Assembly (NCBI GenBank): GCA_017413105.1
Contig: JAFPVA010000141.1
Coordinates: forward strand, 1 to 64,000
Reading direction: 5' to 3'
From: Butyrivibrio sp.
GTDB taxonomy: Bacteria > Bacillota > Clostridia > Lachnospirales > Lachnospiraceae
DNA: 64,000 nt
A program made the translations under genes and the position numbers. Each line of letters starts with the position of its first letter. The stretch's first letter is position 1. The notes below the pieces were generated by a model. That model was not told the DNA's origin. It did not search any database and saw only the letters and a list, made by a program, of their open reading frames with translations. Of the stretch, positions 1 to 64,000 are shown one piece after another.

Positions 1-105
1 GGTTCTTTCGTTCCTTGTATTTGGAACATCAAGAACCGTCCCCTGGTTCCACCTCGTTTCATCACCCAAAAAAGTGAAACGAGAGAACCGTCCCCTCGTT
101 CCACT
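1..105. repeat. Family 1 REP-like palindromic repeat, copy 1
   Basis: The segment carries the motif AAGAACCGTCCCC twice and its complement-like arm GGTTCTTTCGTTCC at the left edge, so it folds into nested hairpins. The same unit recurs at 18113-18266, 21884-21983 and 26303-26433. This copy lies immediately downstream of the leftward helicase gene; the gene on its left is outside the window. Similar GGGGACGGTTCTT units are known in other genomes in association with REP-associated (Y1) transposases, but none is visible here. Confidence 0.8.
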
Positions 106-110
106 TATAT

Positions 111-2153
111 TTACAGTGCTTTGGCAAGTTCTCCTCTTGAGAGGATTGCAAGCTTCTGGGTTGCTCTTGAGATGGCGGTGTATAGGCAGTGTCTTCCGAG
201 AAGATCATCGGGGTAAGACTCTGAGTCGCCATCAGCAATGATAACGTGATCAAATTCAAGGCCCTTGGCAAGAGGAAGCTCGATCAGAAAAGCTCCACTT
301 GCCGGCAAAGAGCCGTTTTCAGAAATAAGAGGCAGATTTTTATCCTTAAGGGCTGCGCTTATTTCTTCAAGTTTAAAGGCGTTGCGGCAGATTACTGCTG
401 TGAGGCCTTCTTCTTTATTAAATTCATCAATGAGTCCGGAGAGTTCTTTATAATATGCGTCATCAGAATCAAAGGATTTTACTACTGCTTCGTGGCCGGG
501 GCGTTTAACTGAGGATACCAAGAGCTTTTTTTCCTCAGGCAAAATCGATGCAAACATCTTAGTAATCTCGGGAGAACTGCGGTAGCTGGTCAAAAGAGGC
601 AGTTCAACGTATTCTTTGTTATCGTCTTTAGCCATTTTCTCGATTCTGTCAAAGGTTACAGTTCCTTCACGGATTGCCTGGAATTCATCTCCAAGGAGCA
701 TGAAACGTGCGCTGGGGAAGTACTTTCTAAATACCATGAGCTGGGAGAGAGTATAATCCTGCACCTCATCCACCATGACATAGCGCATGTTACGGTCGCA
801 GATTCCTGTAAGCTCCATCCAGGTGTACAGCCACTCGGCGGCTGTGATATGTTCACTTCCAAGGATACGCTGTGCAATGCGTGAGACATTTACCCAACTG
901 CAGTGTCTGATATTCTGAAGAGCGCTGCCAAAATCGTTCTCGATACGATTTTCTTTTCCTTCCTCGGTCTTAGCTTCTCCATCAGCATCTTCGGAGATGT
1001 TATCATCCATATTTTTTATGGTATTTTTTGCCCTTGCTTCCAATTCGTCGCATACTATCTGGATAAGACGAACTCCCATAGGGAATTGAGAGTATTTTTT
1101 TACCATTGAAAAGACATCTTCCTTTGAGATTATCAGCTTGTCTTTTTGCATGATATCAAAAAAGTCTTGAACTTCGGGCTTTAGAGTCAGGAGCGCTTCA
1201 TGTATCTTGTTCAGGCTCTCATCATCAGTGTAATCGTATTCCACGTCATCGAAAGGAACATTGGCATTCTGTGCAAATTCCTGCCAGGTAAGGGTAAGAG
1301 GATTGGTCTCTCCAAGATCCGGAAGGACATTGTCTATGTAGTCCCTGAAAACAGAGTTCAGTGTCATGAGGCATACCTGATCCGGACGCAGAGTTTTTCT
1401 TTTCTGGTAAAAGAGATATGCGATACGCTGCAAAAGAACCGAAGTCTTGCCACTTCCTGCAATTCCGTTAACTACAAGAACGGGCACATCGGGATAGCGG
1501 ATAACGGTGTTCTGTTCCTTCTGAATGGTTGCAGTTATGGCCTGCATTTTGGCAGACCGGGCCTGGGACAGTGAGCTTAAAAGCATAGGGTCTTCTATAG
1601 CAATCTGAGTGTCGAAGTAGGCGTCCAGTCTGTCCTTTTTTATATCAAACTGCCGTCTTACAAGAAGGTTTACAGGGATCTGTCTGTCCTCCACGGTATA
1701 ATGAGTCTTCCCGTTTTCCTGATTGTAGTAAACCTCGGCAATGGGAGATCTCCAGTCTACGATCATCTGATCGTACCCGTTTTCTGAGATGGCAGACCTA
1801 CCGATATAGTAGCTTTCAGGCTCCTCGCCTTCATCAAATTGAAGTTTTATCTTGGCAAAATAGGGGGATTCCAAAAGCTTATTTACTGTGTTCAAGCGAT
1901 TTCCAAGGGATGAGCTCTCAACATTGTAAGTGTCGATATAGCGGTTCCAAACCTCGATTTCAGCCAGAGTTTCCATTGTGGTCTCTATATCCGCATAATC
2001 GAAACGGATATTATCTCTTATATCATTCTTGTCATCTACAGCTTTTTCATTTAATTCTGAGATCTGTTCTTCAAGCTTTTCCTTTATCTTAAGTAGTTTA
2101 TTATAGGTCTTTGTCAGGTGGGATTGTTCTTTTTCGAATGTTTCTTTTTCCAT
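111..2153 (-). CDS. HelD-like superfamily 1 DNA helicase / RNA polymerase-recycling ATPase
   Basis: The product is about 680 aa and matches the HelD/UvrD-like group that frees stalled or terminated RNA polymerase from DNA using ATP. The N-terminal ~90 residues are charged and heptad-rich, as in the HelD coiled coil that enters the polymerase secondary channel. A Walker A motif (GIAGSGKTSVLL) lies near residue 235, a Walker B-like VDEVQDY near residue 460, and the late motif GLEFDHVI with an arginine-bearing helicase end (YTAISRATQ) near the C-terminus. The length is a little short of Bacillus HelD (about 770 aa). Two ATGs are possible (2159 and 2153); the second has the better spacing to the GAAAGG site. 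It stands alone, with family 1 repeat DNA after its stop. Family assignment is firm; the exact role is inferred. Confidence 0.85.
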   Translation of the reverse strand: MEKETFEKEQSHLTKTYNKLLKIKEKLEEQISELNEKAVDDKNDIRDNIRFDYADIETTMETLAEIEVWNRYIDTYNVESSSLGNRLNTVNKLLESPYFAKIKLQFDEGEEPESYYIGRSAISENGYDQMIVDWRSPIAEVYYNQENGKTHYTVEDRQIPVNLLVRRQFDIKKDRLDAYFDTQIAIEDPMLLSSLSQARSAKMQAITATIQKEQNTVIRYPDVPVLVVNGIAGSGKTSVLLQRIAYLFYQKRKTLRPDQVCLMTLNSVFRDYIDNVLPDLGETNPLTLTWQEFAQNANVPFDDVEYDYTDDESLNKIHEALLTLKPEVQDFFDIMQKDKLIISKEDVFSMVKKYSQFPMGVRLIQIVCDELEARAKNTIKNMDDNISEDADGEAKTEEGKENRIENDFGSALQNIRHCSWVNVSRIAQRILGSEHITAAEWLYTWMELTGICDRNMRYVMVDEVQDYTLSQLMVFRKYFPSARFMLLGDEFQAIREGTVTFDRIEKMAKDDNKEYVELPLLTSYRSSPEITKMFASILPEEKKLLVSSVKRPGHEAVVKSFDSDDAYYKELSGLIDEFNKEEGLTAVICRNAFKLEEISAALKDKNLPLISENGSLPASGAFLIELPLAKGLEFDHVIIADGDSESYPDDLLGRHCLYTAISRATQKLAILSRGELAKAL

Positions 2154-2387
2154 AAACATGCGCCTTTCAAAAAATGTTTATTATCAGGTGCGATTGTAGT
2201 CGTGAGCATATGCAAGATACCAGGTGATAAGCGGCTACAATAGATGATGCTTATATAGTATAACATATCGGGCATTACATATATATAACTTACAACAGAT
2301 GCACATTTCTGCCGATGAACAATTACCGGCATTCATTGTGTTATATTTATGCAATTTAAATTATAAAATTTTTGTAAACTTTTGACG

Positions 2388-2415
2388 TTGAAAAATATAT
2401 ATCGTGTGGTACACT
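2388..2415 (+). promoter_or_regulatory. Putative sigma-A promoter for the acyltransferase gene
   Basis: TTGAAA and TACACT are separated by 16 bp, 44 bp upstream of the chosen start at 2459. The rest of the 2154-2458 gap is AT-rich spacer between divergent genes; a weak leftward TATACT for the helicase gene is possible near 2260. Nothing else was recognised there. Confidence 0.45.
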
Positions 2416-2458
2416 TTGTTTTGCATTTATGAAAATTTATTTGGGAGTATGTGTTTTT

Positions 2459-3532
2459 ATGAGAAAGAATTACTTAGACAATATCAGGTGGGTGACCGTT
2501 GTACAGGTTGTTATTTTCCATCTGATCATGGTTTTTAGCCCTTTAACGCCTGGTTTCGGATTTCCATTTAGGGAAGTTCAGTATCAGGATGCTTTTGCTT
2601 ATCTGGTATATCCATGGTTTATGACTATTCTGTTCATTGTGGCAGGAATCAGTTCAAGAATTTATCTGGATAAACATACTATCAAGGATTTTGTTATAAG
2701 CAGGACCCGTAAGCTCCTTTTACCTGTAACTATTGGACTTGCATGTTTTGGGTGGATGCAGGGAGCTTTAACGCTGCAGATTGCAGGATATCTTGAGCCT
2801 ATTACAGAATCCACTCCGATCATTCCTTATTATCTGTATGTTACAATATGTGGTATCGGCGTTTTATGGTTTGTTATCCTTCTTTGGAGCCTTTCTATGA
2901 TCCTTGCGGTAATCAGGAGATTTGAAAAAGGTAAGCTGTACGCCTTAACAGCCAATATGCATATAGCTATTATTGTTCTTTTGGGAGTCGTGGCATGGTT
3001 CATAGGTCAGTATTTTAATGTGACCAAGTATCCTGTGTATCGTTTGGGCTTATATCCCTTCGTATTTTTCTTAGGCTATTTTGTTTTTGCGCACGAAGAG
3101 AATATCAAGACTATAAGCAAATGGAAGTATGTATTTATTGCCGGAGCAGTAGTCCTGGGCGCAAGATATGTATATGAGCATTTTGGTCATCTCTACAGCA
3201 CTATGCCTGTTATGGGATGCAAATCGGCTATGTTCTATGGCTGGATAATGATACTTGCTATTTTTGGTTCTTTTTACAGCTGGCTCAATAAGCCAAATGC
3301 TTTCTGTGATTACATGAGAAAGAGAAGCTGGGGCTTATATATTTTCCACTATGTGATTATTTCAGCCTGTGCTTTAGTAATCAGGAAGCATACAGCCATG
3401 ACAGAGATTCCCTGCTATCTGGTAACAGGTGGCGCAGCATTTGCAGGCAGCTTGTTATTAAATTATATAGTATCCAGAATACCATTTATGAGATGGTGTA
3501 TTTTAGGAATAAAAAAGGAGAAGGTCGCGTGA
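2459..3532 (+). CDS. Acyltransferase family 3 integral membrane protein
   Basis: A 357-aa polytopic membrane protein of the acyltransferase-3 family (OafA/NodX/WecH-like), which transfers acyl groups, usually acetyl, onto cell-surface sugars. The family N-terminus is evident: RKNYLDNIRWVTVVQVVIFH, with the His in the first membrane segment, followed by about ten hydrophobic segments. The start is at 2459 because GGGAG lies 10 bp upstream; an in-frame ATG at 2429 has no ribosome site. The gene is monocistronic. Its terminator hairpin begins inside the last codons. The acceptor cannot be deduced. Confidence 0.8.
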   Translation: MRKNYLDNIRWVTVVQVVIFHLIMVFSPLTPGFGFPFREVQYQDAFAYLVYPWFMTILFIVAGISSRIYLDKHTIKDFVISRTRKLLLPVTIGLACFGWMQGALTLQIAGYLEPITESTPIIPYYLYVTICGIGVLWFVILLWSLSMILAVIRRFEKGKLYALTANMHIAIIVLLGVVAWFIGQYFNVTKYPVYRLGLYPFVFFLGYFVFAHEENIKTISKWKYVFIAGAVVLGARYVYEHFGHLYSTMPVMGCKSAMFYGWIMILAIFGSFYSWLNKPNAFCDYMRKRSWGLYIFHYVIISACALVIRKHTAMTEIPCYLVTGGAAFAGSLLLNYIVSRIPFMRWCILGIKKEKVA

Positions 3533-3546
3533 CCTTCTTTTTTTTG
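3520..3546 (+). terminator. Rho-independent terminator overlapping the stop codon
   Basis: A perfect 7-bp stem (GAAGGTC/GACCTTC, loop GCGT) is followed by a run of nine T. The TGA stop of the acyltransferase gene lies within the loop and right arm. Confidence 0.85.
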
Positions 3547-3619
3547 GTAAAATAAATATATGATATTCAGTTAATATAATGATGTATTGTGCGCTTGTTT
3601 CCTTCTATAGGAGGACTAA

Positions 3620-5800
3620 ATGCCAAGAAAGATCAAAGATAAGAAAAGACGTTTTGGCGGGCTTCAGATCAAGTTTTTCATGCTGACTGTAATCATAGTT
3701 ATTACTGCCAGCATAGCCTTTGCGGGTGTAGGAATTATCAGGCTCAGAAATTTCCAGAATCTGGCTAATGAAGCCGGTACGCAGCAGGCAGATATTATTT
3801 CAGATATATCGGCATCATCTATTGCAGTCATGACTGAAGACAGTATGATGGAGATTGCCGACAAGACAGCTAATGCAGTAAGCTGGGACATCTGGATCAT
3901 GCAGCATGACACTTCGACTCTGGCAATACAGGTTTATGATGTTATAGCTCATCAGGAAAAATATGAGGAGAGGGAGATTTACGGACCTAAAAAAGATAAT
4001 AAGGGAAGGCTGTCACTGCAGTTTTTGCAGGCCGAGGATGCCAATCCGACACCGGAAGACATGGCTCTTATACGTAAGCTGGCCAATCTTGAACCTATGA
4101 TGAGGGAGATGATAGAGGGCAATCAGTATTATACACAGGATCTGATAATTGCACTTCCCTGCGGTATTTCCCTTAATATGGATACTCTTTCAGACATAAA
4201 ACTGGATGATGACGGGAATCCTGCCTTTTTTGATGCTACAAAAAGACCCTGGTGGGATGGAGCCCGGGTGACGAAGAAAGCTTTTCAGACCTTGCCTTCT
4301 TACAGCCCGCTTCTAGGGGAAACAGAACTTGAATTTGGCGTTCCGGTATATCTGGATGATGAGCTGGTTGCTGTGGTAGAAGGGTCAATTACTATGGACA
4401 GAGTTGATAAAGATCTTTCAAATACCACTTATGGTGAAAGCAGCTTTTTTGCCATTTTTAATGAGGATGGAATTATTACCTATTCTCCACGGGAAAGTGG
4501 TGAATTGCGGATAGATAATGAATATAAGAAAAGCATATACTCATCCGGAAATGAGGAACTTAGGGATCTGGTGAAAGACAGCGTTAAAGGTGAATCGGGT
4601 TTTGCTAATGTGACGGTTGACGGAGAAGACTATTTTGTGGCCTATGGAAGTGAGGTTACAGGAGGCTGGGTGCTCTTTATGTTTGTCAAGGAAGATGAAC
4701 TGGACAGGCCTACAGAGGAACTGGTTGATATAATAAATGGCATTACCGAAGAAACAATTGATGAGTTTGGAAATAGCTTTCTTGAATCCTCCTGGATAAT
4801 ACTTCTTGTCATAGGCATCCTTTTGTTTATCTTTATATTTGTGACTCTTTGGTTTTCCAACAGACTGACAAGGCCTATAAATCTTATGACGAAGCGTGTT
4901 GGGAATATTTCCGGAGACAGCTTTAATTTCGAAATGGAAAAAATCTTCCACACAGGGGATGAGATCGAAGTACTGGCAGGAACCTTTGCAGAGCTCTCTG
5001 AAAGGACAAAGAAATACATCGAGGAAATAACAAATATTACTGCAGAAAGGGAAAGAATAGCTGCGGAGCTTGATGTTGCAACCAGGATCCAGGCAGACAT
5101 GCTCCCGAAGAATTTCCCGATTTTTCCGGACAGAAATGAATTTGACCTATACGCTACCATGACTCCGGCAAAGGAAGTCGGAGGAGATTTCTACGATATG
5201 TTCCTTATTGACGATGACCATCTGTGTCTGGTAATGGGGGATGTGTCAGGAAAAGGAGTTCCGGCAGCTCTTTTCATGGTCATTTCAAAGACAATGATAA
5301 AGAACCGTGCCCAGATGGGCGGAAAACCCTCAGAAATCCTTCATGATGTCAATAACAGCCTCTGTGAAGGCAATGACGAGAATATGTTTGTAACGGTATG
5401 GCTGGGAATCCTTACCCTGTCCACCGGTACTCTCATTCAGGCCAGTGCAGGCCACGAATATCCTGTCATTAAGAGAAAGGGTGAGGACTACAAGCTGATA
5501 CAGACAGATAATGGTCTGGTGGCTGGTTTTTCGACCGATATAGAATATGATGATCTGACCTTTGAGCTTGGAGCCGGGGATTTACTGTTTATGTACACTG
5601 ACGGACTCCCGGAGGCAACTAATGCCGAGGACAAGCGTCTTGAACTTGAGGGAATGCTTGACGCCATTAACAAACATAAAGAGGATGAGCCTGACGAACT
5701 TCTTCCGGATATACGAAAAGAGGTTGATGCCTTTGTAAAAGAGGCTCCGCAGTTTGATGATCTCACGATGCTGATCATCAGGTACAATGGACAAAATTGA
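3620..5800 (+). CDS. Membrane sensor with HAMP and SpoIIE/PP2C-type serine phosphatase domain (RsbU/RsbP-like)
   Basis: A 726-aa signalling phosphatase. A first membrane helix lies at about residues 18-38, an extracytoplasmic sensor of about 350 residues with a Cache-like signature (RPWWDGAR) follows, then a second membrane helix at about 389-412, a HAMP linker (RLTRPINLMTKR) and a C-terminal PP2C/SpoIIE catalytic domain from about residue 500. Metal-binding aspartates are visible in GGDFYD, GDVSGKGVPAALFM, TDGLPEATN and the terminal DDLTML. Such enzymes dephosphorylate anti-anti-sigma factors and so switch on a sigma factor or partner. No anti-sigma or STAS gene is adjacent, so the target is unknown. 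A TAGGAGG ribosome site lies just upstream. The next gene starts 9 bp after its stop. Confidence 0.9.
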   Translation: MPRKIKDKKRRFGGLQIKFFMLTVIIVITASIAFAGVGIIRLRNFQNLANEAGTQQADIISDISASSIAVMTEDSMMEIADKTANAVSWDIWIMQHDTSTLAIQVYDVIAHQEKYEEREIYGPKKDNKGRLSLQFLQAEDANPTPEDMALIRKLANLEPMMREMIEGNQYYTQDLIIALPCGISLNMDTLSDIKLDDDGNPAFFDATKRPWWDGARVTKKAFQTLPSYSPLLGETELEFGVPVYLDDELVAVVEGSITMDRVDKDLSNTTYGESSFFAIFNEDGIITYSPRESGELRIDNEYKKSIYSSGNEELRDLVKDSVKGESGFANVTVDGEDYFVAYGSEVTGGWVLFMFVKEDELDRPTEELVDIINGITEETIDEFGNSFLESSWIILLVIGILLFIFIFVTLWFSNRLTRPINLMTKRVGNISGDSFNFEMEKIFHTGDEIEVLAGTFAELSERTKKYIEEITNITAERERIAAELDVATRIQADMLPKNFPIFPDRNEFDLYATMTPAKEVGGDFYDMFLIDDDHLCLVMGDVSGKGVPAALFMVISKTMIKNRAQMGGKPSEILHDVNNSLCEGNDENMFVTVWLGILTLSTGTLIQASAGHEYPVIKRKGEDYKLIQTDNGLVAGFSTDIEYDDLTFELGAGDLLFMYTDGLPEATNAEDKRLELEGMLDAINKHKEDEPDELLPDIRKEVDAFVKEAPQFDDLTMLIIRYNGQN

Positions 5801-5809
5801 GGTATTTCT

Positions 5810-6070
5810 ATGAAAATGACTGTACTTACAGTGGATAATATTGAGGATTACCGCGATTTCATTGGGGCTGACATGGCGGAAAATATAGGAAGAAAATACT
5901 ACCGCGGTTTAATAGCGGAGGATGGCAGCGAATGTTTGGGTGGCATAATCTGGCAATATAAAAATGCAGGCAATGAATGTGAAAGCTTCATTGAATGTTT
6001 TTTTTCAGAGAAGCTTCTGCCAAGAGGCTTTGGAATACCGGTATATGTAGGGAACAGGTCAGAAGGATAA
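5810..6070 (+). CDS. Small hypothetical protein, possible truncated acetyltransferase-like N-terminus
   Basis: An 86-aa protein starting 9 bp after the phosphatase gene and probably co-transcribed with it. The first ~60 residues (TVDNIEDYRDFIG... NIGRKYYRGLIAEDG) resemble the N-terminal segment of larger Lachnospiraceae proteins annotated as GNAT-family N-acetyltransferases, from memory only. The sequence ends soon after a run of eight T at about 5999-6006, a likely slippage site, and no acetyl-CoA-binding segment follows in any frame. It may therefore be a remnant. Alternatively it is an intact small protein; comparison with full-length homologues would decide. Confidence 0.45.
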   Translation: MKMTVLTVDNIEDYRDFIGADMAENIGRKYYRGLIAEDGSECLGGIIWQYKNAGNECESFIECFFSEKLLPRGFGIPVYVGNRSEG

Positions 6071-6098
6071 AAGGCAGTAATGTCAGACAAAATAAAAC

Positions 6099-6173
6099 CG
6101 TCACCACTTATCTGTATCCTCTTTTCCGGATGTCCGGTAAAGAGCGTAAGGATAAGTGGTGGCGGCTTTTTAT
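6099..6173 (+). terminator. Long imperfect hairpin terminator
   Basis: CCACTTATC...CCGGA pairs with TCCGG...GATAAGTGG to make an imperfect stem of about 27 bp, ending in GGCGGCTTTTT. It lies between the rightward sensor phosphatase unit and the leftward cooT gene. Confidence 0.7.
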
Positions 6174-6185
6174 GAGATATAAGCT

Positions 6186-6368
6186 TTAACAATCAATCTT
6201 TATTACGGCACCTGTAAGGTCAGCAAAGGTCAGGGCGCCGCGAATCACTTTTTTTTCACCCATCATATCGATAAGGGTTATGGTGTCCCCGTCGATGGAA
6301 AGGGAGCTCACATATTCCATCAGTATTTCATCCGGGTTGGATGCTTTAACAGCTGTAGACAGGCACAT
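6186..6368 (-). CDS. cooT: CooT-family nickel-binding protein
   Basis: A 60-aa protein beginning Met-Cys, with the family layout MC...V......LM..V..L...G..I.L.DM.GE...I.G. In characterised CooT the second-residue cysteine of the dimer binds one Ni2+, and the protein helps mature CO dehydrogenase. Both the Cys2 and the small beta-barrel pattern (TITLIDMMGEKKVIRGAL) are visible. It is the last gene of a leftward run that also encodes a His-rich protein, a small membrane protein and two dehydratase-family subunits. No CO dehydrogenase gene is nearby, so its client is probably a metalloprotein of this cluster. The family call is strong; the client is inferred. Confidence 0.85.
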   Translation of the reverse strand: MCLSTAVKASNPDEILMEYVSSLSIDGDTITLIDMMGEKKVIRGALTFADLTGAVIKIDC

Positions 6369-6383
6369 ATTCTTTCCTCCATA

Positions 6384-6617
6384 TCATAGTTTTTCAATCA
6401 GTTCTTTAAGAAGACTGTTGGCTGTTTCGTAGGAACTGACTACAGCCTTAAGGGAATCAGACAGATCGCTTTTGTCAAGTTTTTCAAGGACTGCATCTAA
6501 TCCCTTAAGCTCATCTACATGATGAACATTATGCTCATGCATGCTGGACAAAAGAGCATTGAGCTTTGCGACTGAGTCGATCCCGCCGTGGGTATGGGTG
6601 TGCTCGTGATTTTCCAT
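6384..6617 (-). CDS. Small His-rich, probably metal-binding protein
   Basis: A 77-aa protein beginning MENHEHTHTHGG, a stretch of alternating histidines typical of nickel or zinc handling proteins, followed by an amphipathic helical body with further histidines (MHEHNVHHVDELKGL). The helical part resembles a small domain seen next to metal-trafficking genes. The start at 6617 is favoured because GGAGG sits 5 bp upstream, inside the 3' end of the preceding gene; an upstream in-frame ATG at 6644 lacks a site. It lies between the small membrane protein and CooT. By position it could play the part CooJ has in Rhodospirillum (His-rich nickel storage), but no sequence homology to CooJ is claimed. 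Confidence 0.65.
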   Translation of the reverse strand: MENHEHTHTHGGIDSVAKLNALLSSMHEHNVHHVDELKGLDAVLEKLDKSDLSDSLKAVVSSYETANSLLKELIEKL

Positions 6618-6618
6618 A

Positions 6619-6849
6619 TTATCCTCCAATCTCTGTGTACTCATCAGGAGACACAGAATCCTTCATCATGTACGGAAGTTGTGTGTTGTCGTCGCGCTTC
6701 ATGTTATCAAAGCGCTTTACCATAAGCGGCTCCCAGATATAATACATAAATTTTCCATCAAGATCCCAGTAAAAAACAGCGAACAGAGCGCCATAGATCG
6801 CAGCGCAGATTCCAAGGATCTTAAGCAGGACTTTAATAAACGTCTTCAT
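6619..6849 (-). CDS. Small single-pass membrane protein of the dehydratase cluster (copy 1)
   Basis: A 76-aa protein with one N-terminal membrane helix (VLLKILGICAAIYGALFAVF) followed by WDLDGKFMYYI and a polar tail. The membrane segment and the motif W-x-LD-x-K are shared with the 55-aa protein at 15109-15276, which accompanies the other half of the cluster. It follows the large dehydratase subunit by 41 bp, and its stop overlaps the ribosome site of the His-rich gene, indicating one transcript. Function unknown; it may tether the metalloenzyme or its electron donor to the membrane. Confidence 0.65.
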   Translation of the reverse strand: MKTFIKVLLKILGICAAIYGALFAVFYWDLDGKFMYYIWEPLMVKRFDNMKRDDNTQLPYMMKDSVSPDEYTEIGG

Positions 6850-6890
6850 TGTCTTTCCCCTTTTGCATTTTATTTTGCAGGTGTCAATAA

Positions 6891-8579
6891 TTACCAGCTC
6901 TTATCATCGTCGAAGTCAACCAGCGTAGGATCTAGCGGCTCTTCGTGCATTACGGTGGTCATGTAGTCGCTTATGATCTTGCGTATCTCTTTTCTTGAGA
7001 CCGTACGCTTATCGGGAAGAGCATGAGGAACCCAGATGGCATGAATGTTGCGCTTTCTGAACTCGTCCTCAAATACTCCGTGGATTCCCTGCATTCCTTT
7101 GCACTGCAGCTGATCGTACATGATGACCATGTCGCAATGGAAGCGCTCCATGTAATCGAAAAGAGAGAGGATGTGTTCGTGTCCGCCAACGGCCATGGCA
7201 CGCATCGGCGCTTTCTCGTTCATCCAGGCAAGATCTTCAAGGGCATGCTCGTAGGAATCGGTCCGCAGATACTGGTCAAACATGAGGGAATCCATGTTTA
7301 TTACGCAGTTGATACCCCAGCAGTTGTAAGCCCAGGTGCACCAGTGCGAATAGTAGAGAGGAGCACAGCTCCAGGCAATTGCACGGTGTCTGGTCTTGGG
7401 GAAGGTCTCAATCTTGTTTTTAACAGTCTTATTCATGATGCGCCTTACATGCTCATCTATCTCATGCCAGATAGGTCTGTCACCATCCTGAGAATAATAG
7501 ATTCGGTAAAGAGCCTGAGCCACACCATTGATAGGATAGTAAGGAGTATTAGCTGCCACATCCCATTTTTCCCATTCGAACTCGGTGAGCTTATTGAAGG
7601 ATTTGGCATATTTGACATACTGGTCAAAGTCGAAAGGAATACCATAGTTTTCTTCTATGAATTTCCAGCAGCCCTCAATTTCTTTCTGGCAGTGCTTCTG
7701 AACCTCCGGATCGTCATAGCGCATAGGCTGTGGCAAAGCATATAGAGGACGGTTTAAGAACCAGTCCTGAAGTACGCTGGTGGCAACGCTGCCGTCGCAG
7801 GCTTCATTAGTGGTGACCATGACAGGAGCGTAATCCGGATAATCATCCAGAACAAAAAGACCATACTCAGCCTGACACATTGGGCAGGGGTCTGAGGGCA
7901 GTCCAATGGACTGGGCTGCATCAATATAGTTAAGTACAGTGTGATTGTTTACGTGAACAGATACAAAGTAGGGAATCATCTCGAGAGGCACGTCATCGAG
8001 CACATCTCTCCAGGGGTAAAAGATACTGCCGCCAACGGTCTCATTATGGGCAATATTCTTTTTCCAGGTCTCAGGTTCCTTGCCGTCGTGGAGCTTTTTA
8101 TCGGAGATGAACATGCGCATGAACTGGCGGATGGTCTCGCTGGTCATGCCGCGATAGTGCCAGGCAGAAGCCCTAAGGGCCTCGCCTCTCATTCCTTCCA
8201 TACCTCTGTCATACCAGTGCATAACAGTGAGATAGGTCTGACCCATCCAGCGATAACGCATGGTTCCCTTTGCAAATTCTACGATGCTCTTTGGACCGCC
8301 ACCGCCATATTTCATGATGTCGGTTACCATGTGAGCGTAGTTGTAGAGCCAAATCATGTTGAAGTAGTAGAAGGTGTCCTTTACGCCACGCCACTCACGG
8401 TGCTTGTAAAGGCCTGTATCTCCGACATAAAGATCTCCAAGGCGCCTTTCCTCATGAGGCTTTCCATAAATGAAATCTTTGGCAGCCTTTTTGAAATCTC
8501 TGGGCTGATTCTTTTGCTCGGGACTTTTTTCGACAACGAAAAGTTCACGATACTTAGCTTTTATATCACTCAACTTCAT
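6891..8579 (-). CDS. 2-hydroxyacyl-CoA dehydratase family protein, large subunit (set 1)
   Basis: A 562-aa member of the 2-hydroxyglutaryl-CoA dehydratase / benzoyl-CoA reductase D-component family, longer than the usual 380-480 aa. Three cysteines fit the Fe-S ligand pattern and are conserved in the set 2 paralogue: C232 (LPSDPCP), C261 (CDGS) and C493 (QCKG). A further cysteine C235 makes a CPMC motif absent from the paralogue. About 220 extra N-terminal residues rich in Trp and Tyr precede the first ligand. The C-terminus ends in DDDKSW, also shared with the paralogue (EDDTSW). It follows the small subunit by 3 bp, so the two are translated together and likely form a heterodimer. Known relatives use a low-potential electron, delivered by an ATP-dependent activator, to remove water or reduce small molecules; the substrate here is unknown. 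Confidence 0.85.
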   Translation of the reverse strand: MKLSDIKAKYRELFVVEKSPEQKNQPRDFKKAAKDFIYGKPHEERRLGDLYVGDTGLYKHREWRGVKDTFYYFNMIWLYNYAHMVTDIMKYGGGGPKSIVEFAKGTMRYRWMGQTYLTVMHWYDRGMEGMRGEALRASAWHYRGMTSETIRQFMRMFISDKKLHDGKEPETWKKNIAHNETVGGSIFYPWRDVLDDVPLEMIPYFVSVHVNNHTVLNYIDAAQSIGLPSDPCPMCQAEYGLFVLDDYPDYAPVMVTTNEACDGSVATSVLQDWFLNRPLYALPQPMRYDDPEVQKHCQKEIEGCWKFIEENYGIPFDFDQYVKYAKSFNKLTEFEWEKWDVAANTPYYPINGVAQALYRIYYSQDGDRPIWHEIDEHVRRIMNKTVKNKIETFPKTRHRAIAWSCAPLYYSHWCTWAYNCWGINCVINMDSLMFDQYLRTDSYEHALEDLAWMNEKAPMRAMAVGGHEHILSLFDYMERFHCDMVIMYDQLQCKGMQGIHGVFEDEFRKRNIHAIWVPHALPDKRTVSRKEIRKIISDYMTTVMHEEPLDPTLVDFDDDKSW

Positions 8580-8582
8580 GCA

Positions 8583-9779
8583 TCAGCCCTCCTTTCCTCT
8601 GTTTTGAATGTTCTTGAGTTCAATACTTTCAACAAATGCCTGGAAGCGGGTACGGAGCTGTCCAACGGCATTGTTTACGTATTCTTTTTCTATTGAACAG
8701 ACAGGGATACCGAAATCTCTCGGAAGGATAACGGTATCTATGGTACGCTCATAACTCCAGTATTCACAGAACTTCATCTGGGAAATGATTATGCCGTCTG
8801 CCTTATATTCTTTTGCCACATCTGCAAGATACTGCTTCCTCTGTCGCATGATATGCTGATCCATGAAGCGGGGACAGTTGCTGGTTTCAAGATAGTGGCG
8901 GGCTATGGCGTGGAGAGGAGTCTCGCCTTCCTTTACTACAATCTCTTCCCTGCCGGGGAGAGAGCCGTAGCAGTGTCTGTCAGCCACAACCAGGGCACCG
9001 CACTCTTCGATGAGCTTCACAAAATCAGGATCGTCATCCTCGGAGCCCGCTAGAACTACCTTACATCTGTAGGTCTTTTTCTCATCGGGCTTTCTGGTCT
9101 TAAGCTGCTCGGCAATATCTCTTAGCTTGTCGATTATCAGATACTTAGGGCACACTAAAGTGCAGAGCATGATGATACAGAATTCTGTGCCGGTGATGGT
9201 AGGTTCATCCAGCTTTCTGTAACTGCCGATCTCTGTAATAAGACGGCAGATCTCATTGTGCTCTTTTATGGCAGTCAGGAGTGCTTCGTCGCTGGTATCA
9301 ATGTCAAAGTGTTCCTTTAGCTTGTCCAGTACATGAACCTGAAGCTGCTTTTCATAATGTTCTATGGAATTGTCGTTTTTCTTAAACGGAACATCGGTGA
9401 ATTCACAAAAGAAGTCGGGGTTCTGAATGATGTCCATAAGCTGAAGATGCTCCTGAAATCTGCAGGTTACAGTGCAGGTCTCGGTAGCCATCTGGGCATC
9501 AAGAAAATTGAAACCGCCCTCAAGGGCCCGTTCCAAAAGACACCTGCCATACATGCAGGTACGGTTGGACATATAGTAGGTTGCCATGTCCGGTGAAGAA
9601 CTGCGGGGAGCGCGAAGACGCACTGAGAAACAGCCCGGAAGGTCAAGCAGGACCTCAGGCATAAAATAGCAGGTGTATCCAAGAGCGCGCAGACCATCAT
9701 CTTTAGCCTTGCGGACCAGCTCATTATTGGCTTCCTGCAAAAGGTCTTCGAGCTCAAAAATGTGCACGAGATCTTTCAT
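8583..9779 (-). CDS. 2-hydroxyacyl-CoA dehydratase family protein, small subunit (set 1)
   Basis: A 398-aa HgdB/BcrB-like subunit. The three family ligand cysteines are visible: C102 (TETCTV), C270 (ADRHCYGSLPGREE) and C338 (MKFCEYWSYER). The conserved tail GQLRTRFQAFVE follows. A GYTCY motif at C37 and paired cysteines at 75 and 80 are additional and mostly shared with the set 2 paralogue, to which it aligns nearly end to end. First gene of a leftward five-gene run; the ATG is preceded by GGGGGC. In this family a [4Fe-4S] or double-cubane cluster sits between the two subunits and is reduced by the activator ATPase. No CoA-transferase or acyl-CoA dehydrogenase accompanies it, which argues against a standard amino-acid fermentation pathway. 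Confidence 0.85.
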   Translation of the reverse strand: MKDLVHIFELEDLLQEANNELVRKAKDDGLRALGYTCYFMPEVLLDLPGCFSVRLRAPRSSSPDMATYYMSNRTCMYGRCLLERALEGGFNFLDAQMATETCTVTCRFQEHLQLMDIIQNPDFFCEFTDVPFKKNDNSIEHYEKQLQVHVLDKLKEHFDIDTSDEALLTAIKEHNEICRLITEIGSYRKLDEPTITGTEFCIIMLCTLVCPKYLIIDKLRDIAEQLKTRKPDEKKTYRCKVVLAGSEDDDPDFVKLIEECGALVVADRHCYGSLPGREEIVVKEGETPLHAIARHYLETSNCPRFMDQHIMRQRKQYLADVAKEYKADGIIISQMKFCEYWSYERTIDTVILPRDFGIPVCSIEKEYVNNAVGQLRTRFQAFVESIELKNIQNRGKEG

Positions 9780-10048
9780 ATTTAGTTGCCCCCTCTGATC
9801 ATTATATAAAAGAATATACCATACTTAATGATAACATAAAGGATAGGAAACTTGAACGATTTATTGATTATTAATAATGTTGTAACAAATATGAAAATAT
9901 GCAAAGTTATCAGAAAATTCACGGAAACTTTATCGGTTATGCCTTTCTGAATGTTTTGATTTTTTTTGTTATATTTCATTAAAATTTACTGTGAAAAATA
10001 GTCTTTTTAGGCTAAAATGATTATAAGGTTATTTCAGGGGGATTTTTT

Positions 10049-10810
10049 ATGGGGGACCATACTAAGATCATTGCACTTACAGGCAAGGGAGGTGTTGGCA
10101 AGACATCTCTTTCGGCTTCTATTGTGCGTATTTTAACGGAGAATTATCCGGATTCTAAAATTCTTGCTATTGATGCAGATCCTGCAGTTGGATTATCTGT
10201 TGCGTTGGGGGTCAGACCACTTCTTACTTTGGATGAGATAAGGAAGAAAGTTGCGGAGGACGTTACAGGGAAACTACGAGACACACAGGATATTCTGGCG
10301 GAAGCCAAATTCCAATTATATGAAACTATGGTAGAGAAAAACGGCTTTGCTTTTCTGGCTATTGGAAGACCGGAAGCGGCAGGCTGTTATTGTGCTATAA
10401 ATACATATCTCAGGAAGGTTATTGAGATGCTGGTAGATGACTTCGACTTTGTAGTCATAGACGGAGAGGCCGGTATCGAGCAGATAAACAGAAGGGTCTT
10501 GGAGAAGGTGACTCATCTTATCTGCGTATCGGACCAGAGCAGAAAGGGCCTTCAGATAATCGAGACCATAAAAAATGTGGCGGATGAGCTTGTAATGTAC
10601 GACCGCATTGGCCTTATCGTCAACAGGGCACCGCTTCCGGAAAAACTTACGGAGAAAGAGATAGGTGGAGTGCCTGTGGCTGCTGTGATCAGGCAGGACG
10701 ACGACATGACGGAGAACGATATCGAGGGACGAAGCGTCTTTGAACTTCCGGAGAGTTCGATTATTCTTGAGGGAGCGAGAACGGCCCTTAAGAATATGGA
10801 GATTATATGA
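10049..10810 (+). CDS. cooC: CooC-type nickel-insertion ATPase
   Basis: A 253-aa MinD/SIMIBI-class P-loop ATPase. It has the deviant Walker A GKGGVGKTS at residues 12-20, DADPAVGLS at 42-50, and the diagnostic segment GRPEAAGCYC at 106-115. The C-x-C cysteines (C113, C115) correspond in position to the Cys pair that binds nickel or zinc at the dimer interface of CooC1. CooC proteins insert nickel into CO dehydrogenase, and a close relative serves acetyl-CoA synthase. There is a GGGGGA ribosome site. It is transcribed away from set 1 and toward set 2, with two tandem structured repeats in between. The assignment is strong; the client enzyme is not identified and no CooS gene lies in the window. 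Confidence 0.9.
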   Translation: MGDHTKIIALTGKGGVGKTSLSASIVRILTENYPDSKILAIDADPAVGLSVALGVRPLLTLDEIRKKVAEDVTGKLRDTQDILAEAKFQLYETMVEKNGFAFLAIGRPEAAGCYCAINTYLRKVIEMLVDDFDFVVIDGEAGIEQINRRVLEKVTHLICVSDQSRKGLQIIETIKNVADELVMYDRIGLIVNRAPLPEKLTEKEIGGVPVAAVIRQDDDMTENDIEGRSVFELPESSIILEGARTALKNMEII

Positions 10811-10873
10811 TGACAAGGGCATAGGTTATGAGGCGTTCCGGTGCTAATGATAGCCTTATGGCTTTGTACAGTA

Positions 10874-11018
10874 TGAGTTCTTGGATAAAAATACAGAAAT
10901 CCGCACTTGCTGCGGGTTTCGTGAGAACATGATTCAAGAGTCAACCAAGCCCTGCGACGTTAGTCGCCTTCAAATGGCTTGGTTGATACATTCTTGGATT
11001 TTATATCCAAGAATGTAT
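10874..11018 (+). repeat. Family 2 three-hairpin repeat, copy A
   Basis: Three hairpins in order: H1 10896-10920 (GAAATCCGCA/TGCGGGTTTC), H2 with an 11-bp perfect stem (10941-10951 with 10976-10986) capped by an inner GCGAC/GTCGC stem, and H3 with a 13-bp perfect stem (10986-10998 with 11006-11018). The conserved linker GTGAGAACATGATTCA joins H1 and H2. The 5' end (TTCTTGGATA, 10878-10887) is also complementary to the right arm of H3, allowing an alternative fold. It lies between cooC and the second dehydratase pair. Confidence 0.8.
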
Positions 11019-11160
11019 GAGTTCTTGGATATAATTACAGAAATCCGCACTTGCTGCGGGTTTCGTGAGAACATGATTCAGGTGGCAAACAAGCCCTTCG
11101 ACGTAAGTCGACTGGAATAGGCTTGTTTGCTGATATCTTGAATGTTTCATTCAAGATATC
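11019..11160 (+). repeat. Family 2 three-hairpin repeat, copy B (tandem)
   Basis: Same architecture as copy A: H1 11040-11064, H2 stem 11085-11095 with 11120-11130, H3 stem 11132-11144 with 11148-11160 (13 bp perfect). H1 and the linker are nearly identical to copy A. H2 differs at two stem positions with compensating changes (T-A to G-C, C-G to A-T), and H3 has a different sequence yet pairs perfectly. This copy ends 31 bp before the TTG start of the next gene, so it would form the 5' leader if transcription continues from cooC. Confidence 0.8.
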
Positions 11161-11191
11161 ATAATAATATAACACGAGAGGGGGGCTTTCT

Positions 11192-12385
11192 TTGCAAGAT
11201 CTGAAATATCTGATAACCTTTGAACAGCTTTTAGAGGATGCAACCAATAAGCTCATCAGAGAAGCTCAGGATGAAGGACAGTATGCTATTGGCTATACCT
11301 GTTATCATATGCCTGAGGTTCTTTTGAACGTTGACAACTGTTTCTCGGTGAGAATGCGTGCGCCCAGGATTGGCTCAACGGATATCTCAACCTACTATAT
11401 GTCAAACTATACCTGTGAGTTTGCCAGGTCACTGCTTGAAAACGGAATAGAGGGTGGCTACAAGTTTCTTGACGCTGTGGCAGGAGTCGATGCCTGCTCA
11501 GCCATGAACAGATGTTATGAGCATCTGGAGATTCTTGAGTGTAATGACAAACCTCACTTTTTTGTAACTCATACCGATGTGCCCTACAAGGTTGAAAAAT
11601 ATAATGTGGATCAGGTTGCTACTCAGATGAGACTTAGGCTCCTTGATGTCATGCACGAAAAGCTTGGCACGAATGTTTCAGATGATGCCATAAGGAAGGC
11701 AGTCGAGGAACATAACGAGCTGTGCCGCATTATCACTCAGATTGGAGAGTTCAGAAAAGAGGACAATCCAAGGATAACCGGTTACGAGTTCCATGTTATC
11801 TGCCTTGTGAGCTACTGCTGTCCGACAGCCGGGATCCTTCCTATGTTAAAAGAGACACTGGAGGAGCTAAAGGACAGAAAGCCGGATGAAAAGCCCTGGT
11901 TCAGAGCAAGAGTTGTGGTTGTGGGTTCTGAAATAGACGACCTTAACTTTACAAAGCTTCTTGAGGAAGCGGGAGCGATGGTAGTAGCTGACAGATATTG
12001 CTACGGCTCTTTCCCCGGAAGAGAAGAAATAGTACTTAATGATGACGAAGATATAGTCAAACAGATAGCAAGGCATTACATGCGGACCAGTGAATGTCCG
12101 AGATATATGGCCGAAGAGAAAGTTCTCCAGAGAAAAGAAACTGTGGACAGACTGGCAAAAGAATTCAAGGCTGACGGTGTTATCTATGAACAGATGAAGT
12201 ACTGTGATTTCTGGGCCTTTGAGAGACCTCTTGCAAGCCACATCATGACGGAAGAATACGGATGGCCGACGCTTTCCATCGACAGATCCTACAACGTTCA
12301 TGCGTCAGGTCAGCTCCGGACAAGATTCCAGGCCTTTGTTGAGGCACTGGAGATCAAGAAGATCAGGAAAAGGGAGGTAATGTGA
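11192..12385 (+). CDS. 2-hydroxyacyl-CoA dehydratase family protein, small subunit (set 2)
   Basis: A 397-aa paralogue of the 8583-9779 product, colinear from the first residue. The ligand cysteines fall at the same positions: C102 (DACSAM), C270 (ADRYCYGSFPGREE) and C338 (MKYCDFWAFER). GYTCY at C37 and the GQLRTRFQAFVE tail are also kept. The start is a TTG: it is preceded by GAGAGGGGGG at about 7 bp and gives an N-terminus (MQDLKYLITFEQLLEDA) that aligns with its paralogue. The stop overlaps the start of the large subunit gene. It likely pairs with the next gene product as a heterodimer. The two tandem family 2 repeats form its upstream region. Confidence 0.85.
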   Translation: MQDLKYLITFEQLLEDATNKLIREAQDEGQYAIGYTCYHMPEVLLNVDNCFSVRMRAPRIGSTDISTYYMSNYTCEFARSLLENGIEGGYKFLDAVAGVDACSAMNRCYEHLEILECNDKPHFFVTHTDVPYKVEKYNVDQVATQMRLRLLDVMHEKLGTNVSDDAIRKAVEEHNELCRIITQIGEFRKEDNPRITGYEFHVICLVSYCCPTAGILPMLKETLEELKDRKPDEKPWFRARVVVVGSEIDDLNFTKLLEEAGAMVVADRYCYGSFPGREEIVLNDDEDIVKQIARHYMRTSECPRYMAEEKVLQRKETVDRLAKEFKADGVIYEQMKYCDFWAFERPLASHIMTEEYGWPTLSIDRSYNVHASGQLRTRFQAFVEALEIKKIRKREVM

Positions 12386-14160
12386 TGAAATACATTGATC
12401 CCAAAAACTTCAGATTAAAGGACAATATAGACTGGAAGGCCCAGGCTGAAAACATGAAAGAAATCGCCGGTATCGTGGGCGAGATGATAAAGGAGACGGA
12501 TTTTAAAGAAGTTGCAAGGTCTGTGGGGAAGGATGCAAAGGGACTTAAAAAGCGCCTTAACCATGAGCTTGACCTCTTAAAGAATATGTCTCCCGACGAG
12601 ATAAAAGACCTTGTTTTAAACGGAGAAAAGCAGCTTGGAAAGCTTTATGCCTCCGGCAAAATGGCCACTGTCAGAAGAGAGTGGAGAGGTATAAAGGATA
12701 CCGGAGTAGATTTTTATGAGTGGACCAAAATGTGGGGAATGCTCCTTGCTACTTTTTCCAAGGATCTGGTTCCTGCCATGATGGGTGCTGTGCACTACAG
12801 ATGGATGATTTCCTATTTCTGCTGTCACTCCTTTATGGACAAGAATACCATGGGACTTAGGGGAACAGCCCTCAAGATGCACCATGAGCTCATCTATGCA
12901 ATATTCAGATACGTTGCAGAGAACCTGGTTCTTCTCATGAAGTCCGATGAGAAAGTTGGTAACTGTAAAGAACTTTCCAAGAAGATAGTTCTTTTTGACG
13001 AGATGACAATGTCACAGATAATGGCAGGATTTCCGGACCTTATCGGAATTCCGTACCAGCTGATGCCGGTATTTCTTTTGTCTGAGATAGATCAGCTGGC
13101 TTGTATGCCATATATCGATGCGGTTGAGTCCTACGGACTTCCGTCGGATACCTGCCCGGTTCCGTCTTCGGAATGCGGAGCGGCAGTTGTGGATGCACTT
13201 CCTCATATGGGCGCCTGCTTTATTTCAAGCTCAATGCCTTGTGACGGATCTGTAATGGCATCCTCTTATACCAGCAGAAGATTCAAGGACCTTCCTACAT
13301 ATCATTTGGCTTTCCCTGTCAGATATGAGGATGAGTCACTTATGGATGCAGCGGTAAAAGACATTCAGGGCTGCATTAGATTTATAGAAGAGAACACCGG
13401 CGCAAAGTGGAACTGGGATGCATATTTTGCAGCCATGAAGCGCTTTAACGAAGAAACGAAATATGAGCTCCAGAAGTGGGAGATAAACCAGACTCCACAT
13501 CCTCAGCTCATTGGTCCATGTTATGAGCTTTTCAGAAAGTGGAACTATGAGATGGACGGAGGTCTTGATCCGAGAATCATTTCGACCTTCAAGAAAGTCG
13601 ACAAGCTCATGATGAAAGCTTATGAGAGGAAAGAAGAACCCTGGCGCGGCAAGATGAAGTACAGGGCAATTGTCTGGTCCATACCTGCTCACTACTACGC
13701 TAACTTTTCCAACTGGATGGCAAACTGTTGGGGCGTAGATATCCTTGTAGAGATGGAGTCCCTTAACTTCACCAAGCCCCTTGAAACTGAGGACAGGGAA
13801 GAGGCCTTCAAGGATCTGGCAAGACTCTACGAGCGAATGGTAATGAGAAGGCACACCAACGGTGGTTATGACCACGTGGTTACCGAACTTTGGAGACAAT
13901 GTGAACTGTGGAATGTAGATTTTGTCCTTATGTATCAGCATGTTTCCTGCAAGAACATGGCTACGGTTCAGGGACTTTTCGAGGATCAGGCAAGGGAGCG
14001 CGGTATAAAGCTTCTGTGGTGTAGCCACGATCTGATGGATCCGAGAACTGTTTCAAGAAAAGATATGCGTGCTACGGTAAATGAATTCATGAGGACAGTC
14101 ATGAAGGCAGAGCCGGTTGATCCTTCACTGGAGGATTTTGAAGACGACACATCCTGGTGA
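12385..14160 (+). CDS. 2-hydroxyacyl-CoA dehydratase family protein, large subunit (set 2)
   Basis: A 591-aa paralogue of the 6891-8579 product. Shared features are HxRWM in the N-terminal half, LPSDTCPV (first ligand Cys near 257), PCDGSV (Cys near 286), SCKNM (Cys near 522), RTVSRK and the C-terminal EDDTSW. It has no Cys where set 1 has the second Cys of CPMC; instead a Cys sits seven residues after the first (CPVPSSEC), so the cluster environment may differ. The first ~90 residues are charged, helical and not shared with set 1. The ATG at 12385 overlaps the preceding stop (TGATG) and has AGGGAGG 7 bp upstream; a GTG one codon earlier is also possible. The reaction is unknown. Confidence 0.85.
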   Translation: MKYIDPKNFRLKDNIDWKAQAENMKEIAGIVGEMIKETDFKEVARSVGKDAKGLKKRLNHELDLLKNMSPDEIKDLVLNGEKQLGKLYASGKMATVRREWRGIKDTGVDFYEWTKMWGMLLATFSKDLVPAMMGAVHYRWMISYFCCHSFMDKNTMGLRGTALKMHHELIYAIFRYVAENLVLLMKSDEKVGNCKELSKKIVLFDEMTMSQIMAGFPDLIGIPYQLMPVFLLSEIDQLACMPYIDAVESYGLPSDTCPVPSSECGAAVVDALPHMGACFISSSMPCDGSVMASSYTSRRFKDLPTYHLAFPVRYEDESLMDAAVKDIQGCIRFIEENTGAKWNWDAYFAAMKRFNEETKYELQKWEINQTPHPQLIGPCYELFRKWNYEMDGGLDPRIISTFKKVDKLMMKAYERKEEPWRGKMKYRAIVWSIPAHYYANFSNWMANCWGVDILVEMESLNFTKPLETEDREEAFKDLARLYERMVMRRHTNGGYDHVVTELWRQCELWNVDFVLMYQHVSCKNMATVQGLFEDQARERGIKLLWCSHDLMDPRTVSRKDMRATVNEFMRTVMKAEPVDPSLEDFEDDTSW

Positions 14161-14281
14161 TGTGTGTGATATTTGGACGCAAAGTATGACAATGTTGTGC
14201 TTGCACAAGACATTATCATAACTTGCAGACATAACAGATATGAGAAAAAAGTAAATTATTATATTTAGGAGGATTTTTTAA

Positions 14282-15076
14282 ATGAAATATTTTGGCGGAT
14301 GCGATGTAGGATCTACTTATACAAAGGCTGTCATCATTGATGAGACAGGAAAGATGGTGGCAAACACCACTTTAAAGAGTAAGATCATCGCTCAGGAATC
14401 AGCTGAGATGGCGATGAAGGAGGTTATAAGTCAGGTTCCGGAATTGAATAGTGCCAAGGACCTTGCTTATCTTATAGGTACAGGCTACGGACGAAATAAG
14501 GTTCCTTTTGCGGATGAGAATATTTCTGAGATTTCCTGCCATGCTATGGGCGTTCATGTAACGAATCCTTCAGTTAAGGCTATCATCGATATCGGCGGAC
14601 AGGATGTTAAGGGCATTGCCATTGACACTGACGGAACCGTCAAGAACTTTGCCATGAATGATAAGTGCGCTGCCGGAACAGGAAGATTCTTTGAGGCTAT
14701 GGCAAGATCCTTTGAGATGTCTCTTGAGGATTTCTCAAAGCTTTCACTTAAGGCAAAAAATGTTATTCCTATCACAGCACAGTGCACAGTATTTGCAGAG
14801 TCTGAGGTCATCACCCTTGTCGGTGAAGGAAAGCCTATGGATGAGATTGCAGCAGGTATCGAGATGGCTGTTGCAAAGAGATGTTTCGTAATGTCCAAGA
14901 AAGCAGGCGCTACAGATTCCATCACTCTTACCGGTGGCTGTGCAAAGAACGACGGTCTTAAGGCTGCCATAGAGCAGGTTCTTAAGCTCAAGGTTGTAAA
15001 TCTTTCAACCGATCCTCAGCTCATGGGAGCACTTGGTGCTGCAGAGTACGCAAGACAGAAGGGATTGTCACGCTGA
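14282..15076 (+). CDS. 2-hydroxyacyl-CoA dehydratase activator ATPase (HgdC/BcrA-type, ASKHA fold)
   Basis: A 264-aa BadF/BadG/BcrA/BcrD-family ATPase. Its dimer holds one [4Fe-4S] cluster and uses ATP to push a low-potential electron into the dehydratase or reductase. Visible motifs are the phosphate loop DVGSTYTKAVIID at residues 8-20, DIGGQDVKGI at 103-112, the cluster cysteines C129 (NDKCAAGTGRF) and C168 (AQCTVFAESE), and the adenosine motif TGGCAKN. The length is normal for a single-domain activator. It is the only activator in the window, so it presumably serves both dehydratase pairs. It is separated from the upstream gene by 121 bp that contain a weak inverted repeat near 14190-14213, and it has an AGGAGG ribosome site. 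Confidence 0.93.
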   Translation: MKYFGGCDVGSTYTKAVIIDETGKMVANTTLKSKIIAQESAEMAMKEVISQVPELNSAKDLAYLIGTGYGRNKVPFADENISEISCHAMGVHVTNPSVKAIIDIGGQDVKGIAIDTDGTVKNFAMNDKCAAGTGRFFEAMARSFEMSLEDFSKLSLKAKNVIPITAQCTVFAESEVITLVGEGKPMDEIAAGIEMAVAKRCFVMSKKAGATDSITLTGGCAKNDGLKAAIEQVLKLKVVNLSTDPQLMGALGAAEYARQKGLSR

Positions 15077-15108
15077 CAAAAATAGTGATTTACAGAGAGG
15101 AAATATCG

Positions 15109-15276
15109 ATGAGCAAAGCGCTTAAGATTTTCTTTAAGATAGTAAAAATATTGACCATCATTACGGGCGTTCTGTTCGTGGTGTATTTTTGGAATCTGGA
15201 CCAGAAGCTGATGGCTTGGCTCTATTCACAGGTCAATAAGATATTTGATCGAAAGAAAGCGGATATTAGGTTCTAG
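15109..15276 (+). CDS. Small single-pass membrane protein of the dehydratase cluster (copy 2)
   Basis: A 55-aa protein: a basic N-terminus (MSKALKIFFKIVKI), one membrane helix (LTIITGVLFVVYFW) and NLDQKLMAWL, then a basic tail. The pattern G-x-LF-x-V-x-x-W-x-LD-x-K is shared with the 76-aa protein at 6619-6849. The start at 15109 has GAGAGGAAA upstream; an upstream in-frame ATG at 15085 is only 8 bp from the activator stop and has no site. It lies between the activator and the ACS-like gene (3-bp gap). Each half of the cluster carries one such protein, so it is likely a real component, perhaps a membrane anchor. Confidence 0.7.
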   Translation: MSKALKIFFKIVKILTIITGVLFVVYFWNLDQKLMAWLYSQVNKIFDRKKADIRF

Positions 15277-15279
15277 GAT

Positions 15280-15996
15280 ATGAAATTATACGACAAAATA
15301 ATAAATGATACTCTTGAGGTGCTGGAGGCTTCCCCACTTGTGGAGGATAGCTATCAGTATGATGAGACAAATGTCTGGAAGGATGCCGGGAACAGCGAGT
15401 TCATCATGCAGAGGGATGCCGCCTTTGAAATCGGCGGTGGCGGGGAACCATCAGTTAATTATACCCTTGTTACCACCTCGGGAATTGTTTCTGAGGATGA
15501 GATTTACGTATATGGCGAAGACATCGGGGACATTAGCGGAAATTCAGCTTTTGCCAGAATCGTGATATTGGAAACGGAAGACCTGGGCGAGGAAAGTGAC
15601 CAGGAAAAAGCGTTTCAGGCCATCCGAAATCTTGAATTTGTCCGCTATCATGTTTTTCCCGAAGGATATATGGTCCGTGTATCGGCAAGGAGCAATCAGG
15701 AGCAGATAAGGTTCAGCAAAAATGCCATCAGGAAAGGTATCTCTTTTGCCAGAGTGGGAAATCTTTATATAAAAAAATATAAAGAAGTTCCCGGAGTAAA
15801 GAAGGTAAGAGTGATATTCATAACTGACAGAAATCTGGTGGAAAAGCTTCTTCCGAATGCAGATAAGGTGGATAACATCACCAAAACCTTGACGCACATT
15901 CTGGACGGACTTCCTACAGACTGCGGACATTGCAGCATGAAGCCTGTATGTGACGAAGTGGATGGCATGAGAGAGCTGCACCTTGGAAAACACTGA
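15280..15996 (+). CDS. Acetyl-CoA synthase (CdhC/AcsB)-related mini-protein with CxxCx5C motif
   Basis: A 238-aa protein resembling the portion of ACS/CdhC that precedes and enters the A-cluster domain. Points of resemblance: AFEIGGGG near residue 48 (ACS: ELGGP), an acidic YGEDIGD segment (ACS: IGPDI), then a run ending RVSARS...FSKNAIRKGISFARVG (ACS: IRVSKKA..KGL....IG) and VKKVRVIFITD (ACS: I.K.QVTFITD). It ends with DCGHCSMKPVC (C215, C218, C224), where ACS has CTLCQSFAPNHVC. The later Cys-Gly-Cys that holds the distal nickel in ACS is missing because the protein stops. It follows the small membrane protein by 3 bp and precedes the oxidoreductase by 40 bp. With CooC and CooT present, a nickel or Fe-S site is plausible. 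Homology is judged by eye. Confidence 0.72.
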   Translation: MKLYDKIINDTLEVLEASPLVEDSYQYDETNVWKDAGNSEFIMQRDAAFEIGGGGEPSVNYTLVTTSGIVSEDEIYVYGEDIGDISGNSAFARIVILETEDLGEESDQEKAFQAIRNLEFVRYHVFPEGYMVRVSARSNQEQIRFSKNAIRKGISFARVGNLYIKKYKEVPGVKKVRVIFITDRNLVEKLLPNADKVDNITKTLTHILDGLPTDCGHCSMKPVCDEVDGMRELHLGKH

Positions 15997-16036
15997 CATT
16001 AGGCGAAAATAATAAACCGTAAAGGGGGAATAAGAC

Positions 16037-18100
16037 TTGAAACAGGAATATGGATCTTTATTCACACCCTGGAAGATAGGCAATCTGGAGATAAAGAACA
16101 GAATTGTCCTTGCACCCATGGGGGGAACCTGTATTTTTGGCTGGATGGAGCCGGGCGGAAGCCATTTTGACAAAGAGGCAGCAAGACTGCTTCTTAAGGT
16201 TGCCAAAAATGACTGCGGTCTGGTAATACCCGGAATTGCACCGGTAAAGGATATGCTGGGCGGGAAGTGGCTCTACCAGAACAAGGGCAAGTTTAAGCAG
16301 CTAAAGAGCTTCATGGATGAACTTCACGGAACGGGAGCAAAGATGTTTGTACAGCTTACTGCCGGCTTCGGAAGGTCTTTTGCCATGACTGAGCCTCTGG
16401 CACTTTTAGTGCGTAATAAGCAGCTTGGAAAAATCGCAAGGCCTTATATCGATCCGGAGTATCTTACAGCTGCGCCTTCAGCTCTGCCTAACAGATGGGC
16501 TGATGACATCATCACAAGGCCCGTAACAGTTGAAGAGATACAGCACATTGTCTATGCTTTTGGTGAGACTGCAAGGCTCTGTAAAGAGGCCGGCGTTGAT
16601 GGTATCGAGGTACATGCTGTTCATGAGGGATATCTTCTTGACCAGTTTACCTTAGGCTACACCAATCACAGGACAGATGATTATGGCGGTTCTTTTGAGA
16701 ACAGATACCGCTTTGCTGTTGAGATAGTAAAAGAGATAAAGGCAAAATGCGGAGAGGATTTCCCTGTTTCTCTGCGTTATTCCGTTCGTTCCATGACAAA
16801 GGCTTTCCAATACGGCGCTATGCCCGGAGAGGATTTTGAGGAAATAGGACGTGATATGGAGGAGTCTGAGAAGGCTGCAAAATATCTGCAGGATGCCGGC
16901 TACGACATGCTCAACTGTGACAACGGAACTTATGATGCCTGGTATTGGGCACATCCGCCGCAGTACATGCCTCAGAACTGTAATCTTGAGGACGTGGCTC
17001 ATATCAAGAAATTTGTTGATATTCCTGTTGTCTGTGCAGGTAAGATGGAGCCAACGGTTGGAGCTAAGGCTATTGCCGATGGAAGCATCGATGCCATGGC
17101 AGTGGGCAGACAGTTTTTGGCTGACCCCAAGTGGGTTGCAAAGCTGAAGAGGGGAAGAGAGATGGACATTCGTCCCTGCATCTGCTGTCACACAGCCTGC
17201 TTTAACATGGCTAAGCACGGAAACAGTGCAAACGATCAGGACCTTTCTGAGTCTGCAGGAATGTGCAAGTGCGCAGTCAATCCAAGAAGCATGCAGAGCA
17301 AGAAATACAAGGTCGTTCCAACCGCTAATCCAAAGAGAGTGGCTATAATAGGCGGCGGAATCGGTGGCATGGAGGCAGCAAGAATTCTGGCTCTCAGGGG
17401 ACATGAGCCTGTTATCTACGAAAAGACAGGAGAGCTTGGCGGCGTATTTATTGCAGCCGCAGCGCCTGAGTTCAAGGAAAAAGACAAGCAGCTGATCGAA
17501 TGGCAGAAGTATCAGCTAAGGAAACTTGGTGTAGAGATACATCTCAATACCGAAGTTGAAGCAGATGCTCTTCCCGAGGCTGACGAATTTATTATCGCTA
17601 CCGGAGCAGAAGCAAACAGGATTCCGATTCCGGGAGCTTCTGAATTTGCGATGGATGCCACAGATTATCTTCTTGGCAAAAAAGATGCCGGCGACAATGT
17701 GGTCATCATCGGCGGTGGCCTCACAGGCTGTGAGATTGCACTTGACCTTTTCAGAAAGGGAAAACATCCTCAGATCGTAGAGATGAAGGATGATCTTATC
17801 CCGGTAAAGAATATGTGCCTTGCCAATACAAGCTATCTTCGTGACTGCTTTAAGACCAACAAGGTTCCGGTATATTTAAAGGCAGGGGTATCCAGGATAG
17901 AAAAGGATCATGTTGAAGTTCACACCAAGACCGGAAAAACTGTAAAACTTCCGGCTGACAGCGTTATCATGTCGGTGGGCTATCATGCTACACCGCTCAT
18001 GCAGCCTGCTAAGAATGTTCATCTTCTGGGCGATTGCAAAAAAGTAGGCAACGTCCGCTCTGCATTCTGGGGAGCATGGGACATTGCCATGAAGATTTAA
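16037..18100 (+). CDS. Old-yellow-enzyme family NADH:flavin oxidoreductase with Fe-S and FAD/NAD(P) domains (enoate reductase-like)
   Basis: A 687-aa enzyme with the 2,4-dienoyl-CoA reductase / 2-enoate reductase / BaiCD layout. An FMN TIM barrel occupies residues 1 to about 370 (LFTPWKIGNLEIKNRIVLAP; GVDGIEVHAVHEGYLLDQF; YGGSFENRYRF). The [4Fe-4S] site near 377-420 uses CICCHTAC and a later CAVNP cysteine. The C-terminal FAD/NAD module shows KRVAIIGGGIGGMEAARILA and a second dinucleotide motif VVIIGGGLTGCEIALDL. Such enzymes reduce activated C=C bonds or pass electrons between NADH and acceptors. It starts at TTG, with AAAGGGGGA 8 bp upstream. Last gene of the rightward run; it could feed electrons to the activator or act on the cluster's product. 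Confidence 0.88.
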   Translation: MKQEYGSLFTPWKIGNLEIKNRIVLAPMGGTCIFGWMEPGGSHFDKEAARLLLKVAKNDCGLVIPGIAPVKDMLGGKWLYQNKGKFKQLKSFMDELHGTGAKMFVQLTAGFGRSFAMTEPLALLVRNKQLGKIARPYIDPEYLTAAPSALPNRWADDIITRPVTVEEIQHIVYAFGETARLCKEAGVDGIEVHAVHEGYLLDQFTLGYTNHRTDDYGGSFENRYRFAVEIVKEIKAKCGEDFPVSLRYSVRSMTKAFQYGAMPGEDFEEIGRDMEESEKAAKYLQDAGYDMLNCDNGTYDAWYWAHPPQYMPQNCNLEDVAHIKKFVDIPVVCAGKMEPTVGAKAIADGSIDAMAVGRQFLADPKWVAKLKRGREMDIRPCICCHTACFNMAKHGNSANDQDLSESAGMCKCAVNPRSMQSKKYKVVPTANPKRVAIIGGGIGGMEAARILALRGHEPVIYEKTGELGGVFIAAAAPEFKEKDKQLIEWQKYQLRKLGVEIHLNTEVEADALPEADEFIIATGAEANRIPIPGASEFAMDATDYLLGKKDAGDNVVIIGGGLTGCEIALDLFRKGKHPQIVEMKDDLIPVKNMCLANTSYLRDCFKTNKVPVYLKAGVSRIEKDHVEVHTKTGKTVKLPADSVIMSVGYHATPLMQPAKNVHLLGDCKKVGNVRSAFWGAWDIAMKI

Positions 18101-18112
18101 GGTTGTAAAATA

Positions 18113-18156
18113 GGTGAAACGAGGGTGAAACGAGGGTGAAACGAGGGTGAAACGAG
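18113..18156. repeat. Four tandem copies of the 11-mer GGTGAAACGAG
   Basis: Four perfect, directly repeated 11-bp units (18113-18123, 18124-18134, 18135-18145, 18146-18156) run into the left arm of family 1 repeat copy 2. The other copies have only one related unit, so this looks like local slippage expansion of the repeat's edge. Confidence 0.9.
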
Positions 18157-18266
18157 GGGACGGTTCTTTCGTTCCACATTATGTGGAACATCAAGAACCG
18201 TCCCCATAGTTTCACCATTTTGTTGCAAAAAAAGTGGAACGAAGGAACCGTCCCCTCGTTCCACTT
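18113..18266. repeat. Family 1 REP-like palindromic repeat, copy 2
   Basis: GGGGACGGTTCTTTCGTTCC pairs with the AAGAACCGTCCCC arm around an inner TTCCACATTATGTGGAA palindrome, followed by an inverted half unit ending CCGTCCCCTCGTTCCAC. It fills the space between the convergent oxidoreductase (+) and chemoreceptor (-) genes, where it could act as a bidirectional terminator. Confidence 0.85.
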
Positions 18267-18273
18267 TCGTCTT

Positions 18274-20298
18274 TTATTTGAAGAATTCCATCTCTGCGTT
18301 AAGCTTTTCTGCAATTTCCTTCAGGCTGTTAGCAGATCCTGCAAGGGTAGTAACAGTAGCTGAAAGTTCCTGCATGGATGCTCCTGTTTCCTCTGAAGAA
18401 GCGGCGTTCTCCTCTGAAATAGCGGAGAGGGCGCTCATTGTATCAACAACGGCATTCTTGGAGGATTCGCAAGTGTCAGCACCCTGAGAAATAAGCTGAA
18501 CTCCGCCAACGGTACTACTGATGTCCCCGAGCATTCCGTTAACGGCTTCCAATGTCTCGCCGAGAGCGGTCTGCTGATCCATGTTGCCCTGTCTAACGTC
18601 TTCAGCTGCCTGAACAGCTGCCTTGGACTGCTCAAGAAGGACATCCATCTCTTTTCTGATATCATCGGCCATGGCCTTTGAATCATCTGCAAGTTTACCA
18701 ATTTCTTCAGCAACAACTGCAAAGCCTTTTCCTGCTTCGCCTGCTCTTGCAGCCTCAATGGAAGCATTGAGTGAAAGAAGGTTGGTCTGGGTTGCGATAG
18801 AAGCAATGCCTTCAACCTTATCATTGATATTTGAAACAGCTTCCTGAGTAGAAGCGATTGTTCTTGAAATCTCATCAATCTTTTCAGTCATCTCAGCAGA
18901 AGAATCCTGAAGGGATGCAAGGGACTGACTTGAAACTTCTGAAGCCTCTTTCATCTTGTTTGCAAGATTTGAAAGACTGCCTGTTGAATCCTGAACATCT
19001 CCGACAGCATCGCCGATCTTTCCTACGTTTTCAGAAGCACTCTGAATTTCATCAGCCTGCTGGGTAGCGCCGGTTGCGATTTCCTGAACGGCATTGGATA
19101 CATCTTCTGCGGTCTGGGAAATCTGGTTTGCCATGTCTGAAAGTTCTTCTGAGGAGGAACCAACCTGGCTTGCAGATGCTTTGATACTTGAAACAATATC
19201 ATCAAGTTTATCGATAACGGCGTTTGTATTACCAATCATCTCGCCAAATTCATCTTTTCTTTCCTTGGTATCATTGACTTTATCAAATCGTCCATCTGCC
19301 AAAGAGGAGAGGGAAACGTTGACAAGATTAACAGGCTCAACGAAGGCTTTACCCATAAGTACTGAAATGACTGCTGCAATAATGGCCATTATAACTCCGA
19401 TGGCAATAATTATATATGCGGTCTTTCTTGAGGAAGATAAAACTATATTTGAGTCAGAGGCAACGCAAACTCTGTATTGTGATAGAGGCTCTACAACGTA
19501 GGCAACGTAGGCGTCATAACCTTTTCCGGTATCGACATGATAGAAGCCTTTGTCTTTTCCTGATGTCATGAACTCGGATGTGGCTCTTGAATCTTCTTCA
19601 TGGCCATCTGTTCCGCCAATGGAATACTGTGAATGGGCAGCAACAAGACCTGTTCTGTCAGTAATAAATGCATCTTCTGCTTCCTCAGCCAGGAATTTAT
19701 GGAAATCATCAAGGTTGTAATTTCGCTGAATGATTCCGTAGATTGTGCCTGAAGCCGAGTCTATAATAGGTGCAGCAAGAGTAAACTGACGTAGTCCTGT
19801 AGAAGCACTTACTATTACGTCAGAAACATAAGGAGTTCCTGCCATGGCTTTTTTGAAGTAATCTCTCTCATGAACGTCCACTAGTTTGCCACCATCAGTA
19901 CGCATGATCTGCACACCGTCTGCGCCTGTGAGGGTAGTTGCATTACCGTCGGCAAGAACATCATCAACGCCCTGAAGAGTGCTCATGATAACATCATCTC
20001 CAATTCCGGCCTCGGGAGCTGAAATATAAGCAATAATAGTCGGATTTTCACCTACCTGTCTGATAAGGTCCATGTTTTCATTGATAATGGAAACAAATCT
20101 TGCCTCAATGTAAGAAGCCTGCCATTCCATGGATGACTGGGCATCTTCCATTGCCTTATCGGTAGAAGTTTTGTAACTTACGCCAATGGCGATGACTAGA
20201 GGGATTATTGCTATAGCCATCATTACAGCAATGACTTTTGTCTTGATACTGTTCTTAAAACTGATGTTAGATTTTGACTTTTTTTCTGAGTTTGCCAT
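18274..20298 (-). CDS. Methyl-accepting chemotaxis protein with dCache sensor
   Basis: A 674-aa chemoreceptor. One membrane helix near residues 23-43 precedes a ~270-residue periplasmic double-Cache-like sensor ([20 protein letters not shown] is typical), a second membrane helix near 310-330, HAMP, and a cytoplasmic signalling hairpin. The hairpin tip contains [36 protein letters not shown] in family form, which contacts CheA and CheW. The start at 20298 is preceded by GGAGG; the reading frame extends 51 bp further upstream without a ribosome site. No che genes are nearby. The ligand is unknown; dCache receptors commonly bind amino acids or other small metabolites. Confidence 0.92.
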
Positions 20299-20516
20299 AA
20301 CATGCCTCCATAAATTTTGAGAAATACCTACAGTGCAATTATACAACAATTAATTTAATAAAGAACATGAGTTGACGATATATAATAAACTTTTAATAAC
20401 TTTTTGCATTGTGACAAAAAATGAATAATGCGAAAATAAATTATAAATGGAATTCGATTAAAAGATGGGGTATACTATTTTTTTCGTTTGAATAAAAATA
20501 AACAGGTTGGTAGCAC

Positions 20517-21881
20517 ATGGCAAAAGAAATTTCAAAAGATCATTCAAAGGATATGACAGTGGGAGTTCCCACAACGCTTATCCTTTCGTTTATGCTTCCC
20601 ATGATGATGGGAAATATTTTTCAGCAATTTTATAACATTGTGGACACCATAATTGCAGGTAGGTTCATAGATGCCAAGGCCCTGGCGGCGGTTGGATCGA
20701 CAGGCTCCATAACAAATCTGTTCTTCGCCCTTGGAAACGGGCTGGCAACAGGTATTGGCGTTTTAGTATCTCACAGCTTTGGAAGCGGAGATATGAAAAG
20801 TCTGAAAAGAGTAATCACAAATGCCTTTTGTATTGTTAGTCTTACTTCACTGTTCGTTGGAGGTCTGGGATGTGCTTTATCAAGATTTGTCCTTACTAAC
20901 TTTTTGAAGACACCGGCTGAAATCCTGGATATGGCAGCATCGTACATGGCAATTACCTGCATAGGTTTTATCGGCACTGCACTTTATAACACTATTTCGT
21001 ATATTATGAGAGGAGTGGGGGATTCTCAGACTCCGTTGTATTTCCTCATCGCGTCAAGCTTTATAAATGTGGGCATGGATCTGCTGTTCGTAATTGTGTT
21101 TGATATGGGAGTTGTGGGCCTTGCGGTGGCTACAATTACAGCCCAGGTAATTTCTGCTGCAGGATCGATTACTTATGCTTTTCTTAAGAATCCATTTTTT
21201 AAGATTGAAAAAAGTGACTGGAAACTTGATTTTGATATTATCTCAAAATGCTACAAGCTTGGAGGGTCAATGGCGCTGCAGAGCGGGCTTATTGCTCTGT
21301 CCTTCGTAATACTTCAGAGAGTCATCAACTCCTTTGATTATATGGTTGTAGCTGCATTTACAACGACCAGTAAGATTGAAAATATTGTAAATATGCAGTT
21401 TAAGGCACTACAGGATTCTCTTTCCACCTATACAGGTCAGAATATTGGGGCAAAAAAAGGAGACCGCGTGAAGCAGGGCTTTAAGAGCGGAGCTACCATG
21501 ATGGCTGTATATGCTGTGGTGATGATCATAGTGATGGCGCTTTTGGGAGATGTTTTGGTAAGAATATTCATAGATGGTTCAGAGACTGAAATAATTGCCT
21601 TCGGATCAAAGGCAATGAGAATTCTTTCAGCTTTCTATCTGCCTCTTGGCATGATCTATGTATGCCGCGGCATCCTGAACGGAGCGGGAGACGCCAAGTT
21701 CCCGATAATCTCCGGAGTTGCAGAAATGACAGGAAGAGTTGTTTTCCCTGCACTTTTGTGTTCGCTGCCGTTTTTCGGTGCCTGGGGACTGTGGGTGGCA
21801 ACCGGCGTGACCTGGACTATTGTAGGAACAACAGCTTTTGTCCGTTACAACATGAAGGACTGGAGAAACGGGCTGTTCTGA
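20517..21881 (+). CDS. MATE family efflux transporter
   Basis: A 454-aa, 12-helix MATE exporter. The N-terminal repeat shows ILSFMLPMMMGNIFQQFYNI, followed by VDTIIAGRF and GNGLATGIGVLVSHSFGSGD, typical of the DinF-like/MepA branch common in Firmicutes. These proteins expel cationic drugs or metabolites using Na+ or H+ gradients. It is monocistronic and transcribed divergently from the chemoreceptor. A TATACT -10-like element sits about 50 bp upstream of the ATG; the ribosome site is weak (AGGTTGG). Substrate unknown. Confidence 0.92.
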   Translation: MAKEISKDHSKDMTVGVPTTLILSFMLPMMMGNIFQQFYNIVDTIIAGRFIDAKALAAVGSTGSITNLFFALGNGLATGIGVLVSHSFGSGDMKSLKRVITNAFCIVSLTSLFVGGLGCALSRFVLTNFLKTPAEILDMAASYMAITCIGFIGTALYNTISYIMRGVGDSQTPLYFLIASSFINVGMDLLFVIVFDMGVVGLAVATITAQVISAAGSITYAFLKNPFFKIEKSDWKLDFDIISKCYKLGGSMALQSGLIALSFVILQRVINSFDYMVVAAFTTTSKIENIVNMQFKALQDSLSTYTGQNIGAKKGDRVKQGFKSGATMMAVYAVVMIIVMALLGDVLVRIFIDGSETEIIAFGSKAMRILSAFYLPLGMIYVCRGILNGAGDAKFPIISGVAEMTGRVVFPALLCSLPFFGAWGLWVATGVTWTIVGTTAFVRYNMKDWRNGLF

Positions 21882-21883
21882 CG

Positions 21884-21983
21884 GTGGAACGAGGGGACGG
21901 TTCTTCCGTTCCATGTATATGGAACTAAAAAGAACCGTCCCCGTAGTTTCACCTGGAACGAAAGAACCGTCCCCTCGTTCCAC
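21884..21983. repeat. Family 1 REP-like palindromic repeat, copy 3
   Basis: A full unit: GTGGAACGAGGGGACGGTTC, an inner TTCCATGTATATGGAA palindrome, AAGAACCGTCCCC, and an inverted half ending CCGTCCCCTCGTTCCAC. It occupies the entire space between the convergent MATE (+) and AP2-domain (-) genes. Confidence 0.85.
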
Positions 21984-21984
21984 T

Positions 21985-22779
21985 TTACCTCAACTCATAA
22001 ATCTTTGGTGAAATCTTAAGCTTTAAATAGATATCGGCATATTGGGATGGAGACAGATCTTCCACATAGTTTAGCTGGAAGTTCTTCTTTATTCCATTTT
22101 TTATGAGGATATCAGCGGCCTTATTATAGGCAATTGCAGCCTCGGACTCTGAATTATACTTGCCGACCACGTAGTTGCTCTTTACATGAATGACTGCCTT
22201 GTACCTGATAAAACCTTTTTCCGCAAACTGCATCACCCCGCGATATCGGTTCAGGATAATGATATTTTCGTACCTGAGATCAGTTGGGTCATCATTTACA
22301 AATTGATAATCTCTTCCTGCCACAGCGTAGCTTTTTATGCCATAACGCTGAAGAACAGACAACTGGCTCCCGTAGTCTGCCACGAAAAGGTGAGAGCCTC
22401 TTTTCATTATCTTGTGGGAGGAGTAGTAAAAGAGATCTTCAATGTCGAAGGTCAGTGAATAAGTAGGTGAAAGATAGTATTTAAAAAATCTGTTTTCAAG
22501 ATATATGGGCGTTGAAATATACATCCCTTTATCCCTGTAGTTCACAAGAGAAACATACTTGTCGAAGGGGATATTCATCTTTGAGGAATAGGAGGAAATG
22601 GAGTAGGATTGATCCGAAAGAATTCCGGAGGCTTCTTCGTAAATTTTGCCTGCCATTTTTTCACTGTCATAGGAACCAAGGGCAATGTGCTTGCCCCTGA
22701 AAGTGATGGATGCTCTGTAGGATGGAGTGCCATCCTTTAAAGTTGTAGCGTATACACCGACAACATTCTTGTTTTTCAA
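21985..22779 (-). CDS. AP2/ERF-like DNA-binding domain protein
   Basis: A 264-aa protein with an AP2-type module at each end. The N-terminal one reads VGVYATTLKDGTPSYRASI, then GKHIALGSYDSEKMAGKIYEEA; the C-terminal one reads YRGVMQ...YKAVIHV, then YVVGKYNSESEAAIAYNKAADIL. These match the Y-x-A-x-I / LG-x-Y / A-x-x-Y-x-x-A pattern of AP2 domains, which in bacteria usually occur in homing endonucleases. The middle (~110 residues) contains no HNH motif I can see. The TTG at 22779 is the likely start: AAGGAGAAGC lies just upstream, and the ATG at 22818 has no site. The stop abuts a family 1 repeat. Function unknown; a DNA-binding role is inferred. Confidence 0.7.
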   Translation of the reverse strand: MKNKNVVGVYATTLKDGTPSYRASITFRGKHIALGSYDSEKMAGKIYEEASGILSDQSYSISSYSSKMNIPFDKYVSLVNYRDKGMYISTPIYLENRFFKYYLSPTYSLTFDIEDLFYYSSHKIMKRGSHLFVADYGSQLSVLQRYGIKSYAVAGRDYQFVNDDPTDLRYENIIILNRYRGVMQFAEKGFIRYKAVIHVKSNYVVGKYNSESEAAIAYNKAADILIKNGIKKNFQLNYVEDLSPSQYADIYLKLKISPKIYELR

Positions 22780-22980
22780 AGCTTCTCCTTGTAAGTCAGA
22801 CAAAAAATAAATGCACAACTTTAACAGTTCAAAGTGCTAAAAGAATGGTAGAAATTATCCGGTGGGATATGTTATACTGAATACTCAAGGGGAGAGCTCT
22901 TTTCCCCTATTTCTAAAATGCTCAACACCAAATTTACGCTATATCATTTATATTGTATCAATAAAAGAGGAGTAAAAGCA

Positions 22981-24474
22981 ATGGCAAAGGAAGTTTTGTA
23001 CAGCAGCACAAGAGGCGCCAAGGGGCAGATTAAGGCATCTGAGGCTATTTTAAGGGGACTTGCGACTGATGGAGGTCTTTACGTTCCTGATCACATCCCA
23101 CAGCTTGAAAAAAGTCTGAGAGACATTTCACAGATGAGCTATCAGGAGGTGGCTTTCGAAGTAATGAAGCTGCTTCTTACAGATTATACTGAGGAAGAGC
23201 TTAAATACTGCATTTCTCACGCTTATGATTCCAAGTTTGATACTGAAGAGATTGCGCCAATGGCAGAGGCTGATGGAGCATATTATCTGGAGCTTTACCA
23301 CGGAGCAACCATTGCGTTCAAGGATATGGCTCTTTCAATTCTTCCATATCTCATGACTACTGCAGCCAAAAAGAATAACGTAAAAAATGAGATTGTTATC
23401 CTTACAGCTACGAGTGGAGATACAGGAAAGGCAGCTCTTGCAGGTTTTGCTGATGTTCCCGGGACAAAGATCATTGTTTTTTACCCAAAACATGGTGTAA
23501 GCCCGATTCAGGAGCAGCAGATGGTTACTCAGAAGGGTGACAATACCTGCGTAATCGGAATCGAAGGAAACTTTGATGATGCTCAGACCGGAGTAAAGAA
23601 GATATTTACTGATCCGGAGCTGGCAAAAGAGCTTGATGAGAAGGGTTTCCAGTTCTCATCAGCAAATTCAATCAATATCGGAAGACTTGTTCCTCAGATT
23701 GTATATTACGTTTTTGCTTACACAAGACTTCTTAAGGAAGGCAGAATTGCTGATAAAGAGACGATAAACGTTGTTGTTCCTACCGGAAATTTCGGTAATA
23801 TCCTTGCAGCATATTATGCCAAAAACATGGGTGTGCCTATCGCAAAGCTCATCTGCGCATCCAACTCAAACAAGGTTTTGTTTGACTTCTTCCAGACAGG
23901 AGAATACGACAGAAACAGAGATTTCGTCCTTACAGCTTCTCCTTCAATGGATATCCTTATTTCATCAAACCTTGAGAGACTTATCTATCATATCGCCGGA
24001 GATAACGCAGATAAAGATGCTGAATACATGAGACAGCTCACAAGCGAAGGCAAGTATGAGATTACAGATGAGATGAGAAGCAAACTCACAGATTTCTTCG
24101 GCGGCTTTGCTACAGAGGAAGAGACTTTTGCCACAATCAAAAATGTATTTGAGAAAACAGGATACCTGATGGATACTCACACAGCTGTTGCAAGCTCTGT
24201 TTACAGCAAATATGTCAAGGAGACAGGAGACAAGGCTGTTACTGTTATTGCCAGCACAGCAAGCCCGTTCAAGTTTACAAGAAGCGTAATGAATGCTCTT
24301 GGAAAAGGCGATGATTCCAAGGATGATTTTGCACTTGCTGATGAGCTTTCAGCTGTATCGGGAGTGGAGATTCCTGAGGCTGTTTCATCCATCAGAACTG
24401 CCGAGATCCGCCATAAGACTGTTGTGGACAAGGCAGACATGCAGAAAGCGGTTCTTGATTTTCTTAAGAAATAA
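22981..24474 (+). CDS. thrC: Threonine synthase
   Basis: A 497-aa PLP enzyme that converts O-phosphohomoserine to threonine. The family signatures are clear: YSSTRGAKGQIKASEAILRGLATDGGLYVP in family form at the N-terminus, the PLP-lysine segment HGATIAFKDMALSIL near residue 108, SGDTGKAALAGF, and PTGNFGNILAAYYAKNMG. The start at 22981 is chosen because AGAGGAG precedes it; the frame extends upstream to 22918 without a site. A TATACT element near 22873 is a candidate -10, and a short GGGGA/TCCCC hairpin follows at 22888-22906. It is not linked to hom or thrB. Confidence 0.95.
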   Translation: MAKEVLYSSTRGAKGQIKASEAILRGLATDGGLYVPDHIPQLEKSLRDISQMSYQEVAFEVMKLLLTDYTEEELKYCISHAYDSKFDTEEIAPMAEADGAYYLELYHGATIAFKDMALSILPYLMTTAAKKNNVKNEIVILTATSGDTGKAALAGFADVPGTKIIVFYPKHGVSPIQEQQMVTQKGDNTCVIGIEGNFDDAQTGVKKIFTDPELAKELDEKGFQFSSANSINIGRLVPQIVYYVFAYTRLLKEGRIADKETINVVVPTGNFGNILAAYYAKNMGVPIAKLICASNSNKVLFDFFQTGEYDRNRDFVLTASPSMDILISSNLERLIYHIAGDNADKDAEYMRQLTSEGKYEITDEMRSKLTDFFGGFATEEETFATIKNVFEKTGYLMDTHTAVASSVYSKYVKETGDKAVTVIASTASPFKFTRSVMNALGKGDDSKDDFALADELSAVSGVEIPEAVSSIRTAEIRHKTVVDKADMQKAVLDFLKK

Positions 24475-24553
24475 TGCAGGGGAGTGGGTACCTTAAGCTG
24501 ACTGTGGATGGTTTCGCAGTTTGGTTTTGGGGACAGATGACCCGGGAGTAGAT

Positions 24554-24895
24554 ATGGATACATTTAATAATATTTTTGATATCGCCATAATTCTTGGCGG
24601 TTTCATGATCATTTACTATGCAGTACAGATGAAGGTCAGTGACATTATAAAACCGGGAATAATTGTTCCTCCGGACGTGAATGTCCAGAAACTTAAGGAC
24701 AGGGAAGCTTTTAAAAAATATGCCTTCCCGAGGCATTCCATACAGGGAATCCTTTTGATTACTCTGGGAGCTGTAGGAATCTTTTTTGACCTGATAGGAA
24801 GAAGCGATATTCATATAATTATTTATGGAATTGCACTTGTTGTACTGCTGGTTGGAAATATGATCATCGAAAAAGGAAAGAGACAGTTTTATTAA
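24554..24895 (+). CDS. Small membrane protein of unknown function
   Basis: A 113-aa protein with three probable membrane helices: IAIILGGFMIIYYAVQM near residue 10, ILLITLGAVGIFFDLIG near 68, and IIIYGIALVVLLVGNMII near 88. A polar loop with VPPDVNVQKLKDREAFKKY separates the first two. The start at 24554 follows GGGAG at 6 bp. It ends 18 bp before the citrate synthase start and may be co-transcribed with it. Not recognised. Confidence 0.65.
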   Translation: MDTFNNIFDIAIILGGFMIIYYAVQMKVSDIIKPGIIVPPDVNVQKLKDREAFKKYAFPRHSIQGILLITLGAVGIFFDLIGRSDIHIIIYGIALVVLLVGNMIIEKGKRQFY

Positions 24896-24913
24896 AAAAT
24901 AATGGAGGTGCGT

Positions 24914-26284
24914 ATGGATTTAGGCAAGGGTTACTACTCGGAAAACACACCGGAAATTGTTGAACTATCGAATTTATCAAGAGAAGCAGACCTTATCGAG
25001 AACGATCTTTTTATCAAATATGATGTAAAAAGAGGTCTGCGTGATCTTAACGGTAAGGGCGTTCTGACGGGACTTACCAGGATTTCAGAAATTGTAGCAA
25101 AAAAGATTGTTGATGGGAAAGAAGTACCTGCAGACGGCGAGATTTATTTCAGAGGCTATGATGTCCATAAGCTTATTGATGCCGCGGTAAAAGAGAATCG
25201 CTTTGCCTTTGAGGAGTGTGCATATCTGCTTCTTTTTGACAAGCTTCCTACGGGAAAAGAGCTTTTTGAGTTCGAAAAGCTTTTGGGAATTTACAAGGGA
25301 CTTCCACCAAGTTTTGTAAGGGACGTTATCATGAAGGCCCCAAGCAGAGATATGATGAATACTCTGGCAAGGAGTGTTCTTACCCTGTATGCCTATGATG
25401 ACTATGCAGATGATGTTTCGCTTCCTAATGTCCTTAGGCAGTCACTGCAGCTTATCAGTATGTTCCCGCTTTTGTCTATTTATGGATATCATGCTTACAA
25501 CCACTATCACGAGGGTAATTCTCTGATCATCCATCCGCCAAAGGAAGAGCTTTCTACAGCGGAGACGATCCTTTATCTATTGCGCCCTGACAGTCAGTAT
25601 ACAGAGCTTGAAGCAAGGCTTCTTGATATCTGTCTTGTGCTTCATATGGAGCATGGCGGCGGTAATAATTCATCCTTTACAACCCATGTTGTAAGTTCAA
25701 GTTTGACGGATACTTATTCAACTATAGCTGCGGCAATAGGCTCCCTCAAGGGTCCAAGACATGGCGGAGCCAATATCAAAGTTGTTCACATGTTGGATGA
25801 CATCGAAGCTAATGTCAAGGATTGGAAGGACGAAGACGAGGTTTCGGCATACCTTGATAAGATCCTTAACAAGGAAGCCTTCGACAAGGCAGGACTTATC
25901 TATGGTATAGGCCATGCTATCTATTCCAAATCAGATCCAAGAGCTATGATCCTTAAAGGCTTTGTTGAAAGACTTGCTGCTGAAAAGGGAAAAGAAGATG
26001 AGCTTGCGCTCTATGAGATGGTGGAGCGTCTTGCACCAAGAATTATCAGCGGAGAGAGGACCATGTACAAGGGCGTAAGTGCCAACGTGGACTTCTACTC
26101 GGGCTTTGTTTACAGAATGCTGGAACTTCCGGAGGAACTTTATCCTACTATATTTGCCATCGCAAGAATTGTAGGCTGGAGTGCGCACCGAATGGAAGAG
26201 CTTGCCAATAATGGAAAAATAATACGTCCTGCTTACATGGCTATCGAACCCCGCAAGGAGTACGTGGACATGGCAGAGAGGTGA
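24914..26284 (+). CDS. Citrate (or 2-methylcitrate) synthase
   Basis: A 456-aa citrate synthase-family enzyme condensing acetyl-CoA (or propionyl-CoA) with oxaloacetate. Catalytic regions visible are HMEHGGGNNSSFTTHV (first active-site His region, near 250), GPRHGGAN (second His, near 283), and YGIGHAIYSKSDPRA with the catalytic-aspartate segment VDFYSGFVY near 390. The ~60 extra N-terminal residues are typical of a clostridial branch. GGAGG lies 7 bp before the ATG at 24914. Its likely job in an anaerobe is 2-oxoglutarate synthesis for glutamate. The exact acyl-CoA cannot be told from sequence alone. Confidence 0.92.
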   Translation: MDLGKGYYSENTPEIVELSNLSREADLIENDLFIKYDVKRGLRDLNGKGVLTGLTRISEIVAKKIVDGKEVPADGEIYFRGYDVHKLIDAAVKENRFAFEECAYLLLFDKLPTGKELFEFEKLLGIYKGLPPSFVRDVIMKAPSRDMMNTLARSVLTLYAYDDYADDVSLPNVLRQSLQLISMFPLLSIYGYHAYNHYHEGNSLIIHPPKEELSTAETILYLLRPDSQYTELEARLLDICLVLHMEHGGGNNSSFTTHVVSSSLTDTYSTIAAAIGSLKGPRHGGANIKVVHMLDDIEANVKDWKDEDEVSAYLDKILNKEAFDKAGLIYGIGHAIYSKSDPRAMILKGFVERLAAEKGKEDELALYEMVERLAPRIISGERTMYKGVSANVDFYSGFVYRMLELPEELYPTIFAIARIVGWSAHRMEELANNGKIIRPAYMAIEPRKEYVDMAER

Positions 26285-26302
26285 GATTTTTAAGCTAAAC
26301 TA

Positions 26303-26433
26303 GGGTGACGATGAAACGAGGGGACGGTTCTTTCGTTCCATGTATATGGAACATCAAGAACCGTCCCCGTAATTTCACCGTCACCTTTTCTGTAGTTTTA
26401 ACATGGAACGCAAGAACCGTCCCCTCGTTCCAC
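26303..26433. repeat. Family 1 REP-like palindromic repeat, copy 4
   Basis: GGGGACGGTTCTTTCGTTCC, inner TTCCATGTATATGGAA, AAGAACCGTCCCC, with an outer GGTGACG.../...CGTCACC pair that extends the palindrome, then an inverted half unit ending CGTTCCAC. It fills the gap between the convergent citrate synthase (+) and deoC (-) genes. Confidence 0.85.
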
Positions 26434-26437
26434 AAAA

Positions 26438-27097
26438 TTACAGGTTATATTTCTTTGCAATAAGAGGAGCGACCTTGGATGAACCGATACGGCTGCAGCC
26501 TTCCTCGGCGTAAGCAAGGGCGTCCTCGATAGTGCGGATACCGCCGGCAGCTTTGATCTTTACGTCAGGACCGATGTGCTTTTTGAAGAGCTTTATGTCA
26601 TCAAGAGTAGCGCCTGCGCTGCCAAAGCCTGTAGAGGTCTTGATGTAGTCAGCTTTTACATCGGTAACTATCTTGCAGAGCTCAATCTTTTCTTCCTCTG
26701 TGAGATAGCAGGTCTCGATAATGACTTTAAGCAGCTTGTCGCCGCAAGCTTCGCGGATCATTTCAAGCTCTTTCTTTACTTCATCATATCTGTGGTTCTT
26801 AACATCACTGATGTTGACTACAGTATCAATTTCTGATGCTCCGTCTGCAATGGAATCCTTAGCTTCAACAACCTTTGAGGAAGCACTGTTGTAGCCGAGA
26901 GGGAAACCGATAACTGTGCAGAGCTTTAAGTTGTCGCCATATTTCTCGTGAACTCTCTTTAAATATGTCTGAGGGATGCACACTGTTGCTGTGCCGTATT
27001 TTACAGCTTCATCGCAAAGAGCTACAATCTGCTCCCATGTGGCATCTGCCTGAAGAAGTGTGTGATCGATAAGTTTAAGTATTTCTTTTTCTTCCAT
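26438..27097 (-). CDS. deoC: Deoxyribose-phosphate aldolase
   Basis: A 219-aa class I aldolase that splits 2-deoxyribose-5-phosphate to glyceraldehyde-3-phosphate and acetaldehyde in deoxynucleoside breakdown. Signatures: IDHTLLQADATWEQI at the N-terminus, CTVIGFPLGYNSASSKV, the segment KVIIETCYLTEEE with the first active-site lysine region, and YIKTSTGFGSAGAT with the Schiff-base lysine, followed by KAAGGIRT and SRIGSS. Length is typical. AAAGGA precedes the ATG. It is monocistronic and the other deo genes are not in the window. Confidence 0.95.
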   Translation of the reverse strand: MEEKEILKLIDHTLLQADATWEQIVALCDEAVKYGTATVCIPQTYLKRVHEKYGDNLKLCTVIGFPLGYNSASSKVVEAKDSIADGASEIDTVVNISDVKNHRYDEVKKELEMIREACGDKLLKVIIETCYLTEEEKIELCKIVTDVKADYIKTSTGFGSAGATLDDIKLFKKHIGPDVKIKAAGGIRTIEDALAYAEEGCSRIGSSKVAPLIAKKYNL

Positions 27098-27153
27098 TTT
27101 GAAATCCTTTCTTAATGTGAAAACATTTTTTGCTTAATAGCTCACCTATTATA

Positions 27154-28347
27154 TCACAGCTTTAAGCTGTTTAGTTTTGAAATAAATTCATCCTTTTTCT
27201 GATGCTGCAGTTCTTTGTCCTTGTAGAGCGCGGAGTCCGCCTCTACAAATAAATCTTTGCTACTTGCTGAAGGAGATGTGCAGCTTGCTACGCCAAGGCT
27301 AAAGGGAGGCACATACCCTAGCGAACTACTGCTTTCAAGAGCTTCCTGCAAAGTCTTTCTGAAATCCTCTGTCAGAAAAGCATCTTTTCCGGCTACAACA
27401 AATTCGTCACCGCCCCATCTGGAAGCTACGGCACTCTTGGACTTAAGAGCCTTCTGCAGAGCCTTTGAAAAGGCAACCAGTGCCTTGTCACCTTCATCAT
27501 GACCAAGAATATCATTGATGCTCTTAAAGTAATCCATATCAATCATTATCAGCGTAAATGGATGTTCGGTGCTGCAGGAGGATATTTCCTCATTTATGAT
27601 CTCGTTCATGCGCCCTCTGGTAAAGAGCTTTGTCAGGGCGTCGGTGTAAATCTGTGAATCCTGAAGTTCCACGAAAAGCTTCAGGATAACAGGGATAATG
27701 AAAAGCTCTATGGCAGGGAGATTCAAAAGAAATCCGATCAGGACTCCGCCAGCAGTAAAGTATAAAATGAACTTTATCTGGCTTTTATATTTCTTTTTTT
27801 CAAGGTTGTTCTTGGCTCTTTTTGCACACTTAACGGAAATGATTGTTGCACTGATCAGATAAATGTAATCCATCAGCAGAACAAACATCATAGGCGGCTT
27901 AAAAACAGCAATTTCTCCAAGGTCATAGATAAGGTGGTAAAGGGGAGTAAAGAACAAAAGAAGATCCACTGACAGAGGGACATGCATCAGGATTTTGCCC
28001 ACATCCACAGAACCGATCTTTAGTGGTTTAAACTTTAAATGGGAACTTGCCAAAACATGCATGAACCAGAAATAGCAGGAAAAAGACATGGAACCAAAGC
28101 CCAATGCTATGACGAAAATAACAAATAAGCGGGGAAACATGGTGTAGAAGCTGTCACCCGGAAGAAGCCTTAAATCCACCAGCGCATAGGCCATATAGGA
28201 TACAAGCATTCCTCTAAAGGTCATAGTCTCACGTTTACTACCGATTCTTTCATCAGTTTTGGAATAGATTATGTTGAGAGAAATCAGACTTACGAAGAGT
28301 ATTAAAAGAATGAATGGCTTTAGCTGATATTCTATAGGAACTCCCAT
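27154..28347 (-). CDS. Membrane-bound GGDEF diguanylate cyclase
   Basis: A 397-aa protein with about six membrane helices in the first 215 residues and a C-terminal GGDEF domain (about 228-390). The active-site loop is intact (SRWGGDEFVVAGKD, near residue 310) and DMDYFKSINDILGHDEGDKAL supplies the metal-binding and substrate residues. It therefore probably makes c-di-GMP from two GTP. No I-site RxxD lies clearly upstream of GGDEF (position occupied by KSAVASR), so product inhibition may be weak. GGAGG lies 8 bp before the ATG. Confidence 0.88.
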   Translation of the reverse strand: MGVPIEYQLKPFILLILFVSLISLNIIYSKTDERIGSKRETMTFRGMLVSYMAYALVDLRLLPGDSFYTMFPRLFVIFVIALGFGSMSFSCYFWFMHVLASSHLKFKPLKIGSVDVGKILMHVPLSVDLLLFFTPLYHLIYDLGEIAVFKPPMMFVLLMDYIYLISATIISVKCAKRAKNNLEKKKYKSQIKFILYFTAGGVLIGFLLNLPAIELFIIPVILKLFVELQDSQIYTDALTKLFTRGRMNEIINEEISSCSTEHPFTLIMIDMDYFKSINDILGHDEGDKALVAFSKALQKALKSKSAVASRWGGDEFVVAGKDAFLTEDFRKTLQEALESSSSLGYVPPFSLGVASCTSPSASSKDLFVEADSALYKDKELQHQKKDEFISKLNSLKL

Positions 28348-28535
28348 GCATTGGTCCTCCGGGTATCAGAACTCATATACGGAAAAACAAAAGTTGTCAT
28401 ATTAACACATAGTATATTATACAACATTTATTTGCTGACAAAAATCAATATATTTACATTAAAGGTATAAAAAGATAATATATTCGGTGGATGTTTATTT
28501 AAACACCTAATGGTAACGTAAAAGGAGCACAACAA

Positions 28536-30353
28536 ATGGAAAATACAGTGATCAAAGGCAGATTAAGTGCATTAAGAAAAGCCATGGGAGCAAATGGCGT
28601 TGATTATTATATGATGCCAACCTCAGATTTTCATAATTCCGAGTACTCTGCAGATTTCTTCAAGGTAAGGGAATACTTCTGCGGCTTTGACGGTTCAAAC
28701 GGAACTCTTGTGGTTGGACAGGACTTTGCCGGAATGTGGACTGATGGCAGATATTTCATTCAGGCTGAGAATCAGATGAAGGGCACAGGGGTTGACCTAT
28801 ACAGGATGATGGAGCCCGGAGTACCTACAATCTCAGAGTTCCTTGAAAAGAATATGAAAGAGGGACAGACCCTTGGCTTTGACGGAAGAGTTATTTCTAC
28901 CAGTATCGGTGAGGATCTTGAGAAGAAACTTTCCAAGATAGGAGCAGCCCTTAAGATAGACAAGGATCTTGCAGAAGAGATATGGACAGACAGACCATCT
29001 CTTCCATGTCATGACATGTATGTTTTATCAGATGAGCTCTGCGGAAAATCCTTTGCAGAGAAGCTTTCAGATGTAAGGAAGAAGATGGAAGAGTATGGCA
29101 CAAAGGTATTCCTTTTGTCCAAGCTTGATGACATCATGTGGCTTACAAACCTTCGCGGCAACGACGTTGAATGCAATCCTGTAGCTCTTTCATACGCATA
29201 TATCACAATGGATGAGTTCATTCTCTTTGTACAGGAAAAAGAGGTTACGGCAGAAGTTAAGGCATACTGTGATAAAGTAGGCATAACATTAAAGGATTAC
29301 CATGAGATCACAGCATTTCTTGAGGGCATAAGCTTTAGCGGAGATATGCTCTACGATAAGAGAAATACAAATTTTCTCATCTTCAAGACTATGTTGGGCA
29401 GGGCTAAAGAGTCTAAAGTTGAACTTAAGAATGAGAAGAATCCTACTGAACTCATGAAGGCTATCAAGAATGACACTGAGATAAAAAATATCAGAGAGGT
29501 TTACCTTAAGGATAGTGCAAAGCTTACTGAGTTTATTTACTGGGTAAAGAAAAACGTAGGCAAGGTTCCTATGACTGAGTACACTGCAGCCATGAAACTC
29601 GATGGCATGAGAGCAGAGATTCCGGGATTCATTGAACTTTCTTTCCCAACTATCAGTGCTTACAATGCAAATGCTGCAATGGCTCATTACGAGGCAGCTG
29701 AAGATAACGCAGCTGAGGTAAAGGCAGAGGGAATGCTTCTTGTGGATTCCGGTGCGACCTATGAAGGTGGTACTACAGACGTAACAAGAACCATTGTTGT
29801 GGGCGAGATTTCAGAAGAGATCAAGAAGCATTACACAGCAACAGTTGCAGGAATGCTCCAGTTGGCTGCCTGCAAGTTCCTGCACGGATGTACCGGAAGA
29901 AACGTAGATATCTATGCAAGACAGCCTTTATGGGATATTGATATAGATTATAACCACGGCACAGGACATGGCATCGGATATATGCTCAATGTTCATGAAG
30001 GACCTCATAATCTCAGATGGAGATATGCACAGGGCGTTGACGAAGCTCTTCTTGAGCCCGGCATGATAGTGTCAGATGAGCCCGGAGTTTATATTGAGGG
30101 AAGCCACGGAATACGTATAGAGAACATTGTTGAGGTAGTAAAACGTGGTGAGAATTCTTATGGCCAGTTCCTTGGCTTTGAGCATCTTACCTATGTTCCT
30201 ATCGATCTGGATGCCATCGATACAAAGTATATGAAGCCTGAGAATGTGGAGCTTCTCAATGCATATCATAAGGCAGTTTACGAGCGCCTTCTTCCTCTTA
30301 TTCAGGATGAAGATATAAGGGCATGGCTCAAGGATGTTACAAGGGAAATTTAA
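28536..30353 (+). CDS. Xaa-Pro aminopeptidase (M24B family, aminopeptidase P-like)
   Basis: A 605-aa creatinase-fold peptidase of the long (eukaryote-like APP1) type, with two N-terminal noncatalytic domains and a C-terminal pita-bread domain from about residue 330. Metal ligands visible are LLVDSGATYEGGTTDVTRT (two Asp, near 400 and 411), the His of HGTGHGIGYMLNVHEGP near 475, ISDEPGVY-type VSDEPGVYIEG (Glu near 514) and GIRIEN (Glu near 528). It removes N-terminal residues before proline using Mn2+ or Zn2+. AAAGGAG precedes the ATG. It is monocistronic. Confidence 0.93.
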   Translation: MENTVIKGRLSALRKAMGANGVDYYMMPTSDFHNSEYSADFFKVREYFCGFDGSNGTLVVGQDFAGMWTDGRYFIQAENQMKGTGVDLYRMMEPGVPTISEFLEKNMKEGQTLGFDGRVISTSIGEDLEKKLSKIGAALKIDKDLAEEIWTDRPSLPCHDMYVLSDELCGKSFAEKLSDVRKKMEEYGTKVFLLSKLDDIMWLTNLRGNDVECNPVALSYAYITMDEFILFVQEKEVTAEVKAYCDKVGITLKDYHEITAFLEGISFSGDMLYDKRNTNFLIFKTMLGRAKESKVELKNEKNPTELMKAIKNDTEIKNIREVYLKDSAKLTEFIYWVKKNVGKVPMTEYTAAMKLDGMRAEIPGFIELSFPTISAYNANAAMAHYEAAEDNAAEVKAEGMLLVDSGATYEGGTTDVTRTIVVGEISEEIKKHYTATVAGMLQLAACKFLHGCTGRNVDIYARQPLWDIDIDYNHGTGHGIGYMLNVHEGPHNLRWRYAQGVDEALLEPGMIVSDEPGVYIEGSHGIRIENIVEVVKRGENSYGQFLGFEHLTYVPIDLDAIDTKYMKPENVELLNAYHKAVYERLLPLIQDEDIRAWLKDVTREI

Positions 30354-30398
30354 CCTTTTTTACCCTATTAAAAGAGTATAAAAAAAGTGCCTGATACC

Positions 30399-30426
30399 TT
30401 GAAAAATCAGACGTGGCGACTATAAT
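30399..30426 (+). promoter_or_regulatory. Sigma-A promoter of the 6S RNA gene
   Basis: TTGAAA and a consensus TATAAT are separated by 16 bp, placing the transcript start near 30433, just ahead of the recognisable 6S sequence. Confidence 0.75.
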
Positions 30427-30432
30427 AAAGGT

Positions 30433-30698
30433 ATAGAAACAAAGAGGTAGTAACACTCCTGGGATGTCCGACAACTCCTGTGTAATTTGAACCTACATTA
30501 CTTTAAACGGGACTCTTATATTACCACCTTTGATGTCACGCCTCCGGTGCTGCGCATGCGCAGATAAGCTATGGGAGAGGAAGACAGAGATTATGGTTGC
30601 GGTAACCCACCTGGCGCTAGCTAGGAGTCAAATAACAGGAACCGGCATTTTGGGGTTTATATTGGAAACAAGAGCAGTCACTTCGGTGGCTGCTTTTT
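30433..30698 (+). ncRNA. ssrS: 6S RNA (RNA polymerase regulator)
   Basis: The block is recognised by Firmicute 6S landmarks: AATTTGAACCTACATT and AACGGGACTC on the 5' strand of the central bubble, and GGTTGCGGTAACCCACCTGG on the 3' side. The outer stem can form between ACTCCT near 30454 and AGGAGT near 30632. A consensus promoter lies upstream and a strong terminator (30673-30698) downstream, giving a primary transcript of about 265 nt. 6S RNA mimics an open promoter and sequesters housekeeping RNA polymerase. Recognition is from memory of the consensus; a covariance-model search would settle it. Confidence 0.75.
30673..30698 (+). terminator. Terminator of the 6S RNA gene
   Basis: A 9-bp stem AGCAGTCAC/GTGGCTGCT (one G-U pair) with a TTCG tetraloop, followed by five T. 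Confidence 0.85.
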
Positions 30699-30765
30699 CC
30701 ATGTACGTTATTGTGATAAACTATTACTATGCATTACTTTTGTATTTTGCTGAGGAGAAAGCTAC

Positions 30766-31683
30766 ATGGATGCAAAAGCAACACTAATTGCCATGGGCAA
30801 GGATTTTGCGACAAGAATGCAGAAAAAGAATATTGCAGCTTATGCAGGAAGCACGGCCTTTTTCTTTATTTTGTCCCTGATTCCGCTTCTGGCGTTCCTT
30901 TCATCGTTGCTGCCCTATACAGGGCTGACTGAAGGGGATCTCATAAGAGTAATTAATGAATTTACTCCTGATTTTGCGGATGACATCATGTCAGGACTGG
31001 TGACTGAAGCCTATGAACAGTCGATAGCAGTTTTTTCTATTTCTGCTCTGGTGACAATCTGGTCCGGAGATCTTGGCATGCTGGCGCTTATCAGAGGGTT
31101 TAATGTTCTCTACGATGTGGATGAGCGGAGAAATTATTTTTATCTGAGATTTATAGCGACTCTTTATACACTGGCTATGATCATATTGCTGCTTGTAATG
31201 CTTATCCTTATGGTGTTTGGAGAACAGGTGAAGTTTATCATTACTAAAGCTTTTCCGGCTGCCAGTACAGGTTTTTCGTTTTTGATGAATTTCAAATTTA
31301 TTTTTGTAATCGGGCTGGCCACTTTCTTCTTTGCAATGATCTATACCTTTGTGCCCAGCGCCAAGATGAAATTTATTTTTCAGCTTCCGGGAGCGATTCT
31401 GTCTGCTGTAGCCTGGTATGTTTTTTCCTGGGTCTTTTCGGTTTATGTGAATATGACCGACAGCTATTCCATTTATGGGAGCCTTGCAACCCCGGTGATT
31501 CTGATGTTCTGGCTATATTTTTGCATCTCGATTTTTTTCTTCGGGGCATTTATAAATCGTTTTTTTAATCCTGTGGTGAAGGTGATACATGATGATCATC
31601 ATCAGAAGGTAGTCAGGAAGAATGCCAAGAAAAAGAGTACCAAAGTGATCAGAAAACATAGAGACTATAACGAGTTTGGATGA
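30766..31683 (+). CDS. YihY/UPF0761 family inner-membrane protein
   Basis: A 305-aa protein of the YihY family (once misannotated as ribonuclease BN). It has the typical N-terminus with AAYAGSTAFFFILSLIPLLAFL, about six membrane helices, and the late signature YSIYGSLATPVILMFWLYF followed by FGAFIN. The C-terminal ~35 residues are very basic (NAKKKSTKVIRKHR). GAGGAG lies upstream. It is followed 28 bp later by the AI-2E family gene, so the two likely form an operon. Molecular function of the family is unsettled. Confidence 0.9.
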   Translation: MDAKATLIAMGKDFATRMQKKNIAAYAGSTAFFFILSLIPLLAFLSSLLPYTGLTEGDLIRVINEFTPDFADDIMSGLVTEAYEQSIAVFSISALVTIWSGDLGMLALIRGFNVLYDVDERRNYFYLRFIATLYTLAMIILLLVMLILMVFGEQVKFIITKAFPAASTGFSFLMNFKFIFVIGLATFFFAMIYTFVPSAKMKFIFQLPGAILSAVAWYVFSWVFSVYVNMTDSYSIYGSLATPVILMFWLYFCISIFFFGAFINRFFNPVVKVIHDDHHQKVVRKNAKKKSTKVIRKHRDYNEFG

Positions 31684-31711
31684 ATAATCAGTTGGAGGAG
31701 GAAAATTTGTC

Positions 31712-32848
31712 ATGAATCTAAAAAACAGGTTAAAAAAGAAAAAGTGGATCTCATATACCATAGCCACCTGCTCGGCAGTAGTTCTGTATATAATATTGTC
31801 CAATCTTTACATTATTTCTGAGGGTTTGAATTCTTTTTATACATTTATCAAACCTATTGTCGTGGGTGTAATTATTGCGTATCTTTTAAATCCACTTGCC
31901 AAAGTTTTTGATCTGCATGTTTTTAAAAAGATAAAAAAGGAATCTGCGAGATGGACACTCTCGGCAATTGTAGCGATTTTTGTAATATTACTGGCTATAG
32001 TGCTTTTATTTGTGGCGCTTATTCCTCAGCTGATCGACAGTGTATCAACATTTATTAACAGTGTTGGGGGATATGTAGATTCTCTTCAGAAACTTTTAAG
32101 GGATTTTGAAGCCGGCACTACACTTGATATCTTTAATAATATTGCAGATGTAAGTGACAGAATACTGACAAATATAAAAGATTACTTCACCTATAATATG
32201 GGCAATGTCCTTAACACTTCTGCGAATATTGGAAAAAGTGTGATGGATCTGGTTCTGGGCTTTATTCTTGCAATTTATCTTTTGCTTGATAAGAAGAGAA
32301 CCAGCGGTGGGATACGGAAACTTCTCGGACTTATCATGAAACCGGAAAGGTATGTGGCTGCCGGAGATATTTTCAGGAGAAGTAATGACATTATCATAAG
32401 ATATATAAGTTTCGACCTTATAGATGGAATTATCGTTGGCGTAGTAAATCTGATATTTATGCTGATCATGGGGATGCCCTATGCTGTTCTTATTTCTGTT
32501 GTGGTTGGAGTTACCAATCTGGCTCCCACCTTTGGTCCGATTGTAGGAGCTATAATAGGAGGCTTTGTTCTGGTTTTGGTAAAGCCCTGGTATGCACTTG
32601 CGTTTCTTCTTTTTACTGTGGGTCTGCAGATTGTTGACGGATATATCCTCAAGCCAAAGCTCTTTGGCGACAGCCTGGGAATATCTCCTCTGATGATACT
32701 TGTAGCCATCATTTTGGGTGGAAGGCTATTTGGCGTAGGAGGAATCCTTCTGGCAATACCTTTTGCGGCTATTCTGGACTTTGTTTACAGGGATTTTGTT
32801 ATAAAAAGGCTTGAGGAAAAACGTAGTACGAGGTACAATAAATTGTGA
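31712..32848 (+). CDS. AI-2E family (YtvI/PerM-like) transporter
   Basis: A 378-aa membrane protein with about eight helices and the family centre PYAVLISVVVGVTNLAPTFGPIVGAIIGG (family form) followed by DGYILKPKLFGDSLGISPL and GGRLFGVGGILLAIPFAAIL. Despite the family name, members mostly act as ion- or osmolyte-linked exporters; the substrate here is unknown. TTGGAGGAGG lies 13 bp before the ATG. It may share a transcript with the yihY-like gene upstream and the small gene downstream. Confidence 0.9.
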   Translation: MNLKNRLKKKKWISYTIATCSAVVLYIILSNLYIISEGLNSFYTFIKPIVVGVIIAYLLNPLAKVFDLHVFKKIKKESARWTLSAIVAIFVILLAIVLLFVALIPQLIDSVSTFINSVGGYVDSLQKLLRDFEAGTTLDIFNNIADVSDRILTNIKDYFTYNMGNVLNTSANIGKSVMDLVLGFILAIYLLLDKKRTSGGIRKLLGLIMKPERYVAAGDIFRRSNDIIIRYISFDLIDGIIVGVVNLIFMLIMGMPYAVLISVVVGVTNLAPTFGPIVGAIIGGFVLVLVKPWYALAFLLFTVGLQIVDGYILKPKLFGDSLGISPLMILVAIILGGRLFGVGGILLAIPFAAILDFVYRDFVIKRLEEKRSTRYNKL

Positions 32849-32895
32849 TGGGGTAATCGTTTTTCCACATTATATGGATTAATGGAGGGTGTTGT

Positions 32896-33114
32896 ATGGA
32901 CGTTGTAGTAAATGCAATCGATACAGCAATTGATTTTACCAAGAACACGATCAATAAAGCCATGGACATCTGGGAGAGCTTTGATGAGGACAAGAAGAAG
33001 CTCTACATTGGCTGTGCAGTAGCGGCACTATGCGTAATTGTTATTGCCGGGATTGCGTATGGCATTGGAAAAGCTCAAGGGAGGAAGTCTTCCTTTGAGG
33101 ATGATGATTTTTAA
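32896..33114 (+). CDS. Small single-pass membrane protein
   Basis: A 72-aa protein: an amphipathic N-terminus (VVNAIDTAIDFTKNTINKA), one membrane helix (LYIGCAVAALCVIVIAGIAYGIG, residues about 38-60) and a short charged tail ending DDDF. TGGAGGG lies 8 bp upstream. A hairpin follows at 33126-33153. Not recognised. Confidence 0.65.
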   Translation: MDVVVNAIDTAIDFTKNTINKAMDIWESFDEDKKKLYIGCAVAALCVIVIAGIAYGIGKAQGRKSSFEDDDF

Positions 33115-33125
33115 ATAAGAGATAG

Positions 33126-33160
33126 AAGGCATCTGCGATTTCGCGGATGCCTTTGTGCGT
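33126..33160 (+). terminator. Hairpin after the small membrane protein gene
   Basis: A 13-bp stem AAGGCATCTGCGA/TCGCGGATGCCTT (one G-U) followed by a mixed T-rich tail. It lies between the stop at 33114 and the next start at 33180. Confidence 0.6.
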
Positions 33161-33179
33161 TTTTGAGGCGGGTAATCTG

Positions 33180-34262
33180 ATGAAAAAAATTCTAAAGATT
33201 TTAGGCGCTGTGCTTCTGATCTGTGTTTTTGTGGTAGTTACACTAATAGGTTATCTTACCATCGATGAATACAAGCCTGAGGACATTGAGAGTCTTGAAA
33301 TATCAGGAAATGAAGGAAGTGAGATTGAGGTTGGTAAGACCACTTCCCTTATGACCTGGAATATTGGTTACGGAGCACTGGGGGATAATGCGGACTTTTT
33401 CATGGATGGCGGCAAGATGGTCTATACCGCTGACAAGGAGAGAGTAGAGGAGAATCTTTCAGCTATTGCAGGCACGATTTCCGATATAAAACCTGATATA
33501 TTGTTCATTCAGGAGATTGATTTAAGTGCATCAAGGTCCTATTTTATCGATGAACTTCAGATTATCAGAGAAAAAGCCGTGGGACCTGTTTCTGAGGGAC
33601 AGTACACTTTTGCAACTAACTTTAATGTGGCCTACGTTCCGCTTCCTGTACCGCCAATCGGCAAGGTATATGCAGGTCTTGCCTGTTTGTCGGATGTAAA
33701 GCTTACTTCTGCTGACAGATATTCTCTGCCATGTCCTTTTAAATGGCCCTTAAGGACCTTCAACCTAAAGCGCTGTCTTCAGATAATGAGGGCTCCTGTA
33801 AAGGATTCGGATAAAGAGCTTGTTCTGATAAATCTTCATCTTGAGGCTTATGATGAGGGAGAAGGCAAGATTGCTCAGACCAAAATGTTAAAAGAGCTTA
33901 TGCTGGCTGAGATAGATAAAGGAAATTATGTCATTGTAGCAGGTGATTTTAACCAGTCATTTTCTGATTTGGATATATCCATGTATCCGGTACTGGAGGG
34001 AAAATGGAAGGCAGGGACAATTGATGTTACAGAATTTGGAAATAATGTCAGCTTTCATGTCGACAATTCCGTGCCTACCTGCAGGTCTTTGGACAGAGCT
34101 CTTGATAAGGCAGAGGAAAGAGATCCTGAGCATTTTCAGTACTACGTGCTCGATGGCTATATAGTATCATCAAATATTCAGGTGGACAATGTTCATACAT
34201 TTGATCTGGGCTTTAAGAATTCAGACCACAATCCGGTTGTTATGGATTTTTCGTTGAAGTGA
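33180..34262 (+). CDS. Membrane-anchored endonuclease/exonuclease/phosphatase family protein
   Basis: A 360-aa protein with an N-terminal membrane anchor (ILGAVLLICVFVVVTLIGYL, about residues 6-25) and an EEP-fold catalytic domain. Visible motifs are MTWNIGYGALG (active-site Asn near 60), FIQEIDLSASRSYF (metal-binding Glu near 104), VIAGDFNQSF-type VAGDFNQSF (Asp, Asn near 256) and NSDHNPVVMDF (Asp, His near 350). Members cleave phosphodiesters in nucleic acids, lipids or inositol phosphates. The start is the ATG at 33180, giving a proper lysine-rich signal; an upstream in-frame codon at 33147 falls in the preceding hairpin. Confidence 0.85.
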   Translation: MKKILKILGAVLLICVFVVVTLIGYLTIDEYKPEDIESLEISGNEGSEIEVGKTTSLMTWNIGYGALGDNADFFMDGGKMVYTADKERVEENLSAIAGTISDIKPDILFIQEIDLSASRSYFIDELQIIREKAVGPVSEGQYTFATNFNVAYVPLPVPPIGKVYAGLACLSDVKLTSADRYSLPCPFKWPLRTFNLKRCLQIMRAPVKDSDKELVLINLHLEAYDEGEGKIAQTKMLKELMLAEIDKGNYVIVAGDFNQSFSDLDISMYPVLEGKWKAGTIDVTEFGNNVSFHVDNSVPTCRSLDRALDKAEERDPEHFQYYVLDGYIVSSNIQVDNVHTFDLGFKNSDHNPVVMDFSLK

Positions 34263-34329
34263 ATATTTAATATTATTATGCTTAAACGTATAACCACGCA
34301 TAATTTGGGGATAATTTAATAGATAATTA

Positions 34330-34358
34330 TTGTTTGGGAATGATTTTCCAAGTATAAT
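34330..34358 (+). promoter_or_regulatory. Putative promoter of the phosphofructokinase gene
   Basis: TTGTTT and a consensus TATAAT are separated by 17 bp, 45 bp before the start codon. Confidence 0.55.
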
Positions 34359-34402
34359 TATAAGAGTATTTCGAAGAACTATTTTGAAAGGGGTTGGAGT
34401 TA

Positions 34403-35662
34403 ATGGTACAGAGAAAGAAAAGAAACGTAATTGTTGGACAATCGGGAGGTCCTACAGCGGCAATCAACTCTTCACTTGCAGGAGTTTACAGAACCGCTAT
34501 TGATCGTGGATACCAGAAGGTATACGGAATGATCCATGGTGTTCAGGGACTTATGGAAGGGAGATATGTAGATCTTTCTGAGCACATTCAGAGCGGACTT
34601 GATATTGAGCTTCTTAAGAGAACACCTTCAGCTTATCTTGGATCTTGCAGATATAAACTTCCTGAGATTTTTGAGAGCAAGGAGATTTACGAGAAGATTT
34701 TTGAAATTCTCAAAAAGCTCGAGATTGACTGCTTTATCTATATTGGTGGTAATGATTCAATGGATACCATCAAGAAGCTTTCAGATTATGCTATCATCAC
34801 AGGATCAGACATAAGATTTGTAGGCTGCCCTAAGACTATTGATAATGACCTTGCGCTTACAGACCATACTCCCGGTTACGGATCAGCTGCCAAGTATATC
34901 GGTACGAGTGTAAAAGAAATCATCAGAGACAGCTGGTCACTTGAGACCACCAGTGGACAGGTTATCATCGTTGAAGTTATGGGTAGAAATGCAGGATGGC
35001 TCACAGGTGCTACAGCTCTTGCAAAGGGCGAGGATTGTGACGGACCTGATGCTATCTACCTTCCTGAGCTTCCATTTGATATGGATGCATTTATCAAGAA
35101 GATCAAAGCCCTTCTTAAGAGCAAGGCTTCAGTTGTTGTTGCAGTTTCTGAAGGTATCAGAACCAAGGATGGCAAGTATGTCAGTGAGCTTGGCAACAGC
35201 ATTGAATATGTAGATGCATTTGGACACAAGCAGCTTACAGGAACAGCAAGATATCTCTGCGATGTTGTTGCTAAGGAATGCGGCTGCAAAACTCGTGCTA
35301 TTGAGCTTTCAACTCTTCAGAGAGCTGCCAGCCACTGTGCATCCCGTGTAGATATTCTTGAGGCCTATGAAGTTGGCGGTGCTGCCATGAAGGCTGCTGA
35401 CGAAGGTGACAGCGGAAAGATGGTTGTTATCGAGAGACTTTCCGATGACCCATATCAGGCTGGAACTGAGGTTAAGGATGTACATAAGATTGCAAATGAT
35501 GAGCGTACTGTACCTAGAGATTGGATCAACAAGGATGGCACTTATGTAACTAATGAATTCATTACTTATGTAAGACCTCTTATTCAGGGTGATGTCGGAC
35601 CTATCATGGTTGATGGTATTCCAAGACACCTTTACAGACCCGGATTCCAGGATCTTCTTTAA
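34403..35662 (+). CDS. 6-phosphofructokinase, probably PPi-dependent
   Basis: A 419-aa PFK-family enzyme phosphorylating fructose-6-phosphate in glycolysis. The N-terminal loop is GQSGGPTAAINSS. The donor-site sequence GGNDSMDT and the lysine in PKTIDNDL replace the GGDGS and PGTIDND of ATP-dependent enzymes; Asp/Asn plus Lys at these two sites is the accepted signature of PPi use. MGRNAGWLTG supplies the sugar-binding residues. Using PPi saves ATP and makes the step reversible, as in other rumen and gut anaerobes. The ATG at 34403 follows AAAGGGG by 10 bp; an in-frame TTG at 34394 is less likely. Confidence 0.9.
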   Translation: MVQRKKRNVIVGQSGGPTAAINSSLAGVYRTAIDRGYQKVYGMIHGVQGLMEGRYVDLSEHIQSGLDIELLKRTPSAYLGSCRYKLPEIFESKEIYEKIFEILKKLEIDCFIYIGGNDSMDTIKKLSDYAIITGSDIRFVGCPKTIDNDLALTDHTPGYGSAAKYIGTSVKEIIRDSWSLETTSGQVIIVEVMGRNAGWLTGATALAKGEDCDGPDAIYLPELPFDMDAFIKKIKALLKSKASVVVAVSEGIRTKDGKYVSELGNSIEYVDAFGHKQLTGTARYLCDVVAKECGCKTRAIELSTLQRAASHCASRVDILEAYEVGGAAMKAADEGDSGKMVVIERLSDDPYQAGTEVKDVHKIANDERTVPRDWINKDGTYVTNEFITYVRPLIQGDVGPIMVDGIPRHLYRPGFQDLL

Positions 35663-35674
35663 TAATGAATCTTG

Positions 35675-35719
35675 ATATAAAGTGCGGTCATGCAGGTTTA
35701 CATGATTCGCACTTTATAT
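35675..35719 (+). terminator. Inverted repeat after the phosphofructokinase gene
   Basis: A perfect 12-bp stem ATATAAAGTGCG/CGCACTTTATAT with an inner TCATG/CATGA pair. The T-tract is weak, so it may terminate or just protect the 3' end. Confidence 0.55.
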
Positions 35720-35746
35720 TGTCTATCTGACTAACAGGATAAGCCT

Positions 35747-37132
35747 ATGATCAAATATAACACCGGAACACTTGTAGTTAATACTGATCTGCAAATTGTA
35801 GATGCTACCGGAGGCTTTACCCAATATGTGCCGGAGGATAAGACGGGCACCTTTCTTGGGAATGTTAAGCCGGAGGATCAGCATATTATTCACGAAATGG
35901 TCGAGGATTTAGCAGATCAGGAAAAGACTGAGATATGCTTTAGACTATGCAATAAAAATGGCAGATACAATTGGGTTTCTGCCGTGTGTGAGAGAGTCCC
36001 TTCAGAAAAATCAAATAATATAAGAATATATTTTCAGGATATATCTATAATCGGCAATGAGGAAAATGCTGAGGAAATAGATTTTGGAACAGGACTCCTC
36101 AGCAAAAAAGCCATTACAGATTATGCCAGAGAAAAATGCATGGACAGAAACAACAGGATAGACCTGTGCATTCTGGACGTGGATAACTTTAAACAGATAA
36201 ATGATACCAAGGGCCATTCTTTTGGAGACAAAATACTTAGAGAGGTCAGCGAGATAATCAGAAGTATCCTTGGTAATGATGGGAAAGCCGGCAGGATTGG
36301 CGGCGATGAGCTTATGCTCGTCATAGATAGGGCAGAAGATAAGACCAAGCTTAGAAGCTATCTAAAGCCTATCAGAGAGGGCATTGAGAATCTCTACAGG
36401 GATGCCAATGGCTATCCTCTTGTTACAGCCTCTATTGGAAGTGCAAATTTCCCGCTTTTTGTAGATGATTATGAATCCCTCTTTAATCTGGCGGACATGA
36501 TGCTTTACAGGGCAAAGAGCAGGGGAAAGAACCGCTATGTAATGTACAATCCGGATATTCACGGGCAGATTGTAGATGGAGTTCTGAAAGAGGAAAGTAA
36601 GGTTGTTCAGGATACCACGCCTCAGGATAAGATGAAAATGATGCTTGGGGCTCTTGAGGGCTTTTTTGGAGCCTTTGAAAAAGCTGTCTATGATATCCTT
36701 ATGGACATATTGGCGGCTTATGAGATTGACGAGGGTTATATTTTCTTAAATAATCTTTCAAAGAGCTATTATGGGTATAGGAGAACTGAGAACACGGTTC
36801 TTTCCGACCAGAATACTGTCAGCAGGATAGTAGAGAATGTGGCGGATATAAGTTATGTTAAAGAGACGTCGTTTGATAAGCTGTTTAATTCAAATGGGGT
36901 ACTGGTTATTGATCTGCCGGAGATGCAGCTGAAAAATACAGAGGAAACAAAGCGCATTTTTACCGAAAAGGGTATCAGACATGCCTTTTTCTATAAGATG
37001 AAGGGCTTTGATCAAAATGGCTATCTGGTGTTGTACAATACAAGGGATTTGTCGCGAAAATTCCCGCAACAGGACATTACTGACTTTACATATCTTGGAA
37101 AAATGATGGAAATTGCTCTGAAAACTAGGTAA
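35747..37132 (+). CDS. PAS-like/GGDEF protein with C-terminal sensory-like extension
   Basis: A 461-aa soluble signalling protein. Residues 1-105 look PAS-like (VNTDLQIVDATGGFTQYV ... RYNWVSAVCERV ... YFQDIS). The GGDEF domain (about 115-275) has DVDNFKQINDTKGHSFGDKIL and the active loop RIGGDELML, that is GGDEL rather than GGDEF; the catalytic Asp-Glu pair is kept, so activity is plausible. The last ~165 residues form a separate alpha/beta, GAF-like region with no family I can name. It follows the phosphofructokinase gene by 84 bp that hold an inverted repeat. Confidence 0.8.
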   Translation: MIKYNTGTLVVNTDLQIVDATGGFTQYVPEDKTGTFLGNVKPEDQHIIHEMVEDLADQEKTEICFRLCNKNGRYNWVSAVCERVPSEKSNNIRIYFQDISIIGNEENAEEIDFGTGLLSKKAITDYAREKCMDRNNRIDLCILDVDNFKQINDTKGHSFGDKILREVSEIIRSILGNDGKAGRIGGDELMLVIDRAEDKTKLRSYLKPIREGIENLYRDANGYPLVTASIGSANFPLFVDDYESLFNLADMMLYRAKSRGKNRYVMYNPDIHGQIVDGVLKEESKVVQDTTPQDKMKMMLGALEGFFGAFEKAVYDILMDILAAYEIDEGYIFLNNLSKSYYGYRRTENTVLSDQNTVSRIVENVADISYVKETSFDKLFNSNGVLVIDLPEMQLKNTEETKRIFTEKGIRHAFFYKMKGFDQNGYLVLYNTRDLSRKFPQQDITDFTYLGKMMEIALKTR

Positions 37133-37189
37133 AAAGTGGCTTTTTTTGAATTTTTTTAGGATTTTTCCTTGATTTTAGCCTTTTTTGGG

Positions 37190-37218
37190 TTGTTTGCGGT
37201 ACAAAAGAGTGGTAAAAT
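37190..37218 (+). promoter_or_regulatory. Putative promoter of the HU gene
   Basis: TTGTTT and TAAAAT with a 17-bp spacer, 42 bp upstream of the ATG. Confidence 0.5.
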
Positions 37219-37259
37219 GGGCAATGTAGTAAAATATTTCTTTTTGGAGGGAAAATTAC

Positions 37260-37538
37260 ATGAACAAGACAGAACTTATCGATGCAATCGCAAAGGAGGC
37301 AGGCCTTTCTAAGAAGGACGCTGCTGCAGCACTCAACGCATTCACAGAGACAGTTACTAAGGAACTCAAGAAGAAGGGCAAGGTTCAGCTTGTTGGCTTC
37401 GGTACATTTGAGACAACTAAGAGAGCTGCTAGAACAGGTAAGAATCCTCAGACTGGCGCTGCTATCAAGATTCCTGCATCTGTAGCACCTAAGTTCAAGG
37501 CTGGTAAGGCTCTTAAGGATCTTGTAAACAAGAAGTAA
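37260..37538 (+). CDS. hup: DNA-binding protein HU
   Basis: A 92-aa nucleoid protein. It begins MNKTELIDAIAKEAGLSKKDA and carries the beta-arm with GFGTFETTKRAARTGKNPQTG, the intercalating arm proline (IPASVAPKFKAGKALKDLVN) and a lysine-rich C-terminus. The length and all signature positions are standard for a homodimeric HU. A TTTGGAGGG ribosome site, a decent promoter and a strong terminator make it a single-gene unit. Codons are strongly biased (AAG, CTT, GCT), as expected for an abundant protein. Confidence 0.96.
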   Translation: MNKTELIDAIAKEAGLSKKDAAAALNAFTETVTKELKKKGKVQLVGFGTFETTKRAARTGKNPQTGAAIKIPASVAPKFKAGKALKDLVNKK

Positions 37539-37561
37539 TTTTTTACATGAGAAAGATGAAG

Positions 37562-37590
37562 GCTGTGCTCATTTTGGGCACAGCTTTTTT
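37562..37590 (+). terminator. Terminator of the HU gene
   Basis: A 7-bp stem GCTGTGC/GCACAGC with a 9-nt loop followed by six T. Confidence 0.85.
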
Positions 37591-37703
37591 CTATTAATAT
37601 CAGAGCGATCTGAAAGCATTATCATTTTGTTTTTCGTTGATATTTTGTTCGCAATTATGTAGAATGAAGTTGATACCCGACACTTTCATGAGGGCAAATC
37701 TAA

Positions 37704-39365
37704 ATGACATTTGAGAGAAGCTTTGAGAACTTTGTTCAAATTCTATCTGAAGAGGAGATGACACCTGAAATATCTCCCAGCGCCTTGGCTGACATTTCCA
37801 AGGAATATTCTTTGCGATCTATCGTAGCGATTGTTTCCGAGCTTAAAGAATCTGACAGGTCAAAAGAACCTGATATTCTGATACCCTTATTTGGCCCTGT
37901 GCCGGAGAAGGAAGCGCCTGCATATTTGTTTAAGCACACCATGGCAAAGAAAAAGACGGTTACTTATAACATCTACCTTAAGGATGATAAATCCTGGAAT
38001 GAGGAGGAGTACAAGAGCTTCGCCATCCTCATGGATATTCTCATTATGCATATGGAGAGATTCCTTTTGGGGAAGGTTGTCAAGGACAGCGCTCTTACGC
38101 AGTATCTGACAGGGCTGCCTAATTCCGGCGGCTATATTGCTTATGCTTCAAAACTCATGGAATCACGGGAAATTTTGAACTATGATGCCTTCTACTTTAA
38201 TCTCAAGAGCTATGGCCTTATAAGCCGTAGATATGGCCTTGCTGAGGGCGATGAGATAATGAAGAGGTACGCTGCAAAACTCAGAGAATTTTGCGAAAAA
38301 GACGAGATTATTGCCCATTTCGGAGGTGATAATTACACGGCCCTCATCAAGAAGGAAAGAACGAAGAAATTTCTTAAGTTCCTGTCGTCGGTTCCTGTTT
38401 ATGGGGAAAAGAATGGCAAGCAGGAAGATATTAATATAGCTGCGGTAATCGGCATCTATGCGGTTGATGAATCCTTAAAGGAGCCGGGGCAGCTTATTTC
38501 AAGGGCAGGAATGGCTTGTAACTATGCAAAAAATGTTGCGAATAAGCCTTACGTATTTGTGAATAAGGCAATGAGCACAAGAATATACAGACAGAAACAG
38601 ATAGAGGACAGATACGAGGAAGCTCTGGCAAGTGATGAATTCAGGATCTATCTTCAGCCCAAGGTGGACATTACCACAGGGGAGATTGTTGGAGCAGAGT
38701 CTTTGGCAAGATGGTTCTGTAACGGCGTGGTCCTTTACCCTACAGAGTTTGTGCCTATCCTTGAGCAGGAGGGAATGGTAGCTTCTCTGGATCTTTATGT
38801 GCTTAAAAAGAGCTGCGGATTTATAAAAGGCTGGATTGAAAAAGGAATTGAGCCTGTTCAGATATCTGTCAATTTCTCAAGACGTGATCTGAATTATAAG
38901 CATCTGGCAAAGGAAGTCATTCAGATAATTGATGACTCCGGAGTAGACAGGAAACTTATACAGATAGAAGTTACAGAGACCGCCAGTGAAGACGAGAGAC
39001 TTCTTATGACGAACTTTTTGAAAAGCCTCAAGGAAAAAGGTGTGGAAACTGCAATAGATGATTTTGGAACCGGATACTCATCTTTGTCCAACTTAAGGGA
39101 TTTCCCGGTTTCCATGATAAAGATTGACAGATCATTTATTGATGTGGAATCAGTAAATATCAACGATGAGATAGTACTTAAAAACATTATCAACATGGCA
39201 AAAGACCTTGGGATAGAAGTGCTTACTGAGGGCGTTGAGAGACCTGATCAGATCGAACTTTTAAAGAGTGTTGGATGCAGATATGTGCAGGGATTCTTTT
39301 ATGATAACCCGATGCCGGACAAGGATTTTGAGAAACGATTAATCAAGAAGGTGTATTCGGAATAA
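37704..39365 (+). CDS. Degenerate GGDEF plus EAL domain protein (probable c-di-GMP phosphodiesterase)
   Basis: A 553-aa protein. Residues 1 to about 130 are an unassigned N-terminal region; residues 135-290 are a GGDEF domain whose active loop reads HFGGDNYTAL, so cyclase activity is lost. Residues 305-553 are an EAL domain with ESLARW in place of EAL, VSVNFS-type ISVNFSRRDL, the metal ligand EVTETA, IDDFGTGYSSLSNLRDFPVSMIKID in family form, and TEGVERPDQIELLKSVGCRYVQGFFYDNPMP in family form. The catalytic Glu, Asn, Asp-Asp and Lys appear present, so phosphodiesterase activity is expected. The dead GGDEF may bind GTP as a regulator. It lies alone after HU. Confidence 0.85.
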   Translation: MTFERSFENFVQILSEEEMTPEISPSALADISKEYSLRSIVAIVSELKESDRSKEPDILIPLFGPVPEKEAPAYLFKHTMAKKKTVTYNIYLKDDKSWNEEEYKSFAILMDILIMHMERFLLGKVVKDSALTQYLTGLPNSGGYIAYASKLMESREILNYDAFYFNLKSYGLISRRYGLAEGDEIMKRYAAKLREFCEKDEIIAHFGGDNYTALIKKERTKKFLKFLSSVPVYGEKNGKQEDINIAAVIGIYAVDESLKEPGQLISRAGMACNYAKNVANKPYVFVNKAMSTRIYRQKQIEDRYEEALASDEFRIYLQPKVDITTGEIVGAESLARWFCNGVVLYPTEFVPILEQEGMVASLDLYVLKKSCGFIKGWIEKGIEPVQISVNFSRRDLNYKHLAKEVIQIIDDSGVDRKLIQIEVTETASEDERLLMTNFLKSLKEKGVETAIDDFGTGYSSLSNLRDFPVSMIKIDRSFIDVESVNINDEIVLKNIINMAKDLGIEVLTEGVERPDQIELLKSVGCRYVQGFFYDNPMPDKDFEKRLIKKVYSE

Positions 39366-39431
39366 GGCATTGTAAGCGGTTTCAAGGAAACTCTATTTTT
39401 GAAAGTTTATACTTTTTTAATAATTGAAGTG

Positions 39432-39460
39432 TTCACTTTCTCTTAATAAAGCGTTATACT
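39432..39460 (+). promoter_or_regulatory. Putative promoter of the HPr-like gene
   Basis: TTCACT and TATACT with a 17-bp spacer, about 50 bp before the start codon. Confidence 0.55.
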
Positions 39461-39510
39461 TTATTTTGCCGTCGGTTATAGCCTGCGACTTATGAGAGAG
39501 GGAAAATAAT

Positions 39511-39756
39511 ATGAAAAAAGAAGTAAAGGTTTCACTGGGGTGCAAATCTCAGATCGTGCAGTTCATTAACATGAACTCGAAGTCTTCCTGTGAGATCGAC
39601 GTACAGGATGGACACAGCTACATTGACGGAAAGTCAATTGTAGGTCTATTATCACTCAACTTATTTAAACCACTTGATGTAACTGTCATTGGTGATGATA
39701 ACAAGATCAGAGATCTGATCGACAATTACGGTTCACATCAATTGCTGATAAGCTAA
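39511..39756 (+). CDS. HPr-like protein lacking the phosphorylatable histidine (Crh-like)
   Basis: An 81-aa protein with the HPr fold pattern. Aligned on the regulatory segment DGKSIVGLLSLNL (HPr: LKSIMGVMSLGI), Ser42 matches HPr Ser46, the target of HPr kinase. The active His15 of HPr falls on Cys11 (LGCKSQ instead of GIHARPA). It therefore cannot carry PTS phosphate on histidine, but could still be Ser-phosphorylated and act as a catabolite-control corepressor, as Crh does in Bacillus. It has its own promoter and a strong bidirectional terminator, and no PTS genes adjoin. The family call is good; the regulatory role is inferred. Confidence 0.75.
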   Translation: MKKEVKVSLGCKSQIVQFINMNSKSSCEIDVQDGHSYIDGKSIVGLLSLNLFKPLDVTVIGDDNKIRDLIDNYGSHQLLIS

Positions 39757-39757
39757 T

Positions 39758-39787
39758 AAAAAAGAGACTCTTTCGAGTCTCTTTTTT
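39758..39787. terminator. Bidirectional terminator between the HPr-like and degV genes
   Basis: A perfect 13-bp stem AAAAAAGAGACTC/GAGTCTCTTTTTT with a TTTC loop, usable from both strands. Confidence 0.9.
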
Positions 39788-39820
39788 ATTGAATCATTTT
39801 TCCTTAAAAGATATCTGATA

Positions 39821-40708
39821 TCAGTCAACTCTCTGATCACCCCAGAAGAAGAGGGCAACAGTACCTGGGCCTGTGTGGCTTCCGATGGTTGTACCGATTG
39901 AGAAGATCTTAACCTTACCTTTGAGGTTAGGGATTCTTTCTTCAATCATATCTGCGACTTTTCTGGCATCTTCATAACAGTGTGAATTGGAAATGAAAAC
40001 ATCTCCGTCGTAATTAGTACCGTTCTCGCAATGCTCAAGCATCTTATCAACAGTAGCCTTCATAACAGCGCTCTTTCCGCGAATCTTGGCTCTTACAATA
40101 AGTCTTCCCTGATAGTCAACATTGAGAAGAGGACAGATGTTGAGAACATTTCCGATTGCTCCTGCAACCTTGGATACGCGGCCACCTCTTACAAGATATT
40201 TAAGATCTGAAACATAGAACCAGTGCTGGGCATGAAGTCTGTTCTCGATAACCCAGTTGTAGGCATCGTCAATGCTCATTCCCTGATCACGAAGGTCTGC
40301 AACTTTGGCAACAACAAGACCAAAACCTGCTGAAGCAGCAAGGGAATCAACTACATAAAGTTTTCTGTCGGGATATTTTTCTTTTAACTGATCTCTTGCG
40401 ATTGTTGCAGAATTAAGAGTTCCTGAGATTCCGGAACTTAATGTGAGATGGAGAATATCTTTTCCCTCCATCAAAAATGGTTCGAAATATTCGATGTACT
40501 CGCCAACACTGATCTGAGAAGTTCTTGTCATGGAGCCTTTTGCCATCTTGGCATAGAATTCATCGAATGACATTGAATTTCCAAGATCATCCTTATAGCT
40601 CTTTCCATCGATCTCGAAATGGAAACATGCATATTTTATATCTCTTTTGTCAAAGTACTGCTGATCAAGGTCTGCGGTAGAGCAGCAGCTAATAATATAA
40701 TTGCTCAT
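39821..40708 (-). CDS. DegV family fatty-acid-binding protein
   Basis: A 295-aa DegV/FakB-like protein. Family signatures: SCCSTADLDQQYFDKR at the N-terminus, the lipid carboxylate-contact segment MTRTSQISVGEYIEYFEP, HLTLSSGISGTLNSA, VDSLAASAGFGLVV, and the late GTTIGSHTGPGTVALFF. FakB proteins present fatty acids to the FakA kinase for phospholipid synthesis; no fakA gene is visible here. The start at 40708 has GAGGG upstream, while the frame runs 45 bp further back without a site. It converges with the HPr-like gene. Confidence 0.92.
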   Translation of the reverse strand: MSNYIISCCSTADLDQQYFDKRDIKYACFHFEIDGKSYKDDLGNSMSFDEFYAKMAKGSMTRTSQISVGEYIEYFEPFLMEGKDILHLTLSSGISGTLNSATIARDQLKEKYPDRKLYVVDSLAASAGFGLVVAKVADLRDQGMSIDDAYNWVIENRLHAQHWFYVSDLKYLVRGGRVSKVAGAIGNVLNICPLLNVDYQGRLIVRAKIRGKSAVMKATVDKMLEHCENGTNYDGDVFISNSHCYEDARKVADMIEERIPNLKGKVKIFSIGTTIGSHTGPGTVALFFWGDQRVD

Positions 40709-40890
40709 TTTAACCCTCACTTTTATAATGATAACCCAAACTACATAATACAATATTATTAACTATGTAGCAAATAGAAAAAAGAAATTTCGTTAAATTT
40801 TGGTCAATTAGTTAATAGGATTAATTAAATGCCCATGAACACTGGATTTGTCTGAATTGTCTGAAAATAGAAGCAATTTTAAAGAGTATG

Positions 40891-40919
40891 TTGACAAAAG
40901 CGCACCTGGATGGTATATT
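40891..40919 (+). promoter_or_regulatory. Consensus sigma-A promoter for an unidentified RNA
   Basis: A perfect TTGACA and TATATT with an ideal 17-bp spacer. It is the strongest-looking promoter in the window and is followed by no credible gene before a terminator 240 bp downstream. Confidence 0.8.
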
Positions 40920-40925
40920 AAATAT

Positions 40926-41189
40926 ACAATCACATTGTACATAAAACCAAGGCAGCCGAGATGGCTTAAGCTTCATCAAAGGCGAGCGATGGTTTTCGGA
41001 GCGGCTGACATTTACAGCAAGGGTGGCGATGCTTCATCGGAGCCAGGGAATGTCAAGGAGTCGCTAAAGGAGTGTGATTTATATAAATAACAGTAGCTTG
41101 AACAGGTAGCTACAGAAAGACGAGGAGAGGTCCCTTGGAAATCATTTTTTGAGGACGGGTGTTCATTGAAACAATGGATGCCCGTTTTT
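40926..41189 (+). ncRNA. Candidate structured noncoding RNA of unknown class
   Basis: Between the consensus promoter and the terminator at 41155-41189 lies about 260 nt without a convincing reading frame. It shows pairing potential: TACAAT/ATTGTA at the 5' end, CAGCCG/CGGCTG around 40953-41008, a nested GACATT...AATGTC stem enclosing GGC-GATG/CATC-GCC (41008-41054), and GTAGCT/AGCTAC near 41092-41112. It does not match the RNase P, SRP, tmRNA, T-box or common riboswitch consensus sequences I know. The mntP gene downstream is separated by a terminator and a repeat, so a read-through riboswitch is unlikely but not excluded. Confidence 0.55.
41155..41189 (+). terminator. Terminator of the candidate RNA
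   Basis: ACGGGTGTTCATTG pairs with CAATGGATGCCCGT (two G-U type pairs) around a two-base AA loop, followed by five T. Confidence 0.85.
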
Positions 41190-41217
41190 CTTGCGCAGAT
41201 GTATAAGTAAGGCTACT

Positions 41218-41361
41218 TTACTGTTCAGACAGAAATGCGCACTCTGCTGCGCATTTCGTGAGAACTTGATACAGGAGTGAGCGCATTCCTTCGACGAAGT
41301 CGAATTGGAATGAATGCGCGAATTCGTTACTGGAGCGAGCTGCATGCGAGTGAACAGTAAC
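41218..41361 (+). repeat. Family 2 three-hairpin repeat, copy C
   Basis: H1 is GAAATGCGCA/TGCGCATTTC (41232-41257, perfect), followed by the conserved linker TTTCGTGAGAACTTGAT. H2 has GCGCATTC/GAATGCGC arms with the shared inner TTCGAC/GTCGAA stem. H3 has GTTACTG/CAGTAAC arms (41326-41361). The ends form a perfect 10-bp inverted repeat TTACTGTTCA/TGAACAGTAA (41218-41227 with 41351-41360), so the right arm can pair with either partner, as in copy A. It lies 80 bp upstream of mntP. Confidence 0.75.
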
Positions 41362-41442
41362 AAGGCTGCTCCTTGATTGAAAAAAATGTTTTATGGGGTA
41401 TAATAAATAAACATATAAAAATTTTCAGGAGTTTTTGGCAGT

Positions 41443-42078
41443 ATGTTTATACTTATATTCAACAGCGTGATGCTGGGCTTTGGTCTGGCAATGGATGCTT
41501 TTTCAGTATCTCTTGCAAATGGCTTTGCAGACCATAGGATGTCCAAAAAAAGACGTGTTCAGATTGCGTTTGTGTATGCTGCATTTCAGTTTGCAATGCC
41601 GGTGATAGGTTGGTTTTTGGTACACAATGCGGCAAACTTTTTTATTGGATTTCAGAGTTTTATTCCATGGATATCTCTTATTCTTCTTGCTATAATTGGC
41701 GGGAAGATGCTGGTAGAAGGAATCCAGGACAGAATAGCAGAGAGAGAATGCGACAAAGGTCATCAGTGCGGTGAGTGCGACAGGAAAGAATGCAGAAAGT
41801 ACGGCATAGATCCCGATGCAGGAGCTATAAGTAATAAAGTACTTATGATGCAGGGAATTGCCACATCTATAGATGCACTTTCTGTGGGATTTACTATAGA
41901 AAAATATGCCACAGCACAGGTCCTTTTGAGCGCTCTTATTATCGGAGCAGTGACCTACGCTGTGTGCTATGTTGGACTCAAGCTTGGAATTAAATTTGGA
42001 ACGAAACTAGCCAGCTATGCCAAGATAATTGGCGGCTGTATTCTTATAGCTATAGGAATAGAGATTTTCTTTTTCTGA
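41443..42078 (+). CDS. mntP: Manganese efflux pump MntP family protein
   Basis: A 211-aa six-helix protein with the MntP (DUF204) double repeat: FGLAMDAFSVSLANGFAD near residue 8 and the second-half copy GIATSIDALSVGFTIEK near 140, each with the conserved Asp that lines the Mn2+ path. The central cytoplasmic loop carries unusual clustered cysteines and acidic residues (ERECDKGHQCGECDRKECRKYG), a possible metal-sensing insertion not typical of E. coli MntP. AGGAG lies 12 bp upstream. No yybP-ykoY manganese riboswitch was recognised before it. It converges with the PilZ gene, 11 bp away. Confidence 0.88.
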   Translation: MFILIFNSVMLGFGLAMDAFSVSLANGFADHRMSKKRRVQIAFVYAAFQFAMPVIGWFLVHNAANFFIGFQSFIPWISLILLAIIGGKMLVEGIQDRIAERECDKGHQCGECDRKECRKYGIDPDAGAISNKVLMMQGIATSIDALSVGFTIEKYATAQVLLSALIIGAVTYAVCYVGLKLGIKFGTKLASYAKIIGGCILIAIGIEIFFF

Positions 42079-42089
42079 TATATCAGGAA

Positions 42090-42971
42090 TCAGAAGTCTT
42101 TTAAATCCAGGAGATTTTCGATGGAGCGCGCCTCTTTGGCCATGCGCTCCTCTTTTTTTATTTCGCGAAGTGTCTTGTCCCTTGATACGTGCTCTAAATT
42201 GGCGGGATCAAGAGGACTGGAAGCCGCGATTGTTCTGGTCCTTGGTCTTTCGGGAATAAGCTGCTTTGCAAGATCTTCCTCAACCTCATGGATCTGCTGT
42301 TCTTTGGAAATCTGAGGATTAAGATCTGTCTCCTGAACATTATCAAGGACAGGAGTATGCTTTTCGTTGCGCTTGCTGGTAACCAGTGATACCAGATCCA
42401 CGTTCATATTTGCGATACTGCAGCCAACAGCCGGCATATCTTTTACCATAAAGTTCCTTACTACGATAGTATTGACCTCATAGTTGTGGAGAGTCTCGCC
42501 ATAGCGGAACATAATATCAAGTCTGTCACCGGGCTTGACCTTGGTATCGTTATCTATGATTATGGATAGGCCTCTAAGGGAAATATCATGGATGATACAG
42601 TTCTTGAGAGCTGCTGTGTTGCCATTGATTGAGAAGACACCAAGCTTTTCGATATAGAATCTCTCGGCTCTTCTTGAGTTTTCCGGCTCTAATTCCGATG
42701 AACATCTGATAAGATGAAAATTGCCATATCTGGTTTTTACAGGGGTAATGGTTGTGGACATGAATTTGTATACACGGCCATCCCTCTTGTTTCTGATCTG
42801 AACAGAAGAGGGCTCTAAGAATTGCATATACTTGCCGAAGTATTCCATGGGCTTGACTAAAAGACCTGCAGCCACACCAAATATGGCCTCGGTAAGGAGA
42901 ACGATATTGTGGCCATCGATGGAGGCATAGATCTTTACCTCTGAGCCATTGGAAATTTCGCTTACAACCAT
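42090..42971 (-). CDS. PilZ domain c-di-GMP receptor (YcgR-like)
   Basis: A 293-aa protein with a YcgR-like N-terminal barrel (residues 1-95) and a PilZ domain (about 97-205). The c-di-GMP motif is complete: RRAER (RxxxR) near residue 99 and DISLRG (DxSxxG) near 128. The last ~90 residues are charged, partly disordered and end in a short helix (IENLLDLKDF). Known relatives brake the flagellar motor or alter surface functions when c-di-GMP rises. It is the only obvious c-di-GMP receptor here, alongside five GGDEF or EAL proteins. GGGGAAA precedes the ATG. Confidence 0.87.
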   Translation of the reverse strand: MVVSEISNGSEVKIYASIDGHNIVLLTEAIFGVAAGLLVKPMEYFGKYMQFLEPSSVQIRNKRDGRVYKFMSTTITPVKTRYGNFHLIRCSSELEPENSRRAERFYIEKLGVFSINGNTAALKNCIIHDISLRGLSIIIDNDTKVKPGDRLDIMFRYGETLHNYEVNTIVVRNFMVKDMPAVGCSIANMNVDLVSLVTSKRNEKHTPVLDNVQETDLNPQISKEQQIHEVEEDLAKQLIPERPRTRTIAASSPLDPANLEHVSRDKTLREIKKEERMAKEARSIENLLDLKDF

Positions 42972-43004
42972 ATTATTTCCCCGTGATGTGCAATATTATT
43001 GATT

Positions 43005-43041
43005 GGTTACTGTTCACTCGCTCGCAGCTCACTCCAGTGAT
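43005..43041 (-). repeat. Family 2 repeat, 3'-end fragment (copy E)
   Basis: Read on the minus strand, this matches the H3 hairpin of copy C almost base for base (ACTGGAGTGAGCTGCGAGCG versus ACTGGAGCGAGCTGCATGCG), with the GTGAACAGTAAC right arm. H1 and H2 are missing, so it is a truncated copy. Confidence 0.7.
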
Positions 43042-43136
43042 ATAGCAATAATGCATTATGAGCTTTTGACCCTGTCTTTATATTTATGATATTATTTCTT
43101 TAAGGTTTTATCAAGCATTACAAGGGAGAAGACAGG

Positions 43137-43841
43137 ATGATAAAGGAAAATCTTGAAGTTGTAGAGAAGAATATTTGCGAAGCCTGCAAGAGGGCTGGTA
43201 GAGACAGGAGTGAAGTGACACTTATTGCAGTCAGCAAAACTAAGCCTGTAAGTGATATCAGGCAGGCGATGGATTGCGGCATTACTGTATTTGGGGAAAA
43301 CAAGGTTCAGGAGATAAGGGATAAGACCGCAGAGATAAAAGAGCCGCTTTCCTGGCACATGATAGGTCATCTTCAGGCTAATAAAGTGAAGTACCTTCCG
43401 GGGGTTGCCTGCATGATACATTCTGTTGACAATATAAAGCTTGCGGAGGAAATTGAGAAGCAGGCTGCAAAGAAAGACCTGGTCATGGATGTCCTGATTG
43501 AGGTCAATATGGCCCATGAGGATACAAAGTTTGGTCTTTCACCGGATGAAGCCGCTGATTTTGTAAAAGAAATAAGTACATTAAGACACCTCAATATCAG
43601 AGGACTTATGACCATTGCTCCTTATACGGATGATCCGGAGAGCAACAGAGTGTACTTTAAAGGCCTTAGAGAGCTGAGAGACAGTATAAATGCGATGGGC
43701 ATTCCCAATGTTAAGATGGACACTCTTTCTATGGGCATGACCGGGGACTATCAGGTTGCAATCGAGGAAGGAGCGACCTTTGTCAGAGTCGGCACCGGAA
43801 TCTTTGGTGAGAGGGATTATTCACAGAAGATAAATGGTTGA
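43137..43841 (+). CDS. Pyridoxal phosphate homeostasis protein YggS (PLPBP)
   Basis: A 234-aa COG0325 protein with an alanine-racemase-like barrel. The PLP-lysine segment is EVTLIAVSKTKPVSDI near residue 26-41. FGENKVQEIRDK, WHMIGHLQANKVKYL, and the phosphate-binding end LSMGMTGDYQVAIEEGATFVRVGTGIFG in family form are all present. It buffers free PLP and has no known catalytic activity. In Firmicutes it often precedes sepF/ylm genes; here it stands alone, followed by an unknown small gene. AGGGAG precedes the ATG. Confidence 0.94.
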   Translation: MIKENLEVVEKNICEACKRAGRDRSEVTLIAVSKTKPVSDIRQAMDCGITVFGENKVQEIRDKTAEIKEPLSWHMIGHLQANKVKYLPGVACMIHSVDNIKLAEEIEKQAAKKDLVMDVLIEVNMAHEDTKFGLSPDEAADFVKEISTLRHLNIRGLMTIAPYTDDPESNRVYFKGLRELRDSINAMGIPNVKMDTLSMGMTGDYQVAIEEGATFVRVGTGIFGERDYSQKING

Positions 43842-43957
43842 AAAACAAGGCGGATTATTAAATAAATATAAACGAATTTACACTCATTGTGCGGGAGAGT
43901 ATAATTAATTATATTGTTTGAGAGTTATTTTAAACCCAGCACAATGGAAGCGACCTT

Positions 43958-44230
43958 ATGTATAAAACTGTACCATTATCAAAAAACATAACGGTGGATC
44001 AGCTTAACCATCTGATAGATACTGGTCATGTCTTTGTTACGCCTTTTGGACTTAACAGGACAGCGTACATCGTAGTTAATCACAAACCCTTCATGGTTAT
44101 CGCAACTGACATATCCATTAGAGGTGTCCAGCTAAGCGGTGCCTGGTATACCTGGGAAGACCTGGAAGCTATGGGAGGTGTGTACGAATCAGAGTTTGAT
44201 GCACTTAAAGCGATATCTAACGGAGCATGA
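43958..44230 (+). CDS. Conserved-looking small protein of unknown function
   Basis: A 90-aa soluble protein (KNITVDQLNHLIDTGHVFVT ... GAWYTWEDLEAMGGVYESEF) with no membrane segment or motif I can name. It has its own strong terminator and an acceptable but weak ribosome site, so it is probably a real single gene. It lies between yggS and a GGDEF gene. Confidence 0.55.
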   Translation: MYKTVPLSKNITVDQLNHLIDTGHVFVTPFGLNRTAYIVVNHKPFMVIATDISIRGVQLSGAWYTWEDLEAMGGVYESEFDALKAISNGA

Positions 44231-44261
44231 GCGAAAAGCATATGAGGCTTTTCGCTCTTTT
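44229..44261 (+). terminator. Terminator after the 90-aa gene
   Basis: A perfect 11-bp stem GAGCGAAAAGC/GCTTTTCGCTC followed by TTTTAATT; the left arm begins at the stop codon. Confidence 0.88.
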
Positions 44262-44359
44262 AATTATAAAGAATTTATAAACAATAGAGAAACAGTGACA
44301 TTGAGAGGAGTTTTCGTGCTAAAATTATTTTTGCGCATCGTTAATGGGGAGGTTTAGCA

Positions 44360-45511
44360 TTGAGCTACGTCTATTACTATGTTGAGGCATATACAGCCTG
44401 CATTTTTCTTTTGGGGATTATCTTTTTCAAGATACAGACAGGCGTAAATAAACAGATATCCCAGGTGTATTTGGGGAACCTGGTGCTTGATCTGATGCTG
44501 TATTTTTGCGCAGAGATTTTCTGGGCTCTTGTGGATGGAGGTATTTTAGGCAACTCCAATTCCATGCTGTATCTGTCGAATATTTTTACCTATGTACTTA
44601 TCAGTATCGCCGCCTACCAGTGGTTCCTTTTGTCAGAGGCTATTCAGGGTGACAAGAGCGTGGAGAACGATCCGTACAAGTTGCTGCTCAGCACTCCTGT
44701 ATGGCTTTCTGCAATTCTCTGTATTACTGCCTATAGGACCGGACTTGTCTATTATGTGGATGATAATGGCAAGTTTGTAAACGGCAAGCTGTACATTGTA
44801 CTTATTATCGTGCCTTTCGCTTATATGATAGCTGCTTCCGTAAAAGCCTTAGGAAGAGCTCTTTCCAAGGATAAATATGCTGAGAGAAGCACCTACTTTA
44901 TGATAGGTGTTTTTCCGGTAGCACCTATTGCACTTGGTCTTGCACAGTCGATTTACTGGAGGATTCCATTTTTGTGCTATGGTGCAGTGGCAGCCATTTT
45001 TTTCATCTATATTTCAATTCAGGAGAACCTTATTTCTCTGGATCCTTTGACACAGATCAATAACAGGAATCAGATGTATAAGTATCTGGCAAAAAAAATG
45101 AGAGCGGAAGAGGCAGGACTTTCACTGTTTCTTTTGATAGTGGATGTGGATAAACTAAAGAATATAAATGAAGCCTATGGTCATGCGGAAGGAGACAGGG
45201 CTCTTGTAAGACTGACCGGCGCCATAAAGGATGCCTGCCAGGGACCAAGGAGCAGATTCTTTATCGCCAGATATGGCGGTGATGAATTTGTGGTTGTGGC
45301 GGAGATGGCCTACAGAGCAGAGGCAACATGGCTTGCAGATCAGATAAAGAGCAATGTTAGGAAACTGTCTTCCGATGGAAAGCAGAACTATCCGCTTTCA
45401 GTAAGCGTTGGAATAGCCCAGTATGATTATTCACAGCCGATTTCAATGCAGGCATTTATCGCCAGAGCTGATTCTGATCTCTACAAGCAAAAGAAGCTTG
45501 GAGCAGGCTGA
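44360..45511 (+). CDS. Membrane-bound GGDEF diguanylate cyclase
   Basis: A 383-aa protein with six or seven membrane helices in the first ~215 residues and a GGDEF domain at about 225-383. DVDKLKNINEAYGHAEGDRAL and the active loop ARYGGDEFVVVAE are intact, so c-di-GMP synthesis is likely. No I-site RxxD is evident (position reads GPRSRFF). The start is TTG at 44360, 8 bp after GGGGAGG; no ATG of comparable quality exists. Its topology resembles the cyclase at 27154-28347, suggesting a shared sensor type. Confidence 0.87.
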   Translation: MSYVYYYVEAYTACIFLLGIIFFKIQTGVNKQISQVYLGNLVLDLMLYFCAEIFWALVDGGILGNSNSMLYLSNIFTYVLISIAAYQWFLLSEAIQGDKSVENDPYKLLLSTPVWLSAILCITAYRTGLVYYVDDNGKFVNGKLYIVLIIVPFAYMIAASVKALGRALSKDKYAERSTYFMIGVFPVAPIALGLAQSIYWRIPFLCYGAVAAIFFIYISIQENLISLDPLTQINNRNQMYKYLAKKMRAEEAGLSLFLLIVDVDKLKNINEAYGHAEGDRALVRLTGAIKDACQGPRSRFFIARYGGDEFVVVAEMAYRAEATWLADQIKSNVRKLSSDGKQNYPLSVSVGIAQYDYSQPISMQAFIARADSDLYKQKKLGAG

Positions 45512-45539
45512 AAAGATTTTGCAGAATAAGAGATGATGG

Positions 45540-45577
45540 GATTGAGCAATTTTATAATTGTTCAATCTCTTTTTTTC
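45540..45577 (+). terminator. Terminator after the GGDEF gene
   Basis: A 12-bp stem GATTGAGCAATT/AATTGTTCAATC (one G-T mismatch) followed by a T-rich tail of ten bases. Confidence 0.85.
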
Positions 45578-45588
45578 CGGGCTTTGGC

Positions 45589-45681
45589 TCAGAATAGAGA
45601 CGACAGAAAATTGATCAATAATCCTGCCAGTACAAATGCCAAAAGTATTGAGATTGCGTAGATATATTTCATGCGTGCCAT
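45589..45681 (-). CDS. 30-residue hydrophobic small protein
   Basis: A short frame encodes MARMKYIYAISI followed by LLAFVLAGLLINFLSSLF, that is, a basic N-terminus and one membrane helix. An excellent ribosome site (AAAGGAG) lies 7 bp before the ATG. Its stop faces the terminator of the convergent GGDEF gene. Too short for a family call; it could be a membrane regulator, a type I toxin or a chance frame. The strong ribosome site argues for translation. Confidence 0.5.
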   Translation of the reverse strand: MARMKYIYAISILLAFVLAGLLINFLSSLF

Positions 45682-45728
45682 GGGCAAACTCCTTTGAATT
45701 ATAAGGTAATATGACATATAATAATTTT

Positions 45729-45850
45729 ATACATTCCTGAATATAATTCAAGAATATATCAATCAGGCCAATTCCAGTCGACTTCGTCGAAGGGCTTGAT
45801 TGACTCTTGTTTCATTTTCTCACGAAACCCGCAGTAAATGCGTGTTTCTG
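45729..45850 (-). repeat. Family 2 three-hairpin repeat, copy D (inverted)
   Basis: On the minus strand: H1 at 45848-45824 (GAAACACGCA/TGCGGGTTTC), the linker TTTCGTGAGAAAATGA, H2 stem TCAATCAAGCC/GGCCTGATTGA with the inner TTCGAC/GTCGA core, and H3 45759-45729. H2 again carries a copy-specific sequence that still pairs apart from one mismatch. The element lies upstream of the 30-aa gene, oriented toward it. Confidence 0.75.
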
Positions 45851-45925
45851 AAATACAGTTCAACTACTATTCAGCTAATATAGGTACCACATTTTTATGT
45901 CAGAGCATAAATTTAGGAGGGAGCT

Positions 45926-48631
45926 ATGCAGATATATGTAGCGGGTAATGTTTTAAGAAGTGGAGACGGGTCGGCGAAGCATCCGTTTAAGACTATCCAG
46001 GAGGCTGCAGATATTGCAATGCCCGGAGATGTGGTTTTTGTGGGTCCCGGCGTATATAGAGAACATGTAAGACCACAGAACGGGGGCAGAGAGGATAGCA
46101 GAATATCCTATATCAGCACTGCAAGAGCTGAAGCTGTTATTTCCGGTGCTGAGGAGATAAAAAGTTGGGAGAGTTTTGAGAATGTATGGCGAGTAAGGAT
46201 TCCAAACAGCTACTTTGGAAGCTTTAACCCATATATTGAGACTGTACATGGGGACTGGTTCAGCAGCTCAGATAATGCCCCTCATCTTGGGGATGTATTT
46301 TTGAACGGCAAGTCTTTGTATGAGGTGTTTGATATGAATGCCCTCATGCATCCGGTAAAAGACCATAAGTCATGGGACCCTGAATTTACTGTTTATACCT
46401 GGTTTACAGCTCAGGAGAACGATGAGACGGTCATTTATGCCAATTTCCAGGACAAAAATCCGAATTTCGAAAATGTAGAAATATCTGTCAGGAAAGCCTG
46501 CTTCATGCCTTCGAAGGAGGGACTAAATTATATTACTGTCTGTGGTTTTGCTATAAGGCAGGCAGCCACTCAGTGGGCACCACCCACAGCTTATCAGGAA
46601 GGAATGATAGGTCCTCACTGGGCTAAGGGGTGGATAATAGAAGACTGTGATATTTCCGAGTCCAAGTGCAGCGGTATTTCTCTTGGCAAATACTACCAGA
46701 AGGGCAATAACAACAAGTGGACCACCACCTGGGTAAAAGACGGAACTCAGACACAGAGGGATGCCGTATGCCAGGCGGTAAATGACGGCTGGGATAAAGA
46801 GACTGTGGGCTCACATATAATAAGACGCTGCGATATTCACGACTGTGGACAGACCGGTATTGTAGGTCATCTTGGAGGTGTCTTCTCAATAATCGAGGAT
46901 AACCACATTCATCATATAAACAACAAGCATAATCTCGCCGGAGCAGAGATTGGCGGTATCAAGCTTCACGCGGCAATCGATACGATAATCAGACGCAATC
47001 ACATAGACCATTGTACCAGAGGTATATGGCTTGACTGGGAAGCCCAGGGCACAAGAGTCTGCCAGAACTTTCTTCATGATAATGTTCCTCCTGTAGGAAC
47101 AGCCATAGATTCCGGCTTATCACTGGGAGAAGATATTTTTGTGGAGGTTTCTCACGGTCCTACTATCATTGACCATAACCTTCTTTTATCGGATATATCC
47201 TGCAGACTTAGTACACAGGGAATAGCACTGGTCCATAATCTTATCGCAGGCTCTTTTACCTATGTGGGAAAGGGTACGGATAACGGCGGCAAAAAATTCC
47301 CTTCGGACAGGTACACGCCATACCACGTTCCGCATTCCACAAAGATTGCCGGTTTCATGACTATACTTCACGGGGATGCCAGGATCTTTAACAACATTTT
47401 TGTGCAAAAACCGGTAAGACAGGATCTTTTGGATTATTGTGTTGCAAGAAGTTCGGATACTGTTGATAAGAATAATTTTATCTGCGGAACTATGCCTTAT
47501 AACAACTTCCCCAATGCTGCAGAGTACTTTTCACGGTTTGGGAAAACTGCTGTAAAAGAGCAGGGATCCAAGGATATATACTATGACAGGCTTCCGGTTA
47601 CCCTAAGTGGAAACGCCTATTTTAACGGGGCCAGATCCTGCGACATGGAAGTATGCCATGTGGATAAGGATCATAAGATAAGCTTTTATATTGATGAGGA
47701 TGAGGGAAGATATACCCTTCATACCAATCTTTATGAATATCTTCCGAGGAATATTGCAACGCCTGTTAACTCAAAGGTTCTGGGCTATGCTTTTGAATCG
47801 GAGCAGAGGTTCGAAAATCCTGATGGTTCAGAGCTTATGTTCGACAGGGATTACTTTGGGAGAAAGCGAGGCACCTCACCTGTTTCGGGACCTTTTGAAG
47901 AGTGTGGAACTGACAGATTTACGGTTCAGACTCCGGAATTTGGGCCTTATCACATAGCCTATGAAAAGAAGGAGAGAATCGAGGAAAAGGCAGAAACAAC
48001 TACTGCTGAGTTCGATGGTTTTGCGCCGGAAGGAGACAGTGCTGAGCACATGAGCTTTTCAATGGGCGAAGATGAACCTAAGCCCATGAACTTTACCCTG
48101 GATGATGATGACGATTTTGAAAGGGAAGAGAGAGTAAGCGAGATAAATTCAAATATCCTGCTTACAGGGTGCGACGCTGTGGACATAAAATTCCCCTTTG
48201 AGGATGAGCTTTTCCAGGTCAGTGATATGTTTGTAAAGGGCAATGAAGTCTGGCTCTACGACAATATGAACGAGAAGCTTGTGGAGCTTGACCTTGAGTA
48301 TGGCATCTACAGAGCATTAAAAAAGTGGTCAGTGGGAGCCCTTCAGTCAATAGATGTGGCTGATGATCCTAATCTTGCCGGCATGGTGAGGACAGCAGGA
48401 ACGCTCCTTTGCATTCTTTCTAAGAGCATGGCCCATGATCCAAAGGACACCTGCGATACCATTCAGACCAAGGTCAACGAAGGCATTGAGCCCAAGGGCA
48501 TCAAGATGCGCTTTACACCCAAATATCTTAAATTCATCCGCAACAAGAAATTCATTTCTCTTGAGGATGTCATCTACCGCATGAGTAGAGGCAGCATGGA
48601 CGTTGTAACGGAACGTCTGGAACACTTATAG
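45926..48631 (+). CDS. GH120 family beta-xylosidase with C-terminal extension
   Basis: A 901-aa right-handed beta-helix enzyme that aligns by eye with GH120 beta-xylosidase of Thermoanaerobacterium from the N-terminus (VAGNVL...GDGSAKHPFKTIQEAA) through GIKLHAAIDT and GIWLDWEAQGTRV. The proposed catalytic pair is conserved: Asp370 in LDWEAQG and Glu407 in VEVSHGP. An extra ~14 residues (VPPVGTAIDSGLSLGE) sit between them. There is no signal peptide, so it acts in the cytoplasm on imported xylo-oligosaccharides. The catalytic part ends near residue 690; the remaining ~210 residues are an acidic linker (LDDDDDFEREE) and an unrecognised alpha/beta domain. AGGAGGGAGCT precedes the ATG. It heads a four-gene run with an acyltransferase, a membrane protein and an esterase-like protein. 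Confidence 0.85.
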   Translation: MQIYVAGNVLRSGDGSAKHPFKTIQEAADIAMPGDVVFVGPGVYREHVRPQNGGREDSRISYISTARAEAVISGAEEIKSWESFENVWRVRIPNSYFGSFNPYIETVHGDWFSSSDNAPHLGDVFLNGKSLYEVFDMNALMHPVKDHKSWDPEFTVYTWFTAQENDETVIYANFQDKNPNFENVEISVRKACFMPSKEGLNYITVCGFAIRQAATQWAPPTAYQEGMIGPHWAKGWIIEDCDISESKCSGISLGKYYQKGNNNKWTTTWVKDGTQTQRDAVCQAVNDGWDKETVGSHIIRRCDIHDCGQTGIVGHLGGVFSIIEDNHIHHINNKHNLAGAEIGGIKLHAAIDTIIRRNHIDHCTRGIWLDWEAQGTRVCQNFLHDNVPPVGTAIDSGLSLGEDIFVEVSHGPTIIDHNLLLSDISCRLSTQGIALVHNLIAGSFTYVGKGTDNGGKKFPSDRYTPYHVPHSTKIAGFMTILHGDARIFNNIFVQKPVRQDLLDYCVARSSDTVDKNNFICGTMPYNNFPNAAEYFSRFGKTAVKEQGSKDIYYDRLPVTLSGNAYFNGARSCDMEVCHVDKDHKISFYIDEDEGRYTLHTNLYEYLPRNIATPVNSKVLGYAFESEQRFENPDGSELMFDRDYFGRKRGTSPVSGPFEECGTDRFTVQTPEFGPYHIAYEKKERIEEKAETTTAEFDGFAPEGDSAEHMSFSMGEDEPKPMNFTLDDDDDFEREERVSEINSNILLTGCDAVDIKFPFEDELFQVSDMFVKGNEVWLYDNMNEKLVELDLEYGIYRALKKWSVGALQSIDVADDPNLAGMVRTAGTLLCILSKSMAHDPKDTCDTIQTKVNEGIEPKGIKMRFTPKYLKFIRNKKFISLEDVIYRMSRGSMDVVTERLEHL

Positions 48632-48650
48632 ACAAGGAACCATATTTTAC

Positions 48651-49916
48651 ATGGACAATAAAGCAAATTGGTACAAGCTGGATAATGCGGCGAAGATAGT
48701 TCCATCCACCGCAAAGGGAGCTAATACCAGAGTATTCAGAATAACATGTCAGTTAAAAGAGGAAGTTGACGAGAAAATCCTTCAGCAGGCGCTTGATGAG
48801 ATCATAGAGGACTATCCTATTTTTAACTGCATCTTAAGAAGGGGCATTTTCTGGTACTATCTCGAGGATTCAAATCTTCGTGAGATAGTAAAGGAGGAGT
48901 ATGCCCCTGCCTGCATGCCTATTTATTTTCCTGGCAGAAAAAACCTTCTATACAGGGTAAACTATTACAACAACCGGATAAATCTTGAGATGTTCCATGT
49001 TCTTGCTGATGGTACCGGAGCTTTCATGTTTTTCAAGAATCTTGTCACCAGGTACCTGCAGATAAAGCATGGAATCGAAGCAGACATAAAGCCCATCGAT
49101 GATTTTTCTATCGAGGAAAAAAATGTGGATGCCTTCAAGGACTTTTACAGCAAACAAAAGGGCCTTAAGCAGCTAAAGGAAATGTCAGCAGTAAAGGCCT
49201 ACCAGATAAGTGGAGAGCTTGATGAAAATCTTTTGCCCCATCTTGTGGAAGGAACGGTATCAGCAAAGAAATTCCTTGATTTTGCCCATCAGTACAACAC
49301 AACCGTTGGTGTGCTATGCGTTGCAGTATACATAAAGGCTGTAGTCCTTGGCATGAACCGAAGGCAGATGAAAAAGCATGTGGTGATCAGCGTTCCGGTA
49401 AACTTAAGACAGTTCTTTAAATCCGGCACCAGCAGAAACTTTTTTGGTGTCATAAATATCGATTATGATCCTGCTGAGTATAAGGGTGAGCTTAGCGATA
49501 TTATCGCCAAGGTGGATAAGGACTTTAAGGAAAAACTTTCGCCGGAAAATATTGAGAAGACCATGAATTCCTATGCGGCTCTTGAACACAATTTTGGTAT
49601 CAAGATGATTCCGCTTCACATAAAGGATATCGGCATTGGATTTTTCGACAGGGCGGCAAAGAAGGGCGTTACCAGTTCTATGTCTAACCTGGGCCAGATC
49701 AAGATGCCGGAGGAGGTGGCTGATTACATTGAGGGTTTCAGCGCCTTTATGACCGCAGCTTCCCAGCAGATCTGCGTCTGTTCCTACAAGGACAGACTGA
49801 GCTTTGGAGAGGTTTCTCCTTATAAGACCCACAAGAGTATGCTGAATTTCTTCAGATGTCTTACTGAAATGGGAATAGAAGTTGAAATTGGCACCAACGA
49901 CTACGACAAGGAGTGA
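48651..49916 (+). CDS. HxxxDG-type acyltransferase (alcohol acetyltransferase / condensation-like)
   Basis: A 421-aa CoA-dependent acyltransferase-fold protein. The catalytic motif HVLADGTGAF (HxxxDG) lies near residue 122, and a second-half segment SVPVNLRQFFKSGTSRNFFG near 246 matches the DFGWG-side substrate channel region loosely. This fold includes alcohol acetyltransferases, polyketide-associated acyltransferases and NRPS condensation domains. It starts 19 bp after the xylosidase stop and is followed by the zinc-ribbon membrane gene 5 bp later, so all are probably co-transcribed. The acceptor is unknown. Confidence 0.75.
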   Translation: MDNKANWYKLDNAAKIVPSTAKGANTRVFRITCQLKEEVDEKILQQALDEIIEDYPIFNCILRRGIFWYYLEDSNLREIVKEEYAPACMPIYFPGRKNLLYRVNYYNNRINLEMFHVLADGTGAFMFFKNLVTRYLQIKHGIEADIKPIDDFSIEEKNVDAFKDFYSKQKGLKQLKEMSAVKAYQISGELDENLLPHLVEGTVSAKKFLDFAHQYNTTVGVLCVAVYIKAVVLGMNRRQMKKHVVISVPVNLRQFFKSGTSRNFFGVINIDYDPAEYKGELSDIIAKVDKDFKEKLSPENIEKTMNSYAALEHNFGIKMIPLHIKDIGIGFFDRAAKKGVTSSMSNLGQIKMPEEVADYIEGFSAFMTAASQQICVCSYKDRLSFGEVSPYKTHKSMLNFFRCLTEMGIEVEIGTNDYDKE

Positions 49917-49921
49917 GATTT

Positions 49922-50587
49922 ATGCAGTATTGTCCTAAATGCAAGGTAAGCATTAGAGGGGAAAAGAGTTGTTGTCCCCTTTGTCAGGGAAAGATAAAGG
50001 AAATAGATGACAATATAAATGATCCTTTTCCTACGTTAAAAAAGAAAAAGATAAGTAACATAACCTTTGTTAAGGTGGTTACTTTTATTTTCATAGCTTT
50101 GGAGATCATATTCGAAGCTTTGAACATTCAGACGAAAAATCAGTACCCCTTCATAGGGATAACTATGCTGGGAATATTCGTTGCCTGGATAACCGCACTT
50201 ACCACCATGTATCTTAGAAACAACCTGATCAAGGTTATTACCTGGGAGGTTTTTGTTGCTATTGTTGTGGATATCTATATCGATCTAAAGACGGGCTTTC
50301 ATGGCTGGAGCGTTGAGTGGATGGTTCCCGCTACGCTAACAGGTCTTGCCATTGCTACTTTTATCATAGCCAAGATAGTCAAGCTCAGACTTGATGAGTA
50401 TATTCTTTACCTGGTGCTGGATCTTATTATGGCTCTTTTACAGATAATCTTTATCCGAAATGGCATGAACCAGTTCACATGGCCTGCCGTTATCAGCATC
50501 ATGGTTTACCTTATCATGATAACAGGGCTCGTCATATTCAGATTCAGAGATTTGAAGAACGCATCTCAGAAAGTTTTCAACATGTAG
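49922..50587 (+). CDS. Zinc-ribbon membrane protein (DUF6320-like)
   Basis: A 221-aa protein. The N-terminus is a four-cysteine zinc ribbon (CPKCKVSIRGEKSCCPLCQG, residues 4-23), followed by a short linker and about six membrane helices from residue 45 on. ATG 49922 is preferred over an in-frame GTG at 49913, because AAGGAGTG sits 8 bp before it. This protein type commonly follows an HxxxDG acyltransferase gene in Lachnospiraceae, which suggests the two act together at the membrane. No function is known. Confidence 0.7.
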   Translation: MQYCPKCKVSIRGEKSCCPLCQGKIKEIDDNINDPFPTLKKKKISNITFVKVVTFIFIALEIIFEALNIQTKNQYPFIGITMLGIFVAWITALTTMYLRNNLIKVITWEVFVAIVVDIYIDLKTGFHGWSVEWMVPATLTGLAIATFIIAKIVKLRLDEYILYLVLDLIMALLQIIFIRNGMNQFTWPAVISIMVYLIMITGLVIFRFRDLKNASQKVFNM

Positions 50588-50605
50588 ATACAAGGGTAGA
50601 AGTTC

Positions 50606-51790
50606 ATGAACCTCAAGGACAGAATCACACAAAACAATATAAAGCGCGGAATTGTATTCGCTTCAAAGGTTGGAGACTTTGTAGAGAACAGGATCGGCAG
50701 GGCCATAGAAGAAAGAGGCTTTGAGGCTGATCTGCTCCCCAAGGAACCTGAGGACATGAAGTGGTACAGAGTTCCTATTGAGAAGGGAATGTCCGGTGAC
50801 GGCTCAGAGTATCATATTTATGTGAAAAAAGCAGACCCGAAAAAACTCTGTGTTTTCTTTTCTGGCGGTGGAGTTGCCTACAATGAATACACGGCAGCAA
50901 GGCCTGTCACAGGAGGCAAGGTTGCAGCAGGACTTCCGAATTATTACTGGAACAACCTAAGACCCTTTACCCAGATAATGAATATAAATGTGGGAATAAC
51001 GGAGATTGTGGACAAAAACCCCTTCAAGGACTGGAGCTTTGTAGTGGTTACCTATGCCACAGGAGATTTCCATGTGGGAAACAATGACTACCCTTACGTG
51101 GGAGAGGATGGAGAAAACAGAGTTCTGCATTTTCATGGTTATGTGAATTTTCATGAGAGCATGAAGGTGGCGAAAGCTCTTTTCCCAAATCCCGGGACAC
51201 TCCTCATTGCCGGTAACTCGGCAGGAGCCTTTGCAGTGCCTGCTCTTGCAGGAGAGATTGTAGATGATTATTATCCCAAGGCAAGGAATATAACTCTTTT
51301 TTCAGACAGCGGTCAGCTTCTCTATAAGCATTGGAGGAAAACCGCCAAAAATATCTGGATGACAAAAGAGTCTATATGGAAGCCTATAAAGAGCGAGAAC
51401 ATAACCCTTGACTGGTACAAAGATCTCTATAGCAAATATGGGGACAGATTCAGGTACCTTTATTCAAGTTCCATTTATGATTTTCTTTTAAGCGCATATT
51501 ATAACGATATTATCAGGAAAAAATATAAGACTGACCAGGAAGTCCAGATGGACTATTACAGACAGCTGGTGGAAATGGTGGGAGAGCTGAAGGCTCTTAC
51601 CCCGGATTTTGGTATGTTCTTAAATGAGTGGAGAATCCCTCTCATAACAATGGGAGGAACGGTTCATACAAGTGTAAGGGAAATGCATTTCCTTCATTTT
51701 ACCCAGGATGGGATAACTATGGCGAAATGGCTTTCCGACGCCTGCGAGGGAAAGGTGTACGACGTTGGAATGGAGCTCCTAAAAAGGTAA
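50606..51790 (+). CDS. Pectin acetylesterase-like alpha/beta hydrolase
   Basis: A 394-aa hydrolase of the pectinacetylesterase/Notum-like family. Signatures are the oxyanion-region FFSGGGVAYNEYTA near residue 75, VTYATGDFHVGNND near 147 and the nucleophile elbow LIAGNSAGAFAVPAL near 198 (Ser of GNSAG); a late His in MGGTVHTSVREMHFLHF near 350 could complete the triad. There is no signal peptide, so it is cytoplasmic. Placed behind the xylosidase and acyltransferase genes, it may remove acetyl groups from imported oligosaccharides, or act on the acyltransferase product. The ribosome site is weak (AAGGG). Confidence 0.78.
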   Translation: MNLKDRITQNNIKRGIVFASKVGDFVENRIGRAIEERGFEADLLPKEPEDMKWYRVPIEKGMSGDGSEYHIYVKKADPKKLCVFFSGGGVAYNEYTAARPVTGGKVAAGLPNYYWNNLRPFTQIMNINVGITEIVDKNPFKDWSFVVVTYATGDFHVGNNDYPYVGEDGENRVLHFHGYVNFHESMKVAKALFPNPGTLLIAGNSAGAFAVPALAGEIVDDYYPKARNITLFSDSGQLLYKHWRKTAKNIWMTKESIWKPIKSENITLDWYKDLYSKYGDRFRYLYSSSIYDFLLSAYYNDIIRKKYKTDQEVQMDYYRQLVEMVGELKALTPDFGMFLNEWRIPLITMGGTVHTSVREMHFLHFTQDGITMAKWLSDACEGKVYDVGMELLKR

Positions 51791-51796
51791 AGAAAA

Positions 51797-51832
51797 AAGG
51801 GCTATACGTATAGACTTATACGCACGGCCCTT
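51797..51832. terminator. Hairpin between the esterase-like gene and the small 56-aa gene
   Basis: AAGGGC/GCCCTT outer arms with an inner GTATA/TATAC pair. It lies between convergent genes; A and T runs flank it unevenly, so it best serves the leftward gene. Confidence 0.55.
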
Positions 51833-51865
51833 GTGAAGTCATTGCCAAATCATAATAATATTATA

Positions 51866-52036
51866 TCAGTCAATGAAACATTCTTCAATCTGAGCTTCAT
51901 ATTCGTCACGCTGATCCATTGGAATATCGTATTCATCCAATGCCTCTGCTACTGACCAGTGTTCATTGGTCATAGAACGCAAAATGTTGCGAATAACCCC
52001 GGAATCAAGAGCCTCAATCTCGGCAACATTAGTCAT
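51866..52036 (-). CDS. Small acidic protein of unknown function (56 aa)
   Basis: An intact frame encodes a 56-residue protein starting MTNVAEIEALDSGVI and ending QIEECFID, acidic and probably all-helical, with TNEHWSVAEALDEYDIP in the middle, a pattern that could be a small helix-turn-helix. A perfect ribosome site (GAGGAGG) lies 7 bp before the ATG. The upstream region carries two palindromes, so it may be regulated. Not recognised; an antitoxin or small regulator is conceivable. Confidence 0.65.
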   Translation of the reverse strand: MTNVAEIEALDSGVIRNILRSMTNEHWSVAEALDEYDIPMDQRDEYEAQIEECFID

Positions 52037-52086
52037 AACACATCCTCCTCATAAAACTGTGATAAAGTCTCCACACGAATCGCCGT

Positions 52087-52100
52087 TTGAATATATTCAA
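52087..52100. promoter_or_regulatory. 14-bp perfect palindrome
   Basis: TTGAATATATTCAA lies 51 bp upstream of the 56-aa gene. It could be an operator half of a pair with the 20-bp palindrome 29 bp away (centre to centre about 32 bp). Confidence 0.35.
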
Positions 52101-52115
52101 GATAAAAGCAATTCT

Positions 52116-52135
52116 TACTACAATATATTGTAGTA
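52116..52135. promoter_or_regulatory. 20-bp perfect palindrome, probable operator
   Basis: TACTACAATATATTGTAGTA is perfectly symmetrical. It contains TACA and TGTA half-sites of the kind bound by BlaI/MecI/CopY-type winged-helix repressors, and lies in the divergent gap between the 56-aa gene and the membrane protein at 52217. No repressor of that family is in the window. Confidence 0.5.
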
Positions 52136-52216
52136 TAAAAATTTGAAGATACAAGTATTGACATTCATATTGAAACTATTTTTGTAAAATATGCACAGAA
52201 AATGAGGATAAATTTC

Positions 52217-53425
52217 ATGCATATAACAGTATTGGCACTGATAATTTCCATATTGGGATTGCTTACATCTTTTGCATTTGTTGGAATAATTCCGTCAATT
52301 ATTGCATTTATTCTGAATATTCTTTGCGTAAGAAAAGAAAAGTCTATAAATACAGTCAGACCTCTTGCCATATCCGTTGTAGGAATCCTTCTTCCCCTGA
52401 TAATGTATTTTAATAGTTTTGGTTTAAGCCTCCCCTATGAGAAAAATAGCGGCGTTTCGTTCCTTACGCAGATCCTTTATGACAATTACACGAGACTTGG
52501 ATTTAATGCCGCATGGCTCATCAAAAAGGATGGGGAAGCCGAGACTTCTCTGGCAGGAAAAGATTCCGAAGAGGACTTGTACTATGTAAGCGAAGGCGTT
52601 GCATTTGATGATGAAGGCGTTCATTTGAGCGAAGGAGCGGATGCAGATAGTTCATCGGATGGCGACGGACAAAAATATAATATCAACGGAAATCCGCTTC
52701 CGGAGTCTGCATACAAAAAAGGCTCCATCGACGATGGAGTGGAAACACCGGATATAGAGATAGATGAATCCTCAATCTTTGAAGCAATAGATTCCAATCA
52801 GGAAAGCGGAAAGATGGAGATAGGAAAGAGTGATGACGATATGCCTTCCTATGGCGGACTCCCTATAGGGACCCTTATTGTGGGGCAGTATTTCAGGGAG
52901 GATGATCACAACTGTAATCCGATACTGGTACTTCAAAATAAGACAGGAAAGACCTGCAGATTTGAATGCGTATTTACTGCAAGGGACGAAGATGGAGAGG
53001 AACTTCTGACCACCCAGAAGACAGTGGAAGCGGTAAAGAACGATGCTCTTTTCGTCTTTGAGGGAAGGTTTGATAAGAGTAAGCTTGATGGAAAACTCCC
53101 TGCGATGTATGAATTCCTTGTTTCAAAAAGAGATCCATACGAAAACGACATGTTTGATGAGGTGGCGGTTTTCAGTCAGGTGCTGGACTATTCAGTGGTG
53201 CTTACTGCTCAGAATCTTTCTGATAAAAAGGTTAAGGTGGATGCCTACGTACTCTTTTTTGATAAAGAAGAGCTTGTGGACTGTATCTGGATGATTCCAA
53301 GAAATTCTGATGAAGTGACCATAGATGCAAGGAGCGCAGCAGCGATAAAGGCTGATGCCTACTACAGATTTGACAGGATAGAGACCTACTATACTGCCTA
53401 TGAAGCGGTGGATGGCAACTTATAA
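52217..53425 (+). CDS. Membrane protein with acidic linker and C-terminal Ig-like/FxLYD-like domain
   Basis: A 402-aa protein. Two N-terminal membrane helices (residues about 1-25 and 50-70, around the turn LCVRKEKS) resemble the DUF4190-type module. A long acidic, low-complexity segment follows (LSEGADADSSSDGDG), then a C-terminal beta-rich domain (CRFECVFTARDEDGEELL ... YSVVLTAQNLSDKKVKVDAYV) that looks like an FxLYD-type domain for cell-envelope interactions. The ATG at 52217 is chosen because GAGGA lies 8-9 bp upstream; an ATG at 52202 has no site. The next gene begins 21 bp after its stop. Confidence 0.65.
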   Translation: MHITVLALIISILGLLTSFAFVGIIPSIIAFILNILCVRKEKSINTVRPLAISVVGILLPLIMYFNSFGLSLPYEKNSGVSFLTQILYDNYTRLGFNAAWLIKKDGEAETSLAGKDSEEDLYYVSEGVAFDDEGVHLSEGADADSSSDGDGQKYNINGNPLPESAYKKGSIDDGVETPDIEIDESSIFEAIDSNQESGKMEIGKSDDDMPSYGGLPIGTLIVGQYFREDDHNCNPILVLQNKTGKTCRFECVFTARDEDGEELLTTQKTVEAVKNDALFVFEGRFDKSKLDGKLPAMYEFLVSKRDPYENDMFDEVAVFSQVLDYSVVLTAQNLSDKKVKVDAYVLFFDKEELVDCIWMIPRNSDEVTIDARSAAAIKADAYYRFDRIETYYTAYEAVDGNL

Positions 53426-53446
53426 GAGGAACTCGGAGGTAATGAC

Positions 53447-55270
53447 ATGGCTTTTTATATCTTTATCGTGATAATAACCTTTTTGTACATAGCGCTGCTT
53501 GAACTGTCAAAGAACATGATCATAGGATGGGTAATCGGCATTTTTGCAGCTATAGCGATGATCGTTTTCAAAGTGACTTATGGCAAAAAAGTGGCTTCCG
53601 GGAAAGTATATGTGGCTGCCTGGCTAATATTTTTTTTACTGCTTATTGCAAACTATTGTCTGACGCAGCCTCCCTTTAAGAGAGTGCCCGCAGTAGATAA
53701 TAAGAAACCTGAGGTTACAGAGGTTGTGGAGATCCCCCAGGGAAAGCTTACGGGAGTATATAACGCAGATAAGAGTGTAAAGGTTTATGCAGGTATTCCC
53801 TATGCCAAGGCACCTGTTGGTGATCTAAGATTCAGAGAGCCACAGGCTCCGGATAAATGGGAGGGAGTCCTTAAAGCAGACCATTTTGCGCCCATGGCAA
53901 TGCAGAGTAGAGGCTCAGTACTCTATGATTCGCTGTCTCATATACTTGGATGGCATGATTATCAGATAAAGTTTGGGGATGAGTACAAAGAAGAGGTCAG
54001 CGAAGACTGCCTATATCTCAATGTCTTTTCTCCTGAGAAAAAGAGTGATGAGCTCTTGCCGGTAATTTTTTATGTACATGGTGGTTCCCTTAATTCCGGG
54101 CAGCCCTCCTACTCAGAGTACAGGGGAGAGGACCTGGCAAAAAGAGGTGTTGTGTACGTTAATATCGGCTATAGAGTAGGAGTTTTTGGCTACTATGCGG
54201 CAGAAGACTTAAAGGCCGAGTCTCCAAATGGCACTACGGGAAATTATGGTCTTCTTGATCAGATTGCTGCCCTTAAGTGGGTTCATGAGAATATAAAAGC
54301 CTTCGGGGGAGACCCTGACAGGATCACGCTGGCAGGCGAGTCAGCCGGTTCTTCAAGTGTAAATGCTCTTTGTGTTTCACCTCTTACTGCAGGGCTGTTT
54401 AATTATGTCATTGCCGAGTCCAGCAGTATTTTACCAAAAGAGCCTTTCCATACCTTCAGATATTTTGAAGATGCAATAGAGACAGGAAACGAGCTGAGGG
54501 CAGAATTTGGGGTAAGCTCTTCTGCTGACCTGAGAAGCATCCCGGCCAAGGAGCTGCTTAAGACAAAAACTCAGCATACAGCCATGACAGTTGATGGTTA
54601 TGCCATAAAGGAGCAGCCTTTCCTGACCTATGAAAAGGGTGAGAACCATGAAAAGGCTCTTTTAAATGGCTTTAACAAAAAAGAAGCGGATGCATTTCTT
54701 CTGGGTACCAAGGCTACAAAGGAAAACTACGTAGAGCTTCTTGCTGATGACATGGGAGAATATGCGGAAGAAATGGCAGAGGTTGTTCCTTATGATCTGC
54801 CCCAGAGAGATCAGTATTTCATAATCGATGCCATGGGAGAAGCCAAGGGCGCACTTAACGTGGCGTACAGTGCAATCTGGTTCAGCTATTCTCACTATGT
54901 GTGGAATAACTATATGGTGGATCAGGGTATTCCTTCCTACGAGTACTATTTTACAAAGACTAATAATGTACTCTCAAATTATCACGCAGGGGAACTTCCC
55001 TATGCTTACGGTAATCTCTGGAGGCATCCCGGAATCTATGATGAAGAGGATTATAAACTGTCTGAGATAATGCAAAGTTACTGGGTGAACTTCGCATATA
55101 CAGGAGATCCCAACGGAGAGGGGCTTCCTTTATGGGAAATGAGGGATAAAGATAACACTAAGCTCCTTAATCTTGATACGGAAATAAAGATGATCGAGGA
55201 TCCAAATAATGAGATTTACAAGGTTATCGACAAGTATCAGGACAGTCTTACAAGACCCTACGGCAAATGA
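53447..55270 (+). CDS. Membrane-anchored type B carboxylesterase
   Basis: A 607-aa protein with three N-terminal membrane helices (residues 1-65) and a carboxylesterase/acetylcholinesterase-like domain from about 90. It shows VYAGIPYAKAPVGDLRFREP, EDCLYLNVFSPEK, the oxyanion segment YVHGGSLNSGQPS and the nucleophile elbow LAGESAGSSSVNAL (Ser near 304). The acid and base are likely in the 395-440 region and in NYHAGELPYAYGNL (His near 511). The catalytic part probably faces outside. It may de-esterify plant cell-wall oligosaccharides, but the substrate is unknown. CGGAGG precedes the ATG; it is co-directional with the preceding membrane protein gene. Confidence 0.88.
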   Translation: MAFYIFIVIITFLYIALLELSKNMIIGWVIGIFAAIAMIVFKVTYGKKVASGKVYVAAWLIFFLLLIANYCLTQPPFKRVPAVDNKKPEVTEVVEIPQGKLTGVYNADKSVKVYAGIPYAKAPVGDLRFREPQAPDKWEGVLKADHFAPMAMQSRGSVLYDSLSHILGWHDYQIKFGDEYKEEVSEDCLYLNVFSPEKKSDELLPVIFYVHGGSLNSGQPSYSEYRGEDLAKRGVVYVNIGYRVGVFGYYAAEDLKAESPNGTTGNYGLLDQIAALKWVHENIKAFGGDPDRITLAGESAGSSSVNALCVSPLTAGLFNYVIAESSSILPKEPFHTFRYFEDAIETGNELRAEFGVSSSADLRSIPAKELLKTKTQHTAMTVDGYAIKEQPFLTYEKGENHEKALLNGFNKKEADAFLLGTKATKENYVELLADDMGEYAEEMAEVVPYDLPQRDQYFIIDAMGEAKGALNVAYSAIWFSYSHYVWNNYMVDQGIPSYEYYFTKTNNVLSNYHAGELPYAYGNLWRHPGIYDEEDYKLSEIMQSYWVNFAYTGDPNGEGLPLWEMRDKDNTKLLNLDTEIKMIEDPNNEIYKVIDKYQDSLTRPYGK

Positions 55271-55392
55271 AATATAAACGGAATAACATTTATACATAGT
55301 TAATGAAATGTTAAGGCTTTCTACTTAGTTTTTTAATCATTGGATTGTATCATATTATTGGAATAAAATGTGCTTTTTATGAGGAATAATAA

Positions 55393-57168
55393 GTGAAACA
55401 ATTCAATTATGAATTTAAGAATGTTAAGGATGTGGCAGCGGCACTGTCTGAAGTAAGCAGCTATACCGCAGATTATCCATACAGGTCCATACTTTTTCAT
55501 CTGTATTCCATGATGTTTGACGACGATCAGATAAGCGAGGTTCAGAGTGAGATACTGGATCTTTTTCCTGATGCAAGGATAGGCGGGACAAGTTCTAACG
55601 GTGATATCTGCGATGGTCATCTTGAAGATTATGGAATGGTCATGGCAGTTTCTGTCTTTGAAACCACAGAGACAGCCACCTATCTTTTTGAGTGCGAAAA
55701 CGGTCAGGAGAGTGTTGTCGGTGGCAAGATAAGATACATCATTGACAATACGGAAGGGATAAGAGCTGCAGAAATACTTATCACTTTAAAATCCATAAAT
55801 TCTAAAACTGTTCTGGAAGAGGTAGAAAGCTGCAATGAAAAAGTAAAGATATTCGGAGGCGGAAGTGCCGGACCGAATATTTCAGATACAGATACAAAGG
55901 TAATAAATGAAAAAGCAATCTCCCATAGCGGAGTTATTCTTATCACATATTCCGGAGAAGATTTCAAGGTCGACATCCATAATGCAATTGGCTGGAAACC
56001 ATTAGGAAGGGACCTTAAAGCTACCAAGATAGAGGGTAAGAGACTCTACGAGCTTGACGGTGTTCCGGCTGCGCAGATTTACAGCAAATATCTTGATATT
56101 CAGGCGGATGAAGATTTCTTCAACAACATCCTGGAATTCCCGATAATGACCTGGCAGAATGGCCAAAGTGTATTAAGGCTCCCATTTTCCTGTAACAGCG
56201 AGGATGGCTCTATTATTCTTGCTGCAGCTTTGGATGAAGGAGCGAAAGTCAACCTTTCCTACGGTGATCCTGAGGTCATAAGAGGTGATGTTACGGAGCT
56301 TTTGGAGACTGTTAAGAACTTTGCTCCTCAGGCTATTTTCCTTTATTCCTGCGGCGTAAGAAGGCTCTACTGGAAATATCTTATCAACAAGGAGACAGGG
56401 CCATTTAGCAAGCTTGCTCCGGTCTGCGGCTATTACTCAAGCGGCGAGATTATGAGGGCAGAGAAAAAGATATTGGAGCATCATGTGACACTTATCGCCA
56501 TCAGTATGCGTGAAGGTGGACATGCAGATGCCCAGCCTACGGGAATCGGCGATAAAAAGATAGAGATGAGCGAAGAACAGAAGATCCATGGGCAGATTTC
56601 CATGGTCCGCAGGCTTGCAAACTTTATCAATGTAACTGCGGCAGAACTTCGGGCTGCCAATGAAGAACTTCAGGAGATGGCGGACACAGATGCTCTGACA
56701 GGACTTAATAACAGGCGCATTTTGGACAATACTGTACGGACTGCGCTGATTCACGCAGAGACCTTTGGTATCAAGCTTGCCATTGGCATTATAGACATTG
56801 ATGATTTCAAATATGTTAATGATACCTACGGGTATGCTGTCGGCGACGAAGTTCTTGTTACCGTAGCAAAGCTTCTTGATAAAGAAATAAGCAAGACCAG
56901 AAGTGCTGTCATTGGACGATGGGGCGGAGAAGAGTTTCTGTTTATTCTCCCGAATCTTGAAATTGAGGAAGCAAGGCTAAGGGTTGAATCCATAAGAGAA
57001 AAAATTGAAAGAAATGACTTTGGCGATATCGGAACTCGGACTGTAAGTATCGGAATGACTTCCTATGCCCCGGGAGATTCTGCAGATGATGTATTCCAGA
57101 GAGCGGATGCTGCCCTGTATGAGGCAAAAGGAACCGGTAAGAATAGGGTTTGTATAAATGAACGATAG
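55393..57168 (+). CDS. FIST sensor domain plus GGDEF diguanylate cyclase
   Basis: A 591-aa soluble protein. Residues about 25-380 form a FIST_N/FIST_C sensory module (DARIGGTSSNGDICDGHLED, VKIFGGGSAGPNISDTDT, GYYSSGEI-type CGYYSSGEIMRAE). Such domains are thought to bind small ligands such as amino acids. A helical linker (RRLANFINVTAAELRAANEE) leads to a GGDEF domain with DIDDFKYVNDTYGYAVGDEVL and the intact loop GRWGGEEFLFILP. The start is GTG at 55393, 8 bp after GAGGAA. Single gene. Predicted to couple an intracellular metabolite to c-di-GMP level. Confidence 0.88.
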   Translation: MKQFNYEFKNVKDVAAALSEVSSYTADYPYRSILFHLYSMMFDDDQISEVQSEILDLFPDARIGGTSSNGDICDGHLEDYGMVMAVSVFETTETATYLFECENGQESVVGGKIRYIIDNTEGIRAAEILITLKSINSKTVLEEVESCNEKVKIFGGGSAGPNISDTDTKVINEKAISHSGVILITYSGEDFKVDIHNAIGWKPLGRDLKATKIEGKRLYELDGVPAAQIYSKYLDIQADEDFFNNILEFPIMTWQNGQSVLRLPFSCNSEDGSIILAAALDEGAKVNLSYGDPEVIRGDVTELLETVKNFAPQAIFLYSCGVRRLYWKYLINKETGPFSKLAPVCGYYSSGEIMRAEKKILEHHVTLIAISMREGGHADAQPTGIGDKKIEMSEEQKIHGQISMVRRLANFINVTAAELRAANEELQEMADTDALTGLNNRRILDNTVRTALIHAETFGIKLAIGIIDIDDFKYVNDTYGYAVGDEVLVTVAKLLDKEISKTRSAVIGRWGGEEFLFILPNLEIEEARLRVESIREKIERNDFGDIGTRTVSIGMTSYAPGDSADDVFQRADAALYEAKGTGKNRVCINER

Positions 57169-57230
57169 TCACTTTAAATTGTTTCAGATATAGCGTAATA
57201 TATACATACGATATTTTTTCGGAGTGTATT

Positions 57231-57872
57231 ATGTCTTCATTTTTACTTCTTATTTTTGATCTTATTGGAACAGTAGCTTTTGCTATATCCGGAGCCATTA
57301 CCGGAATTGAGAAAAGAATGGATATTTTTGGAGTCAATATATTGGCTATTTTAACAGCTTGCGGCGGAGGTCTTTTAAGAGATATCGTTATGGGAGATTT
57401 TCCTCCACATATGTTCGTCAATCCGCTTTATGTAGCGGTGTCAGTTGTTGTAGCCAATATTGTTTTTCTTATAATGTATTTTCACAGGCCAATACCTCAA
57501 AAATTTACCGGCCTCTATGACAGAGGTCTTTTTGTGTGCGATACCCTTGGACTTGGAGCCTTTATGGTGGATGGGGTAATGATAGGCGCAAACTTTGGTT
57601 ACGATGAGGATCTTTTTTTTCTGGTCTTTTTGGGTTTTATAACCGGAGTTGGCGGCGGAGTTCTAAGAGATGTTTTATCCAATCAGATGCCTGCTATCTT
57701 TAGAAAACATGTATATGCGCTTCCGGTTATCATAGGAGCAATACTCATGGTGGTCCTTCATGAATTTACCGGTATGTGGCATGCAGCTATGATTGCCGGC
57801 TTTGCCTTAGTTCTTTTGCTAAGGGTAATGGCGAGACATTTCCTTTGGAATCTGCCAAAGGTTTCTATATAA
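57231..57872 (+). CDS. TRIC-type cation channel family protein (YicG/UPF0126)
   Basis: A 213-aa protein with seven membrane helices built from two repeats. The twin signatures are CGGGLLRDIVMGDFPPHMF near residue 44 and VGGGVLRDVLSNQMPAIFR near 140, each containing the glycine-rich kink and Asp typical of bacterial TRIC homologues. The N-terminal SSFLLLIFDLIGTVAFAISGA also fits. It probably forms a trimeric monovalent-cation channel. It precedes the phosphoglucomutase gene by 30 bp and may be in the same operon. Confidence 0.9.
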   Translation: MSSFLLLIFDLIGTVAFAISGAITGIEKRMDIFGVNILAILTACGGGLLRDIVMGDFPPHMFVNPLYVAVSVVVANIVFLIMYFHRPIPQKFTGLYDRGLFVCDTLGLGAFMVDGVMIGANFGYDEDLFFLVFLGFITGVGGGVLRDVLSNQMPAIFRKHVYALPVIIGAILMVVLHEFTGMWHAAMIAGFALVLLLRVMARHFLWNLPKVSI

Positions 57873-57902
57873 AGAAAGTATATATTAACAGGAGGATGAT
57901 CT

Positions 57903-59597
57903 ATGGATTACAAGGCAAGATATAACGAGTGGCTTGAAAAGCTGTCTGACAGCGACCCTTTAAAGGCTGAGCTTTTAGCTATACAGGATGATGACAAGGA
58001 GATTGAGGACAGATTCTATCAGGATCTTTCCTTTGGTACTGCAGGCCTTAGAGGCAAGGTTGGAGCAGGTACTAACAGAATGAATTTTCTTACCGTGGGA
58101 AAGGCTTCCCAGGGTGTTGCTGACTATATTGTTTCAAAGGGAAAAGAGGCCTGTGATAAGGGCGTAATAATTGCCCATGATCCGAGACATTTTTCAAAAG
58201 AGTTTTCACAGCTGGCAGCAGGAATCTTTGCAGCCAACGGGATAAAGGTATATACCTTCCCGGACCTTCGTCCAACACCGGAACTGGCTTTTATGATCAG
58301 AAGACTTGGTACGGTTTCCGGAATCAATATCACTGCCTCCCACAATCCCAGGGAGTATAACGGCTATAAGGCATACTGGGATGACGGCTGTCAGGTTTCA
58401 TCTGATGTGGCAGATGGTATGACAGAGAAGATAAATGCTGTTGATATATGGAGCGGCATCAAGACCTCTGATTTTGAAGAGGGCGTAAAGAGCGGAAAGA
58501 TAACTGTTCTTGGAGAAGAGTACGACAGGGAGTATCTTGATAAGATCGAGTCCATGGCTATCCATGAGGGAGATGAGCTGGATCTGACAATCCCTTTGGT
58601 TTACACACCGCTTAACGGCTGCGGTTCAATTCCTTTCAGACAGATGCTTACAGACAGAGGCTTTACAAACTGGAAGATAGTTCCGGAGCAGGAAAATCCC
58701 GATCCTGATTTTACTACAGTAGGATATCCCAATCCTGAGGATCCAAAGGCCTTTAAGCTCAGCGAACAGTATGGAAGAGAATTTGGAGCAGAGCTTCTTA
58801 TGGCAACTGACCCCGATTCAGACAGATTTGCCATCGAGATAAGGGATGACAACGGCAATTACATTCCGCTTAACGGTAATCAGACAGGATATCTTTTGGT
58901 AAATTATGTTCTTGAGGGACATAAGTCTGCAGGAACTCTGCCATCAAAGGGAGCTATGGTAAAGTCCATTGTTACATCAACTCTTTCCACCATAATGGCT
59001 AAGGCCTATGGGGTAGAGATGTTTGAGACCCTTACAGGTTTTAAGAATATCTGCGGAAAGATTCCTTACCTTCACGAAAATGGCTACACTTATCTCTTTG
59101 GTTATGAGGAGTCTGTAGGATATGCCGTATGTGAGGATATCCGTGATAAGGACGGTATAAGCGCTGGTATGCTGGTGGCAGAGGCAGCAGCTTACTATAG
59201 AAAAGAGGGCAAGACCCTTTGGGATGTGCTTCAGGAGATATATGCAAAATACGGTTTCTTTGCTGAGGATGAACCCAATATTGTTCTTGAGGGAATTCCC
59301 GGAGCTCAGAGAATCCAGAGAATGATGAATTATTTCAGGGAGAATATTCCATCTGAGGTAGCAGGAAGCAAGGTAGAAAAAGTCATTGACTATATCAATG
59401 GCTATGAGGACATTCCACCGCAGAATGCAATCAGGCTCTTCCTTGATAATGGTTCCTGGTTTGCTATAAGACCAAGCGGAACAGAGCCTAAGATCAAGTT
59501 CTATTTCTATTCCAACAGGGATTCAAGAGAGAATGCCCTTGCTACTAACAATCAGATCAAAGAAGAGATATTTGGGATAATCAATTCGGTAGGATAA
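57903..59597 (+). CDS. Phospho-sugar mutase (alpha-phosphoglucomutase type)
   Basis: A 564-aa alpha-D-phosphohexomutase interconverting glucose-1-phosphate and glucose-6-phosphate (PgcA-like). It has FGTAGLRGKVGAGTNRMN near residue 44, the phosphoserine loop ITASHNPREYNGYKAYW near 142, the metal loop ATDPDSDRFAIEI near 301, the sugar-specificity loop GYEESVGY near 400 and the phosphate loop RPSGTEPKIKFYF near 522. The length fits the Firmicute phosphoglucomutase group. AGGAGG precedes the ATG. Its TAATG stop overlaps the next start. Confidence 0.94.
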   Translation: MDYKARYNEWLEKLSDSDPLKAELLAIQDDDKEIEDRFYQDLSFGTAGLRGKVGAGTNRMNFLTVGKASQGVADYIVSKGKEACDKGVIIAHDPRHFSKEFSQLAAGIFAANGIKVYTFPDLRPTPELAFMIRRLGTVSGINITASHNPREYNGYKAYWDDGCQVSSDVADGMTEKINAVDIWSGIKTSDFEEGVKSGKITVLGEEYDREYLDKIESMAIHEGDELDLTIPLVYTPLNGCGSIPFRQMLTDRGFTNWKIVPEQENPDPDFTTVGYPNPEDPKAFKLSEQYGREFGAELLMATDPDSDRFAIEIRDDNGNYIPLNGNQTGYLLVNYVLEGHKSAGTLPSKGAMVKSIVTSTLSTIMAKAYGVEMFETLTGFKNICGKIPYLHENGYTYLFGYEESVGYAVCEDIRDKDGISAGMLVAEAAAYYRKEGKTLWDVLQEIYAKYGFFAEDEPNIVLEGIPGAQRIQRMMNYFRENIPSEVAGSKVEKVIDYINGYEDIPPQNAIRLFLDNGSWFAIRPSGTEPKIKFYFYSNRDSRENALATNNQIKEEIFGIINSVG

Positions 59598-60208
59598 TGG
59601 GAACATACCGCAAGGAAGTATTCAGGAAAAGTTTACACTTACTTTGCATAGCAGGGGTAACGGCATGGTTTTATTCCTTACAGGACTGGAAACAATCTGT
59701 GATCGTTACTCTTGCGGTCCTTGTTGTCATTTTTCCTGTACTTTTCATATTGTCCAAGGTTCCGGGGCTCACAGGCTTTTTCAATGCAAGGAAACCCGGA
59801 GAATATGCTATGAGCTGCGCTGCACTCATGATTACCTATGCCATTGTGGCATCGGTCTGCTGGGGGTATTTTGGTCACCGCATATTGGGAGTTGCGTGCT
59901 TCCTTGCCTGGGGACCGGGAGATGCGGCAGCAGCCCTTGTTGGAAAAAAGTATGGAAGACACAAGGCGGGCAAGAACAAAGTGAAATCCCTTGAAGGGTC
60001 CGGGGCAATGCTTGTCTGCAGCTTTATAAGTGTCTTTCTTGTGCTTTATTTTTCGAAGTTCTACAGCATTCCTCTGACAATACTTATATCATTTCTTACG
60101 GCTCTTGCCACGACCATCGCTGAACTTCTTGATTATAAAGGCGATGATACCGCGTTCTGTCCATTGACAGCTATGGTGGTTCTGAGTCTTTTCCAACTGA
60201 TGATATGA
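59597..60208 (+). CDS. CTP-dependent diacylglycerol kinase / dolichol kinase-like membrane protein
   Basis: A 203-aa protein with about six membrane helices, of the DGK1/SEC59/VTE5 and CdsA-related family. The N-terminal RKSLHLLCIAG and the cytidylyltransferase-like loop WGPGDAAAALVGKKYGRHK followed by KSLEGSGAM are the family signatures. Members use CTP to phosphorylate lipids such as diacylglycerol, polyprenols or phytol. The start overlaps the mutase stop and its own stop overlaps the next start (ATGA), so translation is coupled. The lipid substrate is unknown. Confidence 0.8.
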   Translation: MGTYRKEVFRKSLHLLCIAGVTAWFYSLQDWKQSVIVTLAVLVVIFPVLFILSKVPGLTGFFNARKPGEYAMSCAALMITYAIVASVCWGYFGHRILGVACFLAWGPGDAAAALVGKKYGRHKAGKNKVKSLEGSGAMLVCSFISVFLVLYFSKFYSIPLTILISFLTALATTIAELLDYKGDDTAFCPLTAMVVLSLFQLMI

Positions 60209-60858
60209 AAAAAGATAACGCGAAAACTACTACTAAAGACAAAAAGAAAAGCGGTTTTAAAACCCTGCTTTTATCAGTTCTCTTAAGCTCTCCGGGACCT
60301 CTTGTCCTGGGGATTGGTCTTACTGTGGGCAGAAGTTCGACGCAGATATCTGATTTTACAAGAAGAAGCGCAGAGCTTCTTGCGATAATTTCTTCGTTTG
60401 TTGTCTATTGCATTACCAACAAAGATGCTTCTTTTGACCCACAAAGAAAAAAGAAAATAGAAGCGGGAAGCAATACCTTTGTGGGAATTATCATGTGCAT
60501 CAGCGGACTGAGTATGATAATCCTTACCTTCATTTCCGGTAATGTGAACAAGGGAAATGTGGGACCGGCTTTTGTCATAGCACTTTTTGGAGCCATCACC
60601 AATTCTTTATTCTGGAGAAAGTATTCAAAGCTCTACGGGGAACTTGGAAATGCGATATTAGGAGCCCAGGCAAGGCTATACGGAGCAAAGTCCATTGTTG
60701 ATATCTGTATAACCCTGACTCTTTTCGTGGTGGCAACCTTTCCCGGCTCAGAGCTCTCGTATTATTTTGACATGATAGGCTCCGTTCTTGTTTCAATATA
60801 TATGATACGCAGCGGGATTAAGACCATCATTGACAGCAGAATGCTTGCCAGAGACTAG
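60205..60858 (+). CDS. CDF-like membrane protein lacking canonical metal ligands
   Basis: A 217-aa protein with the helix pattern of the cation diffusion facilitator transmembrane domain: the late half NSLFWRKYSKLYGELGNAILGAQARLYGAKSIVDI in family form and FDMIGSVLVSIYMIRSGIKTI are recognisable. The usual metal site in the second helix (HxxxD) is replaced by RSAELLAIISS, and in the fifth helix only the Asp of KSIVD remains where HxxxD is normal. The C-terminal cytoplasmic metal-binding domain is absent. It may have lost Zn2+ transport. Translationally coupled to the kinase-like gene. Confidence 0.7.
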   Translation: MKKDNAKTTTKDKKKSGFKTLLLSVLLSSPGPLVLGIGLTVGRSSTQISDFTRRSAELLAIISSFVVYCITNKDASFDPQRKKKIEAGSNTFVGIIMCISGLSMIILTFISGNVNKGNVGPAFVIALFGAITNSLFWRKYSKLYGELGNAILGAQARLYGAKSIVDICITLTLFVVATFPGSELSYYFDMIGSVLVSIYMIRSGIKTIIDSRMLARD

Positions 60859-61025
60859 GTTTTTCATAACCCTCCTTCTTTAAACCCTATAAAAATGCGA
60901 AAAATTTATATATTTTTAATACAAATGTGTTAACTTATGGGGAAAAAATACGATATAATAATAGAGAAGCAGAGAAAATCTCGCTTTGAATTGTGTCAGA
61001 ATTTGTGAAAGGAGGAAAAAAGTGT

Positions 61026-61199
61026 ATGACAGCTACATTGGATGCTCGAATGGAAGTAATGGACTGCATTACAAAGGATTGCGAAAATGAATACTATCCA
61101 GATCCTGAAAGAGTAGCCCATATCACTGGCTTACCATTGGGGGTTGTTTTTGATCTACTCATTGAACTCAAAAACCAGGGTCGTCTTGGGAAGAGATGA
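61026..61199 (+). CDS. Small winged-helix-like protein
   Basis: A 57-aa protein, MTATLDARMEVMD...EYYPDPERVAHITGLPLGVV... LKNQGRLGKR. The second half has the look of a helix-turn-helix with a recognition helix (PLGVVFDLLIELKNQGR). GAAAGGAGG lies 10 bp before the ATG at 61026, and a TATAAT is present near 60955. The perfect terminator at 61243-61276 closes the unit. Not recognised; a DNA-binding role is a guess. Confidence 0.55.
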   Translation: MTATLDARMEVMDCITKDCENEYYPDPERVAHITGLPLGVVFDLLIELKNQGRLGKR

Positions 61200-61242
61200 T
61201 CTTCAAATTATATGGAGAATACAATGGAAGAACAGCAGAATT

Positions 61243-61276
61243 AAGGCTCTATGCAGTTGATGCATAGAGCCTTTTC
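61243..61276. terminator. Bidirectional-looking terminator
   Basis: A perfect 13-bp stem AAGGCTCTATGCA/TGCATAGAGCCTT with a GTTGA loop and a TTTTCT tail. Confidence 0.85.
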
Positions 61277-61289
61277 TATAATCTGATTT

Positions 61290-61541
61290 TTATAACATTT
61301 CAACGGGTTCATGGGTGAAATCGCCCTTGCCGTCTTCGTAGAGCTTTCTTACAAAATCTATCGCCCTCTGTCCGGACTCCTCTATCGGCACGTTCTGACT
61401 GTAGATATATTTAACCTGGTCTCCGGTGCGCAGCAAAAAGTCGATCTCTGTTCCTGCAATCTGTCCATCGCCAAAGTCCAAAGGCTTAACCTCAACTGTC
61501 TCAACTTCTTTCACAATCCCCTCTCCGAAAAGAACTCTCAT
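61290..61541 (-). CDS. Small hypothetical protein
   Basis: An 83-aa soluble protein (MRVLFGEGIVKEVETVEVKP ... YEDGKGDFTHEPVEML). The start at 61541 follows a perfect AAGGAGG at 8 bp; the frame extends 48 bp upstream without a site. No domain recognised. It faces the terminator above. Confidence 0.6.
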   Translation of the reverse strand: MRVLFGEGIVKEVETVEVKPLDFGDGQIAGTEIDFLLRTGDQVKYIYSQNVPIEESGQRAIDFVRKLYEDGKGDFTHEPVEML

Positions 61542-61698
61542 GTAAAACCTCCTTGAAATAGTTAACAGGTACATATAATATTTTAACACTTAATTTTCGC
61601 AATTGCGATACTCTTTGGAGAAAGGGCGTATTTATGGTATTATATTTTAGGGTAATGTCTAAACCCTATTAAATTCCAGATATACAGGAGATACCTTA

Positions 61699-62388
61699 AT
61701 GATAAATCTGAAAAAATCTGTAGGTGTTATTTGTGCAGTTGTTCTATCCATGTCCCTGCTTGCAGGCTGTGGTTCCAAGGAAAAGACAAATGTAGAAGAA
61801 ACAGCGAATGGATTTCTCACGGCAGTAGCATCAAATTCCACTGATGATATTAGTAAATATGCAACCATGGAAGTTGCAGGAGGAGACTTTGTCCAGCTTT
61901 TTGACGCAGCATCCATGACAGATGCGTTTGTAGCAGGCTTTGATCAGTCTGAACTTACTGATGAAACAAAGGCAGAGGTGAGCAGGTTCTGTGCTTTATT
62001 TGCAGACATGATCAAGGATTATGAGATTACAAAGGTTGAGATAGGGAAGGATGGCACTGCTACAGCAATCGCTACTATAAAGACCAAGTTCCCTGTGAAT
62101 ATCATCAATAACGCCACAGCGCAGCAGAAGATAAGTGAGGCAACAGAAGCCTATAATACCAACAATGCGGAAGAAATTGCAGCACTAAAAGAGCAGGGAG
62201 AGGACATCGCCAAGGCAAAGATATACGATGATATGATTCGTATTATTCTCGAGATCTATGAGGACGAGATTGCAAATTCCTCTGAAGAATCTTACGCTAT
62301 CGCACTGACACTTCAAAAAAACACCGAGACAGGAACCTGGTCTGTGGTGGATGTCAAAGACTACGACAGCTCAAGCACAGGAGAGTGA
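61699..62388 (+). CDS. Lipoprotein of unknown function
   Basis: A 229-aa exported lipoprotein. The signal peptide MINLKKSVGVICAVVLSMSL ends in the lipobox LLAGC (Cys24). The mature part is alpha/beta, roughly DUF4878/DUF5105-like (EETANGFLTAVASNSTDDI ... EITKVEIGKDGTATAIATI), a fold seen in clostridial surface lipoproteins. Single gene ended by a bidirectional terminator. Function unknown. Confidence 0.8.
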   Translation: MINLKKSVGVICAVVLSMSLLAGCGSKEKTNVEETANGFLTAVASNSTDDISKYATMEVAGGDFVQLFDAASMTDAFVAGFDQSELTDETKAEVSRFCALFADMIKDYEITKVEIGKDGTATAIATIKTKFPVNIINNATAQQKISEATEAYNTNNAEEIAALKEQGEDIAKAKIYDDMIRIILEIYEDEIANSSEESYAIALTLQKNTETGTWSVVDVKDYDSSSTGE

Positions 62389-62437
62389 AAAAAGGCTGTG
62401 AAGAAATGATTTCTCATTTTTTCACAACCTTTTTTTA
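62387..62437. terminator. Bidirectional terminator between the lipoprotein and chemoreceptor genes
   Basis: AGGCTGTGAA pairs with TTCACAACCT around an inner GAAATGATTTC hairpin, with A-runs before and seven T after; usable from both strands. Confidence 0.8.
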
Positions 62438-62463
62438 TTTATATAATATAGCACCCGAGACTA

Positions 62464-63933
62464 TTACTTTTTCTCGGTCTGCATATCTTTGAGCTTGTTG
62501 GCCTGCTGGAATATTTCTCCCAAAATGCCTTTGAAGGTTTCAAATTTGGAAACAGCACTTTCTGATGCAGAAACACCTTCGTTGGAAAGTGATGCAACTT
62601 CCTGGCTGGTAGCGGAAAGATTTGAGATGCTGTCGTTGATCTCTGTAGTGGAAGCTGCGATGGACTTCATGCCTTCTCCAATTTCTGAGAAGCGGGAAAG
62701 CATCTCTGATACATTTTCGTTGATGCTGTTGAAGTTATCGCCAACAGATTCAATCATTTCATTCTGCTCGGATACAGAAGCTACTGTATCGTCTATGCTG
62801 GCCATGGCCTTCTGTACATCTTCGTTAAGTTCGTTGATGATGTTTGTGATCTCTGTAGAAGCAGTGTTCGTTTCAGCTGCAAGCTCTCGTACATCGTTAG
62901 CAACAACCGCAAATCCTTTTCCGGCTTCACCGGCTCTGGCTGCCTCAATACTTGCGTTAAGAGCAAGGAGGTTTGTCTGTTTTGCTATTGACATGATGGA
63001 GCTGACGATCTTGGTAACTTCTTCAACTTTATTTATTACGGCCTGAGTTGCTTCAACTGTAACCTGGCTGGTTCTCGATACATCCTGGGATTTTTCTTTA
63101 AGTTCTCCGATAACCTTAACACCTTCACGAACAGCATCCTGAGCACTCTCTGAAGCCTTTGTCATGTCTTTTCTATGCTGCTCTGTTGTAGTGGTTTCTT
63201 CCTGAATCTGCTGAACTCTCTGGGCCTGACTGGTTATTGCCTGAGCAGTGGATTCCATGCTGCTTGCGATATCCTGCATGCCTGAATGCTGGCTGTCGAT
63301 GATATGCTGCAGATCCTGCATATCCTGTTGTGAATCATTAAACAGGCTTGTGATCTTGTTTGCAATCTCAGCCATCTGATTGCCCGTATTCATGGTAGCT
63401 TCAGCATTCTCTGTAATTGTCGCATTGTTTTCTTCGTTAAACTTTGTAAGAAGAGTAACGGTTGAAATACTGGCAACGAAGGCAAGTGCCAAAGTTACGA
63501 AGGCGGGAACGTGATCCATATCAAGCGTACCTGTGCTGAGGAAGGCTTTTATACAGGTTAGGGTAAATGACAGGATAATTGCCAGGATTCCGGCTCTGCA
63601 TAATTTTACATTAAGATAAATGATGCTGCAGATGAGAATCGGAAGGCCAAAGGCAAAGTAAACAATATTGTTCTCCGCTATAAGTAGAACAAAATAGAAG
63701 ACTGTTGCACCACCCATAATAAGCAGGGATCCCAGCTTTATGGTGGAGAACTTGAAATTGCCGTAGGCAGCCATTGCGATGCCTATTACAACTGAAATCA
63801 GGATGGCTATTTTTCCGACGGACATTCCTTCTTTAAAGATGTTATAGACAGTCATTAAAGCGCCACTGAGAAAAATGATTATGCATACATTAAAACTGTT
63901 ACTATTAGCTCTTCTGTACTGATCAGCATTCAT
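62464..63933 (-). CDS. Methyl-accepting chemotaxis protein with multi-pass membrane sensor
   Basis: A 489-aa chemoreceptor. About six membrane helices occupy residues 15-170, with no large extracellular domain and no clear HAMP. The cytoplasmic signalling hairpin contains [38 protein letters not shown] in family form, near residue 330. This type senses membrane or intracellular cues rather than an external ligand. The start at 63933 has AAAGGAAG upstream; the frame continues to 63990 without a site. No che genes adjoin. Confidence 0.88.
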   Translation of the reverse strand: MNADQYRRANSNSFNVCIIIFLSGALMTVYNIFKEGMSVGKIAILISVVIGIAMAAYGNFKFSTIKLGSLLIMGGATVFYFVLLIAENNIVYFAFGLPILICSIIYLNVKLCRAGILAIILSFTLTCIKAFLSTGTLDMDHVPAFVTLALAFVASISTVTLLTKFNEENNATITENAEATMNTGNQMAEIANKITSLFNDSQQDMQDLQHIIDSQHSGMQDIASSMESTAQAITSQAQRVQQIQEETTTTEQHRKDMTKASESAQDAVREGVKVIGELKEKSQDVSRTSQVTVEATQAVINKVEEVTKIVSSIMSIAKQTNLLALNASIEAARAGEAGKGFAVVANDVRELAAETNTASTEITNIINELNEDVQKAMASIDDTVASVSEQNEMIESVGDNFNSINENVSEMLSRFSEIGEGMKSIAASTTEINDSISNLSATSQEVASLSNEGVSASESAVSKFETFKGILGEIFQQANKLKDMQTEKK

Positions 63934-64000
63934 GGATTTATCTTCCTTTCGATACCTTAGTCTGTAACACAATAATTTTAACATAAGCAAAATGGATTAA

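What the first reader, a model, noticed from the sequence alone, without database searches (positions are those of the whole stretch)
6186..18100. Uncharacterised nickel-linked ATP-driven redox system: CooC, CooT and a His-rich protein with two 2-HAD pairs, an activator, an ACS-like mini-protein and an enoate-reductase-like enzyme
Seen: CooC with its CxC motif, CooT with Cys2, a HEHTHTH protein, two paralogous 2-hydroxyacyl-CoA dehydratase (2-HAD) subunit pairs, one ATP-dependent activator, an ACS/CdhC-related 238-aa protein and an Fe-S flavoenzyme, all in two divergent gene runs. Known: CooC, CooT and CooJ supply nickel to CO dehydrogenase; 2-HAD proteins and their activator use ATP to deliver very low-potential electrons, and double-cubane relatives reduce small molecules. 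Neither CO dehydrogenase nor any CoA-transferase or acyl-CoA dehydrogenase is present. Inference: the nickel chaperones mature one of the cluster's own proteins, giving a nickel-containing reductase or small-molecule activation complex not described to my knowledge. The substrate is unknown.
Basis: partly seen in the sequence, partly recalled or inferred. Interest (0 to 1): 0.95.

Follow-up and report, generated by a model that had tools for sequence, protein, structure and literature searches.

The report
Nickel-matured ATP-driven Birch-type reductase system
Many gut bacteria and some environmental bacteria carry a conserved gene set for a predicted ATP-driven iron-sulfur reductase, related to enzymes that reduce benzene rings, together with its own set of likely nickel-handling proteins and, in nearly all the gut genomes examined, no carbon monoxide dehydrogenase, so the reductase would be an undescribed nickel-dependent kind.

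Summary
The genes are there as described and form a real, old unit. In 79 genomes of the window's genus (Butyrivibrio by names of relatives) the small 2-HAD subunit occurs in 28, the truncated ACS ("mini-ACS") in 27 of those (in the other the contig ends inside the cluster), CooT in 25 of those, and none of them in the other 51. True CO dehydrogenase occurs in 13, none overlapping. One scan of named genomes gave 78 loci, from Lachnospiraceae to Actinomycetota, with CooC beside or close to mini-ACS wherever flanks suffice.

The small subunits keep all six cysteines that hold the [8Fe-9S] cluster of benzoyl-CoA reductase BzdN; the large ones keep three cysteines like BzdO's [4Fe-4S] site, but the residue three places after the second is Ser or Asn, not His. 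In gut lineages nearly every pair has a tiny membrane protein. One mini-ACS accompanies two or three pairs. This CooC is its own clade.

Best reading: an ATP-driven Birch-type reductase system; CooC, CooT and a His-rich protein likely load nickel on mini-ACS, which matures or feeds the pairs. Nickel, ATP use and substrate are untested.

The parts
6186..6368 (-). CooT-like protein, 60 aa, Cys2 kept
   Evidence: PF10133 49.6 bits, cut-off 27; Cys2 in 29 of 29 aligned rows
6384..6617 (-). small His-containing protein (HEHTHTH near the N terminus), CooJ-like in composition only; a start at 6644 is also possible
   Evidence: sequence; ORFs with 8 or more His in 20 residues lie in the cluster or within 1.5 kb in 18 of 78 relatives, L108's being of doubtful frame; the window's own protein is below that threshold
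6619..6849 (-). small single-span membrane protein of pair A (76 aa)
   Evidence: a protein of this type in 41 of 42 gut loci; 100 of 101 such ORFs hydrophobic over 1.6
6891..8579 (-). large 2-HAD subunit A, 562 aa (Cys232, 261, 493)
   Evidence: PF06050 92.5 bits; the three Cys in 39 of 39
8583..9779 (-). small 2-HAD subunit A, 398 aa, six double-cubane-type Cys
   Evidence: PF06050 290 bits; six Cys each in 42 of 42
10049..10810 (+). CooC-type ATPase, own clade, CxC at 113/115
   Evidence: 3kje 6e-16; CxC 63 of 63; tree
11192..12385 (+). small 2-HAD subunit B, 397 aa (TTG start), Cys37, 75, 102, 270, 302, 338
   Evidence: align to BzdN Cys36, 73, 100, 263, 293, 327
12382..14160 (+). large 2-HAD subunit B, 592 aa (Cys258, 287, 523; Ser290)
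   Evidence: PF06050 121 bits; AlphaFold2 model, best PDB matches BzdO, HadB, MbdO, DCCP
14282..15076 (+). ATP-dependent activator (acyl-CoA dehydratase activase family)
   Evidence: TIGR00241 215 bits, cut-off 125; PF01869 190 bits
15109..15276 (+). small single-span membrane protein of pair B (55 aa; an upstream GTG at 15085 is possible)
   Evidence: kept beside the pair in relatives
15280..15996 (+). mini-ACS: middle domain of acetyl-CoA synthase plus DCxxCxxxxxC tail (Cys215, 218, 224)
   Evidence: PF03598 38 bits; all confident PDB matches of the model are ACS; Cys in 21 of 21
16037..18100 (+). Fe-S flavoenzyme of the BaiCD / bilirubin reductase / OYE group, 687 aa (TTG start)
   Evidence: PF00724 189 bits; NF041087 361 bits, below its cut-off 825

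Best explanation
The cluster encodes a family of likely ATP-driven, probably membrane-anchored, Birch-type iron-sulfur reductases (small-large 2-HAD pairs) with a dedicated set of predicted nickel-handling proteins that would load nickel onto a truncated acetyl-CoA synthase serving all the pairs. Step 1 (inferred from families): the ASKHA activator hydrolyses ATP and pushes electrons into the small subunit. Step 2 (ligands shown by alignment, cluster inferred): the small subunit holds an [8Fe-9S] double-cubane cluster on six cysteines. Step 3 (inferred): electrons pass to the three-cysteine cluster of the large subunit, which reduces the substrate. Step 4 (inferred): CooT and the His-rich protein bring nickel, the CooC-type ATPase inserts it into the mini-ACS cysteine tail, and mini-ACS passes nickel or a Ni-Fe-S unit to the pairs. 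Step 5 (inferred): the OYE-type flavoenzyme finishes the product. Likely substrates are lipid-like or alicyclic acyl compounds with C=C bonds or rings.
For: One unit: small 2-HAD subunit in 28 of 79 genus genomes; mini-ACS in 27 of those and in none of the other 51; CooT in 25 of the 28 and 0 of 51; CODH over cut-off in 0 of 28 and 13 of 51. [NiFe] hydrogenase is no predictor of CooT (21 of 25 with CooT, 43 of 54 without, p 0.76). 42 of 42 gut loci with enough flank have CooC, activator, small and large subunit within 10 kb of mini-ACS (about half are the same Butyrivibrio contigs as in the genus survey); 13 of 13 environmental loci have CooC next to mini-ACS. Outside the genus: of 40 gut genomes with mini-ACS, 35 have CooT and 38 have no CODH. 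Six of six BzdN cluster cysteines aligned and kept. Own CooC clade, support 99/99. Mini-ACS one match in each of 27 genomes against three small subunits in 21 of 28. The mini-ACS tail has low model confidence, as a flexible carrier tail might. Precedent: nickel chaperones HypA/HypB with the putative isoprene reductase IsrA (PMC10134865).
Against: No metal, activity or interaction data. CooC relatives also act outside nickel (MinD/ParA family). The cysteine tail of mini-ACS falls in register with the A-cluster CxxC of true ACS, but the gain is small: 1 of 20 and 2 of 20 tail shuffles scored as high, and the environmental profile alone does not extend there by default. CooT is not found in 5 of 40 gut genomes outside the genus nor in 3 of 28 in it, one of them 99% complete, and lies within 10 kb in only 25 of 42 loci. 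In three Actinomycetota loci with enough flank (L078, L080, L082) no pair lies beside mini-ACS; it is elsewhere in the genome. All 13 environmental genomes have CODH matches, so there nickel proteins have another client. The OYE-type gene is missing in 4 of 42 gut loci and is only a ~30% relative in 5 more. Substrate rests on neighbours and predicted membrane anchors only.
Confidence: 0.5

Rival explanations
1. Mini-ACS is not a carrier but the nickel enzyme itself or a Ni-Fe-S electron-transfer subunit, and the 2-HAD pairs and activator keep its nickel in a low-valent state, as the ATP-driven activation machinery does for methyl-coenzyme M reductase (recalled).
For: It is the only part homologous to a nickel enzyme; in Actinomycetota loci L078, L080 and L081 activator, mini-ACS and CooC stand together, in the first two with no pair in about 5 kb or more upstream.
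Against: The ACS domain that carries the A-cluster is absent (238 aa; match ends at the cysteine tail); L082 has mini-ACS and CooC without an adjacent activator; the tail is modelled with low confidence; one copy against several pairs.
Confidence: 0.22
2. CooC, CooT and mini-ACS have been recruited for another metal or for iron-sulfur cluster assembly of the double-cubane pairs; nickel plays no part.
For: No nickel data; CooC belongs to a broad ATPase superfamily.
Against: Three different nickel-protein types (CooC with CxC 63 of 63, CooT with Cys2 29 of 29, His-rich proteins in part of the loci) keep company here; BzdNO, with the same clusters, was made in E. coli and its paper names neither nickel nor CooC (PMC11971306, passages), so cluster assembly alone would not obviously need this set.
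Confidence: 0.22
3. A conventional acyl-CoA pathway: the pairs are 2-hydroxyacyl-CoA dehydratases or benzoyl-CoA reductases and the nickel genes sit nearby by history.
For: Folds and ligands; ACADs, ETF and ligases beside environmental relatives, best NCBIfam model cyclohexane-1-carbonyl-CoA dehydrogenase at 111 of 650 bits.
Against: The four pairs tested score far below the equivalog cut-offs (for small subunit B: double_cubane 134 of 350, bzdN 105 of 454, HadC 86 of 700); the BzdO His131 position is Ser in 95 of 95 and Asn in 11 of 11; co-occurrence with mini-ACS across lineages.
Confidence: 0.08
4. CooC and CooT here serve a CO dehydrogenase elsewhere in the genome.
For: That is their known role (PMC13056359, passages); environmental genomes have CODH.
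Against: CODH in 0 of 28 system-bearing genomes of the genus and 2 of 40 other gut genomes; none of the 13 CODH-bearing genomes of the genus has CooT.
Confidence: 0.02

Closest known systems
Class I benzoyl-CoA reductase (BzdNOPQ, MbdONPQ)
   Same: Small subunit with six [8Fe-9S] cysteines, large subunit with three cysteines, ATP-dependent activator; several environmental relatives have two activators
   Different: Far below the equivalog scores; catalytic His131 position changed; N-terminal extension of the gut-type large subunit; small membrane proteins; mini-ACS, CooC, CooT attached
Double-cubane cluster protein DCCP and its reductase
   Same: Best NCBIfam model for the small subunits tested; six aligned cysteines; single activator as in most gut loci
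   Different: DCCP is one protein; here small-large pairs; scores 129-156 of the 350-bit cut-off
Acetyl-CoA synthase (AcsB/CdhC) with AcsF
   Same: Fold of the ACS middle domain; paired with a CooC-type ATPase
   Different: A-cluster domain missing; different CooC clade
CooCTJ nickel set of CO dehydrogenase
   Same: CooC, CooT, a His-rich protein in part of the loci
   Different: No CODH in nearly all gut carriers; linked to 2-HAD pairs instead
Putative isoprene reductase operon isr (IsrA with HypA, HypB)
   Same: Nickel chaperones tied to an anaerobic C=C reductase in a genome without [NiFe] hydrogenase
   Different: IsrA is a different flavoprotein; other chaperones; no 2-HAD proteins named in the passages seen

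Membership tests
Class I benzoyl-CoA reductase | Six cysteines for [8Fe-9S] in the small subunit | tested here: met
   6 of 6 aligned to BzdN; kept in SmB 50-51 of 51 (one gap), SmA 42 of 42, environmental 7 of 7
Class I benzoyl-CoA reductase | Three cysteines for active-site [4Fe-4S]-OH2 in the large subunit | tested here: met
   56 of 56, 39 of 39, 11 of 11; fold match to BzdO; which Cys matches which is inferred from order
Class I benzoyl-CoA reductase | Catalytic His three residues after the second cysteine (BzdO His131) | tested here: not met
   Ser 95 of 95 in gut type, Asn 11 of 11 in environmental type, if the second cysteines correspond
Class I benzoyl-CoA reductase | Equivalog score | tested here: not met
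   four small subunits: bzdN 83-139 of 454 bits, bcrC 62-114 of 421
2-hydroxyacyl-CoA dehydratase | HadC equivalog score and cluster ligands | tested here: not met
   four small subunits 74-111 of 700 bits; in the alignment HadC has no Cys at the places of Cys37 and Cys270
DCCP | NF040772 cut-off 350 bits, single-gene protein | tested here: not met
   small subunits 129-156 bits; pairs of genes
ATP-dependent acyl-CoA dehydratase activase | TIGR00241 over cut-off | tested here: met
   215 bits, cut-off 125
Acetyl-CoA synthase / CdhC | A-cluster domain (CxxC, C, C and the Ni-binding Cys-Gly-Cys, recalled) | tested here: not met
   protein ends after the CxxCx5C tail
CooC | P-loop ATPase with CxC | tested here: met
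   GKGGVGKT and CYC; CxC 63 of 63
CooC | Binds nickel and hydrolyses ATP | not testable with these tools
   needs protein
CooT | PF10133 over cut-off, Cys2 | tested here: met
CooJ | Homology beyond His richness | tested here: inconclusive
   no Pfam family over cut-off for the window protein, none for the His-rich protein of L141
BaiCD / bilirubin reductase | Equivalog score | tested here: not met
   361 of 825 and 359 of 750 bits

The most novel reading that the evidence does not exclude
A nickel-containing Birch-type reductase: nickel sits at the open corner of the large subunit's three-cysteine cluster (where benzoyl-CoA reductase has Fe-OH2 and His131), inserted by CooC by way of mini-ACS; the membrane-anchored enzyme hydrogenates unactivated C=C bonds or rings of lipids, and in Butyrivibrio proteoclasticus is the missing step that turns unsaturated fatty acids into stearic acid.
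Probability: 0.12. Interest if true: 0.95.

Novelty: new variant of a known kind. Interest (0 to 1): 0.82.

Why it matters
If true it adds a nickel-served branch to the few enzymes that reduce unactivated rings or double bonds, shows CooC/CooT and an ACS domain working without CO dehydrogenase, and gives a concrete gene candidate set, with natural presence/absence in 28 against 51 sequenced species of one genus, for orphan rumen reductions such as stearate formation. It would also change how CooC and CooT are read in annotation: they would no longer be evidence of CO metabolism.

Tried and rejected
Considered and set aside: CODH service; [NiFe] hydrogenase service; chance neighbourhood. LarA, a nickel enzyme, lies beside the cluster in L107, L116 and L128 (cluster 30; Pfam for L107 only), in 3 of 78 loci. 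A gene that by eye looks like RACo lies several kb off in 7 loci and was not identified. The likeness of the mini-ACS tail to the A-cluster cysteines was first taken as good evidence; the shuffles cut it down to a hint.

Literature: ten searches of an open-licence library; in their listings and in what I opened I saw no paper that joins 2-HAD proteins with CooC, CooT or an ACS fragment in one gene cluster. Listings not opened include PMC4148979 and PMC6739815 and PMC5114307 and PMC7035244; PMC7306483 (passages) names DCCP and CooC genes of one organism in separate gene groups. Subscription papers and preprints are not in that library. Seen: PMC11971306 and PMC10134865 (abstract and passages); PMC13056359, PMC2914790, PMC4478896, PMC7325909, PMC7306483, PMC10269723 (passages).

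Recalled, from no call: the MCR activation analogy, Moorella residue numbers, the A-cluster Cys-Gly-Cys, the gene name AcsF for the acsB-side CooC. In 'AcsFpos' (downstream of acsB) and 'CooCpos' (other side of acsB; by spacing next to the CODH gene, not checked) are labels given by score and place.

Sampling: the CooC tree used 24 rows of this system (of 63 in the CooC set, picked for spread), 12 and 14 from 14 of 15 ACS loci, 1 outgroup. 'Environmental' (13 loci) and 'gut' (65 loci) were sorted by record names. Two of the 27 mini-ACS matches (G439, G474) show one TAA in the matched stretch, not examined. Fisher values ignore kinship among genomes.


Full report
WHAT IS THERE. The window lies in a 4.45 Mb draft genome (94.9% complete). 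Names of close relatives are Butyrivibrio. Minus run: small 2-HAD A, large 2-HAD A, a 76-aa membrane protein, a His-rich protein, CooT. Plus run: CooC, small 2-HAD B, large 2-HAD B, activator, a 55-aa membrane protein, the ACS-like protein, a BaiCD-like Fe-S flavoenzyme.

IS IT MORE THAN CHANCE? In 79 genomes of the genus, mini-ACS is found in 27, CooT in 25, CO dehydrogenase over cut-off in 13 (four more genomes have only weak matches below it) and the small 2-HAD subfamily (E up to 1e-20) in 28. The 28 are the 27 plus G471, where the cluster's contig ends inside large subunit B (L256). All 25 CooT genomes are among the 28. None of the 13 CODH genomes is (small subunit with mini-ACS p 2.7e-20, with CooT p 1.3e-17, with CODH p 0.003; not corrected for kinship). 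[NiFe] hydrogenase (PF00374) is in 64 of 79 and independent of CooT. Against the trend: three of the 28 have no CooT match (G404, G459, G469), of which G404 is 99% complete.

HOW FAR DOES IT REACH? A survey of 398 genomes drawn across the phylum found matches in 29: the window's genome, G160 with one mini-ACS and one true ACS, and 27 more whose match carries the true A-cluster motif (L003-L030, 28 of 28 with G160's). The mini-ACS neighbourhood of G160 (L057) is acyl-CoA dehydrogenase x2, two unknown genes, small and large 2-HAD, two activators, mini-ACS, CooC. A single scan of named genomes with a mixed mini-ACS alignment gave 78 loci: by record names 13 environmental (Actinomycetota such as Ca. 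Solincola and Ca. Geothermincola, Syntrophomonadaceae, another Bacillota) and 65 gut. Environmental: CooC next to mini-ACS in 13 of 13; with at least 4 kb upstream and 1 kb downstream, 10 loci: activator within 6 kb in 8, pair in 6. Where the pair is not adjacent it is elsewhere in the genome: a small-subunit match was found in 14 of 14 environmental genomes (G160 included), with one to four high-scoring copies in 12 of them, a fragmented copy in G487 and only a weaker relative in G486. Gut, at least 9 kb upstream and 2 kb downstream, 42 loci: CooC 42, activator 42, small and large subunit 42, a membrane protein 41, an OYE-type flavoenzyme 38 (5 of them only about 30% alike), CooT 25, two small subunits or more 37 (identities). 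CODH: in the 13 environmental genomes 12 have a match over the cut-off and G487 a long fragment just under it (467 of 478 bits); of 40 gut genomes outside Butyrivibrio, one has a whole CODH (L128) and one fragments (L130). CooT: 13 of 13 environmental and 35 of 40 gut. In three Actinomycetota stretches CooT lies near an activator-like gene and a 2-HAD module (G478:C40, G480:C36, less closely G481:C1).

THE CATALYTIC PAIRS. By sequence the small subunit's nearest solved relative is BzdN. The six BzdN cysteines that hold its [8Fe-9S] cluster (Cys36/73/100/263/293/327, PMC11971306 passages) align one to one with Cys37, 75, 102, 270, 302, 338 and are kept: SmB 50 or 51 of 51, SmA 42 of 42, environmental 7 of 7 (short ORFs were left out before the count). 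The large subunit was modelled (mean pLDDT 80); all 20 PDB matches with E up to 0.001 are BzdNO, MbdON, HadBC and DCCP chains. Three cysteines are invariant (56 of 56, 39 of 39, 11 of 11), as BzdO's Cys95/128/380. The residue three after the second, His131 in BzdO, is Ser (95 of 95) or Asn (11 of 11); this pairing is by order, not by a printed structural alignment. None of the 2-HAD proteins tested reaches an equivalog cut-off. So: works like a benzoyl-CoA reductase or double-cubane reductase (inferred), not a member of either.

THE NICKEL SIDE. CooC has CxC in 63 of 63. In a tree with CooC genes from ACS loci, those of this system form their own clade (99/99), apart from the group found downstream of acsB (94/88) and the group on its other side (93/100). 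Mini-ACS was modelled well (pLDDT 86) except for the tail; all 23 PDB matches with E up to 0.001 are ACS. It has only the ACS middle domain (ACS residues about 297-480) and a DCxxCxxxxxC tail invariant in 21 of 21. Profile alignment puts the CxxC in register with the A-cluster CxxC (also with the gut-only profiles by default, with the environmental profile only in a greedy mode), but tail shuffles did as well in 1 of 20 and 2 of 20, so this is a hint. Strongly His-rich ORFs lie in or by the cluster in 18 of 78 loci at the threshold used, one of them doubtful; the window's own protein is milder. IsrA, a putative isoprene reductase, is a published case where nickel chaperones accompany an anaerobic C=C reductase without the usual client (PMC10134865).

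COPY NUMBERS AND MODULES. Each of the 27 genomes has one mini-ACS match. Of the 28, 21 have a third small subunit at another locus; in the 13 such stretches fetched a small membrane protein of the same type is found, and in the five maps printed it follows a small and a large subunit. None is seen in the other 51. Of 91 gut-type small subunits, 90 are followed directly by a large one. A module of small, large and membrane protein is thus the unit that multiplies, while mini-ACS stays single. This is why I prefer a shared carrier or maturation role for mini-ACS over a subunit role.

SUBSTRATE. In environmental lineages the module often sits in an operon with two acyl-CoA dehydrogenases (for G160's the best, weak, NCBIfam model is cyclohexane-1-carbonyl-CoA dehydrogenase), sometimes ETF, AMP-ligases, a MaoC-type hydratase and a short-chain dehydrogenase. 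In gut lineages predicted membrane anchors and an OYE-type enzyme accompany it. Many gut records name ruminant samples (not counted).

VERDICT. Observation confirmed; interpretation partly supported. A conserved system that I did not find in the papers I could search, made of known families in a new combination. Nickel content, ATP use and substrate need the bench.

Noticed in passing
window 10871-11156: Two head-to-tail copies (83% alike) of a 142-nt repeat between cooC and the small subunit B gene; function unknown.
   Followed up: partly
window 18117-18270: GTGAAACGAGG tandem repeats and a 50-nt inverted repeat (84%) just after the flavoenzyme gene; by eye a similar stretch lies near 21.9 kb.
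   Followed up: partly
G000:C168:2699-5709 (L243): Third small-large-membrane 2-HAD module in the same genome, at a separate locus; no neighbour that is shared with the other maps was noticed.
   Followed up: yes
L228 7848-13664 (G481:C32): In an Actinomycetota genome a CO dehydrogenase gene lies beside a 2-HAD module with ETF, ACADs and an AMP-ligase.
   Followed up: partly
L107 13486-14760; also L116, L128: Lactate racemase LarA, itself a nickel enzyme, next to the cluster, in L107 with ETF and an acyl-CoA dehydrogenase.
   Followed up: partly
   Followed up: no
L057, L228, L229, L234, L236, L241: Families D594, D227 and, in four of these, a ~150-160-aa protein recur in the environmental operon; the members tested have no Pfam match over cut-off.
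   Followed up: partly
L188-L192: None of five CODH-bearing Butyrivibrio stretches read (of 13 genomes) shows a CooC homologue near the CODH gene, only one MinD-like ORF.
   Followed up: partly
window 27154-57168: By eye, several diguanylate-cyclase-type genes and two esterase-like genes (50606-51790, 53447-55270) downstream; not examined.
   Followed up: no
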